NCBI GenBank assembly: GCA_020848455.1
Contig: JADLAB010000369.1
Span: forward strand, 1 to 55,806
Length of the DNA: 55,806 bases
DNA from: Polyangiaceae bacterium
GTDB taxonomy: Bacteria > Myxococcota_A > Polyangia > Polyangiales > Polyangiaceae
Reading direction: 5' to 3'
Both the position numbers and the translations under genes were made by a program. Of the stretch, positions 1-55,806 are shown one piece after another. Under the pieces are notes generated by a model. It saw nothing but the letters and a program-made list of their open reading frames with translations. It ran no database searches and was not told the DNA's origin. Position 1 is the first letter of the stretch. Every line of letters begins with the position of its first letter.

Positions 1-474
1 GTGCGCGTCGCCATCGGCCCCAGCCACTCGGCCATCGAGGAGGCGAAGGCCGACGTGATGGGCGCCTACAACATCCTCTTCATGATCAAGCAGAAGCAGC
101 TGCCCGACGACTTCCGGGCGAAGCTCCTGGTGTCGTACTTCGCGGGCCTGTTCCGCAGCGTGCGTTTCGGCGTGTCGGAGGCCCACGGTCAGGGCTCCGC
201 GCTCCAGGTGAACCGCTTCTTCGAGGAGGGCGCGGCGACCGCCGACGCGGCGACCGGCAAGCTCAAGGTCGACCTCGACAAGCTCGAGGCCTCCATCACG
301 AAGCTCGTGCACGACATCTGCATGCTGCAGCACGCCGGCGACCGCGCCGGCGTCGAGGCCATGCTCGCCAAGTACGGGGTGATGTCGCCCGCGATGAAGA
401 AGGCCCTCGACGGTCTCGGGGACATCCCGGTCGATCTGCGGCCCATCTACCCGGCGGCGGGCGAGACCGACTGA
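1..474 (+). CDS. C-terminal part of an M49-type (dipeptidyl-peptidase III-like) zinc peptidase (5' end outside window)
   Basis: The first 157 codons visible are the end of a gene that begins upstream; the GTG at base 1 is only the first codon in the window. Phrases such as IEEAKADVMGAY near the start, FRSVRFGVSEAHGQGSALQ in the middle and DIPVDLRPIYP at the end match my memory of bacterial M49-like peptidases, where the EEAKAD segment carries a zinc-binding glutamate downstream of the HExxxH helix. That helix would be upstream and is not seen. The protein should be a metallopeptidase releasing dipeptides from oligopeptides. It converges on the chemotaxis operon (stop at 474, cheB stop at 515). 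Family assignment is from motif recall, so moderately sure. Confidence 0.72.
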   Translation: MRVAIGPSHSAIEEAKADVMGAYNILFMIKQKQLPDDFRAKLLVSYFAGLFRSVRFGVSEAHGQGSALQVNRFFEEGAATADAATGKLKVDLDKLEASITKLVHDICMLQHAGDRAGVEAMLAKYGVMSPAMKKALDGLGDIPVDLRPIYPAAGETD

Positions 475-514
475 CGTCCGAGCCGACCGAGCGCCCGGCC
501 GCGGCACCGCTCGC

Positions 515-1570
515 TCATCGCGCGGACGGGACCAGGCGCCGCAGGGCGGGGGCGATGTCCCCGAGGCCGAGCACGTGCACGGCCCCGCCTGCCTGGATGG
601 CGGCCTTCGGCATGCCGAACACGACCGAGCTCGCCTCGTCCTGGGCGAGGGTCGTGCCGCCGGCCTGGCGGATCGCGCACAGGCCCCGGGCGCCGTCGCG
701 CCCCATGCCGGTGAGCAGCACGCCGAGCGTCCGGGCGCCGTAGGCCTCGAGCGTCGACTCGAAGAGCACGTCGACCGAGGGGCGGTGCCCGCCCACGGCC
801 GGGCGGCGGTCGAGCTCGACGAAGCCGACGCCGTCCTCGCGGCGCACGACCATGTGGCTGTGGCCGGGCGCGAGCAGCGCCCGTCCCGGGCGCACGAGAT
901 CGCGGTGCGCCGCCTCCTTCACCTCGAGCGCCGACAGCTCGTCGAGGCGGCGCGCGAAGGCCGCCGTGAAGCCCGCCGGCATGTGCTGCACGAGCACGAG
1001 GCCCGCCGGAAAGTCTGCAGGCAGCCCGCCGAGGATGGCGCGCAGCGCCTCGGTGCCGCCGGTCGAGGCGCCGATCGCCACGACGTCCACCTGGCCCGAG
1101 CGCGGCATCGCCAGCCGCGCGACCTTGCCGCGCGCCACCGTGGGTGCGGCCCGGCGGCGTCGCGCGAGCGCCTTCACCTTGGCCACGAGCACGGGCGCCA
1201 CCTGCGCGATCGACTCCGAGGTGAGCCCGCCCGGCTTCTGCACGAAGTCGAGCGCGCCCTCCTCGAGCGCCTCGAGGGTGCGCGCGGCGCCGGCCGCGGA
1301 GTGGGCGCTCAGCAGGATGACGGGTCGCGGGGCGCGCTGCATCAGCTGGCGCAGCGTCGCGAGCCCGTCGAGGCCGGGCATCTCGAGATCGAGCGTCACG
1401 AGGTCCGGGTCGAAGCGCTCGAGCTTGCGCAGCGCGATGGCGCCGCTCGCGGCCGTGTCGACGCGCCCGATCTCCGGGTCCTCGCCGAGGATGCGCTCGA
1501 GGCTGCGGCGCACGACGGCGGAGTCGTCGACGACGAGCACGCGGATCCGATCGTCCTCGGCGCCGCTCAC
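515..1570 (-). CDS. cheB: CheB: receiver-controlled chemoreceptor methylesterase/glutamine deamidase
   Basis: 351 residues from a GTG that overlaps the cheD stop (GTGA), so translation is probably coupled. Residues 8-125 form a receiver domain with the acidic pair D15/D16, phosphoacceptor D61 in LVTLDLEMPG and conserved K112. A short linker leads to the methylesterase domain (about 160-350) with the catalytic triad S169 (IGASTGG), H196 (LVQHMPAGF) and D292 (TGMGRDG). The family removes methyl groups from receptor glutamates when phosphorylated by CheA. It is the last gene of the chemosensory operon. No methyl-accepting receptor gene is in the operon, so its substrates must be encoded elsewhere. 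Longer reading upstream of the GTG would only be out-of-frame cheD sequence. Confidence 0.95.
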   Translation of the reverse strand: MSGAEDDRIRVLVVDDSAVVRRSLERILGEDPEIGRVDTAASGAIALRKLERFDPDLVTLDLEMPGLDGLATLRQLMQRAPRPVILLSAHSAAGAARTLEALEEGALDFVQKPGGLTSESIAQVAPVLVAKVKALARRRRAAPTVARGKVARLAMPRSGQVDVVAIGASTGGTEALRAILGGLPADFPAGLVLVQHMPAGFTAAFARRLDELSALEVKEAAHRDLVRPGRALLAPGHSHMVVRREDGVGFVELDRRPAVGGHRPSVDVLFESTLEAYGARTLGVLLTGMGRDGARGLCAIRQAGGTTLAQDEASSVVFGMPKAAIQAGGAVHVLGLGDIAPALRRLVPSAR

Positions 1571-2655
1571 GTCGGCCTCGGCAGCATGGTGACGGTGAGC
1601 TCGAGCGAGGCGAGATCGAGGCACACCTTGCGGGCCACCCGTCCGCCCGTGTCCTCGCTCGCGAGCTCGATGCCCGCGGCCCCGAGCGCGCTCCGCGCCA
1701 CGCGGGCGTTGTCGGCGGGGATGCGCCACAGCCCCTCCTCGTTCGCGAACAGCGTGTTGCAGCCGCCCACGAGGCGCGCCTCGAGTCGCTGCAGGCGTGC
1801 GCCGGCACGCCCGAGGGCGTCGGAGAGCGCGCCGACCGCCGTGTCGGCGTACTTCGCGGGCTCGTTCGCGCCCTCCGGGCTGCGCGGCAGCATCACGTGC
1901 GCCAGACCGCCGATGCGCAGCGCCCGGTCGAACACGCACACCGCCACGCACGAGCCGAGGACGGCGACCAGGCGCGTGGGCGCCTCGGCCACGTGGAGCC
2001 GACCCATCTCGACGAACACGCTGCCGCCCGTTTCCGGCGCCCCGACCGGCAGACCGGCCGCCGCGGCGCGCCCGACGGGCAGGCTCGGCGCCGGCACGAG
2101 CGGGCCTTGGCCGGGTGCGCCCGGGACCTCGCCCGCGCGCCGGGGCCGCCCTCTGCCGCGCACGCCCGTCTCGACGCGCACGGTACCGGCAGCGGTGTCG
2201 ACGCGCACCGTGCGCAGCACGTCGCCTCCGACGTCGCTGCGGGCGAGCCGCGCCCCGTGCCGCTCGAGGACCGCCGCGACCCTGGCGACCGCGCGCGCGG
2301 CGAGCAGCTGGCGCTGCGTCGGGGTGAGCGTGCCGAGCACGTGAGCGCCACCGACGAGCTCGTAGCGCAGCTGGCGCGGGTCGCCGCCGAGCGCCGCGAG
2401 GGCCGCGAGGAACTTGGCGAGCGGCAGGGGGGCCACGTCGCGGTGCCCCGGACCGCCCTCGGCCGGATCGAGCTCGAAGTGCACGAGCCCCCCGACGTGC
2501 CGGCCCGAGACCGAGACCGCCAGGGCGTAGCCCGTCGCCACGACCGTGTAGAGCTCGGCGGGCGCTGCCACGACCTTCATCATGCCGAGCGCGAGCGCAT
2601 GCCGCGCCACGGCCGGGCGCTCGTCCGCCGGCGAGGGGCGCTGCGGCCCCGTCAT
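1567..2655 (-). CDS. cheD: Tandem CheD: degenerate N-terminal CheD domain fused to an intact CheD domain
   Basis: 362 residues, about twice a normal CheD, starting at an ATG that overlaps the upstream cheA stop (ATGA). The C-terminal copy (about 212-362) has the catalytic cysteine C236 in LGSCVAVCVFD and histidine H253 in GGLAHVMLP, 17 residues apart as in the family. The N-terminal copy (about 20-165) aligns without gaps over this core (ATGYALAV...GGLVHFELD): H59 is kept but the cysteine position is G42, so it should be unable to deamidate. CheD normally deamidates receptor glutamines and can bind CheC. A Gly/Pro/Ala-rich linker (about 166-210) joins the copies. The dead half may be a docking or regulatory module (inference). 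It sits between cheA and cheB. Confidence 0.9.
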   Translation of the reverse strand: MTGPQRPSPADERPAVARHALALGMMKVVAAPAELYTVVATGYALAVSVSGRHVGGLVHFELDPAEGGPGHRDVAPLPLAKFLAALAALGGDPRQLRYELVGGAHVLGTLTPTQRQLLAARAVARVAAVLERHGARLARSDVGGDVLRTVRVDTAAGTVRVETGVRGRGRPRRAGEVPGAPGQGPLVPAPSLPVGRAAAAGLPVGAPETGGSVFVEMGRLHVAEAPTRLVAVLGSCVAVCVFDRALRIGGLAHVMLPRSPEGANEPAKYADTAVGALSDALGRAGARLQRLEARLVGGCNTLFANEEGLWRIPADNARVARSALGAAGIELASEDTGGRVARKVCLDLASLELTVTMLPRPT

Positions 2656-3869
2656 CGCCGGACCTCGTCCGGCGCGAGCAGGGGCCGCAACGACGCGCTG
2701 TCGAGCGCGAGCACGACCCCGCCCTCGTCGCTCGTGCTGGTCCCGATGAGACCCGGCAGCCGCCGCAGTCGCCGGCCGAGCGCGCGCAGCACGAGCTTGC
2801 GGCGCTCGAGCACGGCGTCGACCGCGATGGCCCACGGCCCGTCCTCGTGCGCCAGGACCACGAGGTAGCGGGCCTCGGCGCCCGCGGCGTCGCCCCTCGT
2901 GTCCCCGCCGAGGAGCGCCGCGAGCGAGGCGACGGCGAGGGACTTGCCGCGCCACGGCCAGCGCGCCTCGGCCCCGGCGAGCGGCGCTGCCGAGGGCCCT
3001 CGGCACAGCACCTCCTCGACGTGCTCGAGCGGCAGCGCGTAGCACTCGTCGCCGGCCTGCACGAGCAGGGCGTCGACGACGACGCTCGTGAGCGGCAGGA
3101 CGATGCGGCCCACGCATCCGCGCCCGACCGCCGAGCCGAGCTCGACCCGGCCGCCGAGTGCCGCCACGCGGTCGCGGGCGGCGTCGAGCCCTACGCCGCG
3201 CCCGGAGACGCTCCCCACGGTGTCGCGCGTCGAGAACCCCGGGTGGAACACGAGCTCGAGCGTCGCCGCGTCGTCGAGCGCCGCCGCTTCGGCCGCGCCG
3301 AGGAGCCCGAGCGCGACCGCCTTCTGGCGCACGCGCTCGAGGTCGACGCCCGCGCCGTCGTCCTCGACCTCGACCACGAGGCGGGTGCCCTCGCGCCGCG
3401 CGGCGAGCCCGAGCCGGCCGGCCTCGGGCTTGCCCGCGCGCCGGCGCGCTTCCGGGGTCTCGATGCCGTGGTCGAGCGCGTTGCGCACGAGGTGCACGAG
3501 CGGCTCGGCGAGCTCGTCGATGGTGCGCTTGTCCACCTCCGTGTGCTCGCCCGCGAGCGTGAGCACGACCCGCTTGCCCATGCCCCGGGCGAGGTCCTCG
3601 ACCAGCCCTGCGAAGCGCCCGAAGAGCGACGCCACGCGCACGATGCGCGCGCGGCTCACCCGCGTCTGCAGCTCGTCGCAGAGCCGCCCGAGCTCCTCGC
3701 TGGCCTCCACGAGCGCGTTCACCTGCTTGTTGTGGCCGTGGCGCCGGCGCGCCGCGTGTGCCACCGCCGACAGCGCCGCACCCGCGCCCGCGACCTCGCT
3801 CGTCAGGTGCAGCAGCCGGTCGAGGCGCGCCCCGTCGATGCGCACGAAGCCTCCGTCCCGGCTACTCAT
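2652..3869 (-). CDS. cheA: CheA-type histidine kinase lacking the HPt (P1) domain
   Basis: 405 residues. It starts directly in the P3 dimerisation helices (about 10-95), followed by a complete HATPase (P4): N box VHLVRNALDHG with N130 and H134, G1 box DDGAGVD (170-176), F-box-like FHPGFSTRD and G2 box GRGVGLDA (223-230). A CheW-like P5 domain follows (about 265-395). No HPt histidine domain and no P2 are present, and the gene start is fixed by an 8-base overlap with cheR. The protein can therefore probably bind and hydrolyse ATP but needs another protein for its phosphoacceptor; the HPt-bearing CheA-like protein at 5176-7038 in the same operon is the obvious partner. CheA4 of Rhodobacter sphaeroides is a known precedent for this architecture. 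Confidence 0.92.
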   Translation of the reverse strand: MSSRDGGFVRIDGARLDRLLHLTSEVAGAGAALSAVAHAARRRHGHNKQVNALVEASEELGRLCDELQTRVSRARIVRVASLFGRFAGLVEDLARGMGKRVVLTLAGEHTEVDKRTIDELAEPLVHLVRNALDHGIETPEARRRAGKPEAGRLGLAARREGTRLVVEVEDDGAGVDLERVRQKAVALGLLGAAEAAALDDAATLELVFHPGFSTRDTVGSVSGRGVGLDAARDRVAALGGRVELGSAVGRGCVGRIVLPLTSVVVDALLVQAGDECYALPLEHVEEVLCRGPSAAPLAGAEARWPWRGKSLAVASLAALLGGDTRGDAAGAEARYLVVLAHEDGPWAIAVDAVLERRKLVLRALGRRLRRLPGLIGTSTSDEGGVVLALDSASLRPLLAPDEVRR

Positions 3870-4746
3870 GGACCTCCGCGACCTTGCGGTGGAGCAGGGT
3901 CTTGCCCACGCGGTGCGGGGCGAAGCGGCGCGGCAGGCCGTGCAGGCTCTCGGCCGCGCCGACGACGAGCACGCCGTCGGGCGCGAGCGACTCCCAGAAC
4001 ACCTGCAGCAGGTGCACGCGCACCTCGCGCTCGAGGTACATCATGGCGTTGCGACAGAAGACGACGTCGCAGGCGGGGCGCAGCGCGCGCGCCTCGGCGA
4101 AGTTCTGCCACGCGAAGGTGACGTGCTGCCGCAGCGCCGCCCGGATCTGCAGCGTCTGCGGCCCGAGGTCCACGTGGCGCACGAGGTGGCGCGCCGGCAC
4201 CTCGACCCGGCTCGCGAGGGGGTAGATCCCGGCGCGGCCCGTGGCGAGCGCGTGCTCGTCGATGTCGGTCCCGACGACCTCGTAGCGGTAGCCCGGTCGG
4301 CGCTGCAGGAAGCCGTCGACGACCATCGCCAGGCTGTAGGCCTCCTGGCCGGTCGAGCAGCCCGCGCTCCACAGGCGCAGCGTGCGCGGCCGCCGCTCCG
4401 CGCCGGTGAGCTCCGGCAGGACGGCCTGCTCGAGCGCCGCGAAGTGCTGCTCCTCGCGGAAGAAGTGCGTCTCGTGCGTCGTCACCACCGACCAGAAGTG
4501 CCCGAGCTCGCGCGCCTCGCCCTCGGCGGTGCGCAGGTAGCGGTAGTAGGCCTGGAAGCTCGGCAGCCCGAGCGCCTGCAGGCGGCGCCCGAGGCGGTTC
4601 TGGAGCAGCAGCTGCTTCGACTCGGCGACTCGGACGCCGGAGCGCCGGGAGATGAGCTCCCGGAACAGCGCGAAGTCGCTCGCGCCGAGCACGGGCGCGC
4701 CCGCGCTAGCGCTCGGGCCCGGGCTCGGTCGCTTGGTCGGGTCCAT
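3862..4746 (-). CDS. cheR: CheR: SAM-dependent chemoreceptor glutamate methyltransferase
   Basis: 294 residues. An N-terminal helical CheR_N domain (about 20-85) precedes the Rossmann methyltransferase domain with TTHETHFFRE, the SAM-binding segment LWSAGCSTGQEAYSLAM and the later NFAEAR and VFCRNAMMYL motifs typical of CheR. It transfers methyl groups from S-adenosylmethionine to receptor glutamates, opposing CheB. No TPR or pentapeptide-tether extension is seen. The first 20 residues are Pro/Ser/Ala-rich and overlap the cheW gene by 41 bases, so a start slightly downstream is possible. It overlaps the following cheA by 8 bases. Confidence 0.94.
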   Translation of the reverse strand: MDPTKRPSPGPSASAGAPVLGASDFALFRELISRRSGVRVAESKQLLLQNRLGRRLQALGLPSFQAYYRYLRTAEGEARELGHFWSVVTTHETHFFREEQHFAALEQAVLPELTGAERRPRTLRLWSAGCSTGQEAYSLAMVVDGFLQRRPGYRYEVVGTDIDEHALATGRAGIYPLASRVEVPARHLVRHVDLGPQTLQIRAALRQHVTFAWQNFAEARALRPACDVVFCRNAMMYLEREVRVHLLQVFWESLAPDGVLVVGAAESLHGLPRRFAPHRVGKTLLHRKVAEVHE

Positions 4747-5179
4747 CGAAGGCCAGGATCCTGTCGAGGTTCGGGAAGTGCAGGACGCGCCCGTCGACCA
4801 CGGCGACGCCGTCCAGGCTCGCCGCGGCCGCGCCCGTCGCGACGGGCGGAGGCGGGCGCACGTCGTCGCGGCAGAGGTGCGTGAGCCGGCCCACGCTCTC
4901 GGCCAGGAGCCCCACCCGCTCGCCGTGACGCTCGACCACGAGCACGCGCGCGTCGGGGCCGAGCTCGGTCGTGCCGAGCCCGAGGCGCGTCGCGAGGTCG
5001 AGCACGGCCGTGACCTCGCCGCGCAGGTTGACGACGCCCCTCACGTGGGCCGGCGCGTGCGGCACGCGCGTGAGGCGCGTGGCGCGCACGAGCTCGCACA
5101 GCTCCCGCGCGGGCAGGGCGTACTCCTCGGCGCCCACGCGGAACGTCACGACCTCGAGCTCGTCCGCCCGGTCCCTCAT
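4706..5179 (-). CDS. cheW: CheW-type coupling protein 1
   Basis: 157 residues forming one CheW-like SH3-pair domain: VTFRVGAEEYALP, VRATRLTRVPHAPAHVRGVVNLRGEVTAVLD (hallmark NLRG) and LGPDARVLVVE, then VGLLAESVGRL. CheW links receptors to CheA in signalling arrays. The ATG overlaps the stop of the HPt-bearing cheA-like gene (ATGA), suggesting coupled synthesis of the two proteins. The tail (about 145-157, DGPDQATEPGPER) overlaps the cheR start. The second CheW of the operon, at 7088, is more divergent. Confidence 0.92.
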   Translation of the reverse strand: MRDRADELEVVTFRVGAEEYALPARELCELVRATRLTRVPHAPAHVRGVVNLRGEVTAVLDLATRLGLGTTELGPDARVLVVERHGERVGLLAESVGRLTHLCRDDVRPPPPVATGAAAASLDGVAVVDGRVLHFPNLDRILAFDGPDQATEPGPER

Positions 5180-7038
5180 GGCGCACCCGAAGGCGCGACG
5201 GCGCGCGCCCGATCGACTGGCCGCGCGCCGTGCGCCAGGCCGATGGCTTGCTCGATCAGGGCCGCGGCGCGGAGCACGAACGCCACCGAGCCGTCGCCGA
5301 GAATGGCGGCGCCCGCGAGCACCGGGTGCCGCAGCACGCGCGCGCCGAGCGGCCGCGCCACCACGTCGCGCACGCCCACGAGCTCGTCGACGAGGAGGCC
5401 GACGGCGCTCGGCGTGGCGTGGAGCACGACGACGTGGCGCGGCGGCCGGCCGTCCCCGTCCCCCGCGCCGCCGAGCAGCTCGGACAGCGCCACGAGGCCG
5501 ACGAGCTCGCCGCCGAGCACGAGCCCGGGGCGCCCCTCGATGGACCTGAGGCTCGCCGCGCTCACGACCAGCGTCTCCTTCACGGCCTCGACGGGCCAGG
5601 CGTAGAGCTCCTCGCCCACCCGCGCGAGCAGCACGCGCGAGATGGCGGTCGTGTGCGGCAGCGACAGCTCGGCGGCGAGCCCGGTGGCGTCGGGCGCGAG
5701 CTCGAGCCGGCCGCCGTGGCGCGCGAGCGCCTGCTGCCACGTGCGCACGAGCTCGGGCGCGGGCTCGTGGGCCGGGCCGCTCACGCGGACGCGGAGCTCG
5801 CGGTCGTGTCGTCGGGCCTCGAGGGTCAGCGTGGCCGCGCTCGTGCCGGCATCGCTCGCGGCGGCGCTCGCCGCGAAGGCGCGCACCAGATCGGCGAGCG
5901 CCCGCTCGAGCGGCTCCGCGAGCGCCAGGTCGATGGCGGTCTCTCCGCCGCGGACCTCGAGCCGGACGGCGCGGGCTCGTCCGCGGGCCGCGTCGCGCGC
6001 CGCGCGCTGGGCGCCTCGCAGCGCGCGCGCCACCGGCACGCGCCGCGCGCCGAGCACGGCCTCCTCGAGCTCCACCGCGAGGTCGCCGAGCCGCGTCGCC
6101 GGGACGAGGAGCTCCGCGGCCGTCTCGCGATCGCCGAGCTCGCGCGCCACGCGCTCGCCGAGCAGCCCGAAGCGATCGCGCGCCAGGCGCAGCTCGCCGA
6201 CCAGGCGCAAGAGCTCGGCGAGCGTCCCGAGCTCGACGCGCACGCCCTGCTCGGACCCCTGCAGCGACCGGACGGCGACCTGGCGCGCGCTCGCGCTCGC
6301 CGCCGGCGCCTCCACGAAGGGCGTCACCACGGCGCCGCCGATGCCGCCGTCCGCGAGCGCGGCCGCGAGCGCGGTCGCGTCGGCGTCGCTCGCGACGAGG
6401 GCGATGAGCTCGCCGAGGGCGCCCACGCGCTCGAGCTCGGAGGCGCCCGGTGTCGTCGCCACGACCGTGCCCACCTTGCGCAGCCGGGCGATGTGCCGCG
6501 TGGCCCACGCGACCGGCTCGTCGGCGGCCGTCACCGGCACGGCCACGCGATGGAAGAGCTGCCCGCGCGCCCGCAGCACGTGCAGGCGCACGCGGTCGTA
6601 CTCGCCGAGCACGAGCTCGGCCCGCGGCGCGGCGCGGGTCGTCGCCTCGGCCGCCGCCGGCACCGCCTGGGCCAGCTCCGCCGCGAGCTCCGTGAGCTCG
6701 GCCGGGACGTGGTCGCAGCGCTCGACGCGTCCGAGCGCGTCGCGCAGGCGCTCGAGCGTGCGACCCACCCGGTCGCACAGCTCCGGCTCCGCCACCTCCG
6801 TCCGCTCGCGCAGCGGCGCCACCATCTGCTCGACGGCGTGGGCCACCTCGGACACGAGGCCGAGACCCGCGATGCCGGCCGCGCCCTTCAGGGTGTGCGC
6901 CGCGCGCATGAGCTCGTCCACCGGACCGCGCGCCCCCGGCTGCTCCTCGGCGTCGAGCAGCGCGGCGTCGAGCCGCTCGAAGAGCTCGCTCGCCTCGTGC
7001 TTGAAGATCTGCAGGAGCTCGTCGTTCTCGTCGGGCAC
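5176..7038 (-). CDS. CheA-like protein with HPt and CheW-like domains but a degenerate ATPase (pseudokinase)
   Basis: 620 residues from a GTG preceded by GAGGGAGA. Residues 5-105 are an HPt (P1) domain with the phosphorylatable H48 in MRAAHTLKGAAG. Residues 140-245 resemble a second small domain of unknown role. P3-like helices lie near 265-350. The region where an HATPase should be (about 360-460) keeps length and some pattern but has lost the catalytic boxes: the N-box segment reads LADLVRAFAASAAAS with no Asn or His, and no DDGAG or GxGxG box is found. A P5 CheW-like domain follows (about 465-600). I read it as a phosphoacceptor partner of the HPt-less CheA encoded two genes downstream, similar in principle to CheA3/CheA4 of Rhodobacter. 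Confidence 0.88.
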   Translation of the reverse strand: MPDENDELLQIFKHEASELFERLDAALLDAEEQPGARGPVDELMRAAHTLKGAAGIAGLGLVSEVAHAVEQMVAPLRERTEVAEPELCDRVGRTLERLRDALGRVERCDHVPAELTELAAELAQAVPAAAEATTRAAPRAELVLGEYDRVRLHVLRARGQLFHRVAVPVTAADEPVAWATRHIARLRKVGTVVATTPGASELERVGALGELIALVASDADATALAAALADGGIGGAVVTPFVEAPAASASARQVAVRSLQGSEQGVRVELGTLAELLRLVGELRLARDRFGLLGERVARELGDRETAAELLVPATRLGDLAVELEEAVLGARRVPVARALRGAQRAARDAARGRARAVRLEVRGGETAIDLALAEPLERALADLVRAFAASAAASDAGTSAATLTLEARRHDRELRVRVSGPAHEPAPELVRTWQQALARHGGRLELAPDATGLAAELSLPHTTAISRVLLARVGEELYAWPVEAVKETLVVSAASLRSIEGRPGLVLGGELVGLVALSELLGGAGDGDGRPPRHVVVLHATPSAVGLLVDELVGVRDVVARPLGARVLRHPVLAGAAILGDGSVAFVLRAAALIEQAIGLAHGARPVDRARAVAPSGAP

Positions 7039-7087
7039 GGGTTCTCCCTCGTAAGCCTAGTCGAGTCCGGGCGCGCGGGCCGCCGGC

Positions 7088-7603
7088 TCAGTCATCCGCC
7101 GCGCTCGCCCGCGCGCCGGCCGAGACCGGGCGCGCGGCAGCGAGCTGCCGCCGGAGCTCGGCGAGCGACCGCCGCAGCGTGGCGTCGAAGAGCGCGGTCG
7201 GCTCGAGGTGCAGCATCAGCCGCCCGTCCGGCAGCTCGGACGCGGCCCGCACGGAGCCCGACCGCGCTCCGCGGCCGAGCTCGGGCAGCGGGCGCAGGCT
7301 CGCGGCGGGCACCGCCACGACGCGGCGCACCTCGTCCACCTCGAGGCCCACGAGCGCGCCGTCCACGCGCACGATGAGGGCGCGCGTCGTCGGCCGGCGC
7401 GGGCCGGCGTCGAAGCCGAGGAGCCGACCGAGCGCCACGAGCGGCACGACCTCGTCCCGCATCGTGGCGACCCCGTGCCACGGTGCCGGCAGGCCGGGCG
7501 GCTGCGCCACGGCGTAGTCGGCGACGACCTCGCACAGGCTCGCGAGCGGCAGGGCGCAGGCCTCGCCCGCCACCGTGAACGCGAGGTGCCGGTCGTCGGT
7601 CAC
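7088..7603 (-). CDS. CheW-like coupling protein 2 (divergent)
   Basis: 171 residues from a GTG that overlaps the stop of the upstream GAF gene (GTGA). A single CheW-like domain is visible: LAFTVAGEACALPLASLCEVV, then WHGVATMRDEVVPLVALGRLLG where the NLRG loop is replaced by TMRD, and RALIVRVDGALVGLEVDEVRRV. A 50-residue tail (about 120-171) with a predicted helix, LRRSLAELRRQLAAA, extends beyond the domain. It is presumably an array adaptor for the CheA pair or links the GAF proteins to them (inference). Gap to the next gene is 49 bases. Confidence 0.85.
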   Translation of the reverse strand: MTDDRHLAFTVAGEACALPLASLCEVVADYAVAQPPGLPAPWHGVATMRDEVVPLVALGRLLGFDAGPRRPTTRALIVRVDGALVGLEVDEVRRVVAVPAASLRPLPELGRGARSGSVRAASELPDGRLMLHLEPTALFDATLRRSLAELRRQLAAARPVSAGARASAADD

Positions 7604-8397
7604 GGCGTTCCGACGTGGCCGGCCGGCCCCGGGGGTACTGCGCCGTCCGGGCCGCGCAGGCGCGCGCACTCGAGCGCGCGTGCCGCCTGCGCCCCGAGCA
7701 GCTCGAGGATCTCCCGGTCGACCTCCTCGAGCCCGCGCTTCTGCGGCAACAGCTCGTAGAGCGCGAGCACGCCCGTCGTGCGGCCCCCGAGCTCGAGCGG
7801 CACGCACGCCACGAGCGCGTCGCCCCGCGCGTCCGGCGCCCCCTCGCGCGCGTCGCGCGCCGCGACGTGGAGGCGTCCGGTGCGCAGCACCTCGGCGGCC
7901 ACGCCCGTGCGCGGCGACGGCGCCGTCTCGCCGCCGCCCTCGAGGCCCATGCCGTCGACGAGCTCGAGCCGGGAGCCGTCGGTGCTGAGCTCGTACACGC
8001 CGAAGCGCTCGCAACCGACCAGATTCGCGAGGATCTCGCGCATCGCGGCGCGCACTGCGGCGAGGGTCGTGGCGCCGTGCAGCTGGTAGCTCGCCACGTA
8101 CAGGTGCGCGAGGCTCGCGCTCTCGCGCTCCACCTCGAGGTAGCGCTCGAGGAAGCGCTGGTTGTCCCGCTCCGTCTCGGCCAGCGCGCCCGAGAGCCGT
8201 TCGGCCTCGTGGCGCCGACTGGTGAGCTCGTCCGAGAGGCTGTGGATCTCGGCGCGCAGCTCGGTGTTCTCGCTCTCGAGCAGGACCAGCCGATGGCGCA
8301 GGCGCTCGTTCTCCTCGAGCATCTCGCGCGAGTACTGGCGCGCGGCCTCGGTGACGCGCAGCACGTAGGCCTCGGGCTTGTTGCCTTCGTCGCTCAT
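7600..8397 (-). CDS. Coiled-coil plus GAF sensory protein of the chemosensory operon
   Basis: 265 residues; start ATG preceded by GAGGAG at six bases. Residues 10-95 form a long heptad-rich coiled coil (EMLEENERLRHRLVLLESE, then LRAEIHSLSDEL). Residues about 100-245 form a GAF domain introduced by LAHLYVASYQLHGA and containing CERFGVYEL and ACVPLELGGRTTGVLALYEL. No transmembrane segment, HAMP or MCP signalling hairpin is present, so it is cytoplasmic. It is a paralogue of the GAF protein at 10580, which shares LYVATYQLHA. In an operon without a receptor it is a candidate input or scaffold protein; ligand unknown. Confidence 0.82.
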   Translation of the reverse strand: MSDEGNKPEAYVLRVTEAARQYSREMLEENERLRHRLVLLESENTELRAEIHSLSDELTSRRHEAERLSGALAETERDNQRFLERYLEVERESASLAHLYVASYQLHGATTLAAVRAAMREILANLVGCERFGVYELSTDGSRLELVDGMGLEGGGETAPSPRTGVAAEVLRTGRLHVAARDAREGAPDARGDALVACVPLELGGRTTGVLALYELLPQKRGLEEVDREILELLGAQAARALECARLRGPDGAVPPGPAGHVGTP

Positions 8398-8407
8398 GCA
8401 GCGCTCC

Positions 8408-8779
8408 TCACTCGGCGAGGAAGCTCCGGATCTTCGACAGGAGCTCGACGGTGTTGATGGGCTTGGTCACGTAGTCGTTGCAGCCCGCCTCGAAGCCGCG
8501 CCGGACGTTGTCCTCCTCGCCGCGCGTCGTGACCATGATGATCGGCGTGTCGCGCGTCGCGTCCTCGGCGCGCAGCCGCGCCACGGCCTCGAAGCCGTTG
8601 AGCTCCGGCATCACGACGTCCATGAGGATGAGATCCGGCCGCTCGGCGAGCGCCTTCGTGACGGCCTCGGCCCCGTTGCGCGCCAGCACCAGCTGGTAGC
8701 CGCCGCGCCCCAGGATGAGCCTGCCCATGTGGAGCGCGGTCTCCGAGTCGTCCACCAGCAGCACCTTCTTGCCTGCCAT
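8408..8779 (-). CDS. CheY-like single-domain response regulator
   Basis: 123 residues, a stand-alone receiver domain: acidic pair D10/D11 in LLVDDSETALHM, phosphoacceptor D54 in LILMDVVMPELNG, the Thr in IIMVTTRGE and the conserved Lys in DYVTKPI. The start is fixed by GGAGGAG just upstream. There is no output domain, so it acts by binding a partner, probably as the diffusible output or phosphate sink of the operon's CheA pair. It resembles the CheY/PilG/PilH class; the sequence alone does not tell which target it controls. Confidence 0.93.
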   Translation of the reverse strand: MAGKKVLLVDDSETALHMGRLILGRGGYQLVLARNGAEAVTKALAERPDLILMDVVMPELNGFEAVARLRAEDATRDTPIIMVTTRGEEDNVRRGFEAGCNDYVTKPINTVELLSKIRSFLAE

Positions 8780-8823
8780 CGTCTCCTCCGCGCTCCTCGG
8801 GTCGACGCCTGCGGGCGGCCGCG

Positions 8824-10560
8824 TCAGGCGACGCGGCCCTCACCGCGCCGCAGCAGCTCGTTCTCGTACGCCATGCCCATCTGAGACACCGCGAGCTCCA
8901 GGAAGTCGATCTCCTCGATCGGCAGCTCCTTGTCGCCGTTGTCCGCGTAGACGACCGCGATGACGCGGTCGCCGCTGATGACGGGGAAGAGCGCACAGCG
9001 GCGCGCTCGCGGCATGCCGAGCCGCTCGCCGAGGACGGCCGGCAGCGCGGCCTCGTCCCAGTCGAGCGCGCGCGCCTGCCCGTCGAGGACGCACTCGTAG
9101 AGGGCGCCCGAGCGACCCAGCGGCACGCGCAGACCGCGCATGCGCTCCGCGAGCCGCGCGCCGTTGTCCGCCTGGCCGAAGCCGCCGTGCACCCACAGCT
9201 CCGGCGGGCGGTGCAGCAGGAACAGCGCGCGCTCGACGGTGTCCGAGATGAGGTTCAGCATGCTGAGCGACACCGTCGCCGACATGAGCCCCGTGCGGAT
9301 CTCGCGCGTCAGGCGGCGCAGCTTCGCGAAGCCGGCGGCCAGCCCCTCGGCGTACAGCTGGCCGGCGGCGCAGGCGCCCTGGTGGCGCGTGACCGCGGCG
9401 AGGCAGGCCACGACGGCGTCGGGCTCGGGCCCCACGACGGCGGTCGCGCCGGCGTCGTAGCTCGCCGCGATGTCGGCGGCGCCGTCCACGACCGCCACGA
9501 GGGGCGCCGTCGGCTGAGCGGCCCGCAGGCTCTCGAGCATCGCCCGCGCCACCATGCCGCCGCGCAGATCGACGAGCGACGCCGCCGGGTGCGCGCCCTC
9601 GGCGCCAGGGTCGGAGTCCGCGGGGTCCGCCGGGTACAGGTGGATCCCCTGGGCCGCGGCCCGGCCGACCAGCACCTCGACGAAGCTGCGGTCGGTCGAC
9701 AGCGCCCGGATGGTCGGGCGGTCCCGAACGCCGGAGTCGGCGCGCAGCCTCGGGCCGGCGCTCGGAGCGCTCACGGGGGTGCTGCGCGCGAGCCGCTCGG
9801 TCGGTCGGCCGCCGCGCGCGCGCGCCGCAGGGTCGGCGGCGGGACGGCTGCTGCCCGCGGCGGGCGGCGTGGGTCGCGACCCAGCCTCGGGCGCCGAGTG
9901 CGAAGCGCGCGGCGGACCGGGCGCCGGGCGCGGGGCTCCGGCCCTGCGGCTGCTCGGCACCGGAGCCGGCGGCACCGAAAGGGGCGCGCTCACGGGGCCG
10001 CGGCGCGACACGCCCGCCTCGTCGTCGCGGTTGCGCTCGTCGAACAGGCGCGCCGCCTCGAGCAGCAAGTGCTGGGTGTGGACGTTGAGCTCGGTCAGCT
10101 CCGAGGGGCTCACCGCGAGGTCGTCGGGGGGCACGTGGTCGGCGAGCGCGAAGTGGAACTCGCCGCGGCGCCACTCGAGCAGCTCGTAGATCGTGTGGGC
10201 GACCTGCTCGGCGAAGGCCGACAGGACGTCCTCTTTCTTCGCGAGGCCGAGCCGCACCAGGATCGCCCCGATGGGCTCGTGACGCCCCTCGGTGCGCTGC
10301 ACCGCGAGGGCCCGTTCGAGCCCCGCGACCTCGAGGACGCCGCGCTGGATGAGGTGCTGGCCGAGCGGCAGCGAGCGCGGCGCGCGGGCGCCCACGATCT
10401 TGCCGAGGTGCACGAGGAGCTCGCCCCGCGCGTCGTCGCGCTCGAGGCTGAGCGTGCCGGTGCGCCCCGAGAGCTGGATGAACTGCAGGATATCGACGAG
10501 CGGCACGTCCTCCAGGCGTCCCGACAATCCCGCGTGGCTCGCTGTGCTCTCGACGGTCAT
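8824..10560 (-). CDS. PATAN (DUF4388) - linker - receiver-like - GAF protein
   Basis: 578 residues. An N-terminal PATAN/DUF4388 domain (about 10-165; LEDVPLVDILQFIQLSGRTGTL and GRIVGA-type LGKIVGARAPRS) is followed by a Pro/Ala/Arg-rich linker (about 170-275). Next comes a domain of about 115 residues with receiver-like alternation (RPTIRALSTDRSFVEVLV, SLVDLRGGMVARAML, PLVAVVDGAA, GATAVVGPEP) that lacks the acidic pair and the Lys of a working receiver. A C-terminal GAF-like domain (about 415-575) ends in VIAVVYADNGDKELPIEEIDFLELAVSQ. PATAN domains occur next to CheY-like proteins in PatA/PilG pathways. Seen here just upstream of the operon's cheY; precise role unknown. Confidence 0.82.
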   Translation of the reverse strand: MTVESTASHAGLSGRLEDVPLVDILQFIQLSGRTGTLSLERDDARGELLVHLGKIVGARAPRSLPLGQHLIQRGVLEVAGLERALAVQRTEGRHEPIGAILVRLGLAKKEDVLSAFAEQVAHTIYELLEWRRGEFHFALADHVPPDDLAVSPSELTELNVHTQHLLLEAARLFDERNRDDEAGVSRRGPVSAPLSVPPAPVPSSRRAGAPRPAPGPPRASHSAPEAGSRPTPPAAGSSRPAADPAARARGGRPTERLARSTPVSAPSAGPRLRADSGVRDRPTIRALSTDRSFVEVLVGRAAAQGIHLYPADPADSDPGAEGAHPAASLVDLRGGMVARAMLESLRAAQPTAPLVAVVDGAADIAASYDAGATAVVGPEPDAVVACLAAVTRHQGACAAGQLYAEGLAAGFAKLRRLTREIRTGLMSATVSLSMLNLISDTVERALFLLHRPPELWVHGGFGQADNGARLAERMRGLRVPLGRSGALYECVLDGQARALDWDEAALPAVLGERLGMPRARRCALFPVISGDRVIAVVYADNGDKELPIEEIDFLELAVSQMGMAYENELLRRGEGRVA

Positions 10561-10579
10561 GGTTTCGGCTCTCGCGCGC

Positions 10580-11431
10580 TCAGCGGCCGCGCATCAGATC
10601 GACCAGCCCCTGCAGGGTGCGCAGCTTGCGGTCCGTGCTGGCGTGGATGCGGGCGGCGCACAGGGCTGTCGCCGCGTGCGAGGCCAGGAGCTCGAGTAGC
10701 TCGAGGTCGTCGGCGTGCAAGGCCGCCTTGTGCCCGAGCAGCTTCGTGATGCACAGCACGCCGACCACGGTCTCTTCCACCCGCAGCGGCACCGCCGCGA
10801 GCACCGACGACCCCTCCTTCGGACCGAGCTCGAGCGCGCCGCCCGCGAGCGCCCCCACGACCAGCGGGTCGCCGGCGAGCGCCTCCGAGCCCTCGAGCGT
10901 CCCCCCGAGCACGTCGTCCCAGGCGCGCACGCACACGAGCGCGCCGGTGTCGTCGGCCTCGTCGCGCCAGAACAGCGCGAAACGCTCGGCGCCGAGCAGG
11001 TTGAGCGCGATGTCCGCGATGGCGCGCTCGACACGCTCGGGGTCGAGGCTCGCGTGCAGTTGGTAGGTGGCGACGTACAGGCTGAGCAGGCGCCCGACCT
11101 GGGCCTCCGCGCGGGTGAGGCACTCGGACAGGAGCGTGATGCGCTCGTTCGCGGCCGAGGTCCGGTGCTCGAGGTCGGCGATCGCCGCGTCGGCGGCGAG
11201 CGCGTAGCGGCCGACGAGCTCGAAGCGCGTCGTGAGCGCCTCCATGAAGCTCCGGGCGCCGTCGGCCGCCTCCGTGAGCATGCCGCGCATGTGGCTGGCG
11301 TTCTCGAGCGCCTTGTCGGTGATCGCCTTGCGGTCGCGCAGCGTCGGGCTCGTGCCGTCGCTGCGGCGCGTCTGCGATCTCGCAGCCGGCGTGATCTCGA
11401 TGGCGGTGGGGGGGAGGCGACGCGAAGACAC
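10580..11431 (-). CDS. GAF-domain sensory protein, first gene of the chemosensory operon
   Basis: About 283 residues if the GTG at 11431 is used; the reading frame stays open to 11692 but the extra residues are Arg/Ala-rich and look non-coding, and no clear ribosome site is seen for either, so the start is uncertain. Residues about 40-130 are helical and coiled-coil-like (TDKALENASHMRGML, LSECLTRAEAQVGRLLSLYVATYQLHA). A GAF domain follows (about 130-270: AERFALFWRDEADDTG, SVLAAVPLRVEETVVGVLCIT). It shares the LYVA[TS]YQLH junction with the GAF protein at 7600, showing duplication within the operon. No membrane segment. Likely a cytoplasmic input component. Confidence 0.78.
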   Translation of the reverse strand: MSSRRLPPTAIEITPAARSQTRRSDGTSPTLRDRKAITDKALENASHMRGMLTEAADGARSFMEALTTRFELVGRYALAADAAIADLEHRTSAANERITLLSECLTRAEAQVGRLLSLYVATYQLHASLDPERVERAIADIALNLLGAERFALFWRDEADDTGALVCVRAWDDVLGGTLEGSEALAGDPLVVGALAGGALELGPKEGSSVLAAVPLRVEETVVGVLCITKLLGHKAALHADDLELLELLASHAATALCAARIHASTDRKLRTLQGLVDLMRGR

Positions 11432-11729
11432 GAACAGGCCATTCTGCGGTGGATCGGCCGCCGCCGCAGGCCCCCCGGGTTTCCGTTGCCGAAGATGCTC
11501 GAAACAAAGATACGAACCGCGGGCACGAGCGCCAGGGGCATCGAGCGATTCGACCTCGAAATCGTGGCCCTGTGCGCGGCGACGTCTGCGAAGATGCGCG
11601 GCGTCAGGTCGACACCTGGATCTCGCCAGATCCGGGCCGCCCGAGCAGCGCCCGGCCGAGCGCGCCGCAAAGTTGCCGCTCGGGCGCGGCAAAGCTGCGT
11701 TCCCCCACCGTTCGCGCTATGGACCCCGC
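11432..11729 (+). other. Divergent intergenic region between the chemosensory operon and the E1-alpha gene
   Basis: About 300 bases with no convincing gene. A locally A/T-richer patch near 11485-11525 (around gctcgaaacaaagatacgaa) is the best candidate for the promoter of one or both divergent units, but I could not assign paired -35/-10 boxes with confidence. No strong inverted repeat was noticed. Confidence 0.4.
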
Positions 11730-12926
11730 ATGCACGGGCACGGGGACTCGCAAGGCTCGGGCCTCGGTGGGCTCGTGGCCGCGGCCCAGGCGCCCGCCGC
11801 TCCGGCCGGCGCCCCCGACGAGGCGCCGGATCTCGGCCTCTTGCGCCTGCTCGACGACGAGGGTCGGCTCGCCGAGGTCGCCGACGTGCCGCTCGAGCCG
11901 GCGCTCAAGCTGCGCGCCTACCGCGAGATGAAACGCATCCGGCTCGTCGACGCGCGGATGATGCTGCTGCAGCGGCAGGGGCGCGTCGGCTTCTACGGCA
12001 CCTGCACCGGGCAGGAGGCGACGCCGATCGCCACCGGGCTCGCGCTCCGCCCGGAGGACTGGGTGTTTCCCGCCCTGCGCGAGAGCGCCGTCATGCTCGT
12101 CCGGGGCCTGCCGCTCACGACCTACCTGTGCCAGGTCTTCGGCAATCGCGGCGACCTGCTGAAGGGTCGCCAGATGCCGTCGCACATGAGCGCACGCTCG
12201 GTGCGCCAGGTGTCGTGGGGCAGCTGCATCGGCACGCAGTTCCCGCAGGCCGTCGGTGCCGCCTGGGCCGCGAAGCTCCGGCGCGAGCCCGTCGTGACGG
12301 TCGGCTTCATCGGCGACGGCGGCACGAGCGAGCCCGACTTCCACGCGGCGATGAACTTCGCGGGTGTGTACGGCGTGCCCTGCGTGCTCGTCTGTCAGAA
12401 CAACCAGTTCGCGATCAGCGTGCGCCAGGAGCAGCAGACGGCCTCGTCGACCTTCGCCGTCAAGGGGCGCGGCTACGGCATCCCGTCCTTGCGCGTCGAC
12501 GGCAACGACGTGCTGGCCCTCTACGTGGCGCTGTCGCGGGCGGCCGCGCGCGCCCGCGCCGGGCAGGGGCCCACGTTCATCGAGGCGCTCACCTATCGCA
12601 TCGGTGCGCACTCGTCGAGCGACGATCCGAGCCGCTACCGGTCCGACGCCGAGGTCGAGACCTGGCTCCAGCGCGACCCCTTGCAGCGGCTCAGGCGCCA
12701 CCTCGTGCGCGAGAGCCTGCTCGACGCCGCCGCCGAGCAGCGCCTCGAGGACGAGCTCAACGACGCCATCGCACAGGCCGTGGCCGAGGCCGAGCCGCTC
12801 GCTCCGCCGGCGCGCGAGACCCTGTTCGACGACGTCTACGCCGAGCTGCCGTGGCACCTGCGCGAGCAGCGCGCCCTCATGCTCGCCGAGCCGCCGGCGG
12901 CCGCACACGGAGGACGACCCGCGTGA
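11730..12926 (+). CDS. Thiamine-diphosphate 2-oxoacid dehydrogenase E1 alpha subunit (branched-chain type)
   Basis: 398 residues. The ThDP-binding motif runs from GDGGTSE (195-201) to QNNQFAIS (N224/N225). Other family signatures are GFYGTCTGQEA, FPALRESAVML, SWGSCIGTQFPQAVGAA and YRIGAHSSSDDPSRYR, the last containing the phosphorylation-loop type sequence. The FYGTxxGQEA and DDPSRYR forms resemble 2-oxoisovalerate (BCKDH) E1 alpha more than pyruvate E1 alpha. It would decarboxylate branched-chain 2-oxoacids together with an E1 beta subunit and a lipoyl E2, but neither gene is adjacent, which is unusual since these are normally in one operon. The stop overlaps the next gene (GTGA). Confidence 0.87.
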   Translation: MHGHGDSQGSGLGGLVAAAQAPAAPAGAPDEAPDLGLLRLLDDEGRLAEVADVPLEPALKLRAYREMKRIRLVDARMMLLQRQGRVGFYGTCTGQEATPIATGLALRPEDWVFPALRESAVMLVRGLPLTTYLCQVFGNRGDLLKGRQMPSHMSARSVRQVSWGSCIGTQFPQAVGAAWAAKLRREPVVTVGFIGDGGTSEPDFHAAMNFAGVYGVPCVLVCQNNQFAISVRQEQQTASSTFAVKGRGYGIPSLRVDGNDVLALYVALSRAAARARAGQGPTFIEALTYRIGAHSSSDDPSRYRSDAEVETWLQRDPLQRLRRHLVRESLLDAAAEQRLEDELNDAIAQAVAEAEPLAPPARETLFDDVYAELPWHLREQRALMLAEPPAAAHGGRPA

Positions 12927-13912
12927 AGCTCGAGGCCTACGCTCTGGTCGCTGCCGCCGTGCTGCACCTGGCCATCCCCGTGGCCGCGAAGATCGCGCCG
13001 GCGCACGCGCTCGGCTGGCTCGAGCTGCCCACCCTGTGGACGCCACCCTCGGAGATCGACCTCGAAGCGGAGGTCGAGAGGGCGCGTCCGCTCGACGAGC
13101 GCGCGCCCGAGCCCGAGTGGGGCGGCGATCCGCGCGAGGCGCCGCCGCGCGGGACCGATTCGCAGCGCCCGCCGGGCGTGGCCGCCCGCACGGGCATGCC
13201 CCTCGCCCTCGTCCCCACCGCACCGGGCGTGACGGCGCCCGGGCCGGAGGGCCTCACGACCCCCGATCCGAACGGCGTGCTCACGGCGCCGGGGGCCGGG
13301 GACTCCGAGTTCTCGATGCCGCCCGGCATGGTGGGTTACCCCGGTGGCGGCGGGGCGGGGCTCGGTGCCTACCCCGGGGGCGTGTGGTCGCTGCTCGGCG
13401 ACGGCCCGGGGCAGCGCGGCCCCGCGGCGCCGACCGCCGCGCCGCGCCGCGGCGAGATCCCCGGCAACATCGGCGGGCGCGTGCTCGACGACCGGCTCGC
13501 CGATCGCGATCGCGAGCTCGGCATGGAGCTGCCGTCGGCGGGGCGTGTGCAGGGCATCGTCGAGAGCGCCGCCCGCATGGTGAGCGATCTGCCCGAGGAG
13601 TTCGTCGGCGCCTTCGCGGTGAGCCTCGGGCCGCAGGGCGAGTTCCAGGGCATCCAGCTCTTGTCCTCCTCGGGCGGCAGCTCCGGGCAGTGGGCCGAGG
13701 TCGTCAAGATCGCCAAGGGCCAGCTCGGCGCGCAGAAGTTCGCGATGCGCTCGGCCTACGAGAAGGGCGCCATCATCACGGTGAGCGTGCGCGCGCAGAT
13801 CCGCGACGTGTCGGGCGCGAAGTCGACCTTCTCGAACTTCGACATCTCCTCCGCGGTCGCCGGCCCCGTGCGCGTCGTGTCGTCGAGCTCGAGCGTGCAG
13901 GCGATTCGCTGA
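12923..13912 (+). CDS. TonB-like envelope protein: N-terminal membrane anchor, Pro/Gly-rich linker, C-terminal domain
   Basis: 329 residues from a GTG overlapping the E1-alpha stop. Residues 5-28 (LVAAAVLHLAIPVAAKIAPA) form a single membrane segment or uncleaved signal. Residues 50-200 are rich in Pro, Gly, Ala and Glu and probably span the periplasm. The C-terminal 120 residues (IVESAARMVSDLP, FAVSLGPQGEFQGIQLLSSSGG, GAIITVSVRAQIRD) have the strand-helix-strand pattern of TonB C-terminal domains (SL-G-x-V-x-x-SSG). I call it TonB-like by shape, not by strong identity. No exbB/exbD or receptor gene is near. Its tight coupling to a cytoplasmic metabolic enzyme is unexplained. Confidence 0.6.
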   Translation: MKLEAYALVAAAVLHLAIPVAAKIAPAHALGWLELPTLWTPPSEIDLEAEVERARPLDERAPEPEWGGDPREAPPRGTDSQRPPGVAARTGMPLALVPTAPGVTAPGPEGLTTPDPNGVLTAPGAGDSEFSMPPGMVGYPGGGGAGLGAYPGGVWSLLGDGPGQRGPAAPTAAPRRGEIPGNIGGRVLDDRLADRDRELGMELPSAGRVQGIVESAARMVSDLPEEFVGAFAVSLGPQGEFQGIQLLSSSGGSSGQWAEVVKIAKGQLGAQKFAMRSAYEKGAIITVSVRAQIRDVSGAKSTFSNFDISSAVAGPVRVVSSSSSVQAIR

Positions 13913-13918
13913 CCGCGC

Positions 13919-13938
13919 GCGGCCGGACGACCGGCCGC
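13919..13938. terminator. Stem-loop between convergent TonB-like gene and bioF
   Basis: Perfect 8-base arms GCGGCCGG and CCGGCCGC around a 4-base loop acga, starting six bases after the stop of the plus-strand gene and 19 bases before the bioF stop. There is no T tract on either side, so it would serve as a weak or mRNA-end-protecting hairpin rather than a textbook intrinsic terminator. Confidence 0.5.
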
Positions 13939-13956
13939 ATCGCGTGCGCGGGCGGG

Positions 13957-15069
13957 TCAGGGGCGGGGCGCGAGCAGCGCGGCGAAGGCGCCGAGCGCGC
14001 GCGCGACGTCGTGGGGCTCGAGCTCGGCGTGCAGGCCGATGCGCAGGCGCGCCGTGCCCTCGGGCACGGTCGGGGGCCGGATGGCCTGCACGAAGACACC
14101 GCGCGCCTCGAGCGCGCGCGCCAGCCGCACGGCCTCGCCGGCCGCGCCGACCAGCCACGGCAGGATCGGCCCGAACGAGGGCGCGACGGGCGCGCCGAGC
14201 TCGGCCAGCCCGGCCCGCAGCGCGCGCGTGACGGCGTCGAGCCGCGCGCGCCCCGCGTCGTCGCGCGCGACCTCCTCGACGCGGCTCGCGGCGACCTCGC
14301 ACAGCGCCGGGCTCATGCCGGTCGAGAACACGAAGCTGCGCGCGCGGTTCCACAGCCAGTCCCGGAGCTCGCGCCGCCCGGCCACGAACGCACCCTGCAG
14401 GCCGAGCGCCTTGCCGAGCGTGCCCACGAGCACGTCGGGCGTCACGCCGGCCTCGGCCGCGCGCCCTCGGCCCGCCGGACCGAGGATGCCGAGCGCGTGC
14501 GCCTCGTCGACGTAGAGGACGGCGTCGTGTGCGTCGCACAGGCGGCGGAGCGCGCCGAGGTCGGGTCCGTCGCCGTCCATGCTGAAGTAGCTCTCGGTCA
14601 CCACGAAGCGCCGGCGCGCGCTCCCTGCGCCGGCGAGCGCCCGCTCCACCGCCCCGAGATCGCAGTGGGGCACCACCTGCACGCTGGCGCGCGACAGCCG
14701 GCAGCCGTCCACGATGGACGCATGGTTGAGCTCGTCCGAGATCACGAGGTCGCCGCGCCCCGCCAGGCACGCGAGCGCCCCCACGTTCGCGGCGTAGCCC
14801 GACGAGAACGCGAGACAGGCGTCGCATCCGACCCAGCGCGCGAGCGCGTGCTCCAGGGTCGCGTGGGCCGGCCGCTCACCGCTCACGAGCCGCGAGGCCC
14901 CCGCGCCGAAGTCGCCCGCCGGCACGCGCCCCGGCGCGCGGCGCGCGTAGCCGAGGTAGTCGTTCGAGCACAGCGTGAGCGCCCCTGGCGGCGGCGTGTG
15001 CGGCGCGCGCAGAAGCTCGGCGTCGCGGAGCCGCTCGAGCTCCGCCGTGAGGAAAGCGAGGGCGCTCAT
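13957..15069 (-). CDS. bioF: 8-amino-7-oxononanoate synthase (biotin synthesis)
   Basis: 370 residues, usual length for the alpha-oxoamine synthase family. Seen: SNDYLGYARR, GAGASRLVSGERPAHATLE, SGYAANVGAL, DELNHASIVDG, the PLP-aspartate segment DEAHALGILGPAGRG and the PLP-binding lysine K220 in TLGKALGLQGAF. The enzyme joins pimeloyl-thioester and alanine to give 8-amino-7-oxononanoate in the first committed step of the biotin ring pathway. No other bio gene is next to it. A related oxoamine synthase (2-amino-3-ketobutyrate ligase, serine palmitoyltransferase) cannot be fully excluded, but the motifs and length favour BioF. The ATG overlaps the zapA-like stop (ATGA). Confidence 0.88.
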   Translation of the reverse strand: MSALAFLTAELERLRDAELLRAPHTPPPGALTLCSNDYLGYARRAPGRVPAGDFGAGASRLVSGERPAHATLEHALARWVGCDACLAFSSGYAANVGALACLAGRGDLVISDELNHASIVDGCRLSRASVQVVPHCDLGAVERALAGAGSARRRFVVTESYFSMDGDGPDLGALRRLCDAHDAVLYVDEAHALGILGPAGRGRAAEAGVTPDVLVGTLGKALGLQGAFVAGRRELRDWLWNRARSFVFSTGMSPALCEVAASRVEEVARDDAGRARLDAVTRALRAGLAELGAPVAPSFGPILPWLVGAAGEAVRLARALEARGVFVQAIRPPTVPEGTARLRIGLHAELEPHDVARALGAFAALLAPRP

Positions 15070-15623
15070 TCCCGCGTCGAGTCGAGGCCGCCGCGCGGGA
15101 CGCGCGCGACCGGTACGCCGCTCGGCCGCTCGTGCGCGGCTCCCGGCTGCCGGCGCGGCACGCTGACCGTGGCGCCGCCGTCACCGTCACCGTCGCCGCG
15201 CGCGAGGGCGCTGCGCGCCACCGGCAGGGCACGCGCCGCGGCCGTCGGGGCGGCGCCGCCACCCGCGAGCGCCGTCAGCGCCGCACCGCGCGCCGCGAGC
15301 TCGCCGTCGCCACCGCGCCGGATCGCGCCGTCGTCGGCGCCACCGAGCACCGTGTCGATGCGCCCGAGCAGCCCGTCGATGCACTCGCGCGCGCGCGCGC
15401 GGATGGTCTCGGCCCGCGTGCGCTCGGCCTCGGCGTCGTGGGCGAGCGCGATCGCCACGAGGAGCATGGCCTGGGTCGTGAGCGGCCGCCCCGGTGCCAC
15501 GACGGCGCCGAGCTTCTGCTCCACCATCGCGGTCAGCCGCCCGAGCTCGGCGTCGTCGGCGGTGGTCACGACGCGGCAGCTCTGGCCTGCTACGCGCAGC
15601 TCCACCGTGCGACCCGACGCCAT
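15066..15623 (-). CDS. zapA: ZapA-family cell division protein with a long C-terminal tail
   Basis: 185 residues from the ATG at 15623. Residues 1-95 fit ZapA: VELRVAGQSCRVVTTADDAELGRLTAMVEQKL followed by a long amphipathic helix with MLLVAIALAHDAEAERTRAE. ZapA stabilises FtsZ filaments at the division ring. The frame stays open upstream to 15755 but that part is Arg-rich and unlike ZapA. The last 80 residues (Gly/Asp/Ala/Arg-rich, with GDGDGDGG) are extra compared with typical 100-residue ZapA and look disordered. It is translationally coupled to bioF, an odd pairing. Confidence 0.75.
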   Translation of the reverse strand: MASGRTVELRVAGQSCRVVTTADDAELGRLTAMVEQKLGAVVAPGRPLTTQAMLLVAIALAHDAEAERTRAETIRARARECIDGLLGRIDTVLGGADDGAIRRGGDGELAARGAALTALAGGGAAPTAAARALPVARSALARGDGDGDGGATVSVPRRQPGAAHERPSGVPVARVPRGGLDSTRE

Positions 15624-15757
15624 GCGGGGCACGCTAGCACGAACGGCACGATCTGTGACTCCACGGCGCAGCTCGCGCGCGCGTCGTTCCGGCACGTGCG
15701 GCACGGGGCGCAAAGCCCTGGCGCGCGCCGGCTCGGTTGTGCTTAGCATCGCCACCT

Positions 15758-16393
15758 ATGTCGGTCGCGTGGCGCAGCGTCGGACCGGGGCTCGCCGCGC
15801 TCCTCGCCACCGTCGCGGTGGCCACGAGCGCCCGCGCGGCGCCGCAGGGCAACGCCTCCGTCACCATCGGCGGTGCCGCCGTCGGCGACGAGGGCCGCTT
15901 CTGGGACCACGCCGAGTTCCACCTCGGGCTGCGCGGCGACGTGATGCTCCTGCGCGAGGGGCCCACGGACTTCGGGCTCGGTCCCTACCTCGAGCTCGGC
16001 ACGCTCGGCTTCGACACGCTCGACGCGGGCGGCGGCCTGTCCGTGCACCTGCCGGTCGACGACATGCTCCCGCTCGTGGCTTCGGTCGGCGCGTACGCGC
16101 GCCTCGGCGCGACGCCCGAAGACGATGCCCCGGACTACTTCGGCGCCGAGCCGGGCATCGCGGCGTCCGTGTTCTGGGGCACGCGCAGCTACAACTACGA
16201 CGCCGACTACGTCGTCACCTGGGTGGGCCTCTTGGTCGGCTACCGCCAGAGCTTCGGCCCCGCCAAGGAGAGCGCGCTCTTCCTGGCCGCGCAGTTCGAC
16301 CTCACGCTCATCGGCACGCCGCTCGTGCTGCTCGGGCAGCTGGCGGCGGGCCCGAGCGCCGAGGCGGAGACGATCGAGCCCGAGGAGCCGTGA
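15758..16393 (+). CDS. Small exported protein, possible outer-membrane barrel
   Basis: 211 residues. Residues 1-27 (MSVAWRSVGPGLAALLATVA, ending ATSARAA) are a signal peptide with an AxA cleavage site. The mature part has alternating polar/hydrophobic stretches with frequent Gly and aromatic residues (FHLGLRGDVML, GLGPYLELGTLGF, LVASVGAYARLG, WVGLLVGYRQSFG), as in small outer-membrane barrels. No named family recognised. It converges on the lipoprotein gene at 16416 and shares a hairpin with it. The ATG at 15758 has no obvious ribosome site. Confidence 0.6.
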   Translation: MSVAWRSVGPGLAALLATVAVATSARAAPQGNASVTIGGAAVGDEGRFWDHAEFHLGLRGDVMLLREGPTDFGLGPYLELGTLGFDTLDAGGGLSVHLPVDDMLPLVASVGAYARLGATPEDDAPDYFGAEPGIAASVFWGTRSYNYDADYVVTWVGLLVGYRQSFGPAKESALFLAAQFDLTLIGTPLVLLGQLAAGPSAEAETIEPEEP

Positions 16394-16418
16394 GCGCGCC
16401 CGGCGGGCAGGGCGCTCA
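16391..16418. terminator. Hairpin joining the two stop codons of convergent genes
   Basis: The seven-base arms TGAGCGC (16391-16397) and GCGCTCA (16412-16418) contain the stop of the plus-strand gene and the stop of the minus-strand gene; an inner GCCC/GGGC stem lengthens it with a 3-base bulge. It sits in a 22-base convergent gap and could end transcription from both sides, though no T tract follows. Confidence 0.5.
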
Positions 16419-17081
16419 GCAGGTGTAGTTGCCGTTCACATCGAAGCAGCGGCAATCCGGCGCCGAGTCCTGGCCGAGCAGGCACACGCTCTTGAGGGGG
16501 TCGTCGAGCTGCTCGGGCTGCACACACCCGAGCGCGCCGATCCGGATCGAGAACTGGTAGGGCGCGGTCTCGATGTCGATGTTGCCGAGCGTCTTGCCGA
16601 AGACGATGACCTCGGAGACCACCGTCTGGCCCGCGCCCGCCGCGAGCGCCGTGACGTCGAGCACGGGGGCCACCACGACCCCGTACCCGGGCGAGGTGCC
16701 GGTCCCCGGATCGGCGAAGCCGGTCGCGGGCACGACGAAGCTGGTGAGCTCGTTGCCGGCGAGGTCGAAGACGTGCACCTCGACCTCGGTGAACACGATG
16801 CGGTCCGTCTCCGGGCGCAGGAGGTCCGGGTCGCCGCGCGACACGAGCTGGTTGCCGACGAGCAGCGCCGCCATGTAGTCGCTGCGCAGGTTCGGGTCGA
16901 CCTGGCCCCAGGCGAGGGCCGTGGCCGACGCGTCCGAGGGCCAGGTGCAGTCGTCGGTGTTCATGGCCTGCACCTGGCGCACGAACGCGGACGCGTTGTT
17001 GTCCACGCAGCCCGTGGCGAGCGGCGCCGCGGCGAACAGCGCGAATGCGAGGCACGACTTGCCGACCCATCGAGTGACCAT
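16416..17081 (-). CDS. Predicted lipoprotein with cysteine-rich C terminus
   Basis: 221 residues; ATG preceded by AAGGGAG at eight bases. The signal peptide ends in a lipobox (LATGC at about 21-25), so it should be lipidated. The body contains beta-rich segments (TEVEVHVFDLAGNELTSFV, VVVAPVLDVTALAAGAGQ) and the last 40 residues contain five cysteines (GCVQPEQ, VCLLGQDSAPDCRCFDVNGNYTC), likely disulfide-bonded outside the cytoplasm. I do not recognise a family. Lineage-specific lipoproteins of this sort are frequent in Myxococcota (background knowledge). Confidence 0.65.
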   Translation of the reverse strand: MVTRWVGKSCLAFALFAAAPLATGCVDNNASAFVRQVQAMNTDDCTWPSDASATALAWGQVDPNLRSDYMAALLVGNQLVSRGDPDLLRPETDRIVFTEVEVHVFDLAGNELTSFVVPATGFADPGTGTSPGYGVVVAPVLDVTALAAGAGQTVVSEVIVFGKTLGNIDIETAPYQFSIRIGALGCVQPEQLDDPLKSVCLLGQDSAPDCRCFDVNGNYTC

Positions 17082-17147
17082 CGCGGTGCTCCCTTGCCTC
17101 GTGGGCCCGCGGCTGCGAACGCAGCCCGGCTCACCTGGCGACTACAA

Positions 17148-17177
17148 AGTGTACCGGACGAAGGGCCTCCCCGGCAA
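17148..17177 (-). promoter_or_regulatory. Candidate sigma-70-type promoter for the 16416-17081 lipoprotein
   Basis: On the minus strand TTGCCG (17177-17172), an 18-base spacer, and TACACT (17153-17148). Transcription would start near 17141, about 60 bases before the ATG. The region is visibly less GC-rich than its flanks. Sequence match only. Confidence 0.45.
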
Positions 17178-17243
17178 ATCTGCGACGGCCGACCAGCCGA
17201 AGGTGCGTACCGGCGGAACACGCCGAGTGCGGAGCCGAGCCCC

Positions 17244-20200
17244 TCAGCGCTGGGTGCGCGTGGTCCCGGGCTCGCGCCACAGCTCGGCCGGCACGGGCAC
17301 GCTCGGGTTGTAGCGGCAGCTCGCCGGGCGCCACTCGATGGCGTCGGGCGCGTCGGTGACGGGGCGGAACAGCCAGGCCTGGGCGAGATCCCCGCGGAGC
17401 ACCAGGCGCACCACGGTGGGCTCGCTGCCGAGCTGCAGGGCGTCGAAGGCGGCCACGCAGGGCGCGGTCGGCGTGCCGTGCAAGACGGCGCCGTCGGTGA
17501 TCAGGTGGTACTCGGTCGGGTCGCCCGCCGTCCCGACGACGACCACCGGGTGGCGCGTGCCCGCCGCGTACGGGGCCACGAGCCGCGGGGTCGCCTTGCG
17601 CTCGTCGGCGGTGCAGAAGCGGGGCGCGTCGCCGAGCTCTTCCTGGGTCGGCAACGCCACGGGCGCGCCGAAGGTGGCGTCGCCCCTGAACGGCGCGAAG
17701 TACGCCCACGGCCGCTCGTAGCTCTGGTCGCTCACGTGCACGGCGAGCCCCACCCGACCGCCCGCGTAGGTCCAGCGCGCGGTCGTGATCAGGCCGTCGG
17801 GCGCGGGCGCGGTGCGGAAGAACTGCGCCAGGCCGCCGCCGTCGAGCGGCGCGAGCGCGGTCGCCTGATCCTGACCGAGCCTCGCCACCGCGACGTGCTT
17901 GCCGTCGACCCACACGGCGTCGCCCGTCGTGTCGTACGGCGTCGCCGGCCAGTCCGGGTAGCCGAGGGGGTCGCCGTGCTTGCCGGCGTAGTCGACGAAG
18001 TACGTCTTCGGCGAGGTGTGGCTGGGTCGGTAGTACACGCCGCTCGGTGACACGCTGAGCAGCGCCCGCTCGAGCGCGGCGGGCGGGTTCGGCGTGGCGC
18101 CGTAGGCGTCGTAGTCGGGATGCACGTCGCCGATGTCGCCGAGGCCGGCCGCGTCGAGCGCCCCGCGCCCGACCTTGCCTTCCAGGTAGTTCACCCAGGC
18201 GAGCTCGACGCGCCCCGTGGGTCTGCCGAGCTCCCCCGGGGCCGCGCGCCCGAGCCGCACCCGCACCGCGGCGTAGCCCTCGAGCTGCGGGGACACGCCG
18301 TACGCCATCGACTTCGGGTCGGTGGTCGGCGCGAACAGCCGCTCCTGCGCGAGCTTGCCGTCCTGGCCCATGCTCGTCGCCGTGAGCTCGCCCGTCTGGC
18401 GCGTGTAGCGGAGCACGCTCCAGGCGCTGTCGCCGCGCATGGCGTCCGCCGCGGTCGGCAGCGCGTCCCCGCTCGCGTTGCGCTGCACGTCCGAGAGCAG
18501 CGTCCAGCCCGCCTTGTCGTCGAGCGTGCAGCTGATGGGGCTCCGCGACGCCGGCTCGGTGGTCACCTCGGTGTCGGGCGGTGCGAGGCGCGCGTAGCTG
18601 TCGCCCGCATCACCCCAGCCGGCGCGCGTCGCGCGCCCCGCGACGACGCACGCCCCCGCGCTGCAGCGGACGGCGAGCGGCTCCTCGAGCTCGTCCACGG
18701 TGAGCCCGAGCGGGGAAGGGGCCTCGACGAAGGTGGCGCCGCCGTCCTGCGACTCCCAGGCCTTGAGCTCGACCGGGTACTGGGAGCTCGAGCCCGTGAG
18801 CGCCAGCACGTACCGGCCGTGGCAATGGGCCGCGAGCGTCTCGTCCGGCAGGCGCACCGGGTTGCCGACCTGCCCGTCGCGGTCCGCGAGCGCGTACACG
18901 GGCGGATCGGTCTGAAGGAGCACGCCGAGCTCGCCGTCCTCGCCCGGGCACACCGCGCGCGGCACGTCGCTCTCCAGGTCCCAGTACACCGCCGACGGGT
19001 CGTCGCTCGGCGTCGGCGCGGGCAGCGGGCGCGACTCGAACGAGAGCCCGCCGTCGTCGGACACGTAGAGGCCGTAGCGGCTGTCCTTGGTGCGGCGCCC
19101 GAAGAAGTAGGCGCCGTGGCCGTCGGCCGAGAACGCGACGCCCGTCGGCGGCTGCATCAGGTCGGCCGTGTGGATCTCCGTCACGCGACCGGTCGGCGTC
19201 ACGTGGAGCAGGCTCCCCGAGCAGCTCGCGTCGCCCGCCACGCACGCGTTGCCGACGAGCGCCGCGTCGTCCGGTGCCAGCGCCAGGTCGAGCGCTTCGG
19301 GGTCGGGGGCCTGGACGTCGACGGCGTGGCGGAAGGTGCGCCCCTCGTCGCCGCTGTGCCAGAGCTCGACGACGGGCTCGCCCGACTGCTCGTCGGTCTT
19401 GGCGCAGCTGACGAGCACGTGCTTGCCGCTCGCGCCGAGCCGCATGCTGTAGCAGTCGGCGAAGTTGGAAGTCGGCAGCGCCTCGACCGTCGTTCTCACG
19501 TGGCCGGCGAGCAGGCGCCACGAGCCGTCGTCCTCGCGGCGGATCTCGTAGTAGCGCTCGCCCGTCAAGACGGCGCGCTTCTCGGCGATGGCGGCCGTGC
19601 TCGGCCCGCGCCGCGGCTGGTACGACACGTCGTCCTCCGCGGGGCCACTCGGCTGCGTGGCGCCGGGCGTGAACGTCGCGGCCTCCGGGTCGTAGCGCAC
19701 CGTGTCGACGACGCCCGCGATCCCGAAGCCGCCCTCGGCGGCGACGAACAGCTGACCGGCGCCGAGGTGCGGCGCCGTGCCGAGCGGGCTCCAGCTCACG
19801 CCCCGGTCGCGGCTGAGGTAGAGCGCCTCCGGGATCGACAGGCCGAGGAGGTTGCCGTGGGCGTCGGCCGCGACGTCGAAGAGGCGGGCGCCCACGCGCG
19901 CCTCGGACCAGGCGCGGCCCTCCTCGTTGCGCAGCACGCGACCGTCGGAGGTGAGGGCCACGAGCGCGTTGCCGGCGCCGACCACGCGCGGCAGCGGCTC
20001 GTGCGCGCGCAGCGCCTGCGCGAAGGGGCCGAGCGGCGTCTTCGCGGTGTACAGCGTGCCGCTCTGCCCCACGAACAGCCAGCGGTCGCTCCCGAGCCGC
20101 GCGGCCGAGCTCAGCGCCTCCGGCGCGCGGTAGGGCGTGGACTCGAGCGCCACGCTGCGGAGCTCGGCGCTGTCCGGATCGCTCGGCGCGGCGGGCACCA

Positions 20201-20435
20201 CGTCCGTGAGCCAGCGCTCGCCCCGGTCGCCGACGAGCAGACGCCGGCCGTCGTCGAGCCTGAGCGTGCCGAGCACCGACGCCACGCTCGACGGGTGGTA
20301 GCGCCACACGACCGGGGCCACGGCTGCCTCCACGCCGGGCTCGGGCCCGGGCGGCGGGGCGACCTGGGGTGGTGGCGGCGGTGCGGGGGCGCACGCAGCC
20401 GCGAGCGCGGCCAGTGCCAGCGATGCGCGTCGCAT
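17244..20435 (-). CDS. Large lipoprotein with Asp-box (BNR/sialidase-type) propeller repeats
   Basis: 1063 residues. The signal peptide ends in a lipobox (LAALAAAC, Cys near 15), followed by a Pro-rich stretch. At least four Asp-box motifs are visible (SRDRGVSWSPLG, SGDEGRTFRHAV, SDDGGLSFESRP, SQDGGATFVEAP), each matching S-x-D-x-G-x-[TS]-[WF], so the protein is built of beta-propeller blades as in sialidases, photosystem-stability factor and VPS10 proteins. No catalytic FRIP or Arg triad is recognised, so glycosidase activity is not supported. Probably a surface or periplasmic binding protein. Cysteines are scattered, e.g. VAGDASCSGS and VRCSAGACVV. ATG start has GGAG nine bases upstream. 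Confidence 0.75.
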   Translation of the reverse strand: MRRASLALAALAAACAPAPPPPPQVAPPPGPEPGVEAAVAPVVWRYHPSSVASVLGTLRLDDGRRLLVGDRGERWLTDVVPAAPSDPDSAELRSVALESTPYRAPEALSSAARLGSDRWLFVGQSGTLYTAKTPLGPFAQALRAHEPLPRVVGAGNALVALTSDGRVLRNEEGRAWSEARVGARLFDVAADAHGNLLGLSIPEALYLSRDRGVSWSPLGTAPHLGAGQLFVAAEGGFGIAGVVDTVRYDPEAATFTPGATQPSGPAEDDVSYQPRRGPSTAAIAEKRAVLTGERYYEIRREDDGSWRLLAGHVRTTVEALPTSNFADCYSMRLGASGKHVLVSCAKTDEQSGEPVVELWHSGDEGRTFRHAVDVQAPDPEALDLALAPDDAALVGNACVAGDASCSGSLLHVTPTGRVTEIHTADLMQPPTGVAFSADGHGAYFFGRRTKDSRYGLYVSDDGGLSFESRPLPAPTPSDDPSAVYWDLESDVPRAVCPGEDGELGVLLQTDPPVYALADRDGQVGNPVRLPDETLAAHCHGRYVLALTGSSSQYPVELKAWESQDGGATFVEAPSPLGLTVDELEEPLAVRCSAGACVVAGRATRAGWGDAGDSYARLAPPDTEVTTEPASRSPISCTLDDKAGWTLLSDVQRNASGDALPTAADAMRGDSAWSVLRYTRQTGELTATSMGQDGKLAQERLFAPTTDPKSMAYGVSPQLEGYAAVRVRLGRAAPGELGRPTGRVELAWVNYLEGKVGRGALDAAGLGDIGDVHPDYDAYGATPNPPAALERALLSVSPSGVYYRPSHTSPKTYFVDYAGKHGDPLGYPDWPATPYDTTGDAVWVDGKHVAVARLGQDQATALAPLDGGGLAQFFRTAPAPDGLITTARWTYAGGRVGLAVHVSDQSYERPWAYFAPFRGDATFGAPVALPTQEELGDAPRFCTADERKATPRLVAPYAAGTRHPVVVVGTAGDPTEYHLITDGAVLHGTPTAPCVAAFDALQLGSEPTVVRLVLRGDLAQAWLFRPVTDAPDAIEWRPASCRYNPSVPVPAELWREPGTTRTQR

Positions 20436-20502
20436 GTCGTGAAGCTCCGGCTGGGAGCTTTAGCAGGGGCCGCCCGCGAAGGCTTGGCGATTCGCGCGCG
20501 CG

Positions 20503-22269
20503 CTAGCGGCGCCAGCCGCGCTTGATGTCGAGCACGACGTGCCAGAACAGCCACAGCCCGCCCGAGCCGAGCAGCACCCAGGCGAGCGCGTCGTGGCCAC
20601 CCTGACCGACGAGCCAGGTGCCCGCGAGCAGGCAGGCGGCCACGATGACCCCGCCGAAGATGCGCCGCCCGAGGCGGTCCATCACGTGCGCCGCATCCGG
20701 GTCGCGCGCCTGGACCGTGAGCCGGCCGACGCGCAGGTCCTCCATGATCTCGCGCAGCTGCTGGGGCAGATCGTAGGCGGCGCTCGACAGCCGCTCGATG
20801 CCGCGCCAGATGTCGCCGGCGATCTTCTCGGGGGCGTAGCGCTTCTGCAGGAGCTGCAGGAAGTACGGGCGCGCCTCGCCGAAGACGTCGAGGTCGGGGT
20901 CGATCTCCTTGCCGACGCCCTCGATCGTCATGAGCGCCTTGCCGACGAGCAGGAAATCCGAGGGGATCTCGAGCCCGAACTTCGTGGCCCCGCGCACGAG
21001 GTCGGAGATCATCGCCGCGAGATCGATCTCCTTGAGCGGCTTGTTGAGGTACTTGTCCGAGAGCACGCTCACCTCGGAGCGGTAGGCGCGCATGTCGACC
21101 TTCTTCGTCGGCGTGCCGATGGCGTAGAGCGCGTCGGCGAGCGCCAGGTGGTCCTGCCGGACCGCGGCGATCATCATGTCGACCGTCTTGTCGCGCATCT
21201 CGGGCGACAGGCGGCCCACCATGCCGAGGTCGATGAGCCCGATGCGCGGCTCGGCGGGCTCGCCCGACATGATGATGTTGCCGGGGTGCGGGTCGGCGTG
21301 GAAGAAGCCGTCCTCGAACACCATCTTGATGAGGACGCCCGTCGCCGCCTTGGCGATCGTCGCGCCCTTGTGGCCGTGCTTGGCGATGGCGTCGTAGACG
21401 TTGTAGCCGTCGAAGAACTCCATCGTGAGCACGCGCTTGCTCGACGCCTCGCGGAACACGCGCGGGAAGTGGGCGTGCGGGTGACCCTCGAAGTTGCGCG
21501 CGAAGCGCCCGGCGTTGTCGGCCTCGAGGTTGAAGTCGAGCTCGCTCGTGATGGCGCGGTCGAACTGCTCGACGAGGGCGCAGGGCGAGTAGATGTGCGC
21601 CTCGGGGATGGTGCGCTCCACGAAGCGCGCGAGGCCGTGCAGGAGCTCGAGGTCGCGCGCCACCGTGTCGGCGACCCCGGGGCGCTGCACCTTCACGACG
21701 ACCTCGACGGGGCCCTCGGCCCGCTTCAGGGTCGCGCGGTGCACCTGCGCGATCGACGCCGCCGCGAGCGGCTTCTCGTCGAAGTGCTCGAACACCTCGT
21801 CGATAGGCGCGCCGAGTGACGACTCGACCGCGCCCTTGATCTGCTCGAAGGGCAGCGGGTTGACCTGGTCCTGGAGCTTCTTCAGCTCGCGGATCCAGTC
21901 CTCGGGCAGCAGGTCCGGGCGCGTCGAGGCGATCTGCCCGAGCTTCACGAAGGACGGGCCGAGGTCCATGGCGACGAGCCGCGCGCGCTCGGCGGTCGAG
22001 ACGCGCCGCTTGTCGTTGCCCTTCTTCTTCTTGCCCTTCTTGCCGGGCTCTTGGCGGGCGGAGCCGTCCGCGAGCTCGTCGTTCTCGTCCGCCGGCACGC
22101 CGGGGCCCTCCGCGCCCTCGGCGTCGTCGGGCGGTGGTCCCAGCTCCTTCGGTCGCTCCGTGCCGAAGCCGAGGCGCTGCGCGACGTCGGCGAAGCCGTG
22201 GCGCATCAGCACGAAGTAGATTTCGCGCAGCCTGCCGATGTCGCGCACTGCCGAGAAGACCGAGGCCAT
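20503..22269 (-). CDS. UbiB/AarF/ABC1-family atypical kinase
   Basis: 588 residues. The family's KxGQ motif is present as FVKLGQIASTRPDLLP, followed by ASIAQVHRA (Ala-rich nucleotide loop), SELDFNLEADNA (ExD motif) and the catalytic/metal segment DGFFHADPHPGN. Two hydrophobic helices near the C terminus (FGGVIVAACLLAGTWLVG and LAWVLLGSGGLWLFWHVVL) would anchor it in the membrane. UbiB-family ATPases support quinone synthesis or lipid handling. An unusual Lys-rich acidic/basic insertion (about 50-100, containing KKGKKKKGNDKRR) separates the N-terminal helices from the kinase fold. Gene neighbours do not include ubiquinone or menaquinone genes. Confidence 0.9.
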   Translation of the reverse strand: MASVFSAVRDIGRLREIYFVLMRHGFADVAQRLGFGTERPKELGPPPDDAEGAEGPGVPADENDELADGSARQEPGKKGKKKKGNDKRRVSTAERARLVAMDLGPSFVKLGQIASTRPDLLPEDWIRELKKLQDQVNPLPFEQIKGAVESSLGAPIDEVFEHFDEKPLAAASIAQVHRATLKRAEGPVEVVVKVQRPGVADTVARDLELLHGLARFVERTIPEAHIYSPCALVEQFDRAITSELDFNLEADNAGRFARNFEGHPHAHFPRVFREASSKRVLTMEFFDGYNVYDAIAKHGHKGATIAKAATGVLIKMVFEDGFFHADPHPGNIIMSGEPAEPRIGLIDLGMVGRLSPEMRDKTVDMMIAAVRQDHLALADALYAIGTPTKKVDMRAYRSEVSVLSDKYLNKPLKEIDLAAMISDLVRGATKFGLEIPSDFLLVGKALMTIEGVGKEIDPDLDVFGEARPYFLQLLQKRYAPEKIAGDIWRGIERLSSAAYDLPQQLREIMEDLRVGRLTVQARDPDAAHVMDRLGRRIFGGVIVAACLLAGTWLVGQGGHDALAWVLLGSGGLWLFWHVVLDIKRGWRR

Positions 22270-22324
22270 CGGCGCGTACTCTAACCCGAAACGGCGGGCG
22301 GCGGCCCAGTCCGAGCGCGCCGCC

Positions 22325-23725
22325 TCAGCGCACGCGCACGATCGTCGGTCGGTCGACGGGCGTCGGCAGCACGGCGGTAAAGCCGCCCGGCAGGCGCGGC
22401 AGCGTGAAAGCGAACAGGCGCGCCGCGTCGAGGGGGGCGAGGTTCACGCAGCCGTGGCTCCGGACGCGCCCGAAGGAGCGGTGCCAGTACGCGGCGTGCA
22501 GCCCGACCCCCTTCTTGAAGTACTGGACGTAGGGCACGTCCTCCATGCGGTAGTAGCGCGCGGCGTCCTCGTCCTCGAGGTTGTCCATCACGCTCGTGAA
22601 GAGCTTGATCCAGATGCGGTGCGTGCCCTGCGGCGTGGCGTTCGCGCTGCCCGCCGCTCCCTTGCCCGTCGACACGAGCGTCGCGAACACCGCCCGCTCT
22701 CCTTCGTAGGCCACGAGCGTCTGCGTCGCGAGCTCCACGTCGAGCCAGCGCTCGCCCTGCGCCACGTCGACCTCGGGCGGCGCCGGCGCACGCGTCGGCT
22801 GACGGAGATCGCGCGCCGCGAGCCAGCCGCCGTTCGCGTCCTCGAGGTAGCTGCCGCCGAGGCTCTGCGCGGTCGCGCGCACGCCGATGCGCGCGAAGCG
22901 CGGCAGGCTGCGGCCCGTGGCCACGAAGCCCGGGCCCGTGCGCGCGTAGACGGGCGCGCGCTCGCTGACGACCCACGCGACCGCGAGGCTTGCGGCCTCC
23001 GGATCCTCCAGTGCCGCCCCCTCGAAGGCGAGCGGGCTGGCGGGGTGGAGGTCGCGCATCGGCACCCACAGGCCGCGGTTGGTGTGCCCGTAGGCCTCGC
23101 GACCCAGCACCCGCTCGTCGACGAGCGCGACCGCGAAGCCGGGCTCGAGCTGCATCGCGGGCTCGCCTACGTCGACCTCGTCGAGGCGCGCGTAGGCGAA
23201 GCTGCCGCTGCCGTGGACGAAGTAGTAGCGGTACGGGAGCCCGTCGCCCGCGGCCGCGACCGGGAGCGCGAGCGCCGGCAGCGGCGCCGCCGGCGAAAGC
23301 TCGACCTCCGCGCCGCAGACCCACGCCTGGGCACCGACCTGCAACCAGACGTCGCGGCACCCCGGCCCGACGCGGGCGCCGAAGAGGGGCAGATGCGCGT
23401 GGCGCGCCGCCGAGCCGCGCCGTCGGGCGTCGCCGTCCGGCGCTGCGAGCACGGGCTGGTCGGCGAGCTCGACGCGCAGGCTCTGCGCCCACGGCGGCAG
23501 ACCCACGGCGTCCCAGGGTGGGAGGTGATCGTCGGCGCGCGGCGCCGCGACGGCCGACGCCCCGAGCCACTCGGGTGGCGCGTCGCCGGTGGGCCCCGCG
23601 GCGCGCGCCGGGTGCATGGCCACGCACAGGCCGAGCGCCGCGAGCGCGCAGCGAGCCGCGGTGCGTCGCGCCGTCGGGGTGGGTCGCCGGGGCCGCATCG
23701 GGTCACTCGCGCGGCGCCGCCGCAC
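22325..23725 (-). CDS. L,D-transpeptidase (YkuD fold), exported
   Basis: 466 residues if the GTG directly after the upstream stop is used; an ATG 27 bases later (23698) would give 457 residues and a normal signal peptide (ending HPARAA). The C-terminal third is a YkuD domain with the catalytic segment RSHGCVNLAPLDAARLF (Cys about 426) and the upstream substrate histidine region VPYVQYFKKGVGLHAAYWH. The middle holds SH3-like or wall-binding sequence with Trp/Tyr-rich strands. The family forms 3-3 peptidoglycan crosslinks or attaches proteins to the wall. It follows the FHA gene without a gap, so the two are probably co-transcribed. Confidence 0.87.
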   Translation of the reverse strand: MRRRRASDPMRPRRPTPTARRTAARCALAALGLCVAMHPARAAGPTGDAPPEWLGASAVAAPRADDHLPPWDAVGLPPWAQSLRVELADQPVLAAPDGDARRRGSAARHAHLPLFGARVGPGCRDVWLQVGAQAWVCGAEVELSPAAPLPALALPVAAAGDGLPYRYYFVHGSGSFAYARLDEVDVGEPAMQLEPGFAVALVDERVLGREAYGHTNRGLWVPMRDLHPASPLAFEGAALEDPEAASLAVAWVVSERAPVYARTGPGFVATGRSLPRFARIGVRATAQSLGGSYLEDANGGWLAARDLRQPTRAPAPPEVDVAQGERWLDVELATQTLVAYEGERAVFATLVSTGKGAAGSANATPQGTHRIWIKLFTSVMDNLEDEDAARYYRMEDVPYVQYFKKGVGLHAAYWHRSFGRVRSHGCVNLAPLDAARLFAFTLPRLPGGFTAVLPTPVDRPTIVRVR

Positions 23726-24970
23726 CTACTCCCAGGCGAAGCGCAGCTCGTGGTCGCAGATGTTGAAGACGTCGCCGCCCGACACGAGCTTGCGCTGCAG
23801 GCGCTGGCCCTGGAACTCGATGCCGTTGGTCGAGCCCATGTCGACCATGAAGAACTGGCCGTTGACGCACTCGATCATCGCGTGCTGGCGCGAGACGTTC
23901 GGGTCCTTGATGGTGAGATCGCTCGACTGCTTGCCGCGCCCGATGATGAACCGGTCCTTGTTCACCTCGTGGCGCTGGCCGCGGTAGTAGAGCACCAGCC
24001 GCCCGCCTGCGGGTGCCGGGGTACCGGGCGGCGGCGGCGGCGCGAGCGGGACGAGCCCGCCCGGTCCGATCGGCTGGCCGTGGAGGGGCGCGGCCTGCAT
24101 GGGAGCGGGCGCGGGCATCGGGGCCGGCGGTGGCGGTGGCATGCCGACCTGTCCCGGCCCGCCGTACGGGCGAGGCGCCGCCATGCCCGGGTGCTGAGCC
24201 GGTGGCCCCGGCGGAGGCGGCGGCGGAGGCGTGTGCGGGCGCGGCGAAGCCGGCGCCGCCGGGGCGCGGAAGCCACCGCCCGGCGGGCCCGGAGGCGGTG
24301 GTGGGGGCGCGCTCATCCCGGGCGCGGGCGGCGGCGGAGGTGGTCCGGGCGGCCGCGGAGCGCCCGGCATCGGGCCAGCCATGGGCCCCCCGGGTGGGCG
24401 CATCGCCGGTCCGCCCATGGTGGCGGGTGGCTTCGGGGGCGGCGGGGGCGCCATCGACGGGGGCCGGGGCGGCGGCGGCGCGGGCGGCATGCCCGGGCCA
24501 CCCATGGGCTTGGGAGCGCCGGGGGGCGGCCCGGCGTACGGGCCCTGCGGCGGCGGCGGCGGGGGCGCCATGCCCATCGCCTGCGGCTGGCCGTACGCGG
24601 GGGCGTGCGGCGCCATCGGTGCGGGCGGTGGGGGTGGCGGCGGGGCTGCCGCGGCGTGGGCGGCGGGGGGCGGCGGCGCGGCGACCGGTGGGGCCGGGAC
24701 GTGCGGCGCGGCCGCGACCGGCATCGGCGCGGGGGCGGCGTGGGGCGCGCCCTGCTGCCACGAGGACTGCGGTGGCGGCGGCGTCTCGACGCGTGACGGG
24801 AAGGGCGTCCGGCCGCCGTACGTGCGTTGCCGCGCGTACTGCTTCATCGCCTCGTTGATGAGGTAGTCGACCGAGCACTCCAGGTCGCGGGCCATCTGCT
24901 CGAACGTGTCCCACAACACGTCGCGGCACTGGAACGTGCGTGCGCTCTTCTTGTTCGGGTCCCCGCTCAT
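23726..24970 (-). CDS. Ribbon-helix-helix-like N terminus, proline-rich linker, FHA domain
   Basis: 414 residues from the ATG at 24970 (an ATG 15 bases upstream is also possible). Residues 1-55 (ARTFQCRDVLWDTFEQMARD, then CSVDYLINEAMKQYARQR) look like a ribbon-helix-helix fold. About 230 residues of Pro/Gly/Ala/Met low-complexity follow. The last 95 residues are an FHA domain: LYYRGQRHEV, IIGRGKQSSDLTIKDPNVSRQHA (conserved GR, S, xxH) and MVDMGSTNGIEFQG (NG). FHA binds phosphothreonine, so this may link Ser/Thr kinase signalling to DNA or to the cell wall gene downstream. The linker is coded by GC-rich repeats and is a likely site of length variation. Confidence 0.85.
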   Translation of the reverse strand: MSGDPNKKSARTFQCRDVLWDTFEQMARDLECSVDYLINEAMKQYARQRTYGGRTPFPSRVETPPPPQSSWQQGAPHAAPAPMPVAAAPHVPAPPVAAPPPPAAHAAAAPPPPPPPAPMAPHAPAYGQPQAMGMAPPPPPPQGPYAGPPPGAPKPMGGPGMPPAPPPPRPPSMAPPPPPKPPATMGGPAMRPPGGPMAGPMPGAPRPPGPPPPPPAPGMSAPPPPPPGPPGGGFRAPAAPASPRPHTPPPPPPPGPPAQHPGMAAPRPYGGPGQVGMPPPPPAPMPAPAPMQAAPLHGQPIGPGGLVPLAPPPPPGTPAPAGGRLVLYYRGQRHEVNKDRFIIGRGKQSSDLTIKDPNVSRQHAMIECVNGQFFMVDMGSTNGIEFQGQRLQRKLVSGGDVFNICDHELRFAWE

Positions 24971-25072
24971 GGCTACCGCTTCCATTCGATTTCGCGTCCG
25001 TTTGCGCCTTCGCGCGAGCGCTCGTGGCCAGGGTGTGTCGTCATCTGCAGCTCTGCACCTGCGCTGTCGTCC

Positions 25073-26827
25073 CTAGGGCGGCGCCGCACTGGCGCTCGCG
25101 CTCGGCGCGGGCGCCGCGCTCGCGCTCGGTGTGGGGGCGGGCGGCGCCGGTGCCTTCTTGTCCTTGCCCTTTTCTTCGGCCTCGGGCTGCCGGTTCTGGA
25201 CCATCTTCGGCGCGACGCACAGCTCCGCGAACTCGCCGAGCGTCGTGATCGCCTTGTCTTCGCTCTGCTTGGGGTCGTCCTTCTTCGGCACCGCGCACGT
25301 CCACTCGCACGCCGCGGCCTCGTCGCACTTCGGGATCTTCTCCTTGTCCGCGAAGAGCGCCTGGATCTTGGGCAGATCCGCCTGGGTGCCGTAGCTGTAG
25401 AGGTAGCCGAGCGCGGTGAGCCGCGCCTGGACGGAGCCCTTGGTGAGGTACGCCTCGATCGCCTGGCGCGGGCCGCCCCACTTGGCCGGGGTCGCGTCGT
25501 CGGTCTTCAGGTCGCCGAGGTAGGCGCCGTACTTGATGGGCTCGTCGAGCGCGAAGTTCTTCTCGGCCGTCGCGAGCTTCTGCATGAACTCGTCGAGGTC
25601 GCCCGCCTTCGAGACCTGCAGGGCCGACACGGCGGCCGAGCGCCGCACCTTCCACTTGTCGGTCTTGAAGAGCTCGTAGAGCTTGTCGATCATCGCCGAG
25701 CGCTTGAACTCGCGCAGCCGGGCGAAGGCCTGGTCGAGCACGATGCCGGGCGCGTCGCTCGCCGCGATCGCCAGCAGCCGTTCGGCGTGCTTCGGGTTGT
25801 CCTTGTCGAGGTTCTGCTGGAGCGCGTCGAGCGCGACCTGGCGCCACTTCTCGGGAGGCTTCGAGTCGGACGCGAGCTGCAGGCAGAAGTCGACGACCGC
25901 GCTGCCGCCCACCTGCTTCATCGACCCGAGCACGCCGATGAGCGTCTCTTCCTGGAACATGGCGAGCTGCACGCCGAACTGCTTCTCGTTGACCTCGTAG
26001 CCGCCGCGCTCGTTGTCGGCCTTGACCTTCTCGACGATCTGCGGGTCCGAGCGCCAGGCGTCGGCGGCGATGTACTGGGCGATCTCGACGAGCTTCTTGC
26101 CTGCTTCCTCGCGGGTCGCCTTGCTGCCGATCTTGGCGACGATGTCTGCCATCTTCTTCAGCTGCAGCGCCTTCGTGTCCTTGCTCATCAGGCCCGGGAG
26201 ATCGACCACCGAGTCGCTGCCGATGTAGCGCAGGAGCTGCTCCATGCCGTAGGCCTGGCTGCGGTCGTTGAGCCGCCGCTCGAAGTCCGCCATCGCCCAG
26301 CGGGTGAGCGCCTGCTTCATCTCGTCCTTCAGGCCCGCGTCGGCCACGAGCGCGGTGCGCTCGAAGGTGAGCAGGCGGTAGGCGGCGTCCTTGAACTTGA
26401 AGGACTCGTCCGGGGGCGCGGCCTGGCCGGCCTGCGTGGTCGGCGGCGGCACCTTGAGCTGCTCGATGACGAGCGGCACGAGCTCGGCGACGATGGTGTT
26501 GCGCGTCTCGGGCGGAAGGCTCGGGCTCGACAGGACGTTCTCGATGAGCACCTCGAGCCCCACCTGGCGCCCCTTGCGCGGCTTCATGCGGATGAGGGAC
26601 ATGGCGGCCTCGACCCGCAGGCGCATCTCGTACTTGTCGTGGAGCAAGACGGCCGCGAGCTTGTCCGGACCGCTCTCGGTCCGCTCCCAGCGGTGCAGGT
26701 CCTCGTCCGACACGCGGCAACCACTCGTAGCCGCACCGCTCAGTGCGAGCGCCGCGCACACGCCGAGTGCCCGCCATACCCTGGAGCGGGTTGGCCGGAC
26801 CCCCGCTAGCCGATTGCGTACCGCCAT
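25073..26827 (-). CDS. HEAT-like helical repeat lipoprotein
   Basis: 584 residues from the ATG at 26827, preceded by AGGA at six bases. A signal peptide ends in the lipobox SGAATSGC. The body is almost wholly helical with repeated patterns such as KWRQVALDALQQNL, KWKVRRSAAVSALQVSKAG and VQARLTALGYLYSYG, suggestive of HEAT/Armadillo-type repeats. A short cysteine cluster (KCDEAAACEWTCAVPKKDD) precedes an Ala/Pro/Ser-rich tail. No enzyme motif is seen. Probably a lipid-anchored scaffold at the envelope. It lies divergent from ftsK. Confidence 0.65.
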   Translation of the reverse strand: MAVRNRLAGVRPTRSRVWRALGVCAALALSGAATSGCRVSDEDLHRWERTESGPDKLAAVLLHDKYEMRLRVEAAMSLIRMKPRKGRQVGLEVLIENVLSSPSLPPETRNTIVAELVPLVIEQLKVPPPTTQAGQAAPPDESFKFKDAAYRLLTFERTALVADAGLKDEMKQALTRWAMADFERRLNDRSQAYGMEQLLRYIGSDSVVDLPGLMSKDTKALQLKKMADIVAKIGSKATREEAGKKLVEIAQYIAADAWRSDPQIVEKVKADNERGGYEVNEKQFGVQLAMFQEETLIGVLGSMKQVGGSAVVDFCLQLASDSKPPEKWRQVALDALQQNLDKDNPKHAERLLAIAASDAPGIVLDQAFARLREFKRSAMIDKLYELFKTDKWKVRRSAAVSALQVSKAGDLDEFMQKLATAEKNFALDEPIKYGAYLGDLKTDDATPAKWGGPRQAIEAYLTKGSVQARLTALGYLYSYGTQADLPKIQALFADKEKIPKCDEAAACEWTCAVPKKDDPKQSEDKAITTLGEFAELCVAPKMVQNRQPEAEEKGKDKKAPAPPAPTPSASAAPAPSASASAAPP

Positions 26828-26904
26828 CGATGTCCTGTGACTGGTGTGGGATGCTAGCGCCCGCACAGCTGGGTTGGAAAGTATTTCCCCGGTCTTGCGT
26901 TGGC

Positions 26905-26922
26905 GAGCGTGAACGTACGCTC
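26905..26922. repeat. Inverted repeat in the ftsK upstream region
   Basis: GAGCGT-gaacgt-ACGCTC, six-base perfect arms around a six-base centre, in the 199-base divergent gap between the HEAT lipoprotein and ftsK. It may be an operator or a leader hairpin; no other copy was noticed in the window. Confidence 0.35.
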
Positions 26923-27026
26923 AGCCCCGGCCGCCCAAAGTTTGGCCCGTGCCGTGCCGCACGATACGACCAGCGCTGGCCCCGCCGGCGGCTCGGCGGG
27001 CCTTTCGAGGCTCGAGACCCGGGAAC

Positions 27027-29939
27027 ATGGCGCTCTCCTTGCGGGGTATCCTCACCGGCTGGCGGACCTGGCGCGCCAAGTCGACGGCTGGACCACGCGC
27101 CGGTGCCGCCGACCCGCCTGCTGGCGAGCAGACCTCGAAGAAGCGCCGCGGCAAGAGCGCGGCCGCGGCCGGGCGCACGTCGAGCGCCGCGGGCGGCGCC
27201 GCGGCCCCGGCGCCCGGTGAGCCGCCGCGGGCGCCGCGCACCTGGCTGCGCGAGGCCGGCGCGCTCCTGCTCATCGCGGCCGGCATCTACGCCGCGCTCG
27301 CCCTCGCCTCGTACCGCGCCGACCCCTTGCGGCCGGAGGTGCACGGCGACGACTGGGTCGGGCCCGCCGGCGCCCTGCTCTCGGAGCAGCTCGTCAGGCT
27401 CGTCGGCGCGACCGCCTGGCTGGTCCCGCTCGAGCTCGCGCTCCTGGCTCGAGCCCTGCTCGGCGATCGACCGCTGCGCTGGGGCCTCGTCCGGCCGAGC
27501 ACCGACGTCCTCATGGCGTTCGTCGCGGCCGCGCTCGTCCACATCACGTGGCCGCGCGGGACGGCCTTCGGCGCGATGCCGATCGGGGGGCTCGTGGGCG
27601 GCGCCTTCGGCGAGCTCATGCGCGGGCTCTTCTCGACCGTGGGCTCGTACCTCATCGGGCTCACCGTCGTCGGGCTCATCCTCGTCCAGCGGGCCGCCTT
27701 CTCGGTGCGCCGGGCGCTCGAGCGCCTGCGCCTGCTCGTCTCCGTCTCGCGCCGGGGCGCCGAGCGCGGCCTGTCGCTCGTCGGGGCGGCGTGGTCGCGC
27801 GCGCGGCAGATCGAGCTCGGCGAGCAGGCCCCGAACGAGGCGCTCATCGCCACGCCCGAGGAGGCCGACGCCATCATCGCGGCCTTCGCCGCCGACGGCG
27901 AGCGCTTCGAGCCGCGGCGTCGCCCGGCGCCGCTGCTGCCGTCTCCGGCTGGCGCTCTCCCGGACGCCGCCGGTTGGCCCGAGGTCGGCGCCGCGCAGAG
28001 CCCGCAGGCCGTCGCGGTCGAGCTCGCCGACGCCACCACGCCGAGCCCGCCCGACGCCGCGCCGGCCGACGCGGCCACGCCGACGCCTCCCGCGGCGACC
28101 GGCACGCCGTCGGACGCCAGCCTCGCGCTCGGGGACGGCGCGACACCGCCCGCGCCGCCGGTCGAGCGCGCGCGCGTCTCGGTGGCCCGCGCGAGCGTCG
28201 CGGGTGAGAACGGGTCGCCGCCGCGCGGCTCGACGGCGGGCGCGGCGGACGCCGCCGCCGCGAGCGACGCGCCCGAGCCGGACGCGCCCGAGCCGGACGC
28301 GCCGCCGGCCGCGGCCCCGAGCGAGGCGCGCGCGCGGCGTCCGAAGGCGAGCCTCGGTCCGCGCATCGTCGACACGAGCGCGGCCTTGCGCACCGAGAAG
28401 GCCGAGCCCGTGCGCCGGCCTGCGTTCTCGGCCTTCCGCCTGCCGGACACGAAGCTGCTCGAGGCGCCCACCGAGCAGAACATCGTCGTGAGCCACGACA
28501 AGCTGCGCGAGACGGCCGCGCTGCTCGAGAAGACGCTGCTCGACTACGGCGTGACCGGCAAGGTGGAGGAGATCCACCCGGGCCCCACGCTCACGACCTT
28601 CGAGGTGTCGCCGGCGGCCGGCACCAAGGTGTCGAAGATCGCGAGCCTCGCCGACGATCTCGCGCTCGGCCTGTCGCGCAAGGTGCGCATCATCGCCCCG
28701 ATCCCCGGCAAGAACCGCGTCGGCTTCGAGGTGCCGAACGATCGCCGCGTGCCGGTGAATCTGCGCGAGCTCGTCGAGGACCGCCGCTTCGTGGAGATGA
28801 ACGCGCCGCTGCCCTGCGTGCTCGGGCGCGACATCATCGGCAAGCCCTTCTTCGCCGATCTCGCCTCGATGCCCCACGTCATCGTCGCGGGCGCGACCGG
28901 CGCGGGCAAGAGCGTCGGGCTCAACGTCATGCTCGTCAGCCTGCTCTTCCGCCGCACGCCGGACGAGCTGCGCATGCTGCTCATCGACCCGAAGGTGGTC
29001 GAGCTCGCGCCCTTCGACCGCATCCCGCACCTCTTGCTGCCGGTGGTGACGGACATGAAGCAGGCCGCCAACGCGCTCAAGTGGGCGGTCGACGAGATGG
29101 AGCGCCGCTACCAGCTGTTCGCGAGCGCCGGCACCCGCAACATCCAGAGCTACAACGACTGGTGCGGGCGCGTCGCGCGCGGCGAGGTCAAGCCGCCGAA
29201 GCAGACCGCGCCGGTCGCGGCCATCGCGCCCGACGGCACCGAGGTCGAGGTGGCGCCGGCCACGGACGGCTCGGACTACGTCCCGCCGCGCCCGCTGCCG
29301 TTCATCGTGATCGTGGTCGAGGAGTTCGCCGACCTCATGATGCAGCAAGGCAAGGACGTCGAGGCCGCGGTCGCGCGGCTGGCGCAGAAGGCGCGCGCCG
29401 CGGGCATGCACGTCATCGTGGCGACGCAGCGCCCGAGCGTCGACGTCATCACGGGCATGATCAAGGCGAACTTCCCGACGCGCATCGGCTTCCGCGTGGC
29501 GCAGAAGGTCGACAGCCGCACCATCCTCGACGAGCAGGGGGCCGAGCACCTCCTCGGCCGCGGCGACATGCTCGTGAAGCTCAACGGCACCAACGATCTG
29601 CGCCGCGTGCAGTGCCCCTTCTGCTCGGAGGAAGAGGTGCAGCGCGTGACCGACGCCCTGCGTGCGCAAGGCGAGCCCGAGTACGACGAGAGCATCCTGA
29701 AGCCGCGCGACGAGGACGGCGAGGCCGCACCCGAGGAGGATGCCGAGCAAGATCCGCTCTACGACCAGGCCGTGCGCATCGTGGCCGACACGCGCCGCTG
29801 CTCCACCTCGTGGATCCAGCGCAAGCTCGGGATCGGCTACAATCGCGCCGCGAAGATCGTCGAGGCGATGGAGAAGAACGCCGTCATCGGCCCGCCGAAC
29901 GGCTCGAAGGAGCGCGAGATCTTCGTCTCGCCGAGCTGA
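27027..29939 (+). CDS. ftsK: FtsK/SpoIIIE DNA translocase
   Basis: 970 residues. Residues about 75-235 contain four membrane segments (LLLIAAGIYAALALASY, LVGATAWLVPLELALLARALL, VLMAFVAAALVHITWP and LIGLTVVGLILV). A 230-residue Ala/Pro/Asp-rich linker follows. The motor has Walker A GATGAGKS (622-629) and Walker B FIVIVVEEFADLMM, then GMHVIVATQRPSVDVITGMIKANFP. The C-terminal winged-helix gamma domain (about 905-970, DPLYDQAVRIV to EREIFVS) would read KOPS-type polar sequences. It pumps DNA at the septum and activates dimer resolution. Codons upstream of the ATG at 27027 are open but do not look coding. Confidence 0.95.
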   Translation: MALSLRGILTGWRTWRAKSTAGPRAGAADPPAGEQTSKKRRGKSAAAAGRTSSAAGGAAAPAPGEPPRAPRTWLREAGALLLIAAGIYAALALASYRADPLRPEVHGDDWVGPAGALLSEQLVRLVGATAWLVPLELALLARALLGDRPLRWGLVRPSTDVLMAFVAAALVHITWPRGTAFGAMPIGGLVGGAFGELMRGLFSTVGSYLIGLTVVGLILVQRAAFSVRRALERLRLLVSVSRRGAERGLSLVGAAWSRARQIELGEQAPNEALIATPEEADAIIAAFAADGERFEPRRRPAPLLPSPAGALPDAAGWPEVGAAQSPQAVAVELADATTPSPPDAAPADAATPTPPAATGTPSDASLALGDGATPPAPPVERARVSVARASVAGENGSPPRGSTAGAADAAAASDAPEPDAPEPDAPPAAAPSEARARRPKASLGPRIVDTSAALRTEKAEPVRRPAFSAFRLPDTKLLEAPTEQNIVVSHDKLRETAALLEKTLLDYGVTGKVEEIHPGPTLTTFEVSPAAGTKVSKIASLADDLALGLSRKVRIIAPIPGKNRVGFEVPNDRRVPVNLRELVEDRRFVEMNAPLPCVLGRDIIGKPFFADLASMPHVIVAGATGAGKSVGLNVMLVSLLFRRTPDELRMLLIDPKVVELAPFDRIPHLLLPVVTDMKQAANALKWAVDEMERRYQLFASAGTRNIQSYNDWCGRVARGEVKPPKQTAPVAAIAPDGTEVEVAPATDGSDYVPPRPLPFIVIVVEEFADLMMQQGKDVEAAVARLAQKARAAGMHVIVATQRPSVDVITGMIKANFPTRIGFRVAQKVDSRTILDEQGAEHLLGRGDMLVKLNGTNDLRRVQCPFCSEEEVQRVTDALRAQGEPEYDESILKPRDEDGEAAPEEDAEQDPLYDQAVRIVADTRRCSTSWIQRKLGIGYNRAAKIVEAMEKNAVIGPPNGSKEREIFVSPS

Positions 29940-29963
29940 GCCCAGAGGCTCGGGCTCGTGGTG

Positions 29964-30022
29964 CTAGAGCACCGAACAGGTTGAAAACGTTGCAGCAGGT
30001 TTCAACCTGTTCGCTGCTCTAG
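29964..30022. terminator. Long inverted repeat (23-base arms) between convergent ftsK and lipoprotein gene
   Basis: Arms 29964-29986 and 30000-30022 are complementary over 23 bases with a single mismatch; the core is GAACAGGTTGAAA / TTTCAACCTGTTC and the outer part is CTAGAGCA / TGCTCTAG. The 13-base centre is acgttgcagcagg. The right arm contains the TAG stop of the minus-strand gene. It is much less GC-rich than the surroundings. No T tract follows on either strand, so it could be a bidirectional terminator of unusual form or a protein-binding site. Confidence 0.6.
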
Positions 30023-30828
30023 GGGTAGAGCGAGTCCGCGTCCGTCGGGCTGGCGGGTGCGGGCGCCGGTGGCGGTGCGGACGGCTCGGGCGTGGCCGGG
30101 GTCGGCGCGGCGGGCGCCGGTGCGGTGTCGGCGCCCGGCTCAGGCGCGGCGGCGGCGACCTCCTCCTCCGCCGGCTCGAGCTCCCAGGTGAGGTCCATGT
30201 TGCCCTTCGGTCCGGCGAAGCGCAGCCCGAACCACCCCGCGTCGGCCGAGATGGTCGGCCGGCCGTCGGGGCGCGCGTGCGGGAAGCGGATGCGGAAGGC
30301 GAGGCGCCAGACCGTGTTGTACGGGTAGTAGCGCCGCTCGAGCTCGTTCGGTTTGCGCAGCAGCACGACCTCGCTCGGCGCCGTCTCGTTGCCGCTCTCG
30401 TCGATGAGGCGCACGATCCACGCGCTGTCGGGCTTGGTGAGGTCGTTGTGGCGCGGATTGCCGCCGTAGAGCGCGACGAAGAACTCGTGCGTGGCGCGCG
30501 TCTCGCCGAGCATCTTGCGCAGCAGCCGCTGGCGCTGCGGGATCGTCAGGCGGTAGTCCTGGGCGTAGCGCATGGCGTACGCCCAGCGGAAGTCCCACGA
30601 CTCGAAGGTCGCGCTCACGGTGAGGGCGCTCTCGAGCTCGCTGAAGACGAACAGGCTGTCCTCGCGCGTCCAGGTCTTCAGCACCTCGTCGTAGTCCGTC
30701 GCGACGTACTCGCGCGGGCCCTCGCGCAGGTTGACGAGCGGCGCGGCGCAGCCGAGCGCGCCGGCACCGAGGCCGAGCGCCCCGAGGAGCGCGAGCACGC
30801 CCGCGACGCTGCCGCGCGCCCGGCTCAC
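30019..30828 (-). CDS. Predicted lipoprotein, unknown function (1)
   Basis: 269 residues from a GTG overlapping the upstream gene's stop (GTGA). A signal peptide (VAGVLALLGALGLGAGALGC) ends in a lipobox at Cys 27 or so. The domain that follows contains LREGPREYVATDYDEVLKTWTRE, ESWDFRWAYAMRYAQDYR, HEFFVALYGG and VWRLAFRIRFPHARPDG; I do not recognise a named family but similar proteins are common hypothetical lipoproteins in delta-group bacteria. The C-terminal 60 residues are Pro/Ala-rich. Co-expressed with the next lipoprotein. Confidence 0.65.
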   Translation of the reverse strand: MSRARGSVAGVLALLGALGLGAGALGCAAPLVNLREGPREYVATDYDEVLKTWTREDSLFVFSELESALTVSATFESWDFRWAYAMRYAQDYRLTIPQRQRLLRKMLGETRATHEFFVALYGGNPRHNDLTKPDSAWIVRLIDESGNETAPSEVVLLRKPNELERRYYPYNTVWRLAFRIRFPHARPDGRPTISADAGWFGLRFAGPKGNMDLTWELEPAEEEVAAAAPEPGADTAPAPAAPTPATPEPSAPPPAPAPASPTDADSLYP

Positions 30829-31565
30829 CAGCTCACCGGCCAGAGCTCGGCGTAGAGGCCGTCGGCGGAGCTGTCGCGGCTCGCCGCGAGGCGCACGACG
30901 TACAGGCGTCGCCCGTCGCCCTCGCACACGAAGGCGCCGTTGTCGATCGCGACGAAGACCTGCGCGTTCTTGGCGCGCATGGCGTACGCCTCGGGCCAGG
31001 CGCTCTGCTCCTTCACCCAGCGGACGGCGTCGTTGGAGCTGCCCGGCACGTCGGCGCGCAGGAACGCGTCGACCGCCTTCTGCGCCTGGGTGCGCGTCGG
31101 GCCCTCGGGCAGCGCGAGGATGCCGATCCGCGTGGGCAGCTGCCCGGGCCCGACGTCGTTCTGGGGCACCGTGCGGGCGCGCAGCGCCGCGAAGTCGTTC
31201 GTGACGGCGCCCTGCCTGACCACGTAGGCCCGGCCGAGCCAGCGCCCGTCGCCGCCCGGCGTCACCGGGTTCCAGTCCTTGCAGGTCTTGAAGCGCGCCA
31301 GGAGCGCGCACACGTCGCTCTTGCCGCCGCACTTGAGGGTCTGTTCGAGCTTCGCGACGTCGAGCGCCTCGGGCGCGGCGGGTACCGGCTGCTCGGTCGC
31401 TTGCGGGCTCGTCGTGCGCGCGGTCGCGGCGGAGGTGGTGCCGCTCGGCGTCGGCCTCGCGGGCTCGGAGTCGCAGGCGGCGCCGAGCAGGCACACCGCG
31501 ACGCCGATCCCGAGGCGTGTGCGCGCGGCGCCGCGGCGCTCGGTGAGGCTCGTGGTCCGGTCCAT
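30825..31565 (-). CDS. Predicted lipoprotein, unknown function (2)
   Basis: 246 residues from the ATG at 31565; the frame is open further but those codons pass through the cdnL terminator and look non-coding. The signal peptide ends in LLGAAC. A Thr/Pro/Ser-rich spacer leads to a domain with LKCGGKSDVCALLARFKTC, WLGRAYVVRQGAVTNDFAALR, RIGILALPEGPTRTQAQ and VFVAIDNGAFVCEGDGRRLYVVRLAAS. Four or more cysteines suggest disulfides. No family recognised. Coupled to the downstream lipoprotein by a GTGA overlap. Confidence 0.63.
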   Translation of the reverse strand: MDRTTSLTERRGAARTRLGIGVAVCLLGAACDSEPARPTPSGTTSAATARTTSPQATEQPVPAAPEALDVAKLEQTLKCGGKSDVCALLARFKTCKDWNPVTPGGDGRWLGRAYVVRQGAVTNDFAALRARTVPQNDVGPGQLPTRIGILALPEGPTRTQAQKAVDAFLRADVPGSSNDAVRWVKEQSAWPEAYAMRAKNAQVFVAIDNGAFVCEGDGRRLYVVRLAASRDSSADGLYAELWPVSW

Positions 31566-31679
31566 GACCCGAAGCTTGGCACGGCCCGCGCCCCGCAGGG
31601 AACCACGGACCTCGAGCGGAACCACGGAGCCCCTGCCGCCGGGTCCCCGCGACTCCGCGGTGGTCCCGTTCCAGCGCAC

Positions 31680-31718
31680 AAAAAAAACGAAGGCAGCCCG
31701 CGCGGGGCTGCCCTCGTT
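31680..31718 (-). terminator. Intrinsic terminator of cdnL
   Basis: On the minus strand a 14-base stem (one mismatch; core GGCAGCCC with GGGCTGCC) with a 5-base loop is followed directly by a run of eight T. This is the only textbook Rho-independent terminator seen in the window. It lies 50 bases past the cdnL stop and would separate cdnL from the lipoprotein pair. Confidence 0.9.
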
Positions 31719-31768
31719 CTTCCGCCGGCCCTCGCACGCAGCCCGTGGCCGCGGCGACCGGCCGCACG

Positions 31769-32272
<504 letters not shown>

Positions 32273-32278
32273 TTTTGT

Positions 32279-32284
32279 CTCCTT
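32279..32284 (-). promoter_or_regulatory. Strong ribosome binding site of cdnL
   Basis: AAGGAG on the minus strand, seven bases before the ATG at 32272. It decides between this ATG and the longer open frame. Confidence 0.8.
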
Positions 32285-32543
32285 GTTGGTCCCGGTCGCT
32301 CCCCGCGTGGGAGCCAGCGCACCCGACTCCGCATGCGACGGAGACCTGGTGGGCACCTGGCCCTTGGGGGCGGGTGCCTCGAGCGGTAAGCAAAGCCACG
32401 CCGTGCGGTCGAATCGCGGCGCTCGTCGAAAAATGCGCCGTGGTCGAACCGCCGTTTGCCCCAGGGGTAGTGAGGCGGTAGTGAGGCGCTGTCGAGGCGG
32501 TCGTGAGCCTTGCGCGCTTGGCCCGGACGTTGCCTCGTCGCGG

Positions 32544-32572
32544 TTGACAGTCTGAGTTGGGTTAGTCTATCG
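32544..32572 (+). promoter_or_regulatory. Plus-strand promoter-like element
   Basis: Perfect -35 TTGACA (32544-32549) followed 17 bases later by CTATCG. The -10 is poor (TATCGC at 18 is equally possible). It would transcribe away from cdnL, against the minus-strand promoter at 32737, into a region without a gene. Might make a small antisense or leader RNA. Confidence 0.3.
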
Positions 32573-32595
32573 CTGTTGCACTCCACGCTCGCTGA

Positions 32596-32615
32596 GCGTC
32601 CGCCGCGGCGGACGC
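32596..32615. repeat. 20-base perfect palindrome upstream of cdnL
   Basis: GCGTCCGCCGCGGCGGACGC reads the same on both strands. It lies just past the start point expected for the plus-strand promoter-like element and within the presumed cdnL leader. Could be an operator or form a strong RNA stem. Confidence 0.45.
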
Positions 32616-32736
32616 GCCTCATGCCCGTTGTGAAGAGCGGCGTCGCCGTGGCGGCGCAGCTCCAGGCAGGTCCTGGATTGGCTTGCGAGAGTCAAAGCGC
32701 GTCCGAAAACTGAATAAACCGCGCCAGGCGCGCGAT

Positions 32737-32765
32737 ACCATAGTTAACTCGCCCTCGAGTGTCAA
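32737..32765 (-). promoter_or_regulatory. cdnL: Near-consensus sigma-70-type promoter, probably for cdnL
   Basis: Minus strand TTGACA (32765-32760), 17-base spacer, TATGGT (32742-32737). This is one of the best promoter matches in a very GC-rich window and points at cdnL, with a start near 32730. The leader to the ATG would be about 450 bases. Confidence 0.65.
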
Positions 32766-32924
32766 CTTGTTTCCAGGTTCGGCGGCGAGTGTCTCGAATC
32801 TACAGCGTTTTTCGACGACCGCGGCGCGTGCCTCGGCCTTCCACCGGGGGCCAATTTCTCGTGTTTTCGGGCACCTCGGGCGGCGGGCGAGCGGCGCGCG
32901 CGACCGCGCAGCCCCACGGGTCCG

Positions 32925-33863
32925 TCAGCGGCGCACGAGGCGCTCGACCAGACCCCAGCGCACGCCCCGATCGGAGACGACGAGCTCCGCAGCTCCGGCC
33001 GCGCGCACGAGCTCGCCCACGATGAGCGCGCCGGCGACGATGACGTCGGCGCGCGCCGGCTCGAGGCCGGGCACGAGGCGCCGCTCGGCGAGGGACCGGG
33101 CAGCGAGCTCGGCGCCGAGGCGCTCGAGCTCCGTGGCCGCGAGCCGCGAGCCGTGGATGCGCGCTCCGTCGTAGGGCACGACCCCGCCGACGATCGCCGC
33201 GAGGGTCGTCACCGTGCCCGCCACGCCGACGAGCGGCACGCCCGCGACCGAAGGCGCGCGCGCGAGGGCCGCCCGGACCTCGGCGCGCACGGCGTCGAGC
33301 TCGCTCGGCGCGGGCGGATCGGTCCGGACGTGGCGCTCGCTCAGGCGCACCGCCCCGACGTCGAGGCTCACGGCCGCCTCGACCGCGCCAGGACCCGCGC
33401 CGCCGGGCGCGCGGCCGAGCACGATCTCGGTGCTGCCGCCGCCCACGTCGAGCACCGCGACGCGCGCGCCCGGGAGCGCGAGCCCCGAGAGCGCGCCGGC
33501 GAAGGTGAGCGCCGCCTCCTCGTCCCCGTCGACGATCGCCGGACGCACGCCGAGCAGCCCCTCGGCAGCGTCGAGCAGCTCGGCGCCGTTGCCGGCGTCG
33601 CGCGCGGCGCTGGTCGCCACGGCCGCGAGCGCGCTCACCCCGAGCGCTCGCGCCTCGGCGCCGTAGTCCGCCAGGCATGCGAGCGTCCGCGCCAGCCCCT
33701 CGGGCGACAGGTTGCGGCTCGCGTCGACGCCGCGCCCCAGGCGCGTGATCGTGGCCCGGTCGACGAGCGGCACGAGGGCCGGCCCGCGCACCTCGACGAC
33801 GAGCAGCAGCACGCTGTTCGTGCCGATGTCGATGCCTGCGATGCGCACGGGGGGGGTCGCCAC
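32925..33863 (-). CDS. Ppx/GppA-family exopolyphosphatase or (p)ppGpp phosphatase
   Basis: 312 residues, the two-lobed ASKHA phosphatase core only; the C-terminal HD-like extension of E. coli Ppx is absent. Seen: phosphate-1 loop AGIDIGTNSVLLLV, DGDEEAALTFAGA (conserved Glu), phosphate-2 loop VLDVGGGSTEIVLG and GVAGTVTTLAA. It should hydrolyse terminal phosphates of polyphosphate or pppGpp; sequence alone does not separate these. The gene ends in VSDRGVRWGLVERLV, typical of the family. Located downstream of the OmpA lipoprotein with a ten-base gap, so likely co-transcribed. Confidence 0.9.
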   Translation of the reverse strand: MATPPVRIAGIDIGTNSVLLLVVEVRGPALVPLVDRATITRLGRGVDASRNLSPEGLARTLACLADYGAEARALGVSALAAVATSAARDAGNGAELLDAAEGLLGVRPAIVDGDEEAALTFAGALSGLALPGARVAVLDVGGGSTEIVLGRAPGGAGPGAVEAAVSLDVGAVRLSERHVRTDPPAPSELDAVRAEVRAALARAPSVAGVPLVGVAGTVTTLAAIVGGVVPYDGARIHGSRLAATELERLGAELAARSLAERRLVPGLEPARADVIVAGALIVGELVRAAGAAELVVSDRGVRWGLVERLVRR

Positions 33864-33872
33864 CGGGCAGCC

Positions 33873-34691
33873 TCAGTTCGACCGCACGTGGCGGCCGTCG
33901 AGCGTCTCCTCGACGGTCGGCAACAGCACGAGCTCGCAGCGCCGGTTCTTCTGGCGCTCGTCGGCGCCGTCGTTCGCGACGAGCGGGTCGGTGTCGCCGT
34001 AGCCGGCGGCGCTCCAGTGCTTCGGGTCGAGGCCGCCACCGTGGTCGGCCTCGGCCCTGACGAGGTAGGCGAGCACCTCGCGCGCGCGCATGACGCTGAG
34101 CCCCCAGTTGTCCTTGAAGGCGCCGGCGTAGCGCGTGCCGTCGGTGTGCCCGGCCACCTGGAAGCTGCGCCCGCCGAGGTCCGGTGCCCCCCGCACGACC
34201 GCCGCCACCTGGCCGAGCATCGACTCGCCCTCGCGCCTGAGCGTCTCGCGGCCGGCGTCGAAGAGCACGTCGCCCGGCAGCTGGATCACCAGGCGGTCGT
34301 GGCGCACGGTTACCTGGACCCCGAGCTCGCCGAGCCCGCGCAGCGCGTCGCGCAAGCGCTCGAAGCGCTGCTCGATCGCCTCCAGCAGGGCCGCGCGTTG
34401 CCGGTACTGCTCGAGCGCCCGCGCCTGCTCCTCGACGTCGCGCCCGGGCGCGGCGTCGTCGACGCCCGCCTCCTGCAGCTTCTGCCGGAGCCGCTCGATC
34501 GTCGCCTGGGTGTCCGCGAGCTCACGCTGGGTCTTGTGGTCGAGCGCCTCTTGCTGCTGCAGCTGCTGCTTCAGATCGTCGACCTCGCGCAGCTTGGCGC
34601 GCCACGCGTCCTCCGAGTAGCCGCAGCCGCCCAGCCCCGAAAGGGCCAGCACGACCGACGCGATCCACGGCCCGAGCGGCCAACTCCTCAT
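33873..34691 (-). CDS. OmpA/MotB-domain lipoprotein with coiled coil
   Basis: 272 residues. The signal peptide ends in LSGLGGC. Residues about 30-115 form a coiled coil (REVDDLKQQLQQQEALDHKT, IERLRQKLQEAG, RAALLEAIEQRFERLRD). The C-terminal OmpA domain has GDVLFDAGRETLRREG, FQVAGHTDGTRYAGAFKDNW, LSVMRAREVLAYLV and AGYGDTDPLVAND; the Asp and Arg that bind diaminopimelate are kept. It should tether the outer membrane to peptidoglycan, Pal-like. The start at 34691 is chosen because GGAGG lies nine bases upstream, while the alternative ATG at 34700 touches that site. Confidence 0.9.
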   Translation of the reverse strand: MRSWPLGPWIASVVLALSGLGGCGYSEDAWRAKLREVDDLKQQLQQQEALDHKTQRELADTQATIERLRQKLQEAGVDDAAPGRDVEEQARALEQYRQRAALLEAIEQRFERLRDALRGLGELGVQVTVRHDRLVIQLPGDVLFDAGRETLRREGESMLGQVAAVVRGAPDLGGRSFQVAGHTDGTRYAGAFKDNWGLSVMRAREVLAYLVRAEADHGGGLDPKHWSAAGYGDTDPLVANDGADERQKNRRCELVLLPTVEETLDGRHVRSN

Positions 34692-34700
34692 CTGCAGCAT

Positions 34701-34705
34701 CCTCC
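34701..34705 (-). promoter_or_regulatory. Ribosome binding site that decides the OmpA-lipoprotein start
   Basis: GGAGG on the minus strand, immediately before an ATG at 34700 and nine bases before the ATG at 34691. Only the second spacing is workable. Confidence 0.7.
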
Positions 34706-35151
34706 ACGAAGGCGTCTCGCCGACGCCGCCAGCCGGTGCGGCTCCGAGCTGGGGCACCGCAGCTCGCGCGGGCCCGGAGGCTAGTACGTCGGGCCGCAAG
34801 TTCGTACCGCGATGGAGGGAGCGACGCGGCCCGAGGCGCTGGCGCGGTGGCGGACCGGACGCCGAGGCGTCGGGCAGGCCGGCGCGGCGCGCTCGCCGCG
34901 CGGCGGCGCCCCGCACGATCCGGCACGGGCGGCGACGCGGGAGCACAATGAATAGGCGAAGTCAAGATAAAAAAGCGATGGCGCGTCCCGCGTCGCTCGT
35001 GCGGTGTTTGCCGGCGTTTTCTCCACTGCGCCAGGCCGCTCGGTGCCCACGCCGCCGGTGCGGGCCAGCCGCGGCGAGCGCCCGCCAGCCTGCGCGAAGT
35101 GATGGTGCATGTGTTGTCGTGTTATGCGATGGCACGCGTGCGCTTTTGTTC

Positions 35152-35181
35152 TTGACGATGTGCAATAGATGGCACTATACG
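35152..35181 (+). promoter_or_regulatory. Promoter of the histone H1-like gene
   Basis: TTGACG (35152-35157), 18-base spacer, TATACG (35176-35181); start expected near 35188, about 50 bases before the ATG. Good match to a housekeeping promoter in a strongly GC-rich genome. Confidence 0.65.
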
Positions 35182-35236
35182 TCGTGCAACATGTGCTGCC
35201 TTGCAGGAAACCGCAGGGCCAATCAGGAGGACTCAG

Positions 35237-35542
35237 ATGGCTGCTAAGAAGACTGGGAAAAAGGCCGGCGCAAAGAAGGCGGGCGCGAAGAAGGCGGGCA
35301 AGAAGGCGGGCGCGAAGAAGGCCGGCAAGAAGAAGGCTGGCAAGAAGGCTGCCTCAAAGAAGGCCGGCAAGAAGACCGCCGCCAAGAAGCCAGCTAAGAA
35401 GGCTGCCGCGAAGAAGACCGCCAAGAAGAAGGCGGCCCGCAAGCCGGCGAAGAGCGCCGCTGCGCCAGCAGAAGGTTCTTCACCAGCTGCAGCAGAGCTG
35501 CCCATGCCGCCGAACTTCGGCGGCGGGGACGAATCCGAGTAG
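35237..35542 (+). CDS. Lysine/alanine-rich histone H1-like DNA-binding protein
   Basis: 101 residues. Residues 2-75 are repeats of KKAG, KKAGKKAGA and AAKKTAKK, with about 40 percent lysine; the last 25 residues are neutral to acidic (AAAELPMPPNFGGGDESE). This composition matches histone H1 C-terminal tails and bacterial H1-like proteins (Hc1 type, AlgP-like). It should bind DNA or RNA non-specifically and compact it. Start fixed by AGGAGG seven bases upstream of the ATG; a perfect strong site. The AAG-rich repeats lower its GC and codons strongly favour AAG. Possible phase or length variation through the repeats. No enzymatic part. Confidence 0.85.
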   Translation: MAAKKTGKKAGAKKAGAKKAGKKAGAKKAGKKKAGKKAASKKAGKKTAAKKPAKKAAAKKTAKKKAARKPAKSAAAPAEGSSPAAAELPMPPNFGGGDESE

Positions 35543-36024
35543 GCGAAGCGCCCAACCACCGGCCACCGCCACGGCGATTCGCGGTCCAGGCCGCGGCGAC
35601 ACGGCGAGTGGGGGCCACCGCAGACCGAGCACCGCACGCGGGGCGAGGTTGGCGGTTGGGGGGGAGCGTTGGGCGCTTTCTTCTACTTCTCGAGACGCCC
35701 GGGGGGCGTGACTCGATTCTTGCTTTGAGCTCGGGGACCGGTCCTGCCGGACCCGAGGGGAGTCGCGGGCAGCGCGGGCCATCGACCCGCCTTGCCGGCG
35801 ACCGAGTGCAGCGGGGCTCAGGCCATCGTGCGCGCGGTGCGCGCTCCGGCGTACAGCCGATCAGGCCGAGCCGCTCCGGGGCGTCCGAGACGGGCGCCCA
35901 CGGGTTCCGCTCGGCGCAAGCCGGGCGGCTCGGCGTGCGCACCGGGGTGTGAGGCGGGCAGGGGCTGCGCTATCGTGCGGGATCGACTGCACGGTGCGCG
36001 CCGGCGGGCGCGCGAGGAGCCCCG
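35543..36024 (+). other. 480-base region after the histone-like gene: two hairpins, no gene
   Basis: I see no credible gene. ACGCCC-ggg-GGGCGT at 35695-35709 is a short stem followed by a moderately T-rich stretch (gattcttgcttt) and may end the histone transcript. CTCGGG...CCGG-tcctg-CCGG...CCCGAG at 35730-35757 is a second, interrupted stem. The remainder is GC-rich, unstructured to the eye, and includes the ribosome site GAGGAG of the kinase gene. Confidence 0.4.
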
Positions 36025-37173
36025 ATGTCCAATCGCAACCACGACCACGCGCTCGCGCGCGTCGGAGAGCTCGCCAAGAAGTGGACGCTCGACCGGCTCA
36101 TCGACGTGGGCGGCATGGCCGCCGTGTACGCCGCCACGCACCGCAACGGCCACCGCGTCGCCATCAAGGTGATGCACAAGCACTACGCCGCCATGCCGGA
36201 GGCGAAGGAGCGCTTCCTGCGCGAGGGCTACGTGGCCAACAAGGTCGGCCACCCGGGTGCCGTCCGGGTGCTCGACGACGACGTGCTCGACGACGGGACC
36301 CCCTTCCTCGTGATGGAGCTGCTCCTCGGCGAGGCGCTCGAGGCCCGGCTCGGCCGCGCCGGGGTGCTCTCGCTCGCCCAGGCGCTGTACGTCGCCGATC
36401 AGGTGCTCGACGTGCTCGCCGCCGCGCACGACCACGGCATCATCCACCGCGACATCAAGCCGGCGAACATCTTCGTCACCACGGACGGGCAGGTGAAGCT
36501 GCTCGACTTCGGCCTGGCACGCGTGCTCGAGCTCGGTAGCGGCAGCGTCACGCGCACCGGCACCGTGGTCGGGACGGCCAGCTACATGTCGCCCGAGCAG
36601 GCGCGGGGCAAGCGCGAGCTCATCGACCACCGCTCGGACGTCTTTGCCGTGGGTGCGGTGCTCTTCCGCTCGCTCACCCAGCGCAACCTCCACGAGCAGG
36701 ACAACCCGATGGACCGCCTGATGGCGGCGATGAGCGAGGCGGCGCCGTCGCTGGCCACGCTGCGGCCCGACCTGCCTCCCGACGTAGTAGCGCTGGTCGA
36801 CCGTGCGCTCGCCTTCCAGAAGACCGAGCGCTGGCCGGACGCGCGCACCATGCGCGCCGCGGCAGCCGCGGTGTACGCGCGCCACGTGCAGGCGCCGCAG
36901 AGCCGGCTGCCCGCGCCGCTCGCCGCCGCTCCGGCCGCTGGTGGGGCGTCGCTCGCCGCGCCCTCGCGGGCCGAGGACGTGCAAGTGAGCGTCATCTTCG
37001 AGAACGACGCCGCGAGCGACAGCGTGTTCGTCGAGCTCGAGGACGAGAGCGGTGCGGCGGGCCGCTTCGAGCTGCGCCGCCGCCCGCGCGCGGCGGCGCC
37101 CGAGCCGGACACCGACCTCGAGCTCCTGAGCGAGGTGACGGTGGTGCCGCTCGACAAGCCGCACCGGACCTGA
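36025..37173 (+). CDS. Soluble Hanks-type Ser/Thr protein kinase
   Basis: 382 residues; GAGGAG precedes the ATG. The kinase domain (about 18-280) has Gly loop LIDVGGMAAVYAA, ATP lysine K48 (VAIKVMHKH), catalytic HRDIKPAN with D143, DFG with D161 and the activation-loop end GTASYMSPEQARG. The tail (about 285-382) contains a Pro/Ala-rich stretch and acidic beta-like sequence (DVQVSVIFENDAASDSVFVELED). No transmembrane helix or extracellular sensor is present, so it is cytoplasmic. It could phosphorylate partners recognised by the FHA protein at 23726, though nothing links them directly. Confidence 0.95.
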   Translation: MSNRNHDHALARVGELAKKWTLDRLIDVGGMAAVYAATHRNGHRVAIKVMHKHYAAMPEAKERFLREGYVANKVGHPGAVRVLDDDVLDDGTPFLVMELLLGEALEARLGRAGVLSLAQALYVADQVLDVLAAAHDHGIIHRDIKPANIFVTTDGQVKLLDFGLARVLELGSGSVTRTGTVVGTASYMSPEQARGKRELIDHRSDVFAVGAVLFRSLTQRNLHEQDNPMDRLMAAMSEAAPSLATLRPDLPPDVVALVDRALAFQKTERWPDARTMRAAAAAVYARHVQAPQSRLPAPLAAAPAAGGASLAAPSRAEDVQVSVIFENDAASDSVFVELEDESGAAGRFELRRRPRAAAPEPDTDLELLSEVTVVPLDKPHRT

Positions 37174-37205
37174 CCGCCGACCGGGCGAGCCCGCCGCGCG
37201 TGACG

Positions 37206-38225
<1,020 letters not shown>

Positions 38226-38242
38226 CGCTGTCCTCCAGGATA

Positions 38243-38255
38243 CGACAAATTGTCG
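38243..38255. promoter_or_regulatory. Candidate activator binding site (UAS) for the sigma-54 activator
   Basis: CGACAAATTGTCG is a perfect six-base inverted repeat around one base, notably A/T-rich for this genome. It lies about 85 bases upstream of the -24 element at 38329, the usual distance for enhancer-binding proteins, and directly upstream of the activator's own gene, which would allow self-control. Confidence 0.55.
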
Positions 38256-38327
38256 CTCCGTGCGCAACGCCCCCCCAAATCGGTCGGCGCGCGAGCACGG
38301 CGCGCCGAAAAGGCCGTGACGCCCGCG

Positions 38328-38343
38328 CGGTACGCGTCTTGCT
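38328..38343 (+). promoter_or_regulatory. Candidate sigma-54 (-24/-12) promoter of the Ehr operon
   Basis: CGGTACG-cgtc-TTGCT matches the consensus TGGCACG-N4-TTGCW with two changes, keeping the invariant GG (38329-38330) and GC (38341-38342) ten bases apart. Transcription would start near 38354, only a few bases before the ATG at 38357, so the first gene would be almost leaderless or would start later. Confidence 0.6.
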
Positions 38344-38356
38344 CTCGGGCGGGACC

Positions 38357-38728
38357 ATGGCGGCCCCGGTGGCGGACGTGACGGTGGTGGCGGCGGCGCG
38401 CGCCACGTCGGAGCGCCTGTGCCACTACCTCGAGGAGGCCGGGCTGCGCTGCATCTCGGCCGCGCGGCTGGCGGACGCCACGGGGGCCGCCCACCGGGCG
38501 CGGGCCTACGTGCTCATGGCGGACGACTTCGACGCCGGCGCGGTGGCCGCCGCCCTGCACACCTGGGGCGGCCGCCGGCCGCCCCCGCGGGTCGTCGTCG
38601 TCCAGGGCACCGGGCCGGCGGTGGCCCCCGAGGGCGGCGCCGAGGTGGTCTTCCTGCCGCGGCCGGCCTTCAGCTGGACCATCCTCGACGCCATCGTGGG
38701 GCGGGCGACGGGGGGCAGCGCATGCTGA
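38357..38728 (+). CDS. Small receiver-like protein, first gene of the Ehr operon
   Basis: 123 residues from the ATG at 38357 (start uncertain because of its distance to the promoter; GTG codons at 38369 and 38378 are alternatives). The pattern [68 protein letters not shown] follows the strand-helix order of a receiver domain, but the acidic pair and a clear phospho-Asp are missing, so I call it a pseudo-receiver. It overlaps the next gene by seven bases. Could be a sensor or brake for the sensor-less activator next door (inference). Confidence 0.5.
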
Positions 38729-39432
38729 TCGGCGCGCTCGAAGTGGCGGAGCTCCTCGGCGTGCCCGAGGCGACGGTGTTCGCCTGGACGCGGCGGGGAG
38801 AGATCCCGTTCACCCGCGTGCAGGAGCAGTATCGCTTCAACCGCGCCGAGATCCTCGCGTGGGCGACGGCGCGCGGGATGGCGATCTCGCCCCGGCTCTT
38901 CCCGGCCGACGCCGCCGCGCCCGCGGCCGGCACGAGCCTCGCCGAGGCCCTGCGCGAGGGTGGCGTGCACGCGGACGTGCACGGGGCGGACCGCGCCACG
39001 GTGATGCGCGCGCTCGCGGCGCTCCTGCCCCTGCCGCCGGGCACCGACCGCGAGCTCGTGTGCGAGTTCCTGCTCGCGAGCGAGGCGCTCGGCGCGACCG
39101 GCATCGGCGACGGCATCGCGCTGCCGCACGTCGCGAGCCCGATCGTGCTGCGGGTGCCACGGCCGTTCGTGACCCTGTGCTACCTCGCCACGCCGGTCGA
39201 CTTCGGGGCGCACGACGGCCGGCCGGTGACGACGCTGTTCTCGATCGTGGCCCCGCACAACCGGATCCACCTCGAGCTCTTGGCGCGCGTCGCGGCCGCG
39301 CTCCACGACCCGCCCTTCCGCGCGGCGCTCGCCCGGCGCGCGCCCGCTGCCGAGATCCTCGCCGCGGCGCGCCTGCTCGACGCCGCCGCGCTGCCCGGTC
39401 GGCCCACGCCACCTTCCGAGCCCGCGTACTGA
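38722..39432 (+). CDS. Helix-turn-helix fused to a PTS EIIA (PtsN-type) domain
   Basis: 236 residues. Residues 1-50 are an excisionase/MerR-like winged helix (ALEVAELLGVPEATVFAWTRRGEIPF, then YRFNRAEILAWA). Residues about 75-230 form a PTS EIIA type-2 domain with the phosphorylatable H136 in GIGDGIALPHVASP and typical VTTLFSIVAPHNRIHLELLARVA. EIIA-Ntr proteins sense the nitrogen PTS phosphorylation state and regulate K+ transport or sigma factors. Here the fused HTH suggests DNA binding under phosphorylation control. Its place between the sigma-54 promoter and the Ehr subunits suggests a regulator of this operon. Confidence 0.85.
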   Translation: MLIGALEVAELLGVPEATVFAWTRRGEIPFTRVQEQYRFNRAEILAWATARGMAISPRLFPADAAAPAAGTSLAEALREGGVHADVHGADRATVMRALAALLPLPPGTDRELVCEFLLASEALGATGIGDGIALPHVASPIVLRVPRPFVTLCYLATPVDFGAHDGRPVTTLFSIVAPHNRIHLELLARVAAALHDPPFRAALARRAPAAEILAAARLLDAAALPGRPTPPSEPAY

Positions 39433-39491
39433 GCCAGTCCCGTGCCCGTCGAAGCCCCACCGCCACCCACGCCCAAGCTGGAGCACCTCGC

Positions 39492-41468
39492 ATGCGCTGG
39501 CTGATCCCCTGTGCCATCGCGCTCACCGCGCTGAGCGGTGTGGCCGGCCTCCTGCCAGCCCGGCGCGCCCGGCTCGGCGAGCTCCTCGCCGTCGGGCTCG
39601 TGGTGCTGGGCGCCGCGCTCGGCCTGGCGGGGAGCGTGGTCGGCTTCGTCGCGTCCGACGCGCTGCGCATCGATCTGCCCTGGTCCCTGCCGGGCGCCCG
39701 GCTGCTCGTGCGCGTCGACGCGCTGTCGTCGATGTTCCTCGCGCCGCTCTTCTTCGTCTCGGCCGCCGGCGCCGTGTACGGGCTGTCGTACTGGCCCGTG
39801 CGGGAGCACCCGCGCGATGCCCGGGGCGTGCGGCTCTACTACGGCCTCACGGTGGCCGGGCTCGCGACGGTGCTCTGTGCCGCGAACGCCGTCCTGTTCC
39901 TCGTCGGCTGGGAGGTCATGGCGCTCGGGGCGTTCATGCTGGTCGGCACCGAGCACGAGCGCGCCGAGGTGCGCGGTGCGAGCCTCGTCTACCTGGTCTC
40001 GACCCGCGCCGGGACGCTGTGCCTGTTCGGGTTCTTCGGTCTGCTCTACGCCATCACCGGCAGCCTCGACTTCGACCTCGGCGCGGTGGCCGGGCGTGCC
40101 TCGGCGACCGAGCTCCACGGCCTGTTCGTCCTCGCCCTCTGTGGCTTCGGTCTCAAGGCCGGGCTCATGCCCCTGCACGTGTGGCTGCCCGGCGCACACG
40201 CCAACGCCCCGAGCCACGTCTCCGCCCTGATGAGCGGCGTGCTCCTCAAGATGGGCGTCTACGGGCTGGTGCGCACGACGGCGTTCTTCCCGACGCCGCC
40301 GCTGTGGTGGGGTGCGGCCCTGGTCGGCTGCGGCGTCGTGTCGGGGATCCTCGGCGTGGCCTTCGCGCTCGGCCAGCACGACCTCAAGCGCCTGCTCGCG
40401 TACCACAGCGTCGAGAACATCGGCATCATCGCCCTCGGCCTCGGGCTGGCGCTCGTCGGGCGCTCGCTCGGCGCACCCGCGCTCGTCGGTCTGGGGCTCG
40501 CCGGCGCCCTGCTCCACGTGTGGAATCACGGGCTCTTCAAGGCGCTCCTGTTCCTGGCGGCCGGTGCCGTGGTGCACGCCACGGGCACGCGCGAGATCGA
40601 CGCGCTCGGCGGCCTCGGCAAGCGCATGCCGAAGACCGCGCTCGCGTTCCTCGTCGGCTCGGTCGCGATCTGCGGGCTGCCGCCTCTCAACGGCTTCGTG
40701 AGCGAGCTGCTCGTCTACCTCGGCCTCTTCGAGGCCGCCGCGTCGCCCGACGCCCCGGCCTGGCTCGTCGGTGCGCTCGGCGCGCCGGCGCTCGCGCTCA
40801 TCGGCGCGCTCGCCGTCGCCTGCTTCGTGAAGGTCTACGGCGTCGTGTTCCTCGGCGAGCCGCGCAGCGCCAAGGTGGACAAGGCCCACGAGGTCGACAA
40901 GCTCATGACCGGGCCGATGGCGGCGCTCGGCGCGGCGTGCGCGCTCATCGGGCTCGCGCCGGCGCTCGTGATGCCGGCGCTCGCGCGGGCCGCGCACACC
41001 TGGGCGCCCGAGCTGGCCGACGAAGTGGGCCCGGTCGCGTCGCTCGCGTGGCTGTCGCTCGCCAACGGCCTCTTGCTCGGGCTCGTGCTCGTCGCCGCGG
41101 CGTGGCTCGCCTGGCGCGCGCGCGCGGCCGCGACCGTGCGCGACGTGCCGACCTGGGACTGCGGCTACGCCGCCCCGACCCCGCGCATGCAGTACACGGC
41201 CTCGTCCTTCGCGGCGACGCTCGTCGGCTTCTTCGCCTTCGCGCTCCGCCCGTCGCGCTTCCGGCCCGAGCTCGTCGGTCCGTTCCCGCAGCGCGGAACG
41301 CTGTTCACGAGCCTGCCCGACGTCGTGCTCGGCCGGCTGATCCTGCCGGCGTTCGCGCTCATCGGCCCGCTGCTCGCACGGCTGCGCAAGCTCACGCAGG
41401 GCAGCGTGCACACCTACCTCCTCTACATGCTCGTCGCCGTCGTCGCGGCGCTCCTCGTGTGGCGCTGA
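39492..41468 (+). CDS. hyfB: HyfB-like antiporter-type membrane subunit (NuoL/M/N-related)
   Basis: 658 residues with about 15 membrane helices. Conserved proton-channel features are visible: VGWEVMALGAFMLVGTE, GFGLKAGLMPLHVWLPGAHANAPSHVSALMSG, AYHSVENIGIIALG and HVWNHGLFKALLFLAAGAVVHATGTR. The C-terminal extension WDCGYAAPTPRMQYTASSFA and QGSVHTYLLYML is typical of HyfB/HycC. GGAG precedes the ATG at about eight bases. It would translocate H+ or Na+ driven by the soluble part. Its stop overlaps the next start by one base (TGATG). Gene order from here matches hyfB-hycD-hycP-hycQ-hycE clusters. Confidence 0.92.
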   Translation: MRWLIPCAIALTALSGVAGLLPARRARLGELLAVGLVVLGAALGLAGSVVGFVASDALRIDLPWSLPGARLLVRVDALSSMFLAPLFFVSAAGAVYGLSYWPVREHPRDARGVRLYYGLTVAGLATVLCAANAVLFLVGWEVMALGAFMLVGTEHERAEVRGASLVYLVSTRAGTLCLFGFFGLLYAITGSLDFDLGAVAGRASATELHGLFVLALCGFGLKAGLMPLHVWLPGAHANAPSHVSALMSGVLLKMGVYGLVRTTAFFPTPPLWWGAALVGCGVVSGILGVAFALGQHDLKRLLAYHSVENIGIIALGLGLALVGRSLGAPALVGLGLAGALLHVWNHGLFKALLFLAAGAVVHATGTREIDALGGLGKRMPKTALAFLVGSVAICGLPPLNGFVSELLVYLGLFEAAASPDAPAWLVGALGAPALALIGALAVACFVKVYGVVFLGEPRSAKVDKAHEVDKLMTGPMAALGAACALIGLAPALVMPALARAAHTWAPELADEVGPVASLAWLSLANGLLLGLVLVAAAWLAWRARAAATVRDVPTWDCGYAAPTPRMQYTASSFAATLVGFFAFALRPSRFRPELVGPFPQRGTLFTSLPDVVLGRLILPAFALIGPLLARLRKLTQGSVHTYLLYMLVAVVAALLVWR

Positions 41469-42373
41469 TGCACTACCTCGTCCACGTGCTGCTCGTCCTC
41501 GCGCTGCCGCCGCTCCTGCTCGGCATCGCGAACCGCGTGAAGGCGCTGTTCGCGGGCCGCCGCGGGCCGCCGGTGCTGCAGCTCTACTTCGACCTCGCGA
41601 AGCTCGCGCGGAAGAGCACGGTACAGAGTCGCACCACGAGCTTCGTGTTCCGCGCCGGACCGGTGGTGGCACTGGCGACCACGGCGTGCGCCGCGATGCT
41701 CGTGCCCCTCGGCGCCCACAAGGCGCCGCTGTCCTTCGGCGGCGACCTCGTGTTCTTCGCGTACCTGTTCGCCCTCGGCCGCTTCTTCACGGTGGCGGCG
41801 GCGCTCGACACCGGCTCGGCCTTCGAGGGCATGGGCGGCGCGCGCGAGGTCACCTTCGGGGCGCTCGCCGAGCCGGCGCTGTTCTTCGGCCTGCTCGTGC
41901 TCACGCGCCTCGGGGGCGCCGTCCGCTTCGCCGTCGTGCTCGGCCCCGGGCTCGCCGACCACTGGGTCGAGGCCGCGCCGTCGCTCGTGCTCGTCGCGGT
42001 GAGCCTGTTCGTCGTGCTCCTGTCCGAGACCTGTCGCGTGCCCTTCGACGACCCCAACACCCATCTCGAGCTCACCATGATCCACGAGGTCATGGTGCTC
42101 GATCACGGCGGGCCGGCGCTCGGCATGATCCTCTACGGCGCCGCCATGAAGCTGTTCGTGCTCGGGGCAGTGGTGGTCGGCGTCGCGCTGCCGGCGAGCT
42201 CGGGCAACGCGTGGCTCGACTGGCTCCTGTTCCTCGGCGGCATGCTCGGGTGCACGGTGCTCGTCGGGGTCGTCGAGTCGATCATGGCCCGCCTGAAGCT
42301 CGTGGCCGTCCCCAAGCTGCTCGTCACCGCCTGCCTGCTGTCGGCGGTCGGGCTCGTGCTGCTGGTCCGCTAG
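41468..42373 (+). CDS. hyfC: HyfC/HycD-like membrane subunit (NuoH-related)
   Basis: 301 residues, eight predicted helices. Family signatures: GIANRVKALFAGRRGPPVLQLYFDLAKLARK, the E/R-rich quinone-pocket-type loop GMGGAREVTFGALAEPALFF, SETCRVPFDDPNTHLELTMIHEVM and the terminal helix. This subunit forms the interface between membrane arm and the NuoB/D-like pair. The DDPNTHLELTMIHE loop is the hallmark of group 4 hydrogenase and Ehr complexes. Confidence 0.93.
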   Translation: MHYLVHVLLVLALPPLLLGIANRVKALFAGRRGPPVLQLYFDLAKLARKSTVQSRTTSFVFRAGPVVALATTACAAMLVPLGAHKAPLSFGGDLVFFAYLFALGRFFTVAAALDTGSAFEGMGGAREVTFGALAEPALFFGLLVLTRLGGAVRFAVVLGPGLADHWVEAAPSLVLVAVSLFVVLLSETCRVPFDDPNTHLELTMIHEVMVLDHGGPALGMILYGAAMKLFVLGAVVVGVALPASSGNAWLDWLLFLGGMLGCTVLVGVVESIMARLKLVAVPKLLVTACLLSAVGLVLLVR

Positions 42374-42381
42374 AGGAGCCC

Positions 42382-43022
42382 ATGTCCGCGCTCGCCTCGC
42401 CACTGCTCGTCGTCGTCCTGCTCATCAATCTGTTCCTGCTCGGCACGAGCCGGGTGCGCGCGGCCATCACCGGGGCGGCCGCCCAGGGCGTGCTGCTCGG
42501 CGTGCTCGCGCTCGTCATCGACGACGCGCTCTCCGGCAGCCACATCGCCGTCGCGGCCGGCGCCATCGTGCTGAAGGGGATAGCGTTCCCGGCCCTGCTC
42601 GCGCGCGCCATCCGCGACCTCGCGGTGCGCCGCGAGATCGAGCCGCTCATCGGGCTCGTGCCGAGCCTGCTCCTCGGCGCCATCGGCACGGCGGCGTCGC
42701 TCCTGTTCGCCAGCTCGCTGCCACTCGCCCCGGCGCACGAGGGCTCGCTCGTCGTCCCGGGCGCTCTCGCGACCGTGTTCACGGGCTTCATGCTGCTCAC
42801 CACCCGTCGCAAGGCCATCACGCAGGTCGTGGGCTACCTCGTGCTCGAGAACGGCCTGTTCATCATGGGGCTCGGGCTGCTCGAGGCCATGCCGTTCCTG
42901 GTGGAGGTGGGCATCCTGCTCGATCTCTTCGTCGGCATCTTCGTGATGGGCATCATCATCAACCACATGCGGCGCGAGTTCGGGTCGATCGACACCGAGC
43001 GGCTCACGAGCCTGAGGGAGTG

Positions 43023-43023
<1 letters not shown>
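42382..43023 (+). CDS. hyfE: HyfE/HycP-like small membrane subunit (NuoK-related)
   Basis: 213 residues with six or seven helices; GAGGAG precedes the ATG. Conserved features: ITGAAAQGVLLGVLAL, AIVLKGIAFPALLARAI, and the charged VVGYLVLENGLFIMGLGLLEAMPFLVEVGILLDLFVGIFVMGI-like helix pair (the acidic residues E and D lie within the membrane). The gene ends in NHMRREFGSIDTERLTSLRE. NuoK-like subunits supply a proton path between the antiporter subunits and the NuoH-like subunit. Confidence 0.92.
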
Positions 43024-44557
<1,534 letters not shown>

Positions 44558-44561
<4 letters not shown>

Positions 44562-46078
44562 GCGAGCCCTTCGTCTCCGCCAACGGCGAGGCCTTCGACT
44601 GGAGCGCCGTCCCGCAGTTGCCGTTCGAGCGCTTCGCCGACGGCCTGCTCGGCGCGCTCGGCGCCGGGCAACGCGCCGCCGCGTTCTTCGGCGTCGCCAC
44701 CGGCGCCGGCACGGAGCTCGTCGCCGTGCTCGCGAGCGAGCGCGACGGCCTGCTGCGCTGGAGTCGGACGCTCGTGGCGGGCTCGAGCTTCCCAGCCTTG
44801 ACCCCGCACGCGCCCGAGCTCCACCTGTTCGAGCGCGAGATCGCCGAGCAGCACGGGCTCCGGCCCGAGGGCCACCCGTGGTCGAAGCCGGTGCGCTTCG
44901 TGGCGACCACGCAAAGGCATCGATCGCCCGCGGAGCCGGCGTCGCGCCCCGCGCCGCCCGAGGTCGGCGTGACCGATTTCTTCCGCGTCGAGGGCCACGA
45001 GGTGCACGAGGTGGCGGTCGGCCCCGTGCACGCCGGCGTGATCGAGCCGGGGCACTTTCGCTTCCAGTGCCACGGCGAGGAGGTGCTGCACCTCGAGATC
45101 TCGCTCGGCTACCAGCACCGCGGCGTCGAGCGTGCGCTCGCGGCCGGACCGGACAAGCGCGGCCCCCACTACGCCGAGACGCTCGCCGGTGACACGACCG
45201 TGGGTCACGCCACGGCCTACTGCCAGGTGCTCGAGGCGCTCGGGGGCGTGCGCGTGCCGGCGCGCGCGCAGGCCCTGCGCGGCGTCGCGCTCGAGCTCGA
45301 GCGCATCGCGAACCACGTCGGCGATCTGGGGGCCCTGGCAGGCGACGTCGCCTACCTGCCCACGGCCTCCTTCTGCGGTCGGCTGCGCGGCGAGTTCCTG
45401 AACCTCACGGCCGAGCTCTGTGGCAGTCGCTTCGGTCGAGGGCTCGTGCGGCCCGGGGGCGTGCGCTTCGACGTGCCCGCACCGCTCGGGCGCAGCGTGC
45501 TTTCGCGCCTCGACACGGCGCTCGGCGAGGTGAACGACGCGGTCGGCCTGCTCATGGATGCGCCGAGCGTCCAGGCGCGCTTCGAGGAAACGGGGCGCGT
45601 GTCGGCGGCCACCGCGAGCTCGATCGGCCTGGTGGGGCCCGCGGCCCGGGCCTCCGGTCTGCCGCGCGACGCGCGCCACGACTTCCCCCACGGCGTGTAC
45701 CGCTTCCACCAGCTGCCGGTCACGGTGTGGCACACGGGCGACGTGTTCGCGCGCGCCCACGTGCGGCGCAAGGAGGTGGAGCGGTCGGGTACCTTCGTGC
45801 GGCGGCAGCTCGAGGGTCTGCCCGGCGGTGCGCTCGAGAGCGCGCCCGCCGCGCCGCGGCCCGGTCAGGCCTGTGCGGTGCTCGTCGAGGGCTGGCGCGG
45901 CGAGCTGTGCCACGTGGCGCTCACCGACCTTCGCGGGCGCTTCTCGACCTACAAGGTCGTCGACCCCTCGTTCCACAACTGGCTCGGGCTGGCGCTCGCG
46001 CTGCGCGGCCAGCCCATCTCGGACTTCCCGCTGTGCAACAAGAGCTTCAACCTCTCCTACTGCGGCTTCGACCTGTGA
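44558..46078 (+). CDS. NuoC/NuoD-like large subunit, hydrogenase-like but lacking nickel ligands
   Basis: 506 residues: an N-terminal NuoC/HycE-like domain (about 30-125, FEREIAEQHGLRPEGHP) fused to a NuoD-like domain. The L1 hydrogenase motif, normally with two cysteines, reads ETLAGDTTVGHA (207-218): the cysteine positions are A210 and T213. The end is FPLCNKSFNLSYCGFDL, with C493 and C502 in place of a standard DPCxxC. Typical NuoD-like text YQHRGVERAL and ERIANHVGDLGALAGDV is kept. It should not bind a NiFe centre and belongs to the Ehr group, in which the electron donor/acceptor is unknown. Overlaps hyfF by ATGA. Confidence 0.93.
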
Positions 46079-46085
46079 GGACCCG

Positions 46086-46865
46086 ATGCTGAAGCTCCTC
46101 GGCACGCGCTTGCGGCAGGGCCACCGGACGACGCGCTATCCGGCCGAGCCGCCGGCGCTACCCCCGCGCTTCCGCGGCCGCCCGGTGATCGATCCGACCC
46201 GCTGCGAAGGAGGCTGCCAGTCCTGCGCGGAGGCCTGCCCGACCGACGCCATCGCACTCGACGGCACGGCACCCCGCGTGGACCTCGGCCGGTGCCTGTT
46301 CTGCACCGACTGCGAGCGCGCCTGCCCGGGTGGCGCCGTCGTCTTCGCGCGCGACCATCGGCTCGCCGCTCGCACCCGGGCCGACCTCGTGGTGCCGGGG
46401 TCCGATCCCCTGGCCCCGAGCTGTGCCGCCCTCGACGCCAAGCTGCGCGCGCTCTTCGGCCGCTCGTTGAAGCTCCGGCAGGTGAGCGCCGGCGGGTGCA
46501 ACGGCTGCGAGGCGGACGTGAACGTGCTCGGCACCATCGCCTTCGACCTCGGTCGCTTCGGCATCCAGATGGTCGCCTCGCCGCGCCACGCCGACGGATT
46601 GCTCGTCACCGGCCCCGTGAGCGACCACATGAAGCTCGCCCTCGAGAAGACCTGGGCGGCCGTGCCGGCACCGAAGCTCGTCATCGCCGTCGGCGCGTGC
46701 GCCATCTCGGGCGGCCCCTACGCCGGGCACCCCGAGACGCACGACGGTTGCGACACCATCGTACCGGTCGACCTCTACATCCCGGGCTGTCCGCCCCATC
46801 CGTTCACGATCCTCGACGGGCTCCTCTGCCTGCTCGGCCGCATCGAGAGCGGCGCGCGCCGCTGA
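46086..46865 (+). CDS. Ferredoxin domain fused to a NuoB-like iron-sulfur subunit
   Basis: 259 residues. Residues 35-85 hold two [4Fe-4S] sites: C40, C44, C47, C51 (first spacing three, CEGGCQSCAEACP) and C70, C73, C76, C80 (CLFCTDCERACP). Residues 115-255 are NuoB/HycG-like with the proximal cluster ligands C138, C141 (GGCNGCEADV), C205 (GACAISGGPYAG) and C235 (GCPPHP). It unites HycF/HyfH and HycG/HyfI roles in one chain and would pass electrons along a three-cluster wire to the large subunit. It is the last gene of the operon, eight bases from the convergent histidine kinase. Confidence 0.93.
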   Translation: MLKLLGTRLRQGHRTTRYPAEPPALPPRFRGRPVIDPTRCEGGCQSCAEACPTDAIALDGTAPRVDLGRCLFCTDCERACPGGAVVFARDHRLAARTRADLVVPGSDPLAPSCAALDAKLRALFGRSLKLRQVSAGGCNGCEADVNVLGTIAFDLGRFGIQMVASPRHADGLLVTGPVSDHMKLALEKTWAAVPAPKLVIAVGACAISGGPYAGHPETHDGCDTIVPVDLYIPGCPPHPFTILDGLLCLLGRIESGARR

Positions 46866-46873
46866 GCGCCCCG

Positions 46874-48826
<1,953 letters not shown>

Positions 48827-48950
48827 GCCTCGAGCGAGGCTAGGCGCTTCGGCCGCGTCGGGCAATGGCCCGCCCGCGGCGCGGGCGGCGGCGCGCACGG
48901 CACGCGTACCCGCGCAGGCGCGAGCCTGCTACGCCGTCGACGGAGGCCCC

Positions 48951-49865
48951 ATGCGCAGACTGCTGCTCGCGACCACCGTGCTCACCGTGCTCATCGCCTG
49001 TCGTGCCCCGGCGCCGGCGGCCGCGGGCGGCCCCACCGGCGGCCCCACCCCGGTCGCCGCGGAGCCGCTCGGCGCGAGGGCCACCGCCACGACGAGCCCG
49101 ACCCCGCCCGTCGCGCCGCGTGCGTCCACGCCGGTCGCCCCGCGCGCGAGCGCCGCGGACCCGGCACCGCCGCCGGTGACGGCCGCGCCCCCGAGCTCGT
49201 TCGTGACGGCGCTGCCGGCGCCACTCGCAGCCGCGCCGGCGGCGGCAGCCGTGCCCGCCGATCTCCTCGCCCCGGACAAGGCGACCCTGCGCGCGCCCGA
49301 CAAGTTCCAGGTGCGCTTCGTGACGACCAAGGGCGAGTTCGTGCTCGAGGCGGTGCGGGCCTGGGCGCCGCACGGGGTCGATCGCTTCTACAACCTCGTC
49401 AAGCTCGGCTTCTACAACGACGTCGCGCTCTTCCGGGTCATCAAGCAGCCCGACGCGACGAACGACTTCGTCGTGCAGTTCGGCATCCACGGTGTCCCGG
49501 CCGTGGCCGAGAAGTGGGAGCGGGCGACGATCCCCGACGACCCCGTCGCGCAATCGAACCTCGCCGGCTTCGCGTCCTTCGCCGCGACGGGCGAGCCCAA
49601 CTCGCGCGCGACCCAGATCTTCGTCAACTACGGTCCCAACCAGGGCCTCGACCGCGCGCACTTCGCGCCCTTCGCCCGCCTCGTGACGGGCATGCCCGTG
49701 CTGCGCAGCCTCTACGGCGGCTACGGCGAGGAGCCGACCCGGGATCAGCTCCAGGCGCGCCGGCAGGGCAACGCCTTCTGGCGCGCGCGCTTCCCGCTGC
49801 TCGACTTCGTCACGAGCGCCGCGCTCGTCGGCACCGCGGCGGCCGCGACGGCCAAGGGCCCCTGA
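48951..49865 (+). CDS. Cyclophilin-type peptidyl-prolyl isomerase, lipoprotein
   Basis: 304 residues; GGAGG precedes the ATG. The signal peptide ends in the lipobox LTVLIAC (Cys 17). Residues 20-100 are an Ala/Pro/Thr-rich spacer. The cyclophilin domain (about 115-280) reads [42 protein letters not shown], with the FxRV and [13 protein letters not shown] and [12 protein letters not shown] segments of the family. It would catalyse prolyl isomerisation of exported proteins at the periplasmic or outer-membrane face. Some catalytic details differ from human CypA (VQFG rather than IQGGD), so activity may be reduced. Converges on the propeller lipoprotein. Confidence 0.88.
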
Positions 49866-49875
49866 GCCCGCCCGG

Positions 49876-49895
49876 GCCGGCGCTACGGCGCCGGC
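49876..49895. terminator. Stem-loop between convergent cyclophilin and propeller genes
   Basis: Arms GCCGGCGC and GCGCCGGC, perfect over eight bases around TACG. The TAG stop of the minus-strand gene starts inside the left arm and loop. No T tract. Confidence 0.5.
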
Positions 49896-51403
49896 GCGAC
49901 CTCGAGCACGAGGACGTCGATCGCGCCGTCCTCCCGGAAGCGCTCGACGAGCACGAAGCGCCCGCCGAGCGGCCCGGCGTCGAGCACGGACAGCGGTCCC
50001 GTGAGCGTCGCGACGGGCGCGAGATCCGTGCGGCGCAGCACGCGCACGACCGAGTCGCGTCCACCGGTCTCGGTGACGAGGTGACCCGGCCGGACCTCCG
50101 CGACGCTGCCCTGCGCCTCGAAGGCGAGGCTCCGCACCTCGGCGCCGGCTCCGTCGAGCTCGCGGTAGCTCCCGCCGCCGACGGCGACGAAGCCACCGCG
50201 GCCGGGATCGCGCCGGAGCCGCTGGCGCTCCGCCGGGGTGATGCGCGCGAGCGAGCGGCCGTCCGCGCTCGCGACGAGCTCGTAGCTCGGCAGGCTCGCC
50301 CCGTAGACGGCGTGCGGATCCTCGTCCTCGAGCACGCCGACGGCGCCCGGCGCGAGCTTTCTCCAGCGGACGTCGCCCTTGCCGGGCGAGATGCGCGCGA
50401 GCTCGCTCCCGGCGTCCGTGAGGCGCCGCACGAACAGATCGCCCCCCGCGAGCGTGCGCACGTCGAGGCCGTTCGCGTCGCCCGGCACCCCGATGCTCGC
50501 CTGCCAGCGCGGCGCGCCCGTCGCGCAGTCGGTCAGCGTGAGCGTGGCGGCGCTCTCCTCGGCGACCCAGCACCCGCCTCCGGCAGCGACGCCCGCGCGC
50601 GCGTCGTAGCGGCGCACGGTGGCGCCGCGGCGCAGCTCCTTGCCGGTGGCAGCGTCGAGCACGACGACCACGCCGTCCGAACGCAGGCCCACCCCGCCGT
50701 CGTCCGGCACCGTCGCGACGATGCGCCGGCCGAAGCGCCCGAGCACGCGCGGCGCGAAGGAGCACACCGTGTCGTGGGGCGCGGCGAGGTCCTGGTAGAT
50801 GTGCATCTCGGCGCCGCGCAGGAAGGTCACGTCCGCCAGCGACTGGCAGTCGACCACGAACGCCGCGCAGCCGCAGTCGAAGGCGCAGGCCCCGGCCTCG
50901 GCGACGAAGGGGCAGTAGGGCGTCTCGAGCCGGCGCCTGCGGACGGCGCCGGACGCCGGATCGACGATGAACAGTCGATTGCCCGCCTTGACCACCACCT
51001 CGCCGTCGGTGAAGGCGAGCGCGTGGTCGCCGGACGGCTCGCCCTCGAGGGGGGTCCGCCAGAGCTGGGCGCCGCTCGCGGGATCGAAGGCCACGAGCGC
51101 GCGGAAGTCCGGCGCGAGCGTGACGACCGCGCCCGGCACGGCCACGGCGGCGCGCGCCAGGCGCTCGAGCCGGAGCGCGACGCCGGCGCCGAGCTCCACG
51201 GCGGGGCGCGCGCCGGTGCCCGGTGCCGCGCTCGCAGCAGGTGCGGGCGCCGCCTCCGGCTCGCCCGGTCCGCCCGAGCCAGCCGCTCCCGGCCCGGTGA
51301 CCGAGGCGTGCGCGCTCGCGCGCGGCGCCGCCGGCGTGGTGGGCGCGCGCCCGGCGTCGCACGCGAGCGCGAGGAGCCCGACGAGGAGCGCGGTGCGGAT
51401 CAC
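49883..51403 (-). CDS. PQQ-like beta-propeller lipoprotein
   Basis: 506 residues from a GTG; the frame is open further but the extra part antiparallel to ppdK looks non-coding. Signal peptide ends in LLALAC. An Ala/Pro/Gly-rich spacer is followed by repeated propeller-blade sequences such as [43 protein letters not shown] and [15 protein letters not shown], the [DN]xxTGxxxW tryptophan-docking pattern of PQQ/BamB-like propellers. A compact cysteine-rich insert ([19 protein letters not shown]) lies in the second blade. No PQQ-binding acid pair is obvious, so catalysis is not supported; a BamB-like or binding role is likelier. Confidence 0.75.
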
Positions 51404-51544
51404 CCGCCGAGCATCGCTCCCCGGGCCGCGCCTGTCACCAGGCCCGTCGGCTCCGGCACGAGCGCGACGGGCCCCGAGCTGCTGACGCGACGCGGCGCGA
51501 GCTTCCCCTTCCCCCCGCGCGGGGACGCGCCTAAACCGCCCGCC

Positions 51545-54223
51545 ATGACCACTCAGCCTCGCCACGTGTACCGTTTCGGCGTCGGCGTCACGGACGGCAG
51601 CGCCGCCATGAAGGATCTGCTCGGCGGCAAGGGTGCGAACCTCGCCGAGATGGCGGCGGCGGGCCTGCCCGTCCCCCCCGGCTTCACGATCGCGACCACG
51701 GTGTGCCGCGAGGTCACCGAGCGGGGCGGGCAGCTGCCGGAGTGGCTCTGGCCCGACATCGAGGCGGCGCTCGCCGAGGTGGAGCGCACGCTCGACGCCC
51801 GCTTCGGCGACCCCGCCCGGCCGCTGCTCGTGTCGGTGCGCTCGGGTGCGGCGGTGTCGATGCCCGGCATGATGGACACCGTCCTCAACCTCGGCATCAA
51901 CGACGCCGTCGCCGACGGCCTGGCGAAGAAGAGCGGAAACCCGCGCTTCGCGTGGGATGCCTACCGGCGCTTCCTGCAGATGTTCGGCGACGTCGTCATG
52001 GGGGCCCCGCGCGAGGCCTTCGAGCACGCCCTCGACGAGCTCAAGCGCGCGCGCGGCGCCAAGAGCGATCAGGACCTCACGGAGGCCGACCTGAAAGAGG
52101 CGGTCGTGCGCTTCAAGGCCATCTTCCAGGACAAGACGGGCGAGCCCTTCCCCACCGAGCCGAAGGAGCAGCTGCGCCGCGCGATCCTCGCCGTGTTCGC
52201 CTCGTGGCAGAGCGAGCGCGCCGTGAAGTACCGCGAGGTGCAGAAGATCCGCGGGCTCATCGGCACGGCCGTCAACGTGCAGGCGATGGTGTTCGGCAAC
52301 ATGGGCGACAGCTCCGGCACGGGCGTGTCCTTCACGCGCAACCCGTCGACCGGTCAGAAGGAGCTCTACGGCGAGTACCTCGTCAACGCCCAGGGCGAGG
52401 ACGTCGTGGCCGGCATCCGGACGCCGCTCCACATCGACGATCTGCGCACGCGCATGCCCGCCATGTACGACAAGCTCGTCGCGGTCTCGGCGCAGCTCGA
52501 GAAGCACTTCCGCAACGTGCAGGACATCGAGTTCACGGTGCAGGAGGGTAAATTCTTCATGCTCCAGACGCGCCACGGCAAGCGCACGGGCGCCGCGGCG
52601 GTGAAGATCGCGGTCGATCTCGTGCGCGAGGGCCTAGTCACCGAGGACGAGGCGGTGGCGAACCTCGTCGAGCCGGGCCACATCGATCAGCTCCTGCACC
52701 CCTACTTCGCCGACGAGCTCGCCTACCGCAAGGCTGGGCGCGTCGTCGGCAAGGGCCTCAATGCCTCGCCGGGCGCCGCCGTCGGGCGCGTGGTCTTCAG
52801 CGCCGCGGACGCCGAGGAGTGGCGCGCGCGCGGCGAGCACGTGATCCTGGCGCGCATCGAGACGAGCCCCGAGGACGTCGCCGGCATGCACGCCGCCGAG
52901 GGCGTGCTGACGAGCCGCGGCGGCATGACGAGCCACGCGGCCGTCGTGGCGCGCGGCTGGGGCAAGCCCTGCGTCGCGGGCGCCGGCGAGATCGTCATCG
53001 ACTACAAGGCGCGCACGCTGTCGCGCGGCAAGGTGGTCGTCAAGGAAGGCGACTGGCTCAGCCTGAACGGCACGACCGGCGAGGTCGTGCTCGGCCAGGA
53101 GCCCCTGCGCGAGCCCGAGATCGGCGGTGATTTCCGCGCCTTCATGCAGTGGGCCGACAAGGCGCGCACCTTGCGCGTGCGCACCAACGCCGACACGCCG
53201 CACGACGCCACGGTCGCGCGCCGCTTCGGCGCCGAGGGCCTCGGCCTCACGCGCACCGAGCACATGTTCTTCGAGGAGAGCCGCATCCTCGCCGTCCGCG
53301 AGATGATCCTCGCCTCCGACCAGGCCGGTCGGCGCAAGGCCCTGGCGAAGCTCCTGCCCATGCAGCGCGGCGACTTCGCCGGGATCTTCCGCGCGATGGA
53401 CGGCTTCCCCGTCACGGTGCGCCTGCTCGATCCGCCGCTCCACGAGTTCCTGCCCCACGAGCCGAAGCAGCAGCAAGAGGTCGCCAAGGAGCTCGGCGTC
53501 TCCTTCGAGGTGCTGCACGCGCGCGTCGAGGCCCTGCGCGAGGCGAACCCGATGCTCGGGCACCGCGGCTGCCGCCTCGGCATCACGCACCCCGAGATCA
53601 CCGAGATGCAGGCGCGCGCCCTGTTCGAGGCCGCCTGCGACGTCGCCAAGGAGGGCGTGAAGGTCCTGCCCGAGCTCATGGTGCCGCTCGTCGGCAACGT
53701 GACCGAGCTCGCCCACCAGACGAAGATCGTGCGCCGCGTGGCCGAGGAGGTGTTCGCGGACAAGGGCCTGCGCGTGAAGCACCACATCGGCACCATGATC
53801 GAGACGCCGCGCGCCGCGCTCTGCGCCGACGAGATCGCCGGCGAGGCCGAGTTCTTCAGCTTCGGCACGAACGATCTGACGCAGATGACGCTCGGCTTCA
53901 GCCGCGACGACATCGCGAGCTTCCTGCCGACCTACATCGAGCAGGGCATCGTCGAGGACGATCCCTTCCAGACCCTCGACCAGGTGGGCGTCGGCCAGCT
54001 CGTCAAGATGGCCGTCGCGAAGGGCCGGGCGAAGCGGCCGGATCTGCACCTCGGCGTGTGCGGCGAGCACGGTGGCGATCCGCGCTCGATCCACTTCTGC
54101 GCCAAGGTCGGCCTCGACTACGTGAGCTGCTCGCCCTACCGCGTGCCGGTCGCCCGGCTCGCCGCCGCGCAGGCCGCCATCAAGGCCCGCGGCAGCGTGA
54201 AGGAGAAGGCCGGCGAGTCCTGA
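51545..54223 (+). CDS. ppdK: Pyruvate, phosphate dikinase
   Basis: 892 residues, normal length. The N-terminal ATP-grasp part has [21 protein letters not shown] and [21 protein letters not shown]. The central phosphohistidine domain has the swivelling catalytic H464 in [18 protein letters not shown]. The C-terminal PEP/pyruvate barrel has [57 protein letters not shown] and catalytic C839 in [10 protein letters not shown]. It interconverts pyruvate + ATP + Pi and PEP + AMP + PPi, in glycolysis with PPi or in gluconeogenesis. No PPDK regulatory protein gene is adjacent. Confidence 0.97.
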
Positions 54224-54349
54224 GCGCGCGGCGCGCCCTGTGCCGCCGGCTGGCGCGACTGCGCCGGCTCGACGCCGCCCACCTCCGACGCGGGCGGCCG
54301 CGGCGCCATCGGCCCGGACGCTCGGCGGGTGGCGCCGTGCAGCGCTCGG

Positions 54350-54367
54350 TGTTATGCGAATGTTATG
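54350..54367 (+). promoter_or_regulatory. Direct repeat overlapping the antitoxin start: probable autoregulatory operator
   Basis: TGTTATG at 54350-54356 and again at 54361-54367, 11 bases apart, about one helical turn. The second copy contains the ATG start codon of the ribbon-helix-helix gene. Ribbon-helix-helix antitoxins usually bind such tandem half-sites to repress their own operon. Confidence 0.45.
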
Positions 54368-54613
54368 ACGATCCGGCGCATCACCATCAGCGTCCCGGAA
54401 GAGGTGGCCCGCCGCATCAAGCGGGCCGCCTCGCAGCGCTCGGTGTCCGCGTGGGTGACCCAGGTGGTCGAACAGAGCCTCGGGGACGCGGAGCTCGAGC
54501 GCGCCTGGGAGGCGTTCTACCGGGAGGTTGCCCCGAGCCGCCAGGCGGTACGCCGCGCGGACGCCATCTTCGCGCTTCTCACGAAGCCGAGGCGCCGGAA
54601 GCGCGCCGCGTGA
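54365..54613 (+). CDS. Ribbon-helix-helix (VapB-type) antitoxin
   Basis: 82 residues. The start RRITISVPEEVARRIKRAASQRSVSAWVTQVVEQ is a MetJ/CopG-like ribbon-helix-helix DNA-binding domain; the helical C terminus (ELERAWEAFYREVAPSRQAV, ending in a Lys/Arg-rich tail) should bind and neutralise the PIN toxin encoded next. The stop overlaps the toxin's GTG start (GTGA), typical of toxin-antitoxin pairs. Upstream direct repeats suggest autoregulation. Confidence 0.85.
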   Translation: MTIRRITISVPEEVARRIKRAASQRSVSAWVTQVVEQSLGDAELERAWEAFYREVAPSRQAVRRADAIFALLTKPRRRKRAA

Positions 54614-54993
54614 CCGCACGGCGGGGCGTGGTCCTCGACGCGGGTGCGTTCATCGCGCTCGAGCGGCGCAAGCCCGTGATGGTGCACCTCTGCCAGCGCT
54701 TCCGCGCAGCGCGGACCCCGCTCGTCACCTCCGCCTGTGTCGTGGCCCAGATCTGGCGCGGTGGGGCCGGCGTGCAGGCTCCCGTGGCGTGGCTGCTGCG
54801 CTCCGTCGAGGTGGAGGACCTGACGAGCGCGGTGGCCAAGGTGGTCGGCCGCATGCTCGGCGCGACGGGCGCGACCGATCCAGCGGACGCGCACGTGGTC
54901 CTGCTGGCGCGTCTGCGCGACTGGGCGGTGCTCACCTCGGACGCTGGCGACCTGCGCGCCCTCGACCCGACGCTCGCGCTCCAGGAGATCTGA
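54610..54993 (+). CDS. PIN-domain toxin (VapC-type ribonuclease)
   Basis: 127 residues from a GTG. PIN metal-site features: D10 in VVLDAGAFIALE, the helix VTSACVVAQIWRGG where the usual Glu is Q47, D93 in DPADAHVVLLA and D111/D114 in LTSDAGDL. The Gln is common in the VAQ[IV]WR subgroup of VapC (from memory), so it is not a clear sign of inactivation. The family cuts tRNA or rRNA when freed from its antitoxin. The gene lies between ppdK and a convergent lipoprotein gene, as an ordinary stand-alone module. Confidence 0.85.
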   Translation: MTARRGVVLDAGAFIALERRKPVMVHLCQRFRAARTPLVTSACVVAQIWRGGAGVQAPVAWLLRSVEVEDLTSAVAKVVGRMLGATGATDPADAHVVLLARLRDWAVLTSDAGDLRALDPTLALQEI

Positions 54994-55059
54994 CGCCTCG
55001 GGGCCCGGTCGCGGACGCCATCTCCCGGGCAGGCGGCGCGTCGGCCCACCGGCACGCGG

Positions 55060-55584
55060 CTAGCGCTCGATGATGCGGCTCTGCACGAGCTGCCAGCCGC
55101 GCGCGCTCTTCTCGAGGGTCGCCGTGCCGCGGATGTTCTCGGCCCCGAAGCGGTAGCGCACGGTGGCGCGGTCGGCGCTGGCGTCGATCTCCGTGAACAC
55201 GAGCACCGGCGCGTCGGCGGCGGGCGCCGTCACGACGACCACGGGCTTGGTCGCCTTGACGAGCCCGTCGGGGAGCCCCTCGCCCGCGATCTTGAGCGGG
55301 AAGCGATCGGGCGAGCCGAGGTGGAGATAACCGTCGAGCTCGCTGTCGTCGAGGACGAGCTGCAGGATGGTGCGGAGTTCGTCGCTGCTCGGCCTGCCCG
55401 TGTGCGCCGCGCCGGTCGTCGCAGGTTCGGGATCGGCGTGCGACCCCGTGTCCCCCGGCGCCGCCTGCGCGCTCGCGGTGCTCGACGCCGCGGGCTCCCC
55501 GCTCGCCGCGGGCCCGGTCTGGGCCGGCTTCGGCCCCTTGCACGCCACGAGCGACAGGCCGAGGACCCCACAGATGCGCCACAT
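55060..55584 (-). CDS. Predicted lipoprotein, unknown function (3)
   Basis: 174 residues from the ATG at 55584 (a GTG at 55593 is an alternative). The lipobox is LSLVAC. A Pro/Ala/Ser/Thr-rich spacer (about 20-65) leads to a domain of about 100 residues with beta-rich sequence (GYLHLGSPDRFPLKIAGEGL, VVVVTAPAADAPVLVFTEIDAS, ATVRYRFGAENIRGTATLEKSARGW). The pattern ALVRYR...GxAxLxKxxxxW resembles NTF2-like or SnoaL-type folds, but I cannot assign a family. Confidence 0.6.
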   Translation of the reverse strand: MWRICGVLGLSLVACKGPKPAQTGPAASGEPAASSTASAQAAPGDTGSHADPEPATTGAAHTGRPSSDELRTILQLVLDDSELDGYLHLGSPDRFPLKIAGEGLPDGLVKATKPVVVVTAPAADAPVLVFTEIDASADRATVRYRFGAENIRGTATLEKSARGWQLVQSRIIER

Positions 55585-55686
55585 GCGAGGCACCGTAACA
55601 AGGCCGCCCGAAAGCGCAAGCGTGCCACGCCTACGCGCCCGCCCGGGGTCGTGGTAGCGACGCCCCCGAAGAGGTCGGCAGCAGCA

Positions 55687-55806
55687 TGAAAGTCGCGATC
55701 GTCGGCGGTGGCGTGGCGGGTCTCGTGGCGGCGAGCGAGCTCGCGCCGCATGTCGAGGTGACGCTCTTCGAGGCGCTCGGGCACCTCGGTGGCGACGCCT
55801 ACACGA
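55687..55806 (+). CDS. N-terminal fragment of an FAD/NAD(P)-binding oxidoreductase (3' end outside window)
   Basis: Forty codons. MKVAIVGGGVAGLVAASELA is the dinucleotide-binding beta-alpha-beta motif GxGxxG, followed by VEVTLFEALGHLGG, in which the Glu ending the second strand suggests FAD or NAD binding. FEA-x(2-4)-LGG with a following D/T is typical of amine-oxidase/phytoene-desaturase-like flavoproteins. The specific activity cannot be told from this part. Confidence 0.75.

Follow-up and report, generated by a model that had tools for sequence, protein, structure and literature searches.

Two genes of a single che cluster in a Polyangiaceae bacterium most probably encode one CheA activity that is split over two proteins, of which the shorter would phosphorylate the HPt domain of the longer in trans. 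The long CheA-like protein (620 aa, GTG start; 5176..7038, minus strand) possesses P1 and P5 and, judged by its motifs, no functional P4, while the short one (405 aa; 2652..3869, minus strand) comprises P3, a P4 with an intact ATP site and P5, is devoid of P1 and P2, and is encoded in the same operon. The set of P1, P3, P4 and P5 in one chain that makes up a canonical CheA is found in neither protein, as neither has all four in functional form. Positions refer throughout to the window, i.e. the whole stretch of 55,806 nucleotides analysed here (contig JADLAB010000369.1), for which a myxobacterial host, as assumed in the original prediction, is supported.

Organisation of the che cluster

The cluster lies entirely on the minus strand. 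At its head stands the gene of a DUF4388-GAF protein (8824..10560; PF14332, PF13185), followed by a cheY-like gene for a single-domain response regulator (8408..8779; PF00072, 8e-28; 99% identity with its copy in the sister genome), a coiled-coil and GAF protein between cheY and cheW (7600..8397; PF13185), and a first cheW upstream of the long CheA (7088..7603; PF01584, 5.7e-24). After the long CheA come a second cheW (4706..5179; PF01584, 5.9e-31), the methyltransferase gene cheR (3862..4746; PF01739, 5.5e-50), the short CheA, a tandem cheD with two CheD domains per protein (1567..2655; two stretches of PF03975) and cheB with receiver and methylesterase domains (515..1570; PF00072, PF01339). 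From the long CheA to cheB all junctions overlap: by ATGA between long CheA and cheW, by 41 nt between cheW and cheR, by 8 nt between cheR and short CheA, by ATGA between short CheA and cheD, and by GTGA between cheD and cheB. Judging from these overlapping reading frames, the genes of this stretch are probably co-transcribed. The operon contains no other Hpt gene, and genome-wide there are only four Hpt matches, two of them within other CheAs; an MCP or other receptor gene is likewise absent from the operon.

The whole cluster is also present, with the same layout, in Myxococcales bacterium NC_groundwater_1660 (JACRDA010000309.1; hereafter the sister genome), the only further representative of the genus in the genome sets searched, which accords, like the overlapping frames, with the earlier assignment of both CheA genes to one operon. 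The long proteins of the two genomes are 87% and the short proteins 88% identical. Since the pair and its lesions recur in a second genome, chance or an assembly error does not account for them.

Some further features of the window were recorded. The N-terminal domain of the tandem CheD (1567-2655, minus strand) is the weaker of the two (PF03975, 1e-10 when scanned alone). Frames at 38500-46900 on the plus strand resemble, by eye, a membrane-bound group 4 hydrogenase or formate-hydrogenlyase-type complex, with proton-pump-like subunits, a large and a small subunit and a ferredoxin. A tandem repeat array at 35246-35453 is built of units like AAGAAGGCCGGC, which, if read in that frame, would encode repeats rich in Lys, Ala and Gly, similar to a histone H1-type tail.

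Domains and ATP sites of the two proteins

In the long protein, Pfam recognises Hpt at residues 7-100 (1.6e-17), H-kinase_dim at 264-329 (1.2e-5) and CheW at 469-597 (5e-20), and reports no HATPase_c. The HPt domain (P1; 6739..7020; PF01627) includes the phospho-accepting His48 (at ~6895-6897) in the motif AAHTLKG. It is followed by what is probably a divergent P2, the response-regulator docking domain, at residues ~145-243 (6310..6606): a sub-threshold P2 match is obtained with the orthologue only (PF07194, E 0.0064), and the region has a beta-alpha-beta-beta-alpha-beta order in a low-confidence model. The P3 dimerisation domain (6052..6249; PF02895) is modelled as a long helical hairpin with high pLDDT, and the CheW-like P5 (PF01584) occupies 5248..5634. 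Between them lies a pseudo-P4 (residues 336-464; 5647..6033), which is predicted to keep a GHKL/HATPase fold while lacking the N, G1, F and G2 boxes and the ATP lid. The P3 domain and the probable P2 supplement the original description of this protein.

For a comparison of the motifs, both proteins were aligned with 61 further CheAs from the class; numbering follows the short protein. The residues H126, N130, H134, D170, D171, G172 and G174, together with G223, R224, G225 and G227 of the G2 box, do not vary among the 61 CheAs and the short protein, whereas each of these 11 invariant ATP-site residues is substituted or deleted in the long one. Asp or Ala stands at H126 and Ala at N130, the G1 motif reads SGPAHEP, and the segment that follows G1, with the F and G2 boxes and the ATP lid, is deleted; two further alignments agree with this. 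The alignment thus agrees with the original prediction, according to which this protein keeps H48 and has lost its N, G1 and G2 boxes. To judge from the missing motifs, its P4 would no longer bind ATP. A divergent HATPase concealed in the long protein was considered and ruled out: neither Pfam nor NCBIfam nor a PDB sequence search with residues 331-441 returned a match for that region, and the model represents a relic without ATP site. The Pfam scan does detect Hpt, HATPase_c and CheW in the other two CheAs of the genome, so the missing Hpt and HATPase_c matches are not an artefact of detection at 75% G+C.

The structure model of the P3-P4 fragment (residues 262-464; mean pLDDT 84) matches the ATP-binding domain of Thermotoga CheA (1i58_B; Z 17.6, rmsd 2.5 over 129 residues), a result to be read in the light of an underlying alignment of five rows, the intact paralogue among them, which may bias the model towards the CheA fold. 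Its remaining resemblance to a CheA P4 suggests that this domain was gutted, not removed. The full-length model of the long protein is poor (mean pLDDT 47), and Foldseek matches obtained with it are a hint only. The P4 of the long protein would rank as a clean pseudo-ATPase, its predicted fold being retained and all nucleotide-contact motifs lost.

The short protein is covered by H-kinase_dim (residues 9-72), HATPase_c (122-261, 4e-14) and CheW (267-394), without a Pfam match to Hpt, and it matches CheA P3-P4-P5 structures over its whole length (8c5v, 1.3e-64). Its P4 (3084..3644; PF02518) retains H126, N130, DDGAG, GFST and GRGVGLD, and its CheW-like P5 lies at 2688..3071 (PF01584, 3.4e-16). 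Pfam and the motif table are in line with the initial description of this protein as keeping N130, G1 and G2 while lacking P1 and P2, and the CheW-like P5 expected in both proteins was found in both. An overlooked N-terminal HPt on the short gene was excluded, as the frame upstream (462 aa from stop to stop) falls inside cheR.

At position 252, in the G3 region of P4, both short proteins have Cys, versus Thr or Ser in 61 of 61 other CheAs, so that full kinase activity is uncertain. This replacement, and an operon without a receptor gene, would fit a short protein that is array-structural or an inactive kinase, in a system that signals without phosphotransfer. We nevertheless give this explanation very little credence, as the H, N, G1, F and G2 residues are all intact, CheY is 99% identical between the species and CheB is retained, and we continue to regard the short protein as the kinase half of a split CheA.

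Conservation, origin and genomic context

Between the two species the HPt of the long protein is 95% identical. For dN/dS we obtained 0.20 (HPt), 0.26 (pseudo-P4) and 0.39 (P4 of the short protein); coming from one genome pair and a simple counting method, these values support constraint and are no fine measurement. At the level of sequence comparison, they support purifying selection on the gutted P4 as well as on the HPt. Long and short protein share ~31% identity, and in trees on P3-P5 and on P3+P5, calculated without CheA4 or full CheA3 sequences, both are placed on very long branches; their sisterhood is unsupported and is not rejected by the AU test (p 0.22). A duplication followed by complementary loss is a plausible origin of the pair, and the same has been proposed for CheA3/CheA4 of Rhodobacter (Berry et al. 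2023, PMC10782961). The P1 of the long protein matches that of CheA3 (3kyi) at 6.4e-6, i.e. more weakly than it does the P1 of Thermotoga CheA (2e-7).

The very long branch of the long protein and the large deletions in its ATP site could also be signs of a decaying CheA, which is heading for loss because it is redundant beside a second kinase, and whose HPt carries little traffic. Such decay is highly improbable given the conservation of the HPt and the dN/dS values of HPt and gutted P4 alike; moreover, the short kinase would have no acceptor in the operon if the long protein were lost. A retained acceptor half of a split CheA is the reading that we follow.

The long protein was searched against 97 relatives and 379 genomes of the phylum, and the short protein against 318 genomes of the class, these sets being overlapping. 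Beyond the genus, the stronger matches that were listed consisted of CheAs of the usual, greater length and of frames truncated at a contig end, with no split pair among them. The other short CheA frames checked in Myxococcota (in the genomes G199, G410, G065 and G011) were dismissed, as they end at or begin near a contig edge, and a search for split relatives on plasmids gave only partial, distant CheA matches. The arrangement is thus seen here in a single genus, in a phylum other than that of Rhodobacter.

The metagenome-assembled genome that contains the window encodes two further, complete CheAs (contigs C577 and C443), each with its own HPt and with a receptor on the same contig. Two of its three MCP genes are located on these contigs and the third on a contig without che genes (C183). 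The counterpart of this orphan MCP in the sister genome (contig C172) has at least 719 aa, and the 14 kb of that contig that were examined contain no che genes; on position only, the orphan is a candidate input receptor of the split CheA. The nearest response regulator to the split CheA is the CheY of the operon. The sister genome has, in addition, an extra che cluster (contig C491) with DUF4388, CheY, CheA-like, CheW, CheR, CheB and MCP, which has no counterpart among the CheA and MCP matches of the window's genome.

Myxobacterial Che systems are known to cross-talk, and one of the two complete CheAs (C577 or C443) might use the long protein as its phospho-acceptor; the short protein would then have a different target or do no more than modulate the array. 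This alternative appears unlikely: both complete CheAs have an HPt and a receptor of their own, and the long and short proteins share an operon of overlapping genes and have been kept together in both genomes. A transfer within the pair is the reading developed below.

Proposed mechanism and known split kinases

From domain content, lost motifs, conserved operon and predicted fold we infer a phosphotransfer between the two proteins, their co-assembly and their targets as follows. The short protein (P3-P4-P5) would bind ATP and phosphorylate His48 on the HPt of the long protein, which would then hand the phosphate to the CheY and CheB of the operon. As each protein has its own P5, both are probably located in one receptor/CheW array, either as neighbours or as mixed P3 dimers, the latter being conceivable because both retain P3. 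The pseudo-P4, with ATP binding lost and the fold kept, would probably be a structural piece of the array. Phosphorylation of His48 by the short protein is to be expected from the Rhodobacter precedent, in which the P1 of CheA3 receives its phosphate from CheA4 and each protein is inactive on its own (PMC3591291, PMC6829392, PMC3964821). CheA3 and CheA4 are reported side by side in one array in the Rhodobacter literature, and work on arrays suggests that neighbouring P5 domains gather such proteins. Long-short heterodimers, as the original prediction allows, and neighbouring homodimers would both be compatible with the present data.

The closest known system is CheA3/CheA4 (CheOp3) of Rhodobacter (Cereibacter) sphaeroides, where, as here, two CheA-like genes of one operon encode a protein with P1, degenerate P3/P4 and P5 and a protein with P3-P4-P5 only (PMC10782961). 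The original prediction named this pair as a precedent, which it is, but the claimed contrast, of a short CheA3 and a pseudo-ATPase region retained only in the present protein, is wrong, because the published analysis of CheA3 finds the same kind of relic: its P1 and P5 are separated by 794 residues holding degenerate HPts, P2, P3 and a HATPase_c with missing helices (Berry et al. 2023, PMC10782961). CheA3 differs in this long middle part, in its extra degenerate HPts and in its CheY6 phosphatase activity, whereas the present protein has 620 aa, one HPt and a P3 that Pfam recognises. Furthermore, CheOp3 encodes the soluble receptor TlpT (PMC3964821), whereas the present operon encodes CheD and no receptor.

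A survey of CheA architectures calls the Rhodobacter pair a unique case of a CheA divided between two such proteins (Berry et al. 2023, PMC10782961), Hamer et al. 2010 (PMC2829493) name a small number of further species that have either CheA half, and 11 split CheAs have been counted versus 470 complete ones (PMC3591291). The incomplete CheAs of Hamer et al. likewise have P3-P4-P5 without P1, and Caldicellulosiruptor also has a P1-P5 protein; they are likened to the present proteins by description, not by sequence, and their authors show neither pairing nor function (PMC2829493). HPt and kinase are also found on separate proteins of one operon in the separate-HPt CheAs (Berry et al. 2023, PMC10782961). 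In these, however, the HPt is described as having a gene of its own beside the rest of CheA, whereas the present HPt domain belongs to a protein that is itself a CheA of full size and includes P3, a relic P4 and P5. Since CheA3 also keeps a P3/HATPase relic, and other halves have already been listed, we regard the present pair as probably a further instance of a known arrangement, independently evolved, with a more compact acceptor and a different operon. A more far-reaching proposal, which we put forward tentatively and consider rather doubtful, is that in this independently evolved split CheA the gutted P4 is maintained as a non-catalytic part of the mixed dimer or array, and that activity needs two subunits with different P5 inputs, which would give a switch-like (ultrasensitive or bistable) output.

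The split-CheA arrangement is known experimentally mainly from Rhodobacter. If true, the occurrence in Myxococcota of a second pair, whose P4 is a relic of the same kind, would mean that evolution can arrive at this arrangement repeatedly, and it would provide an independent system in which to test the ultrasensitive or bistable responses that have been proposed for split kinases (PMC3591291).
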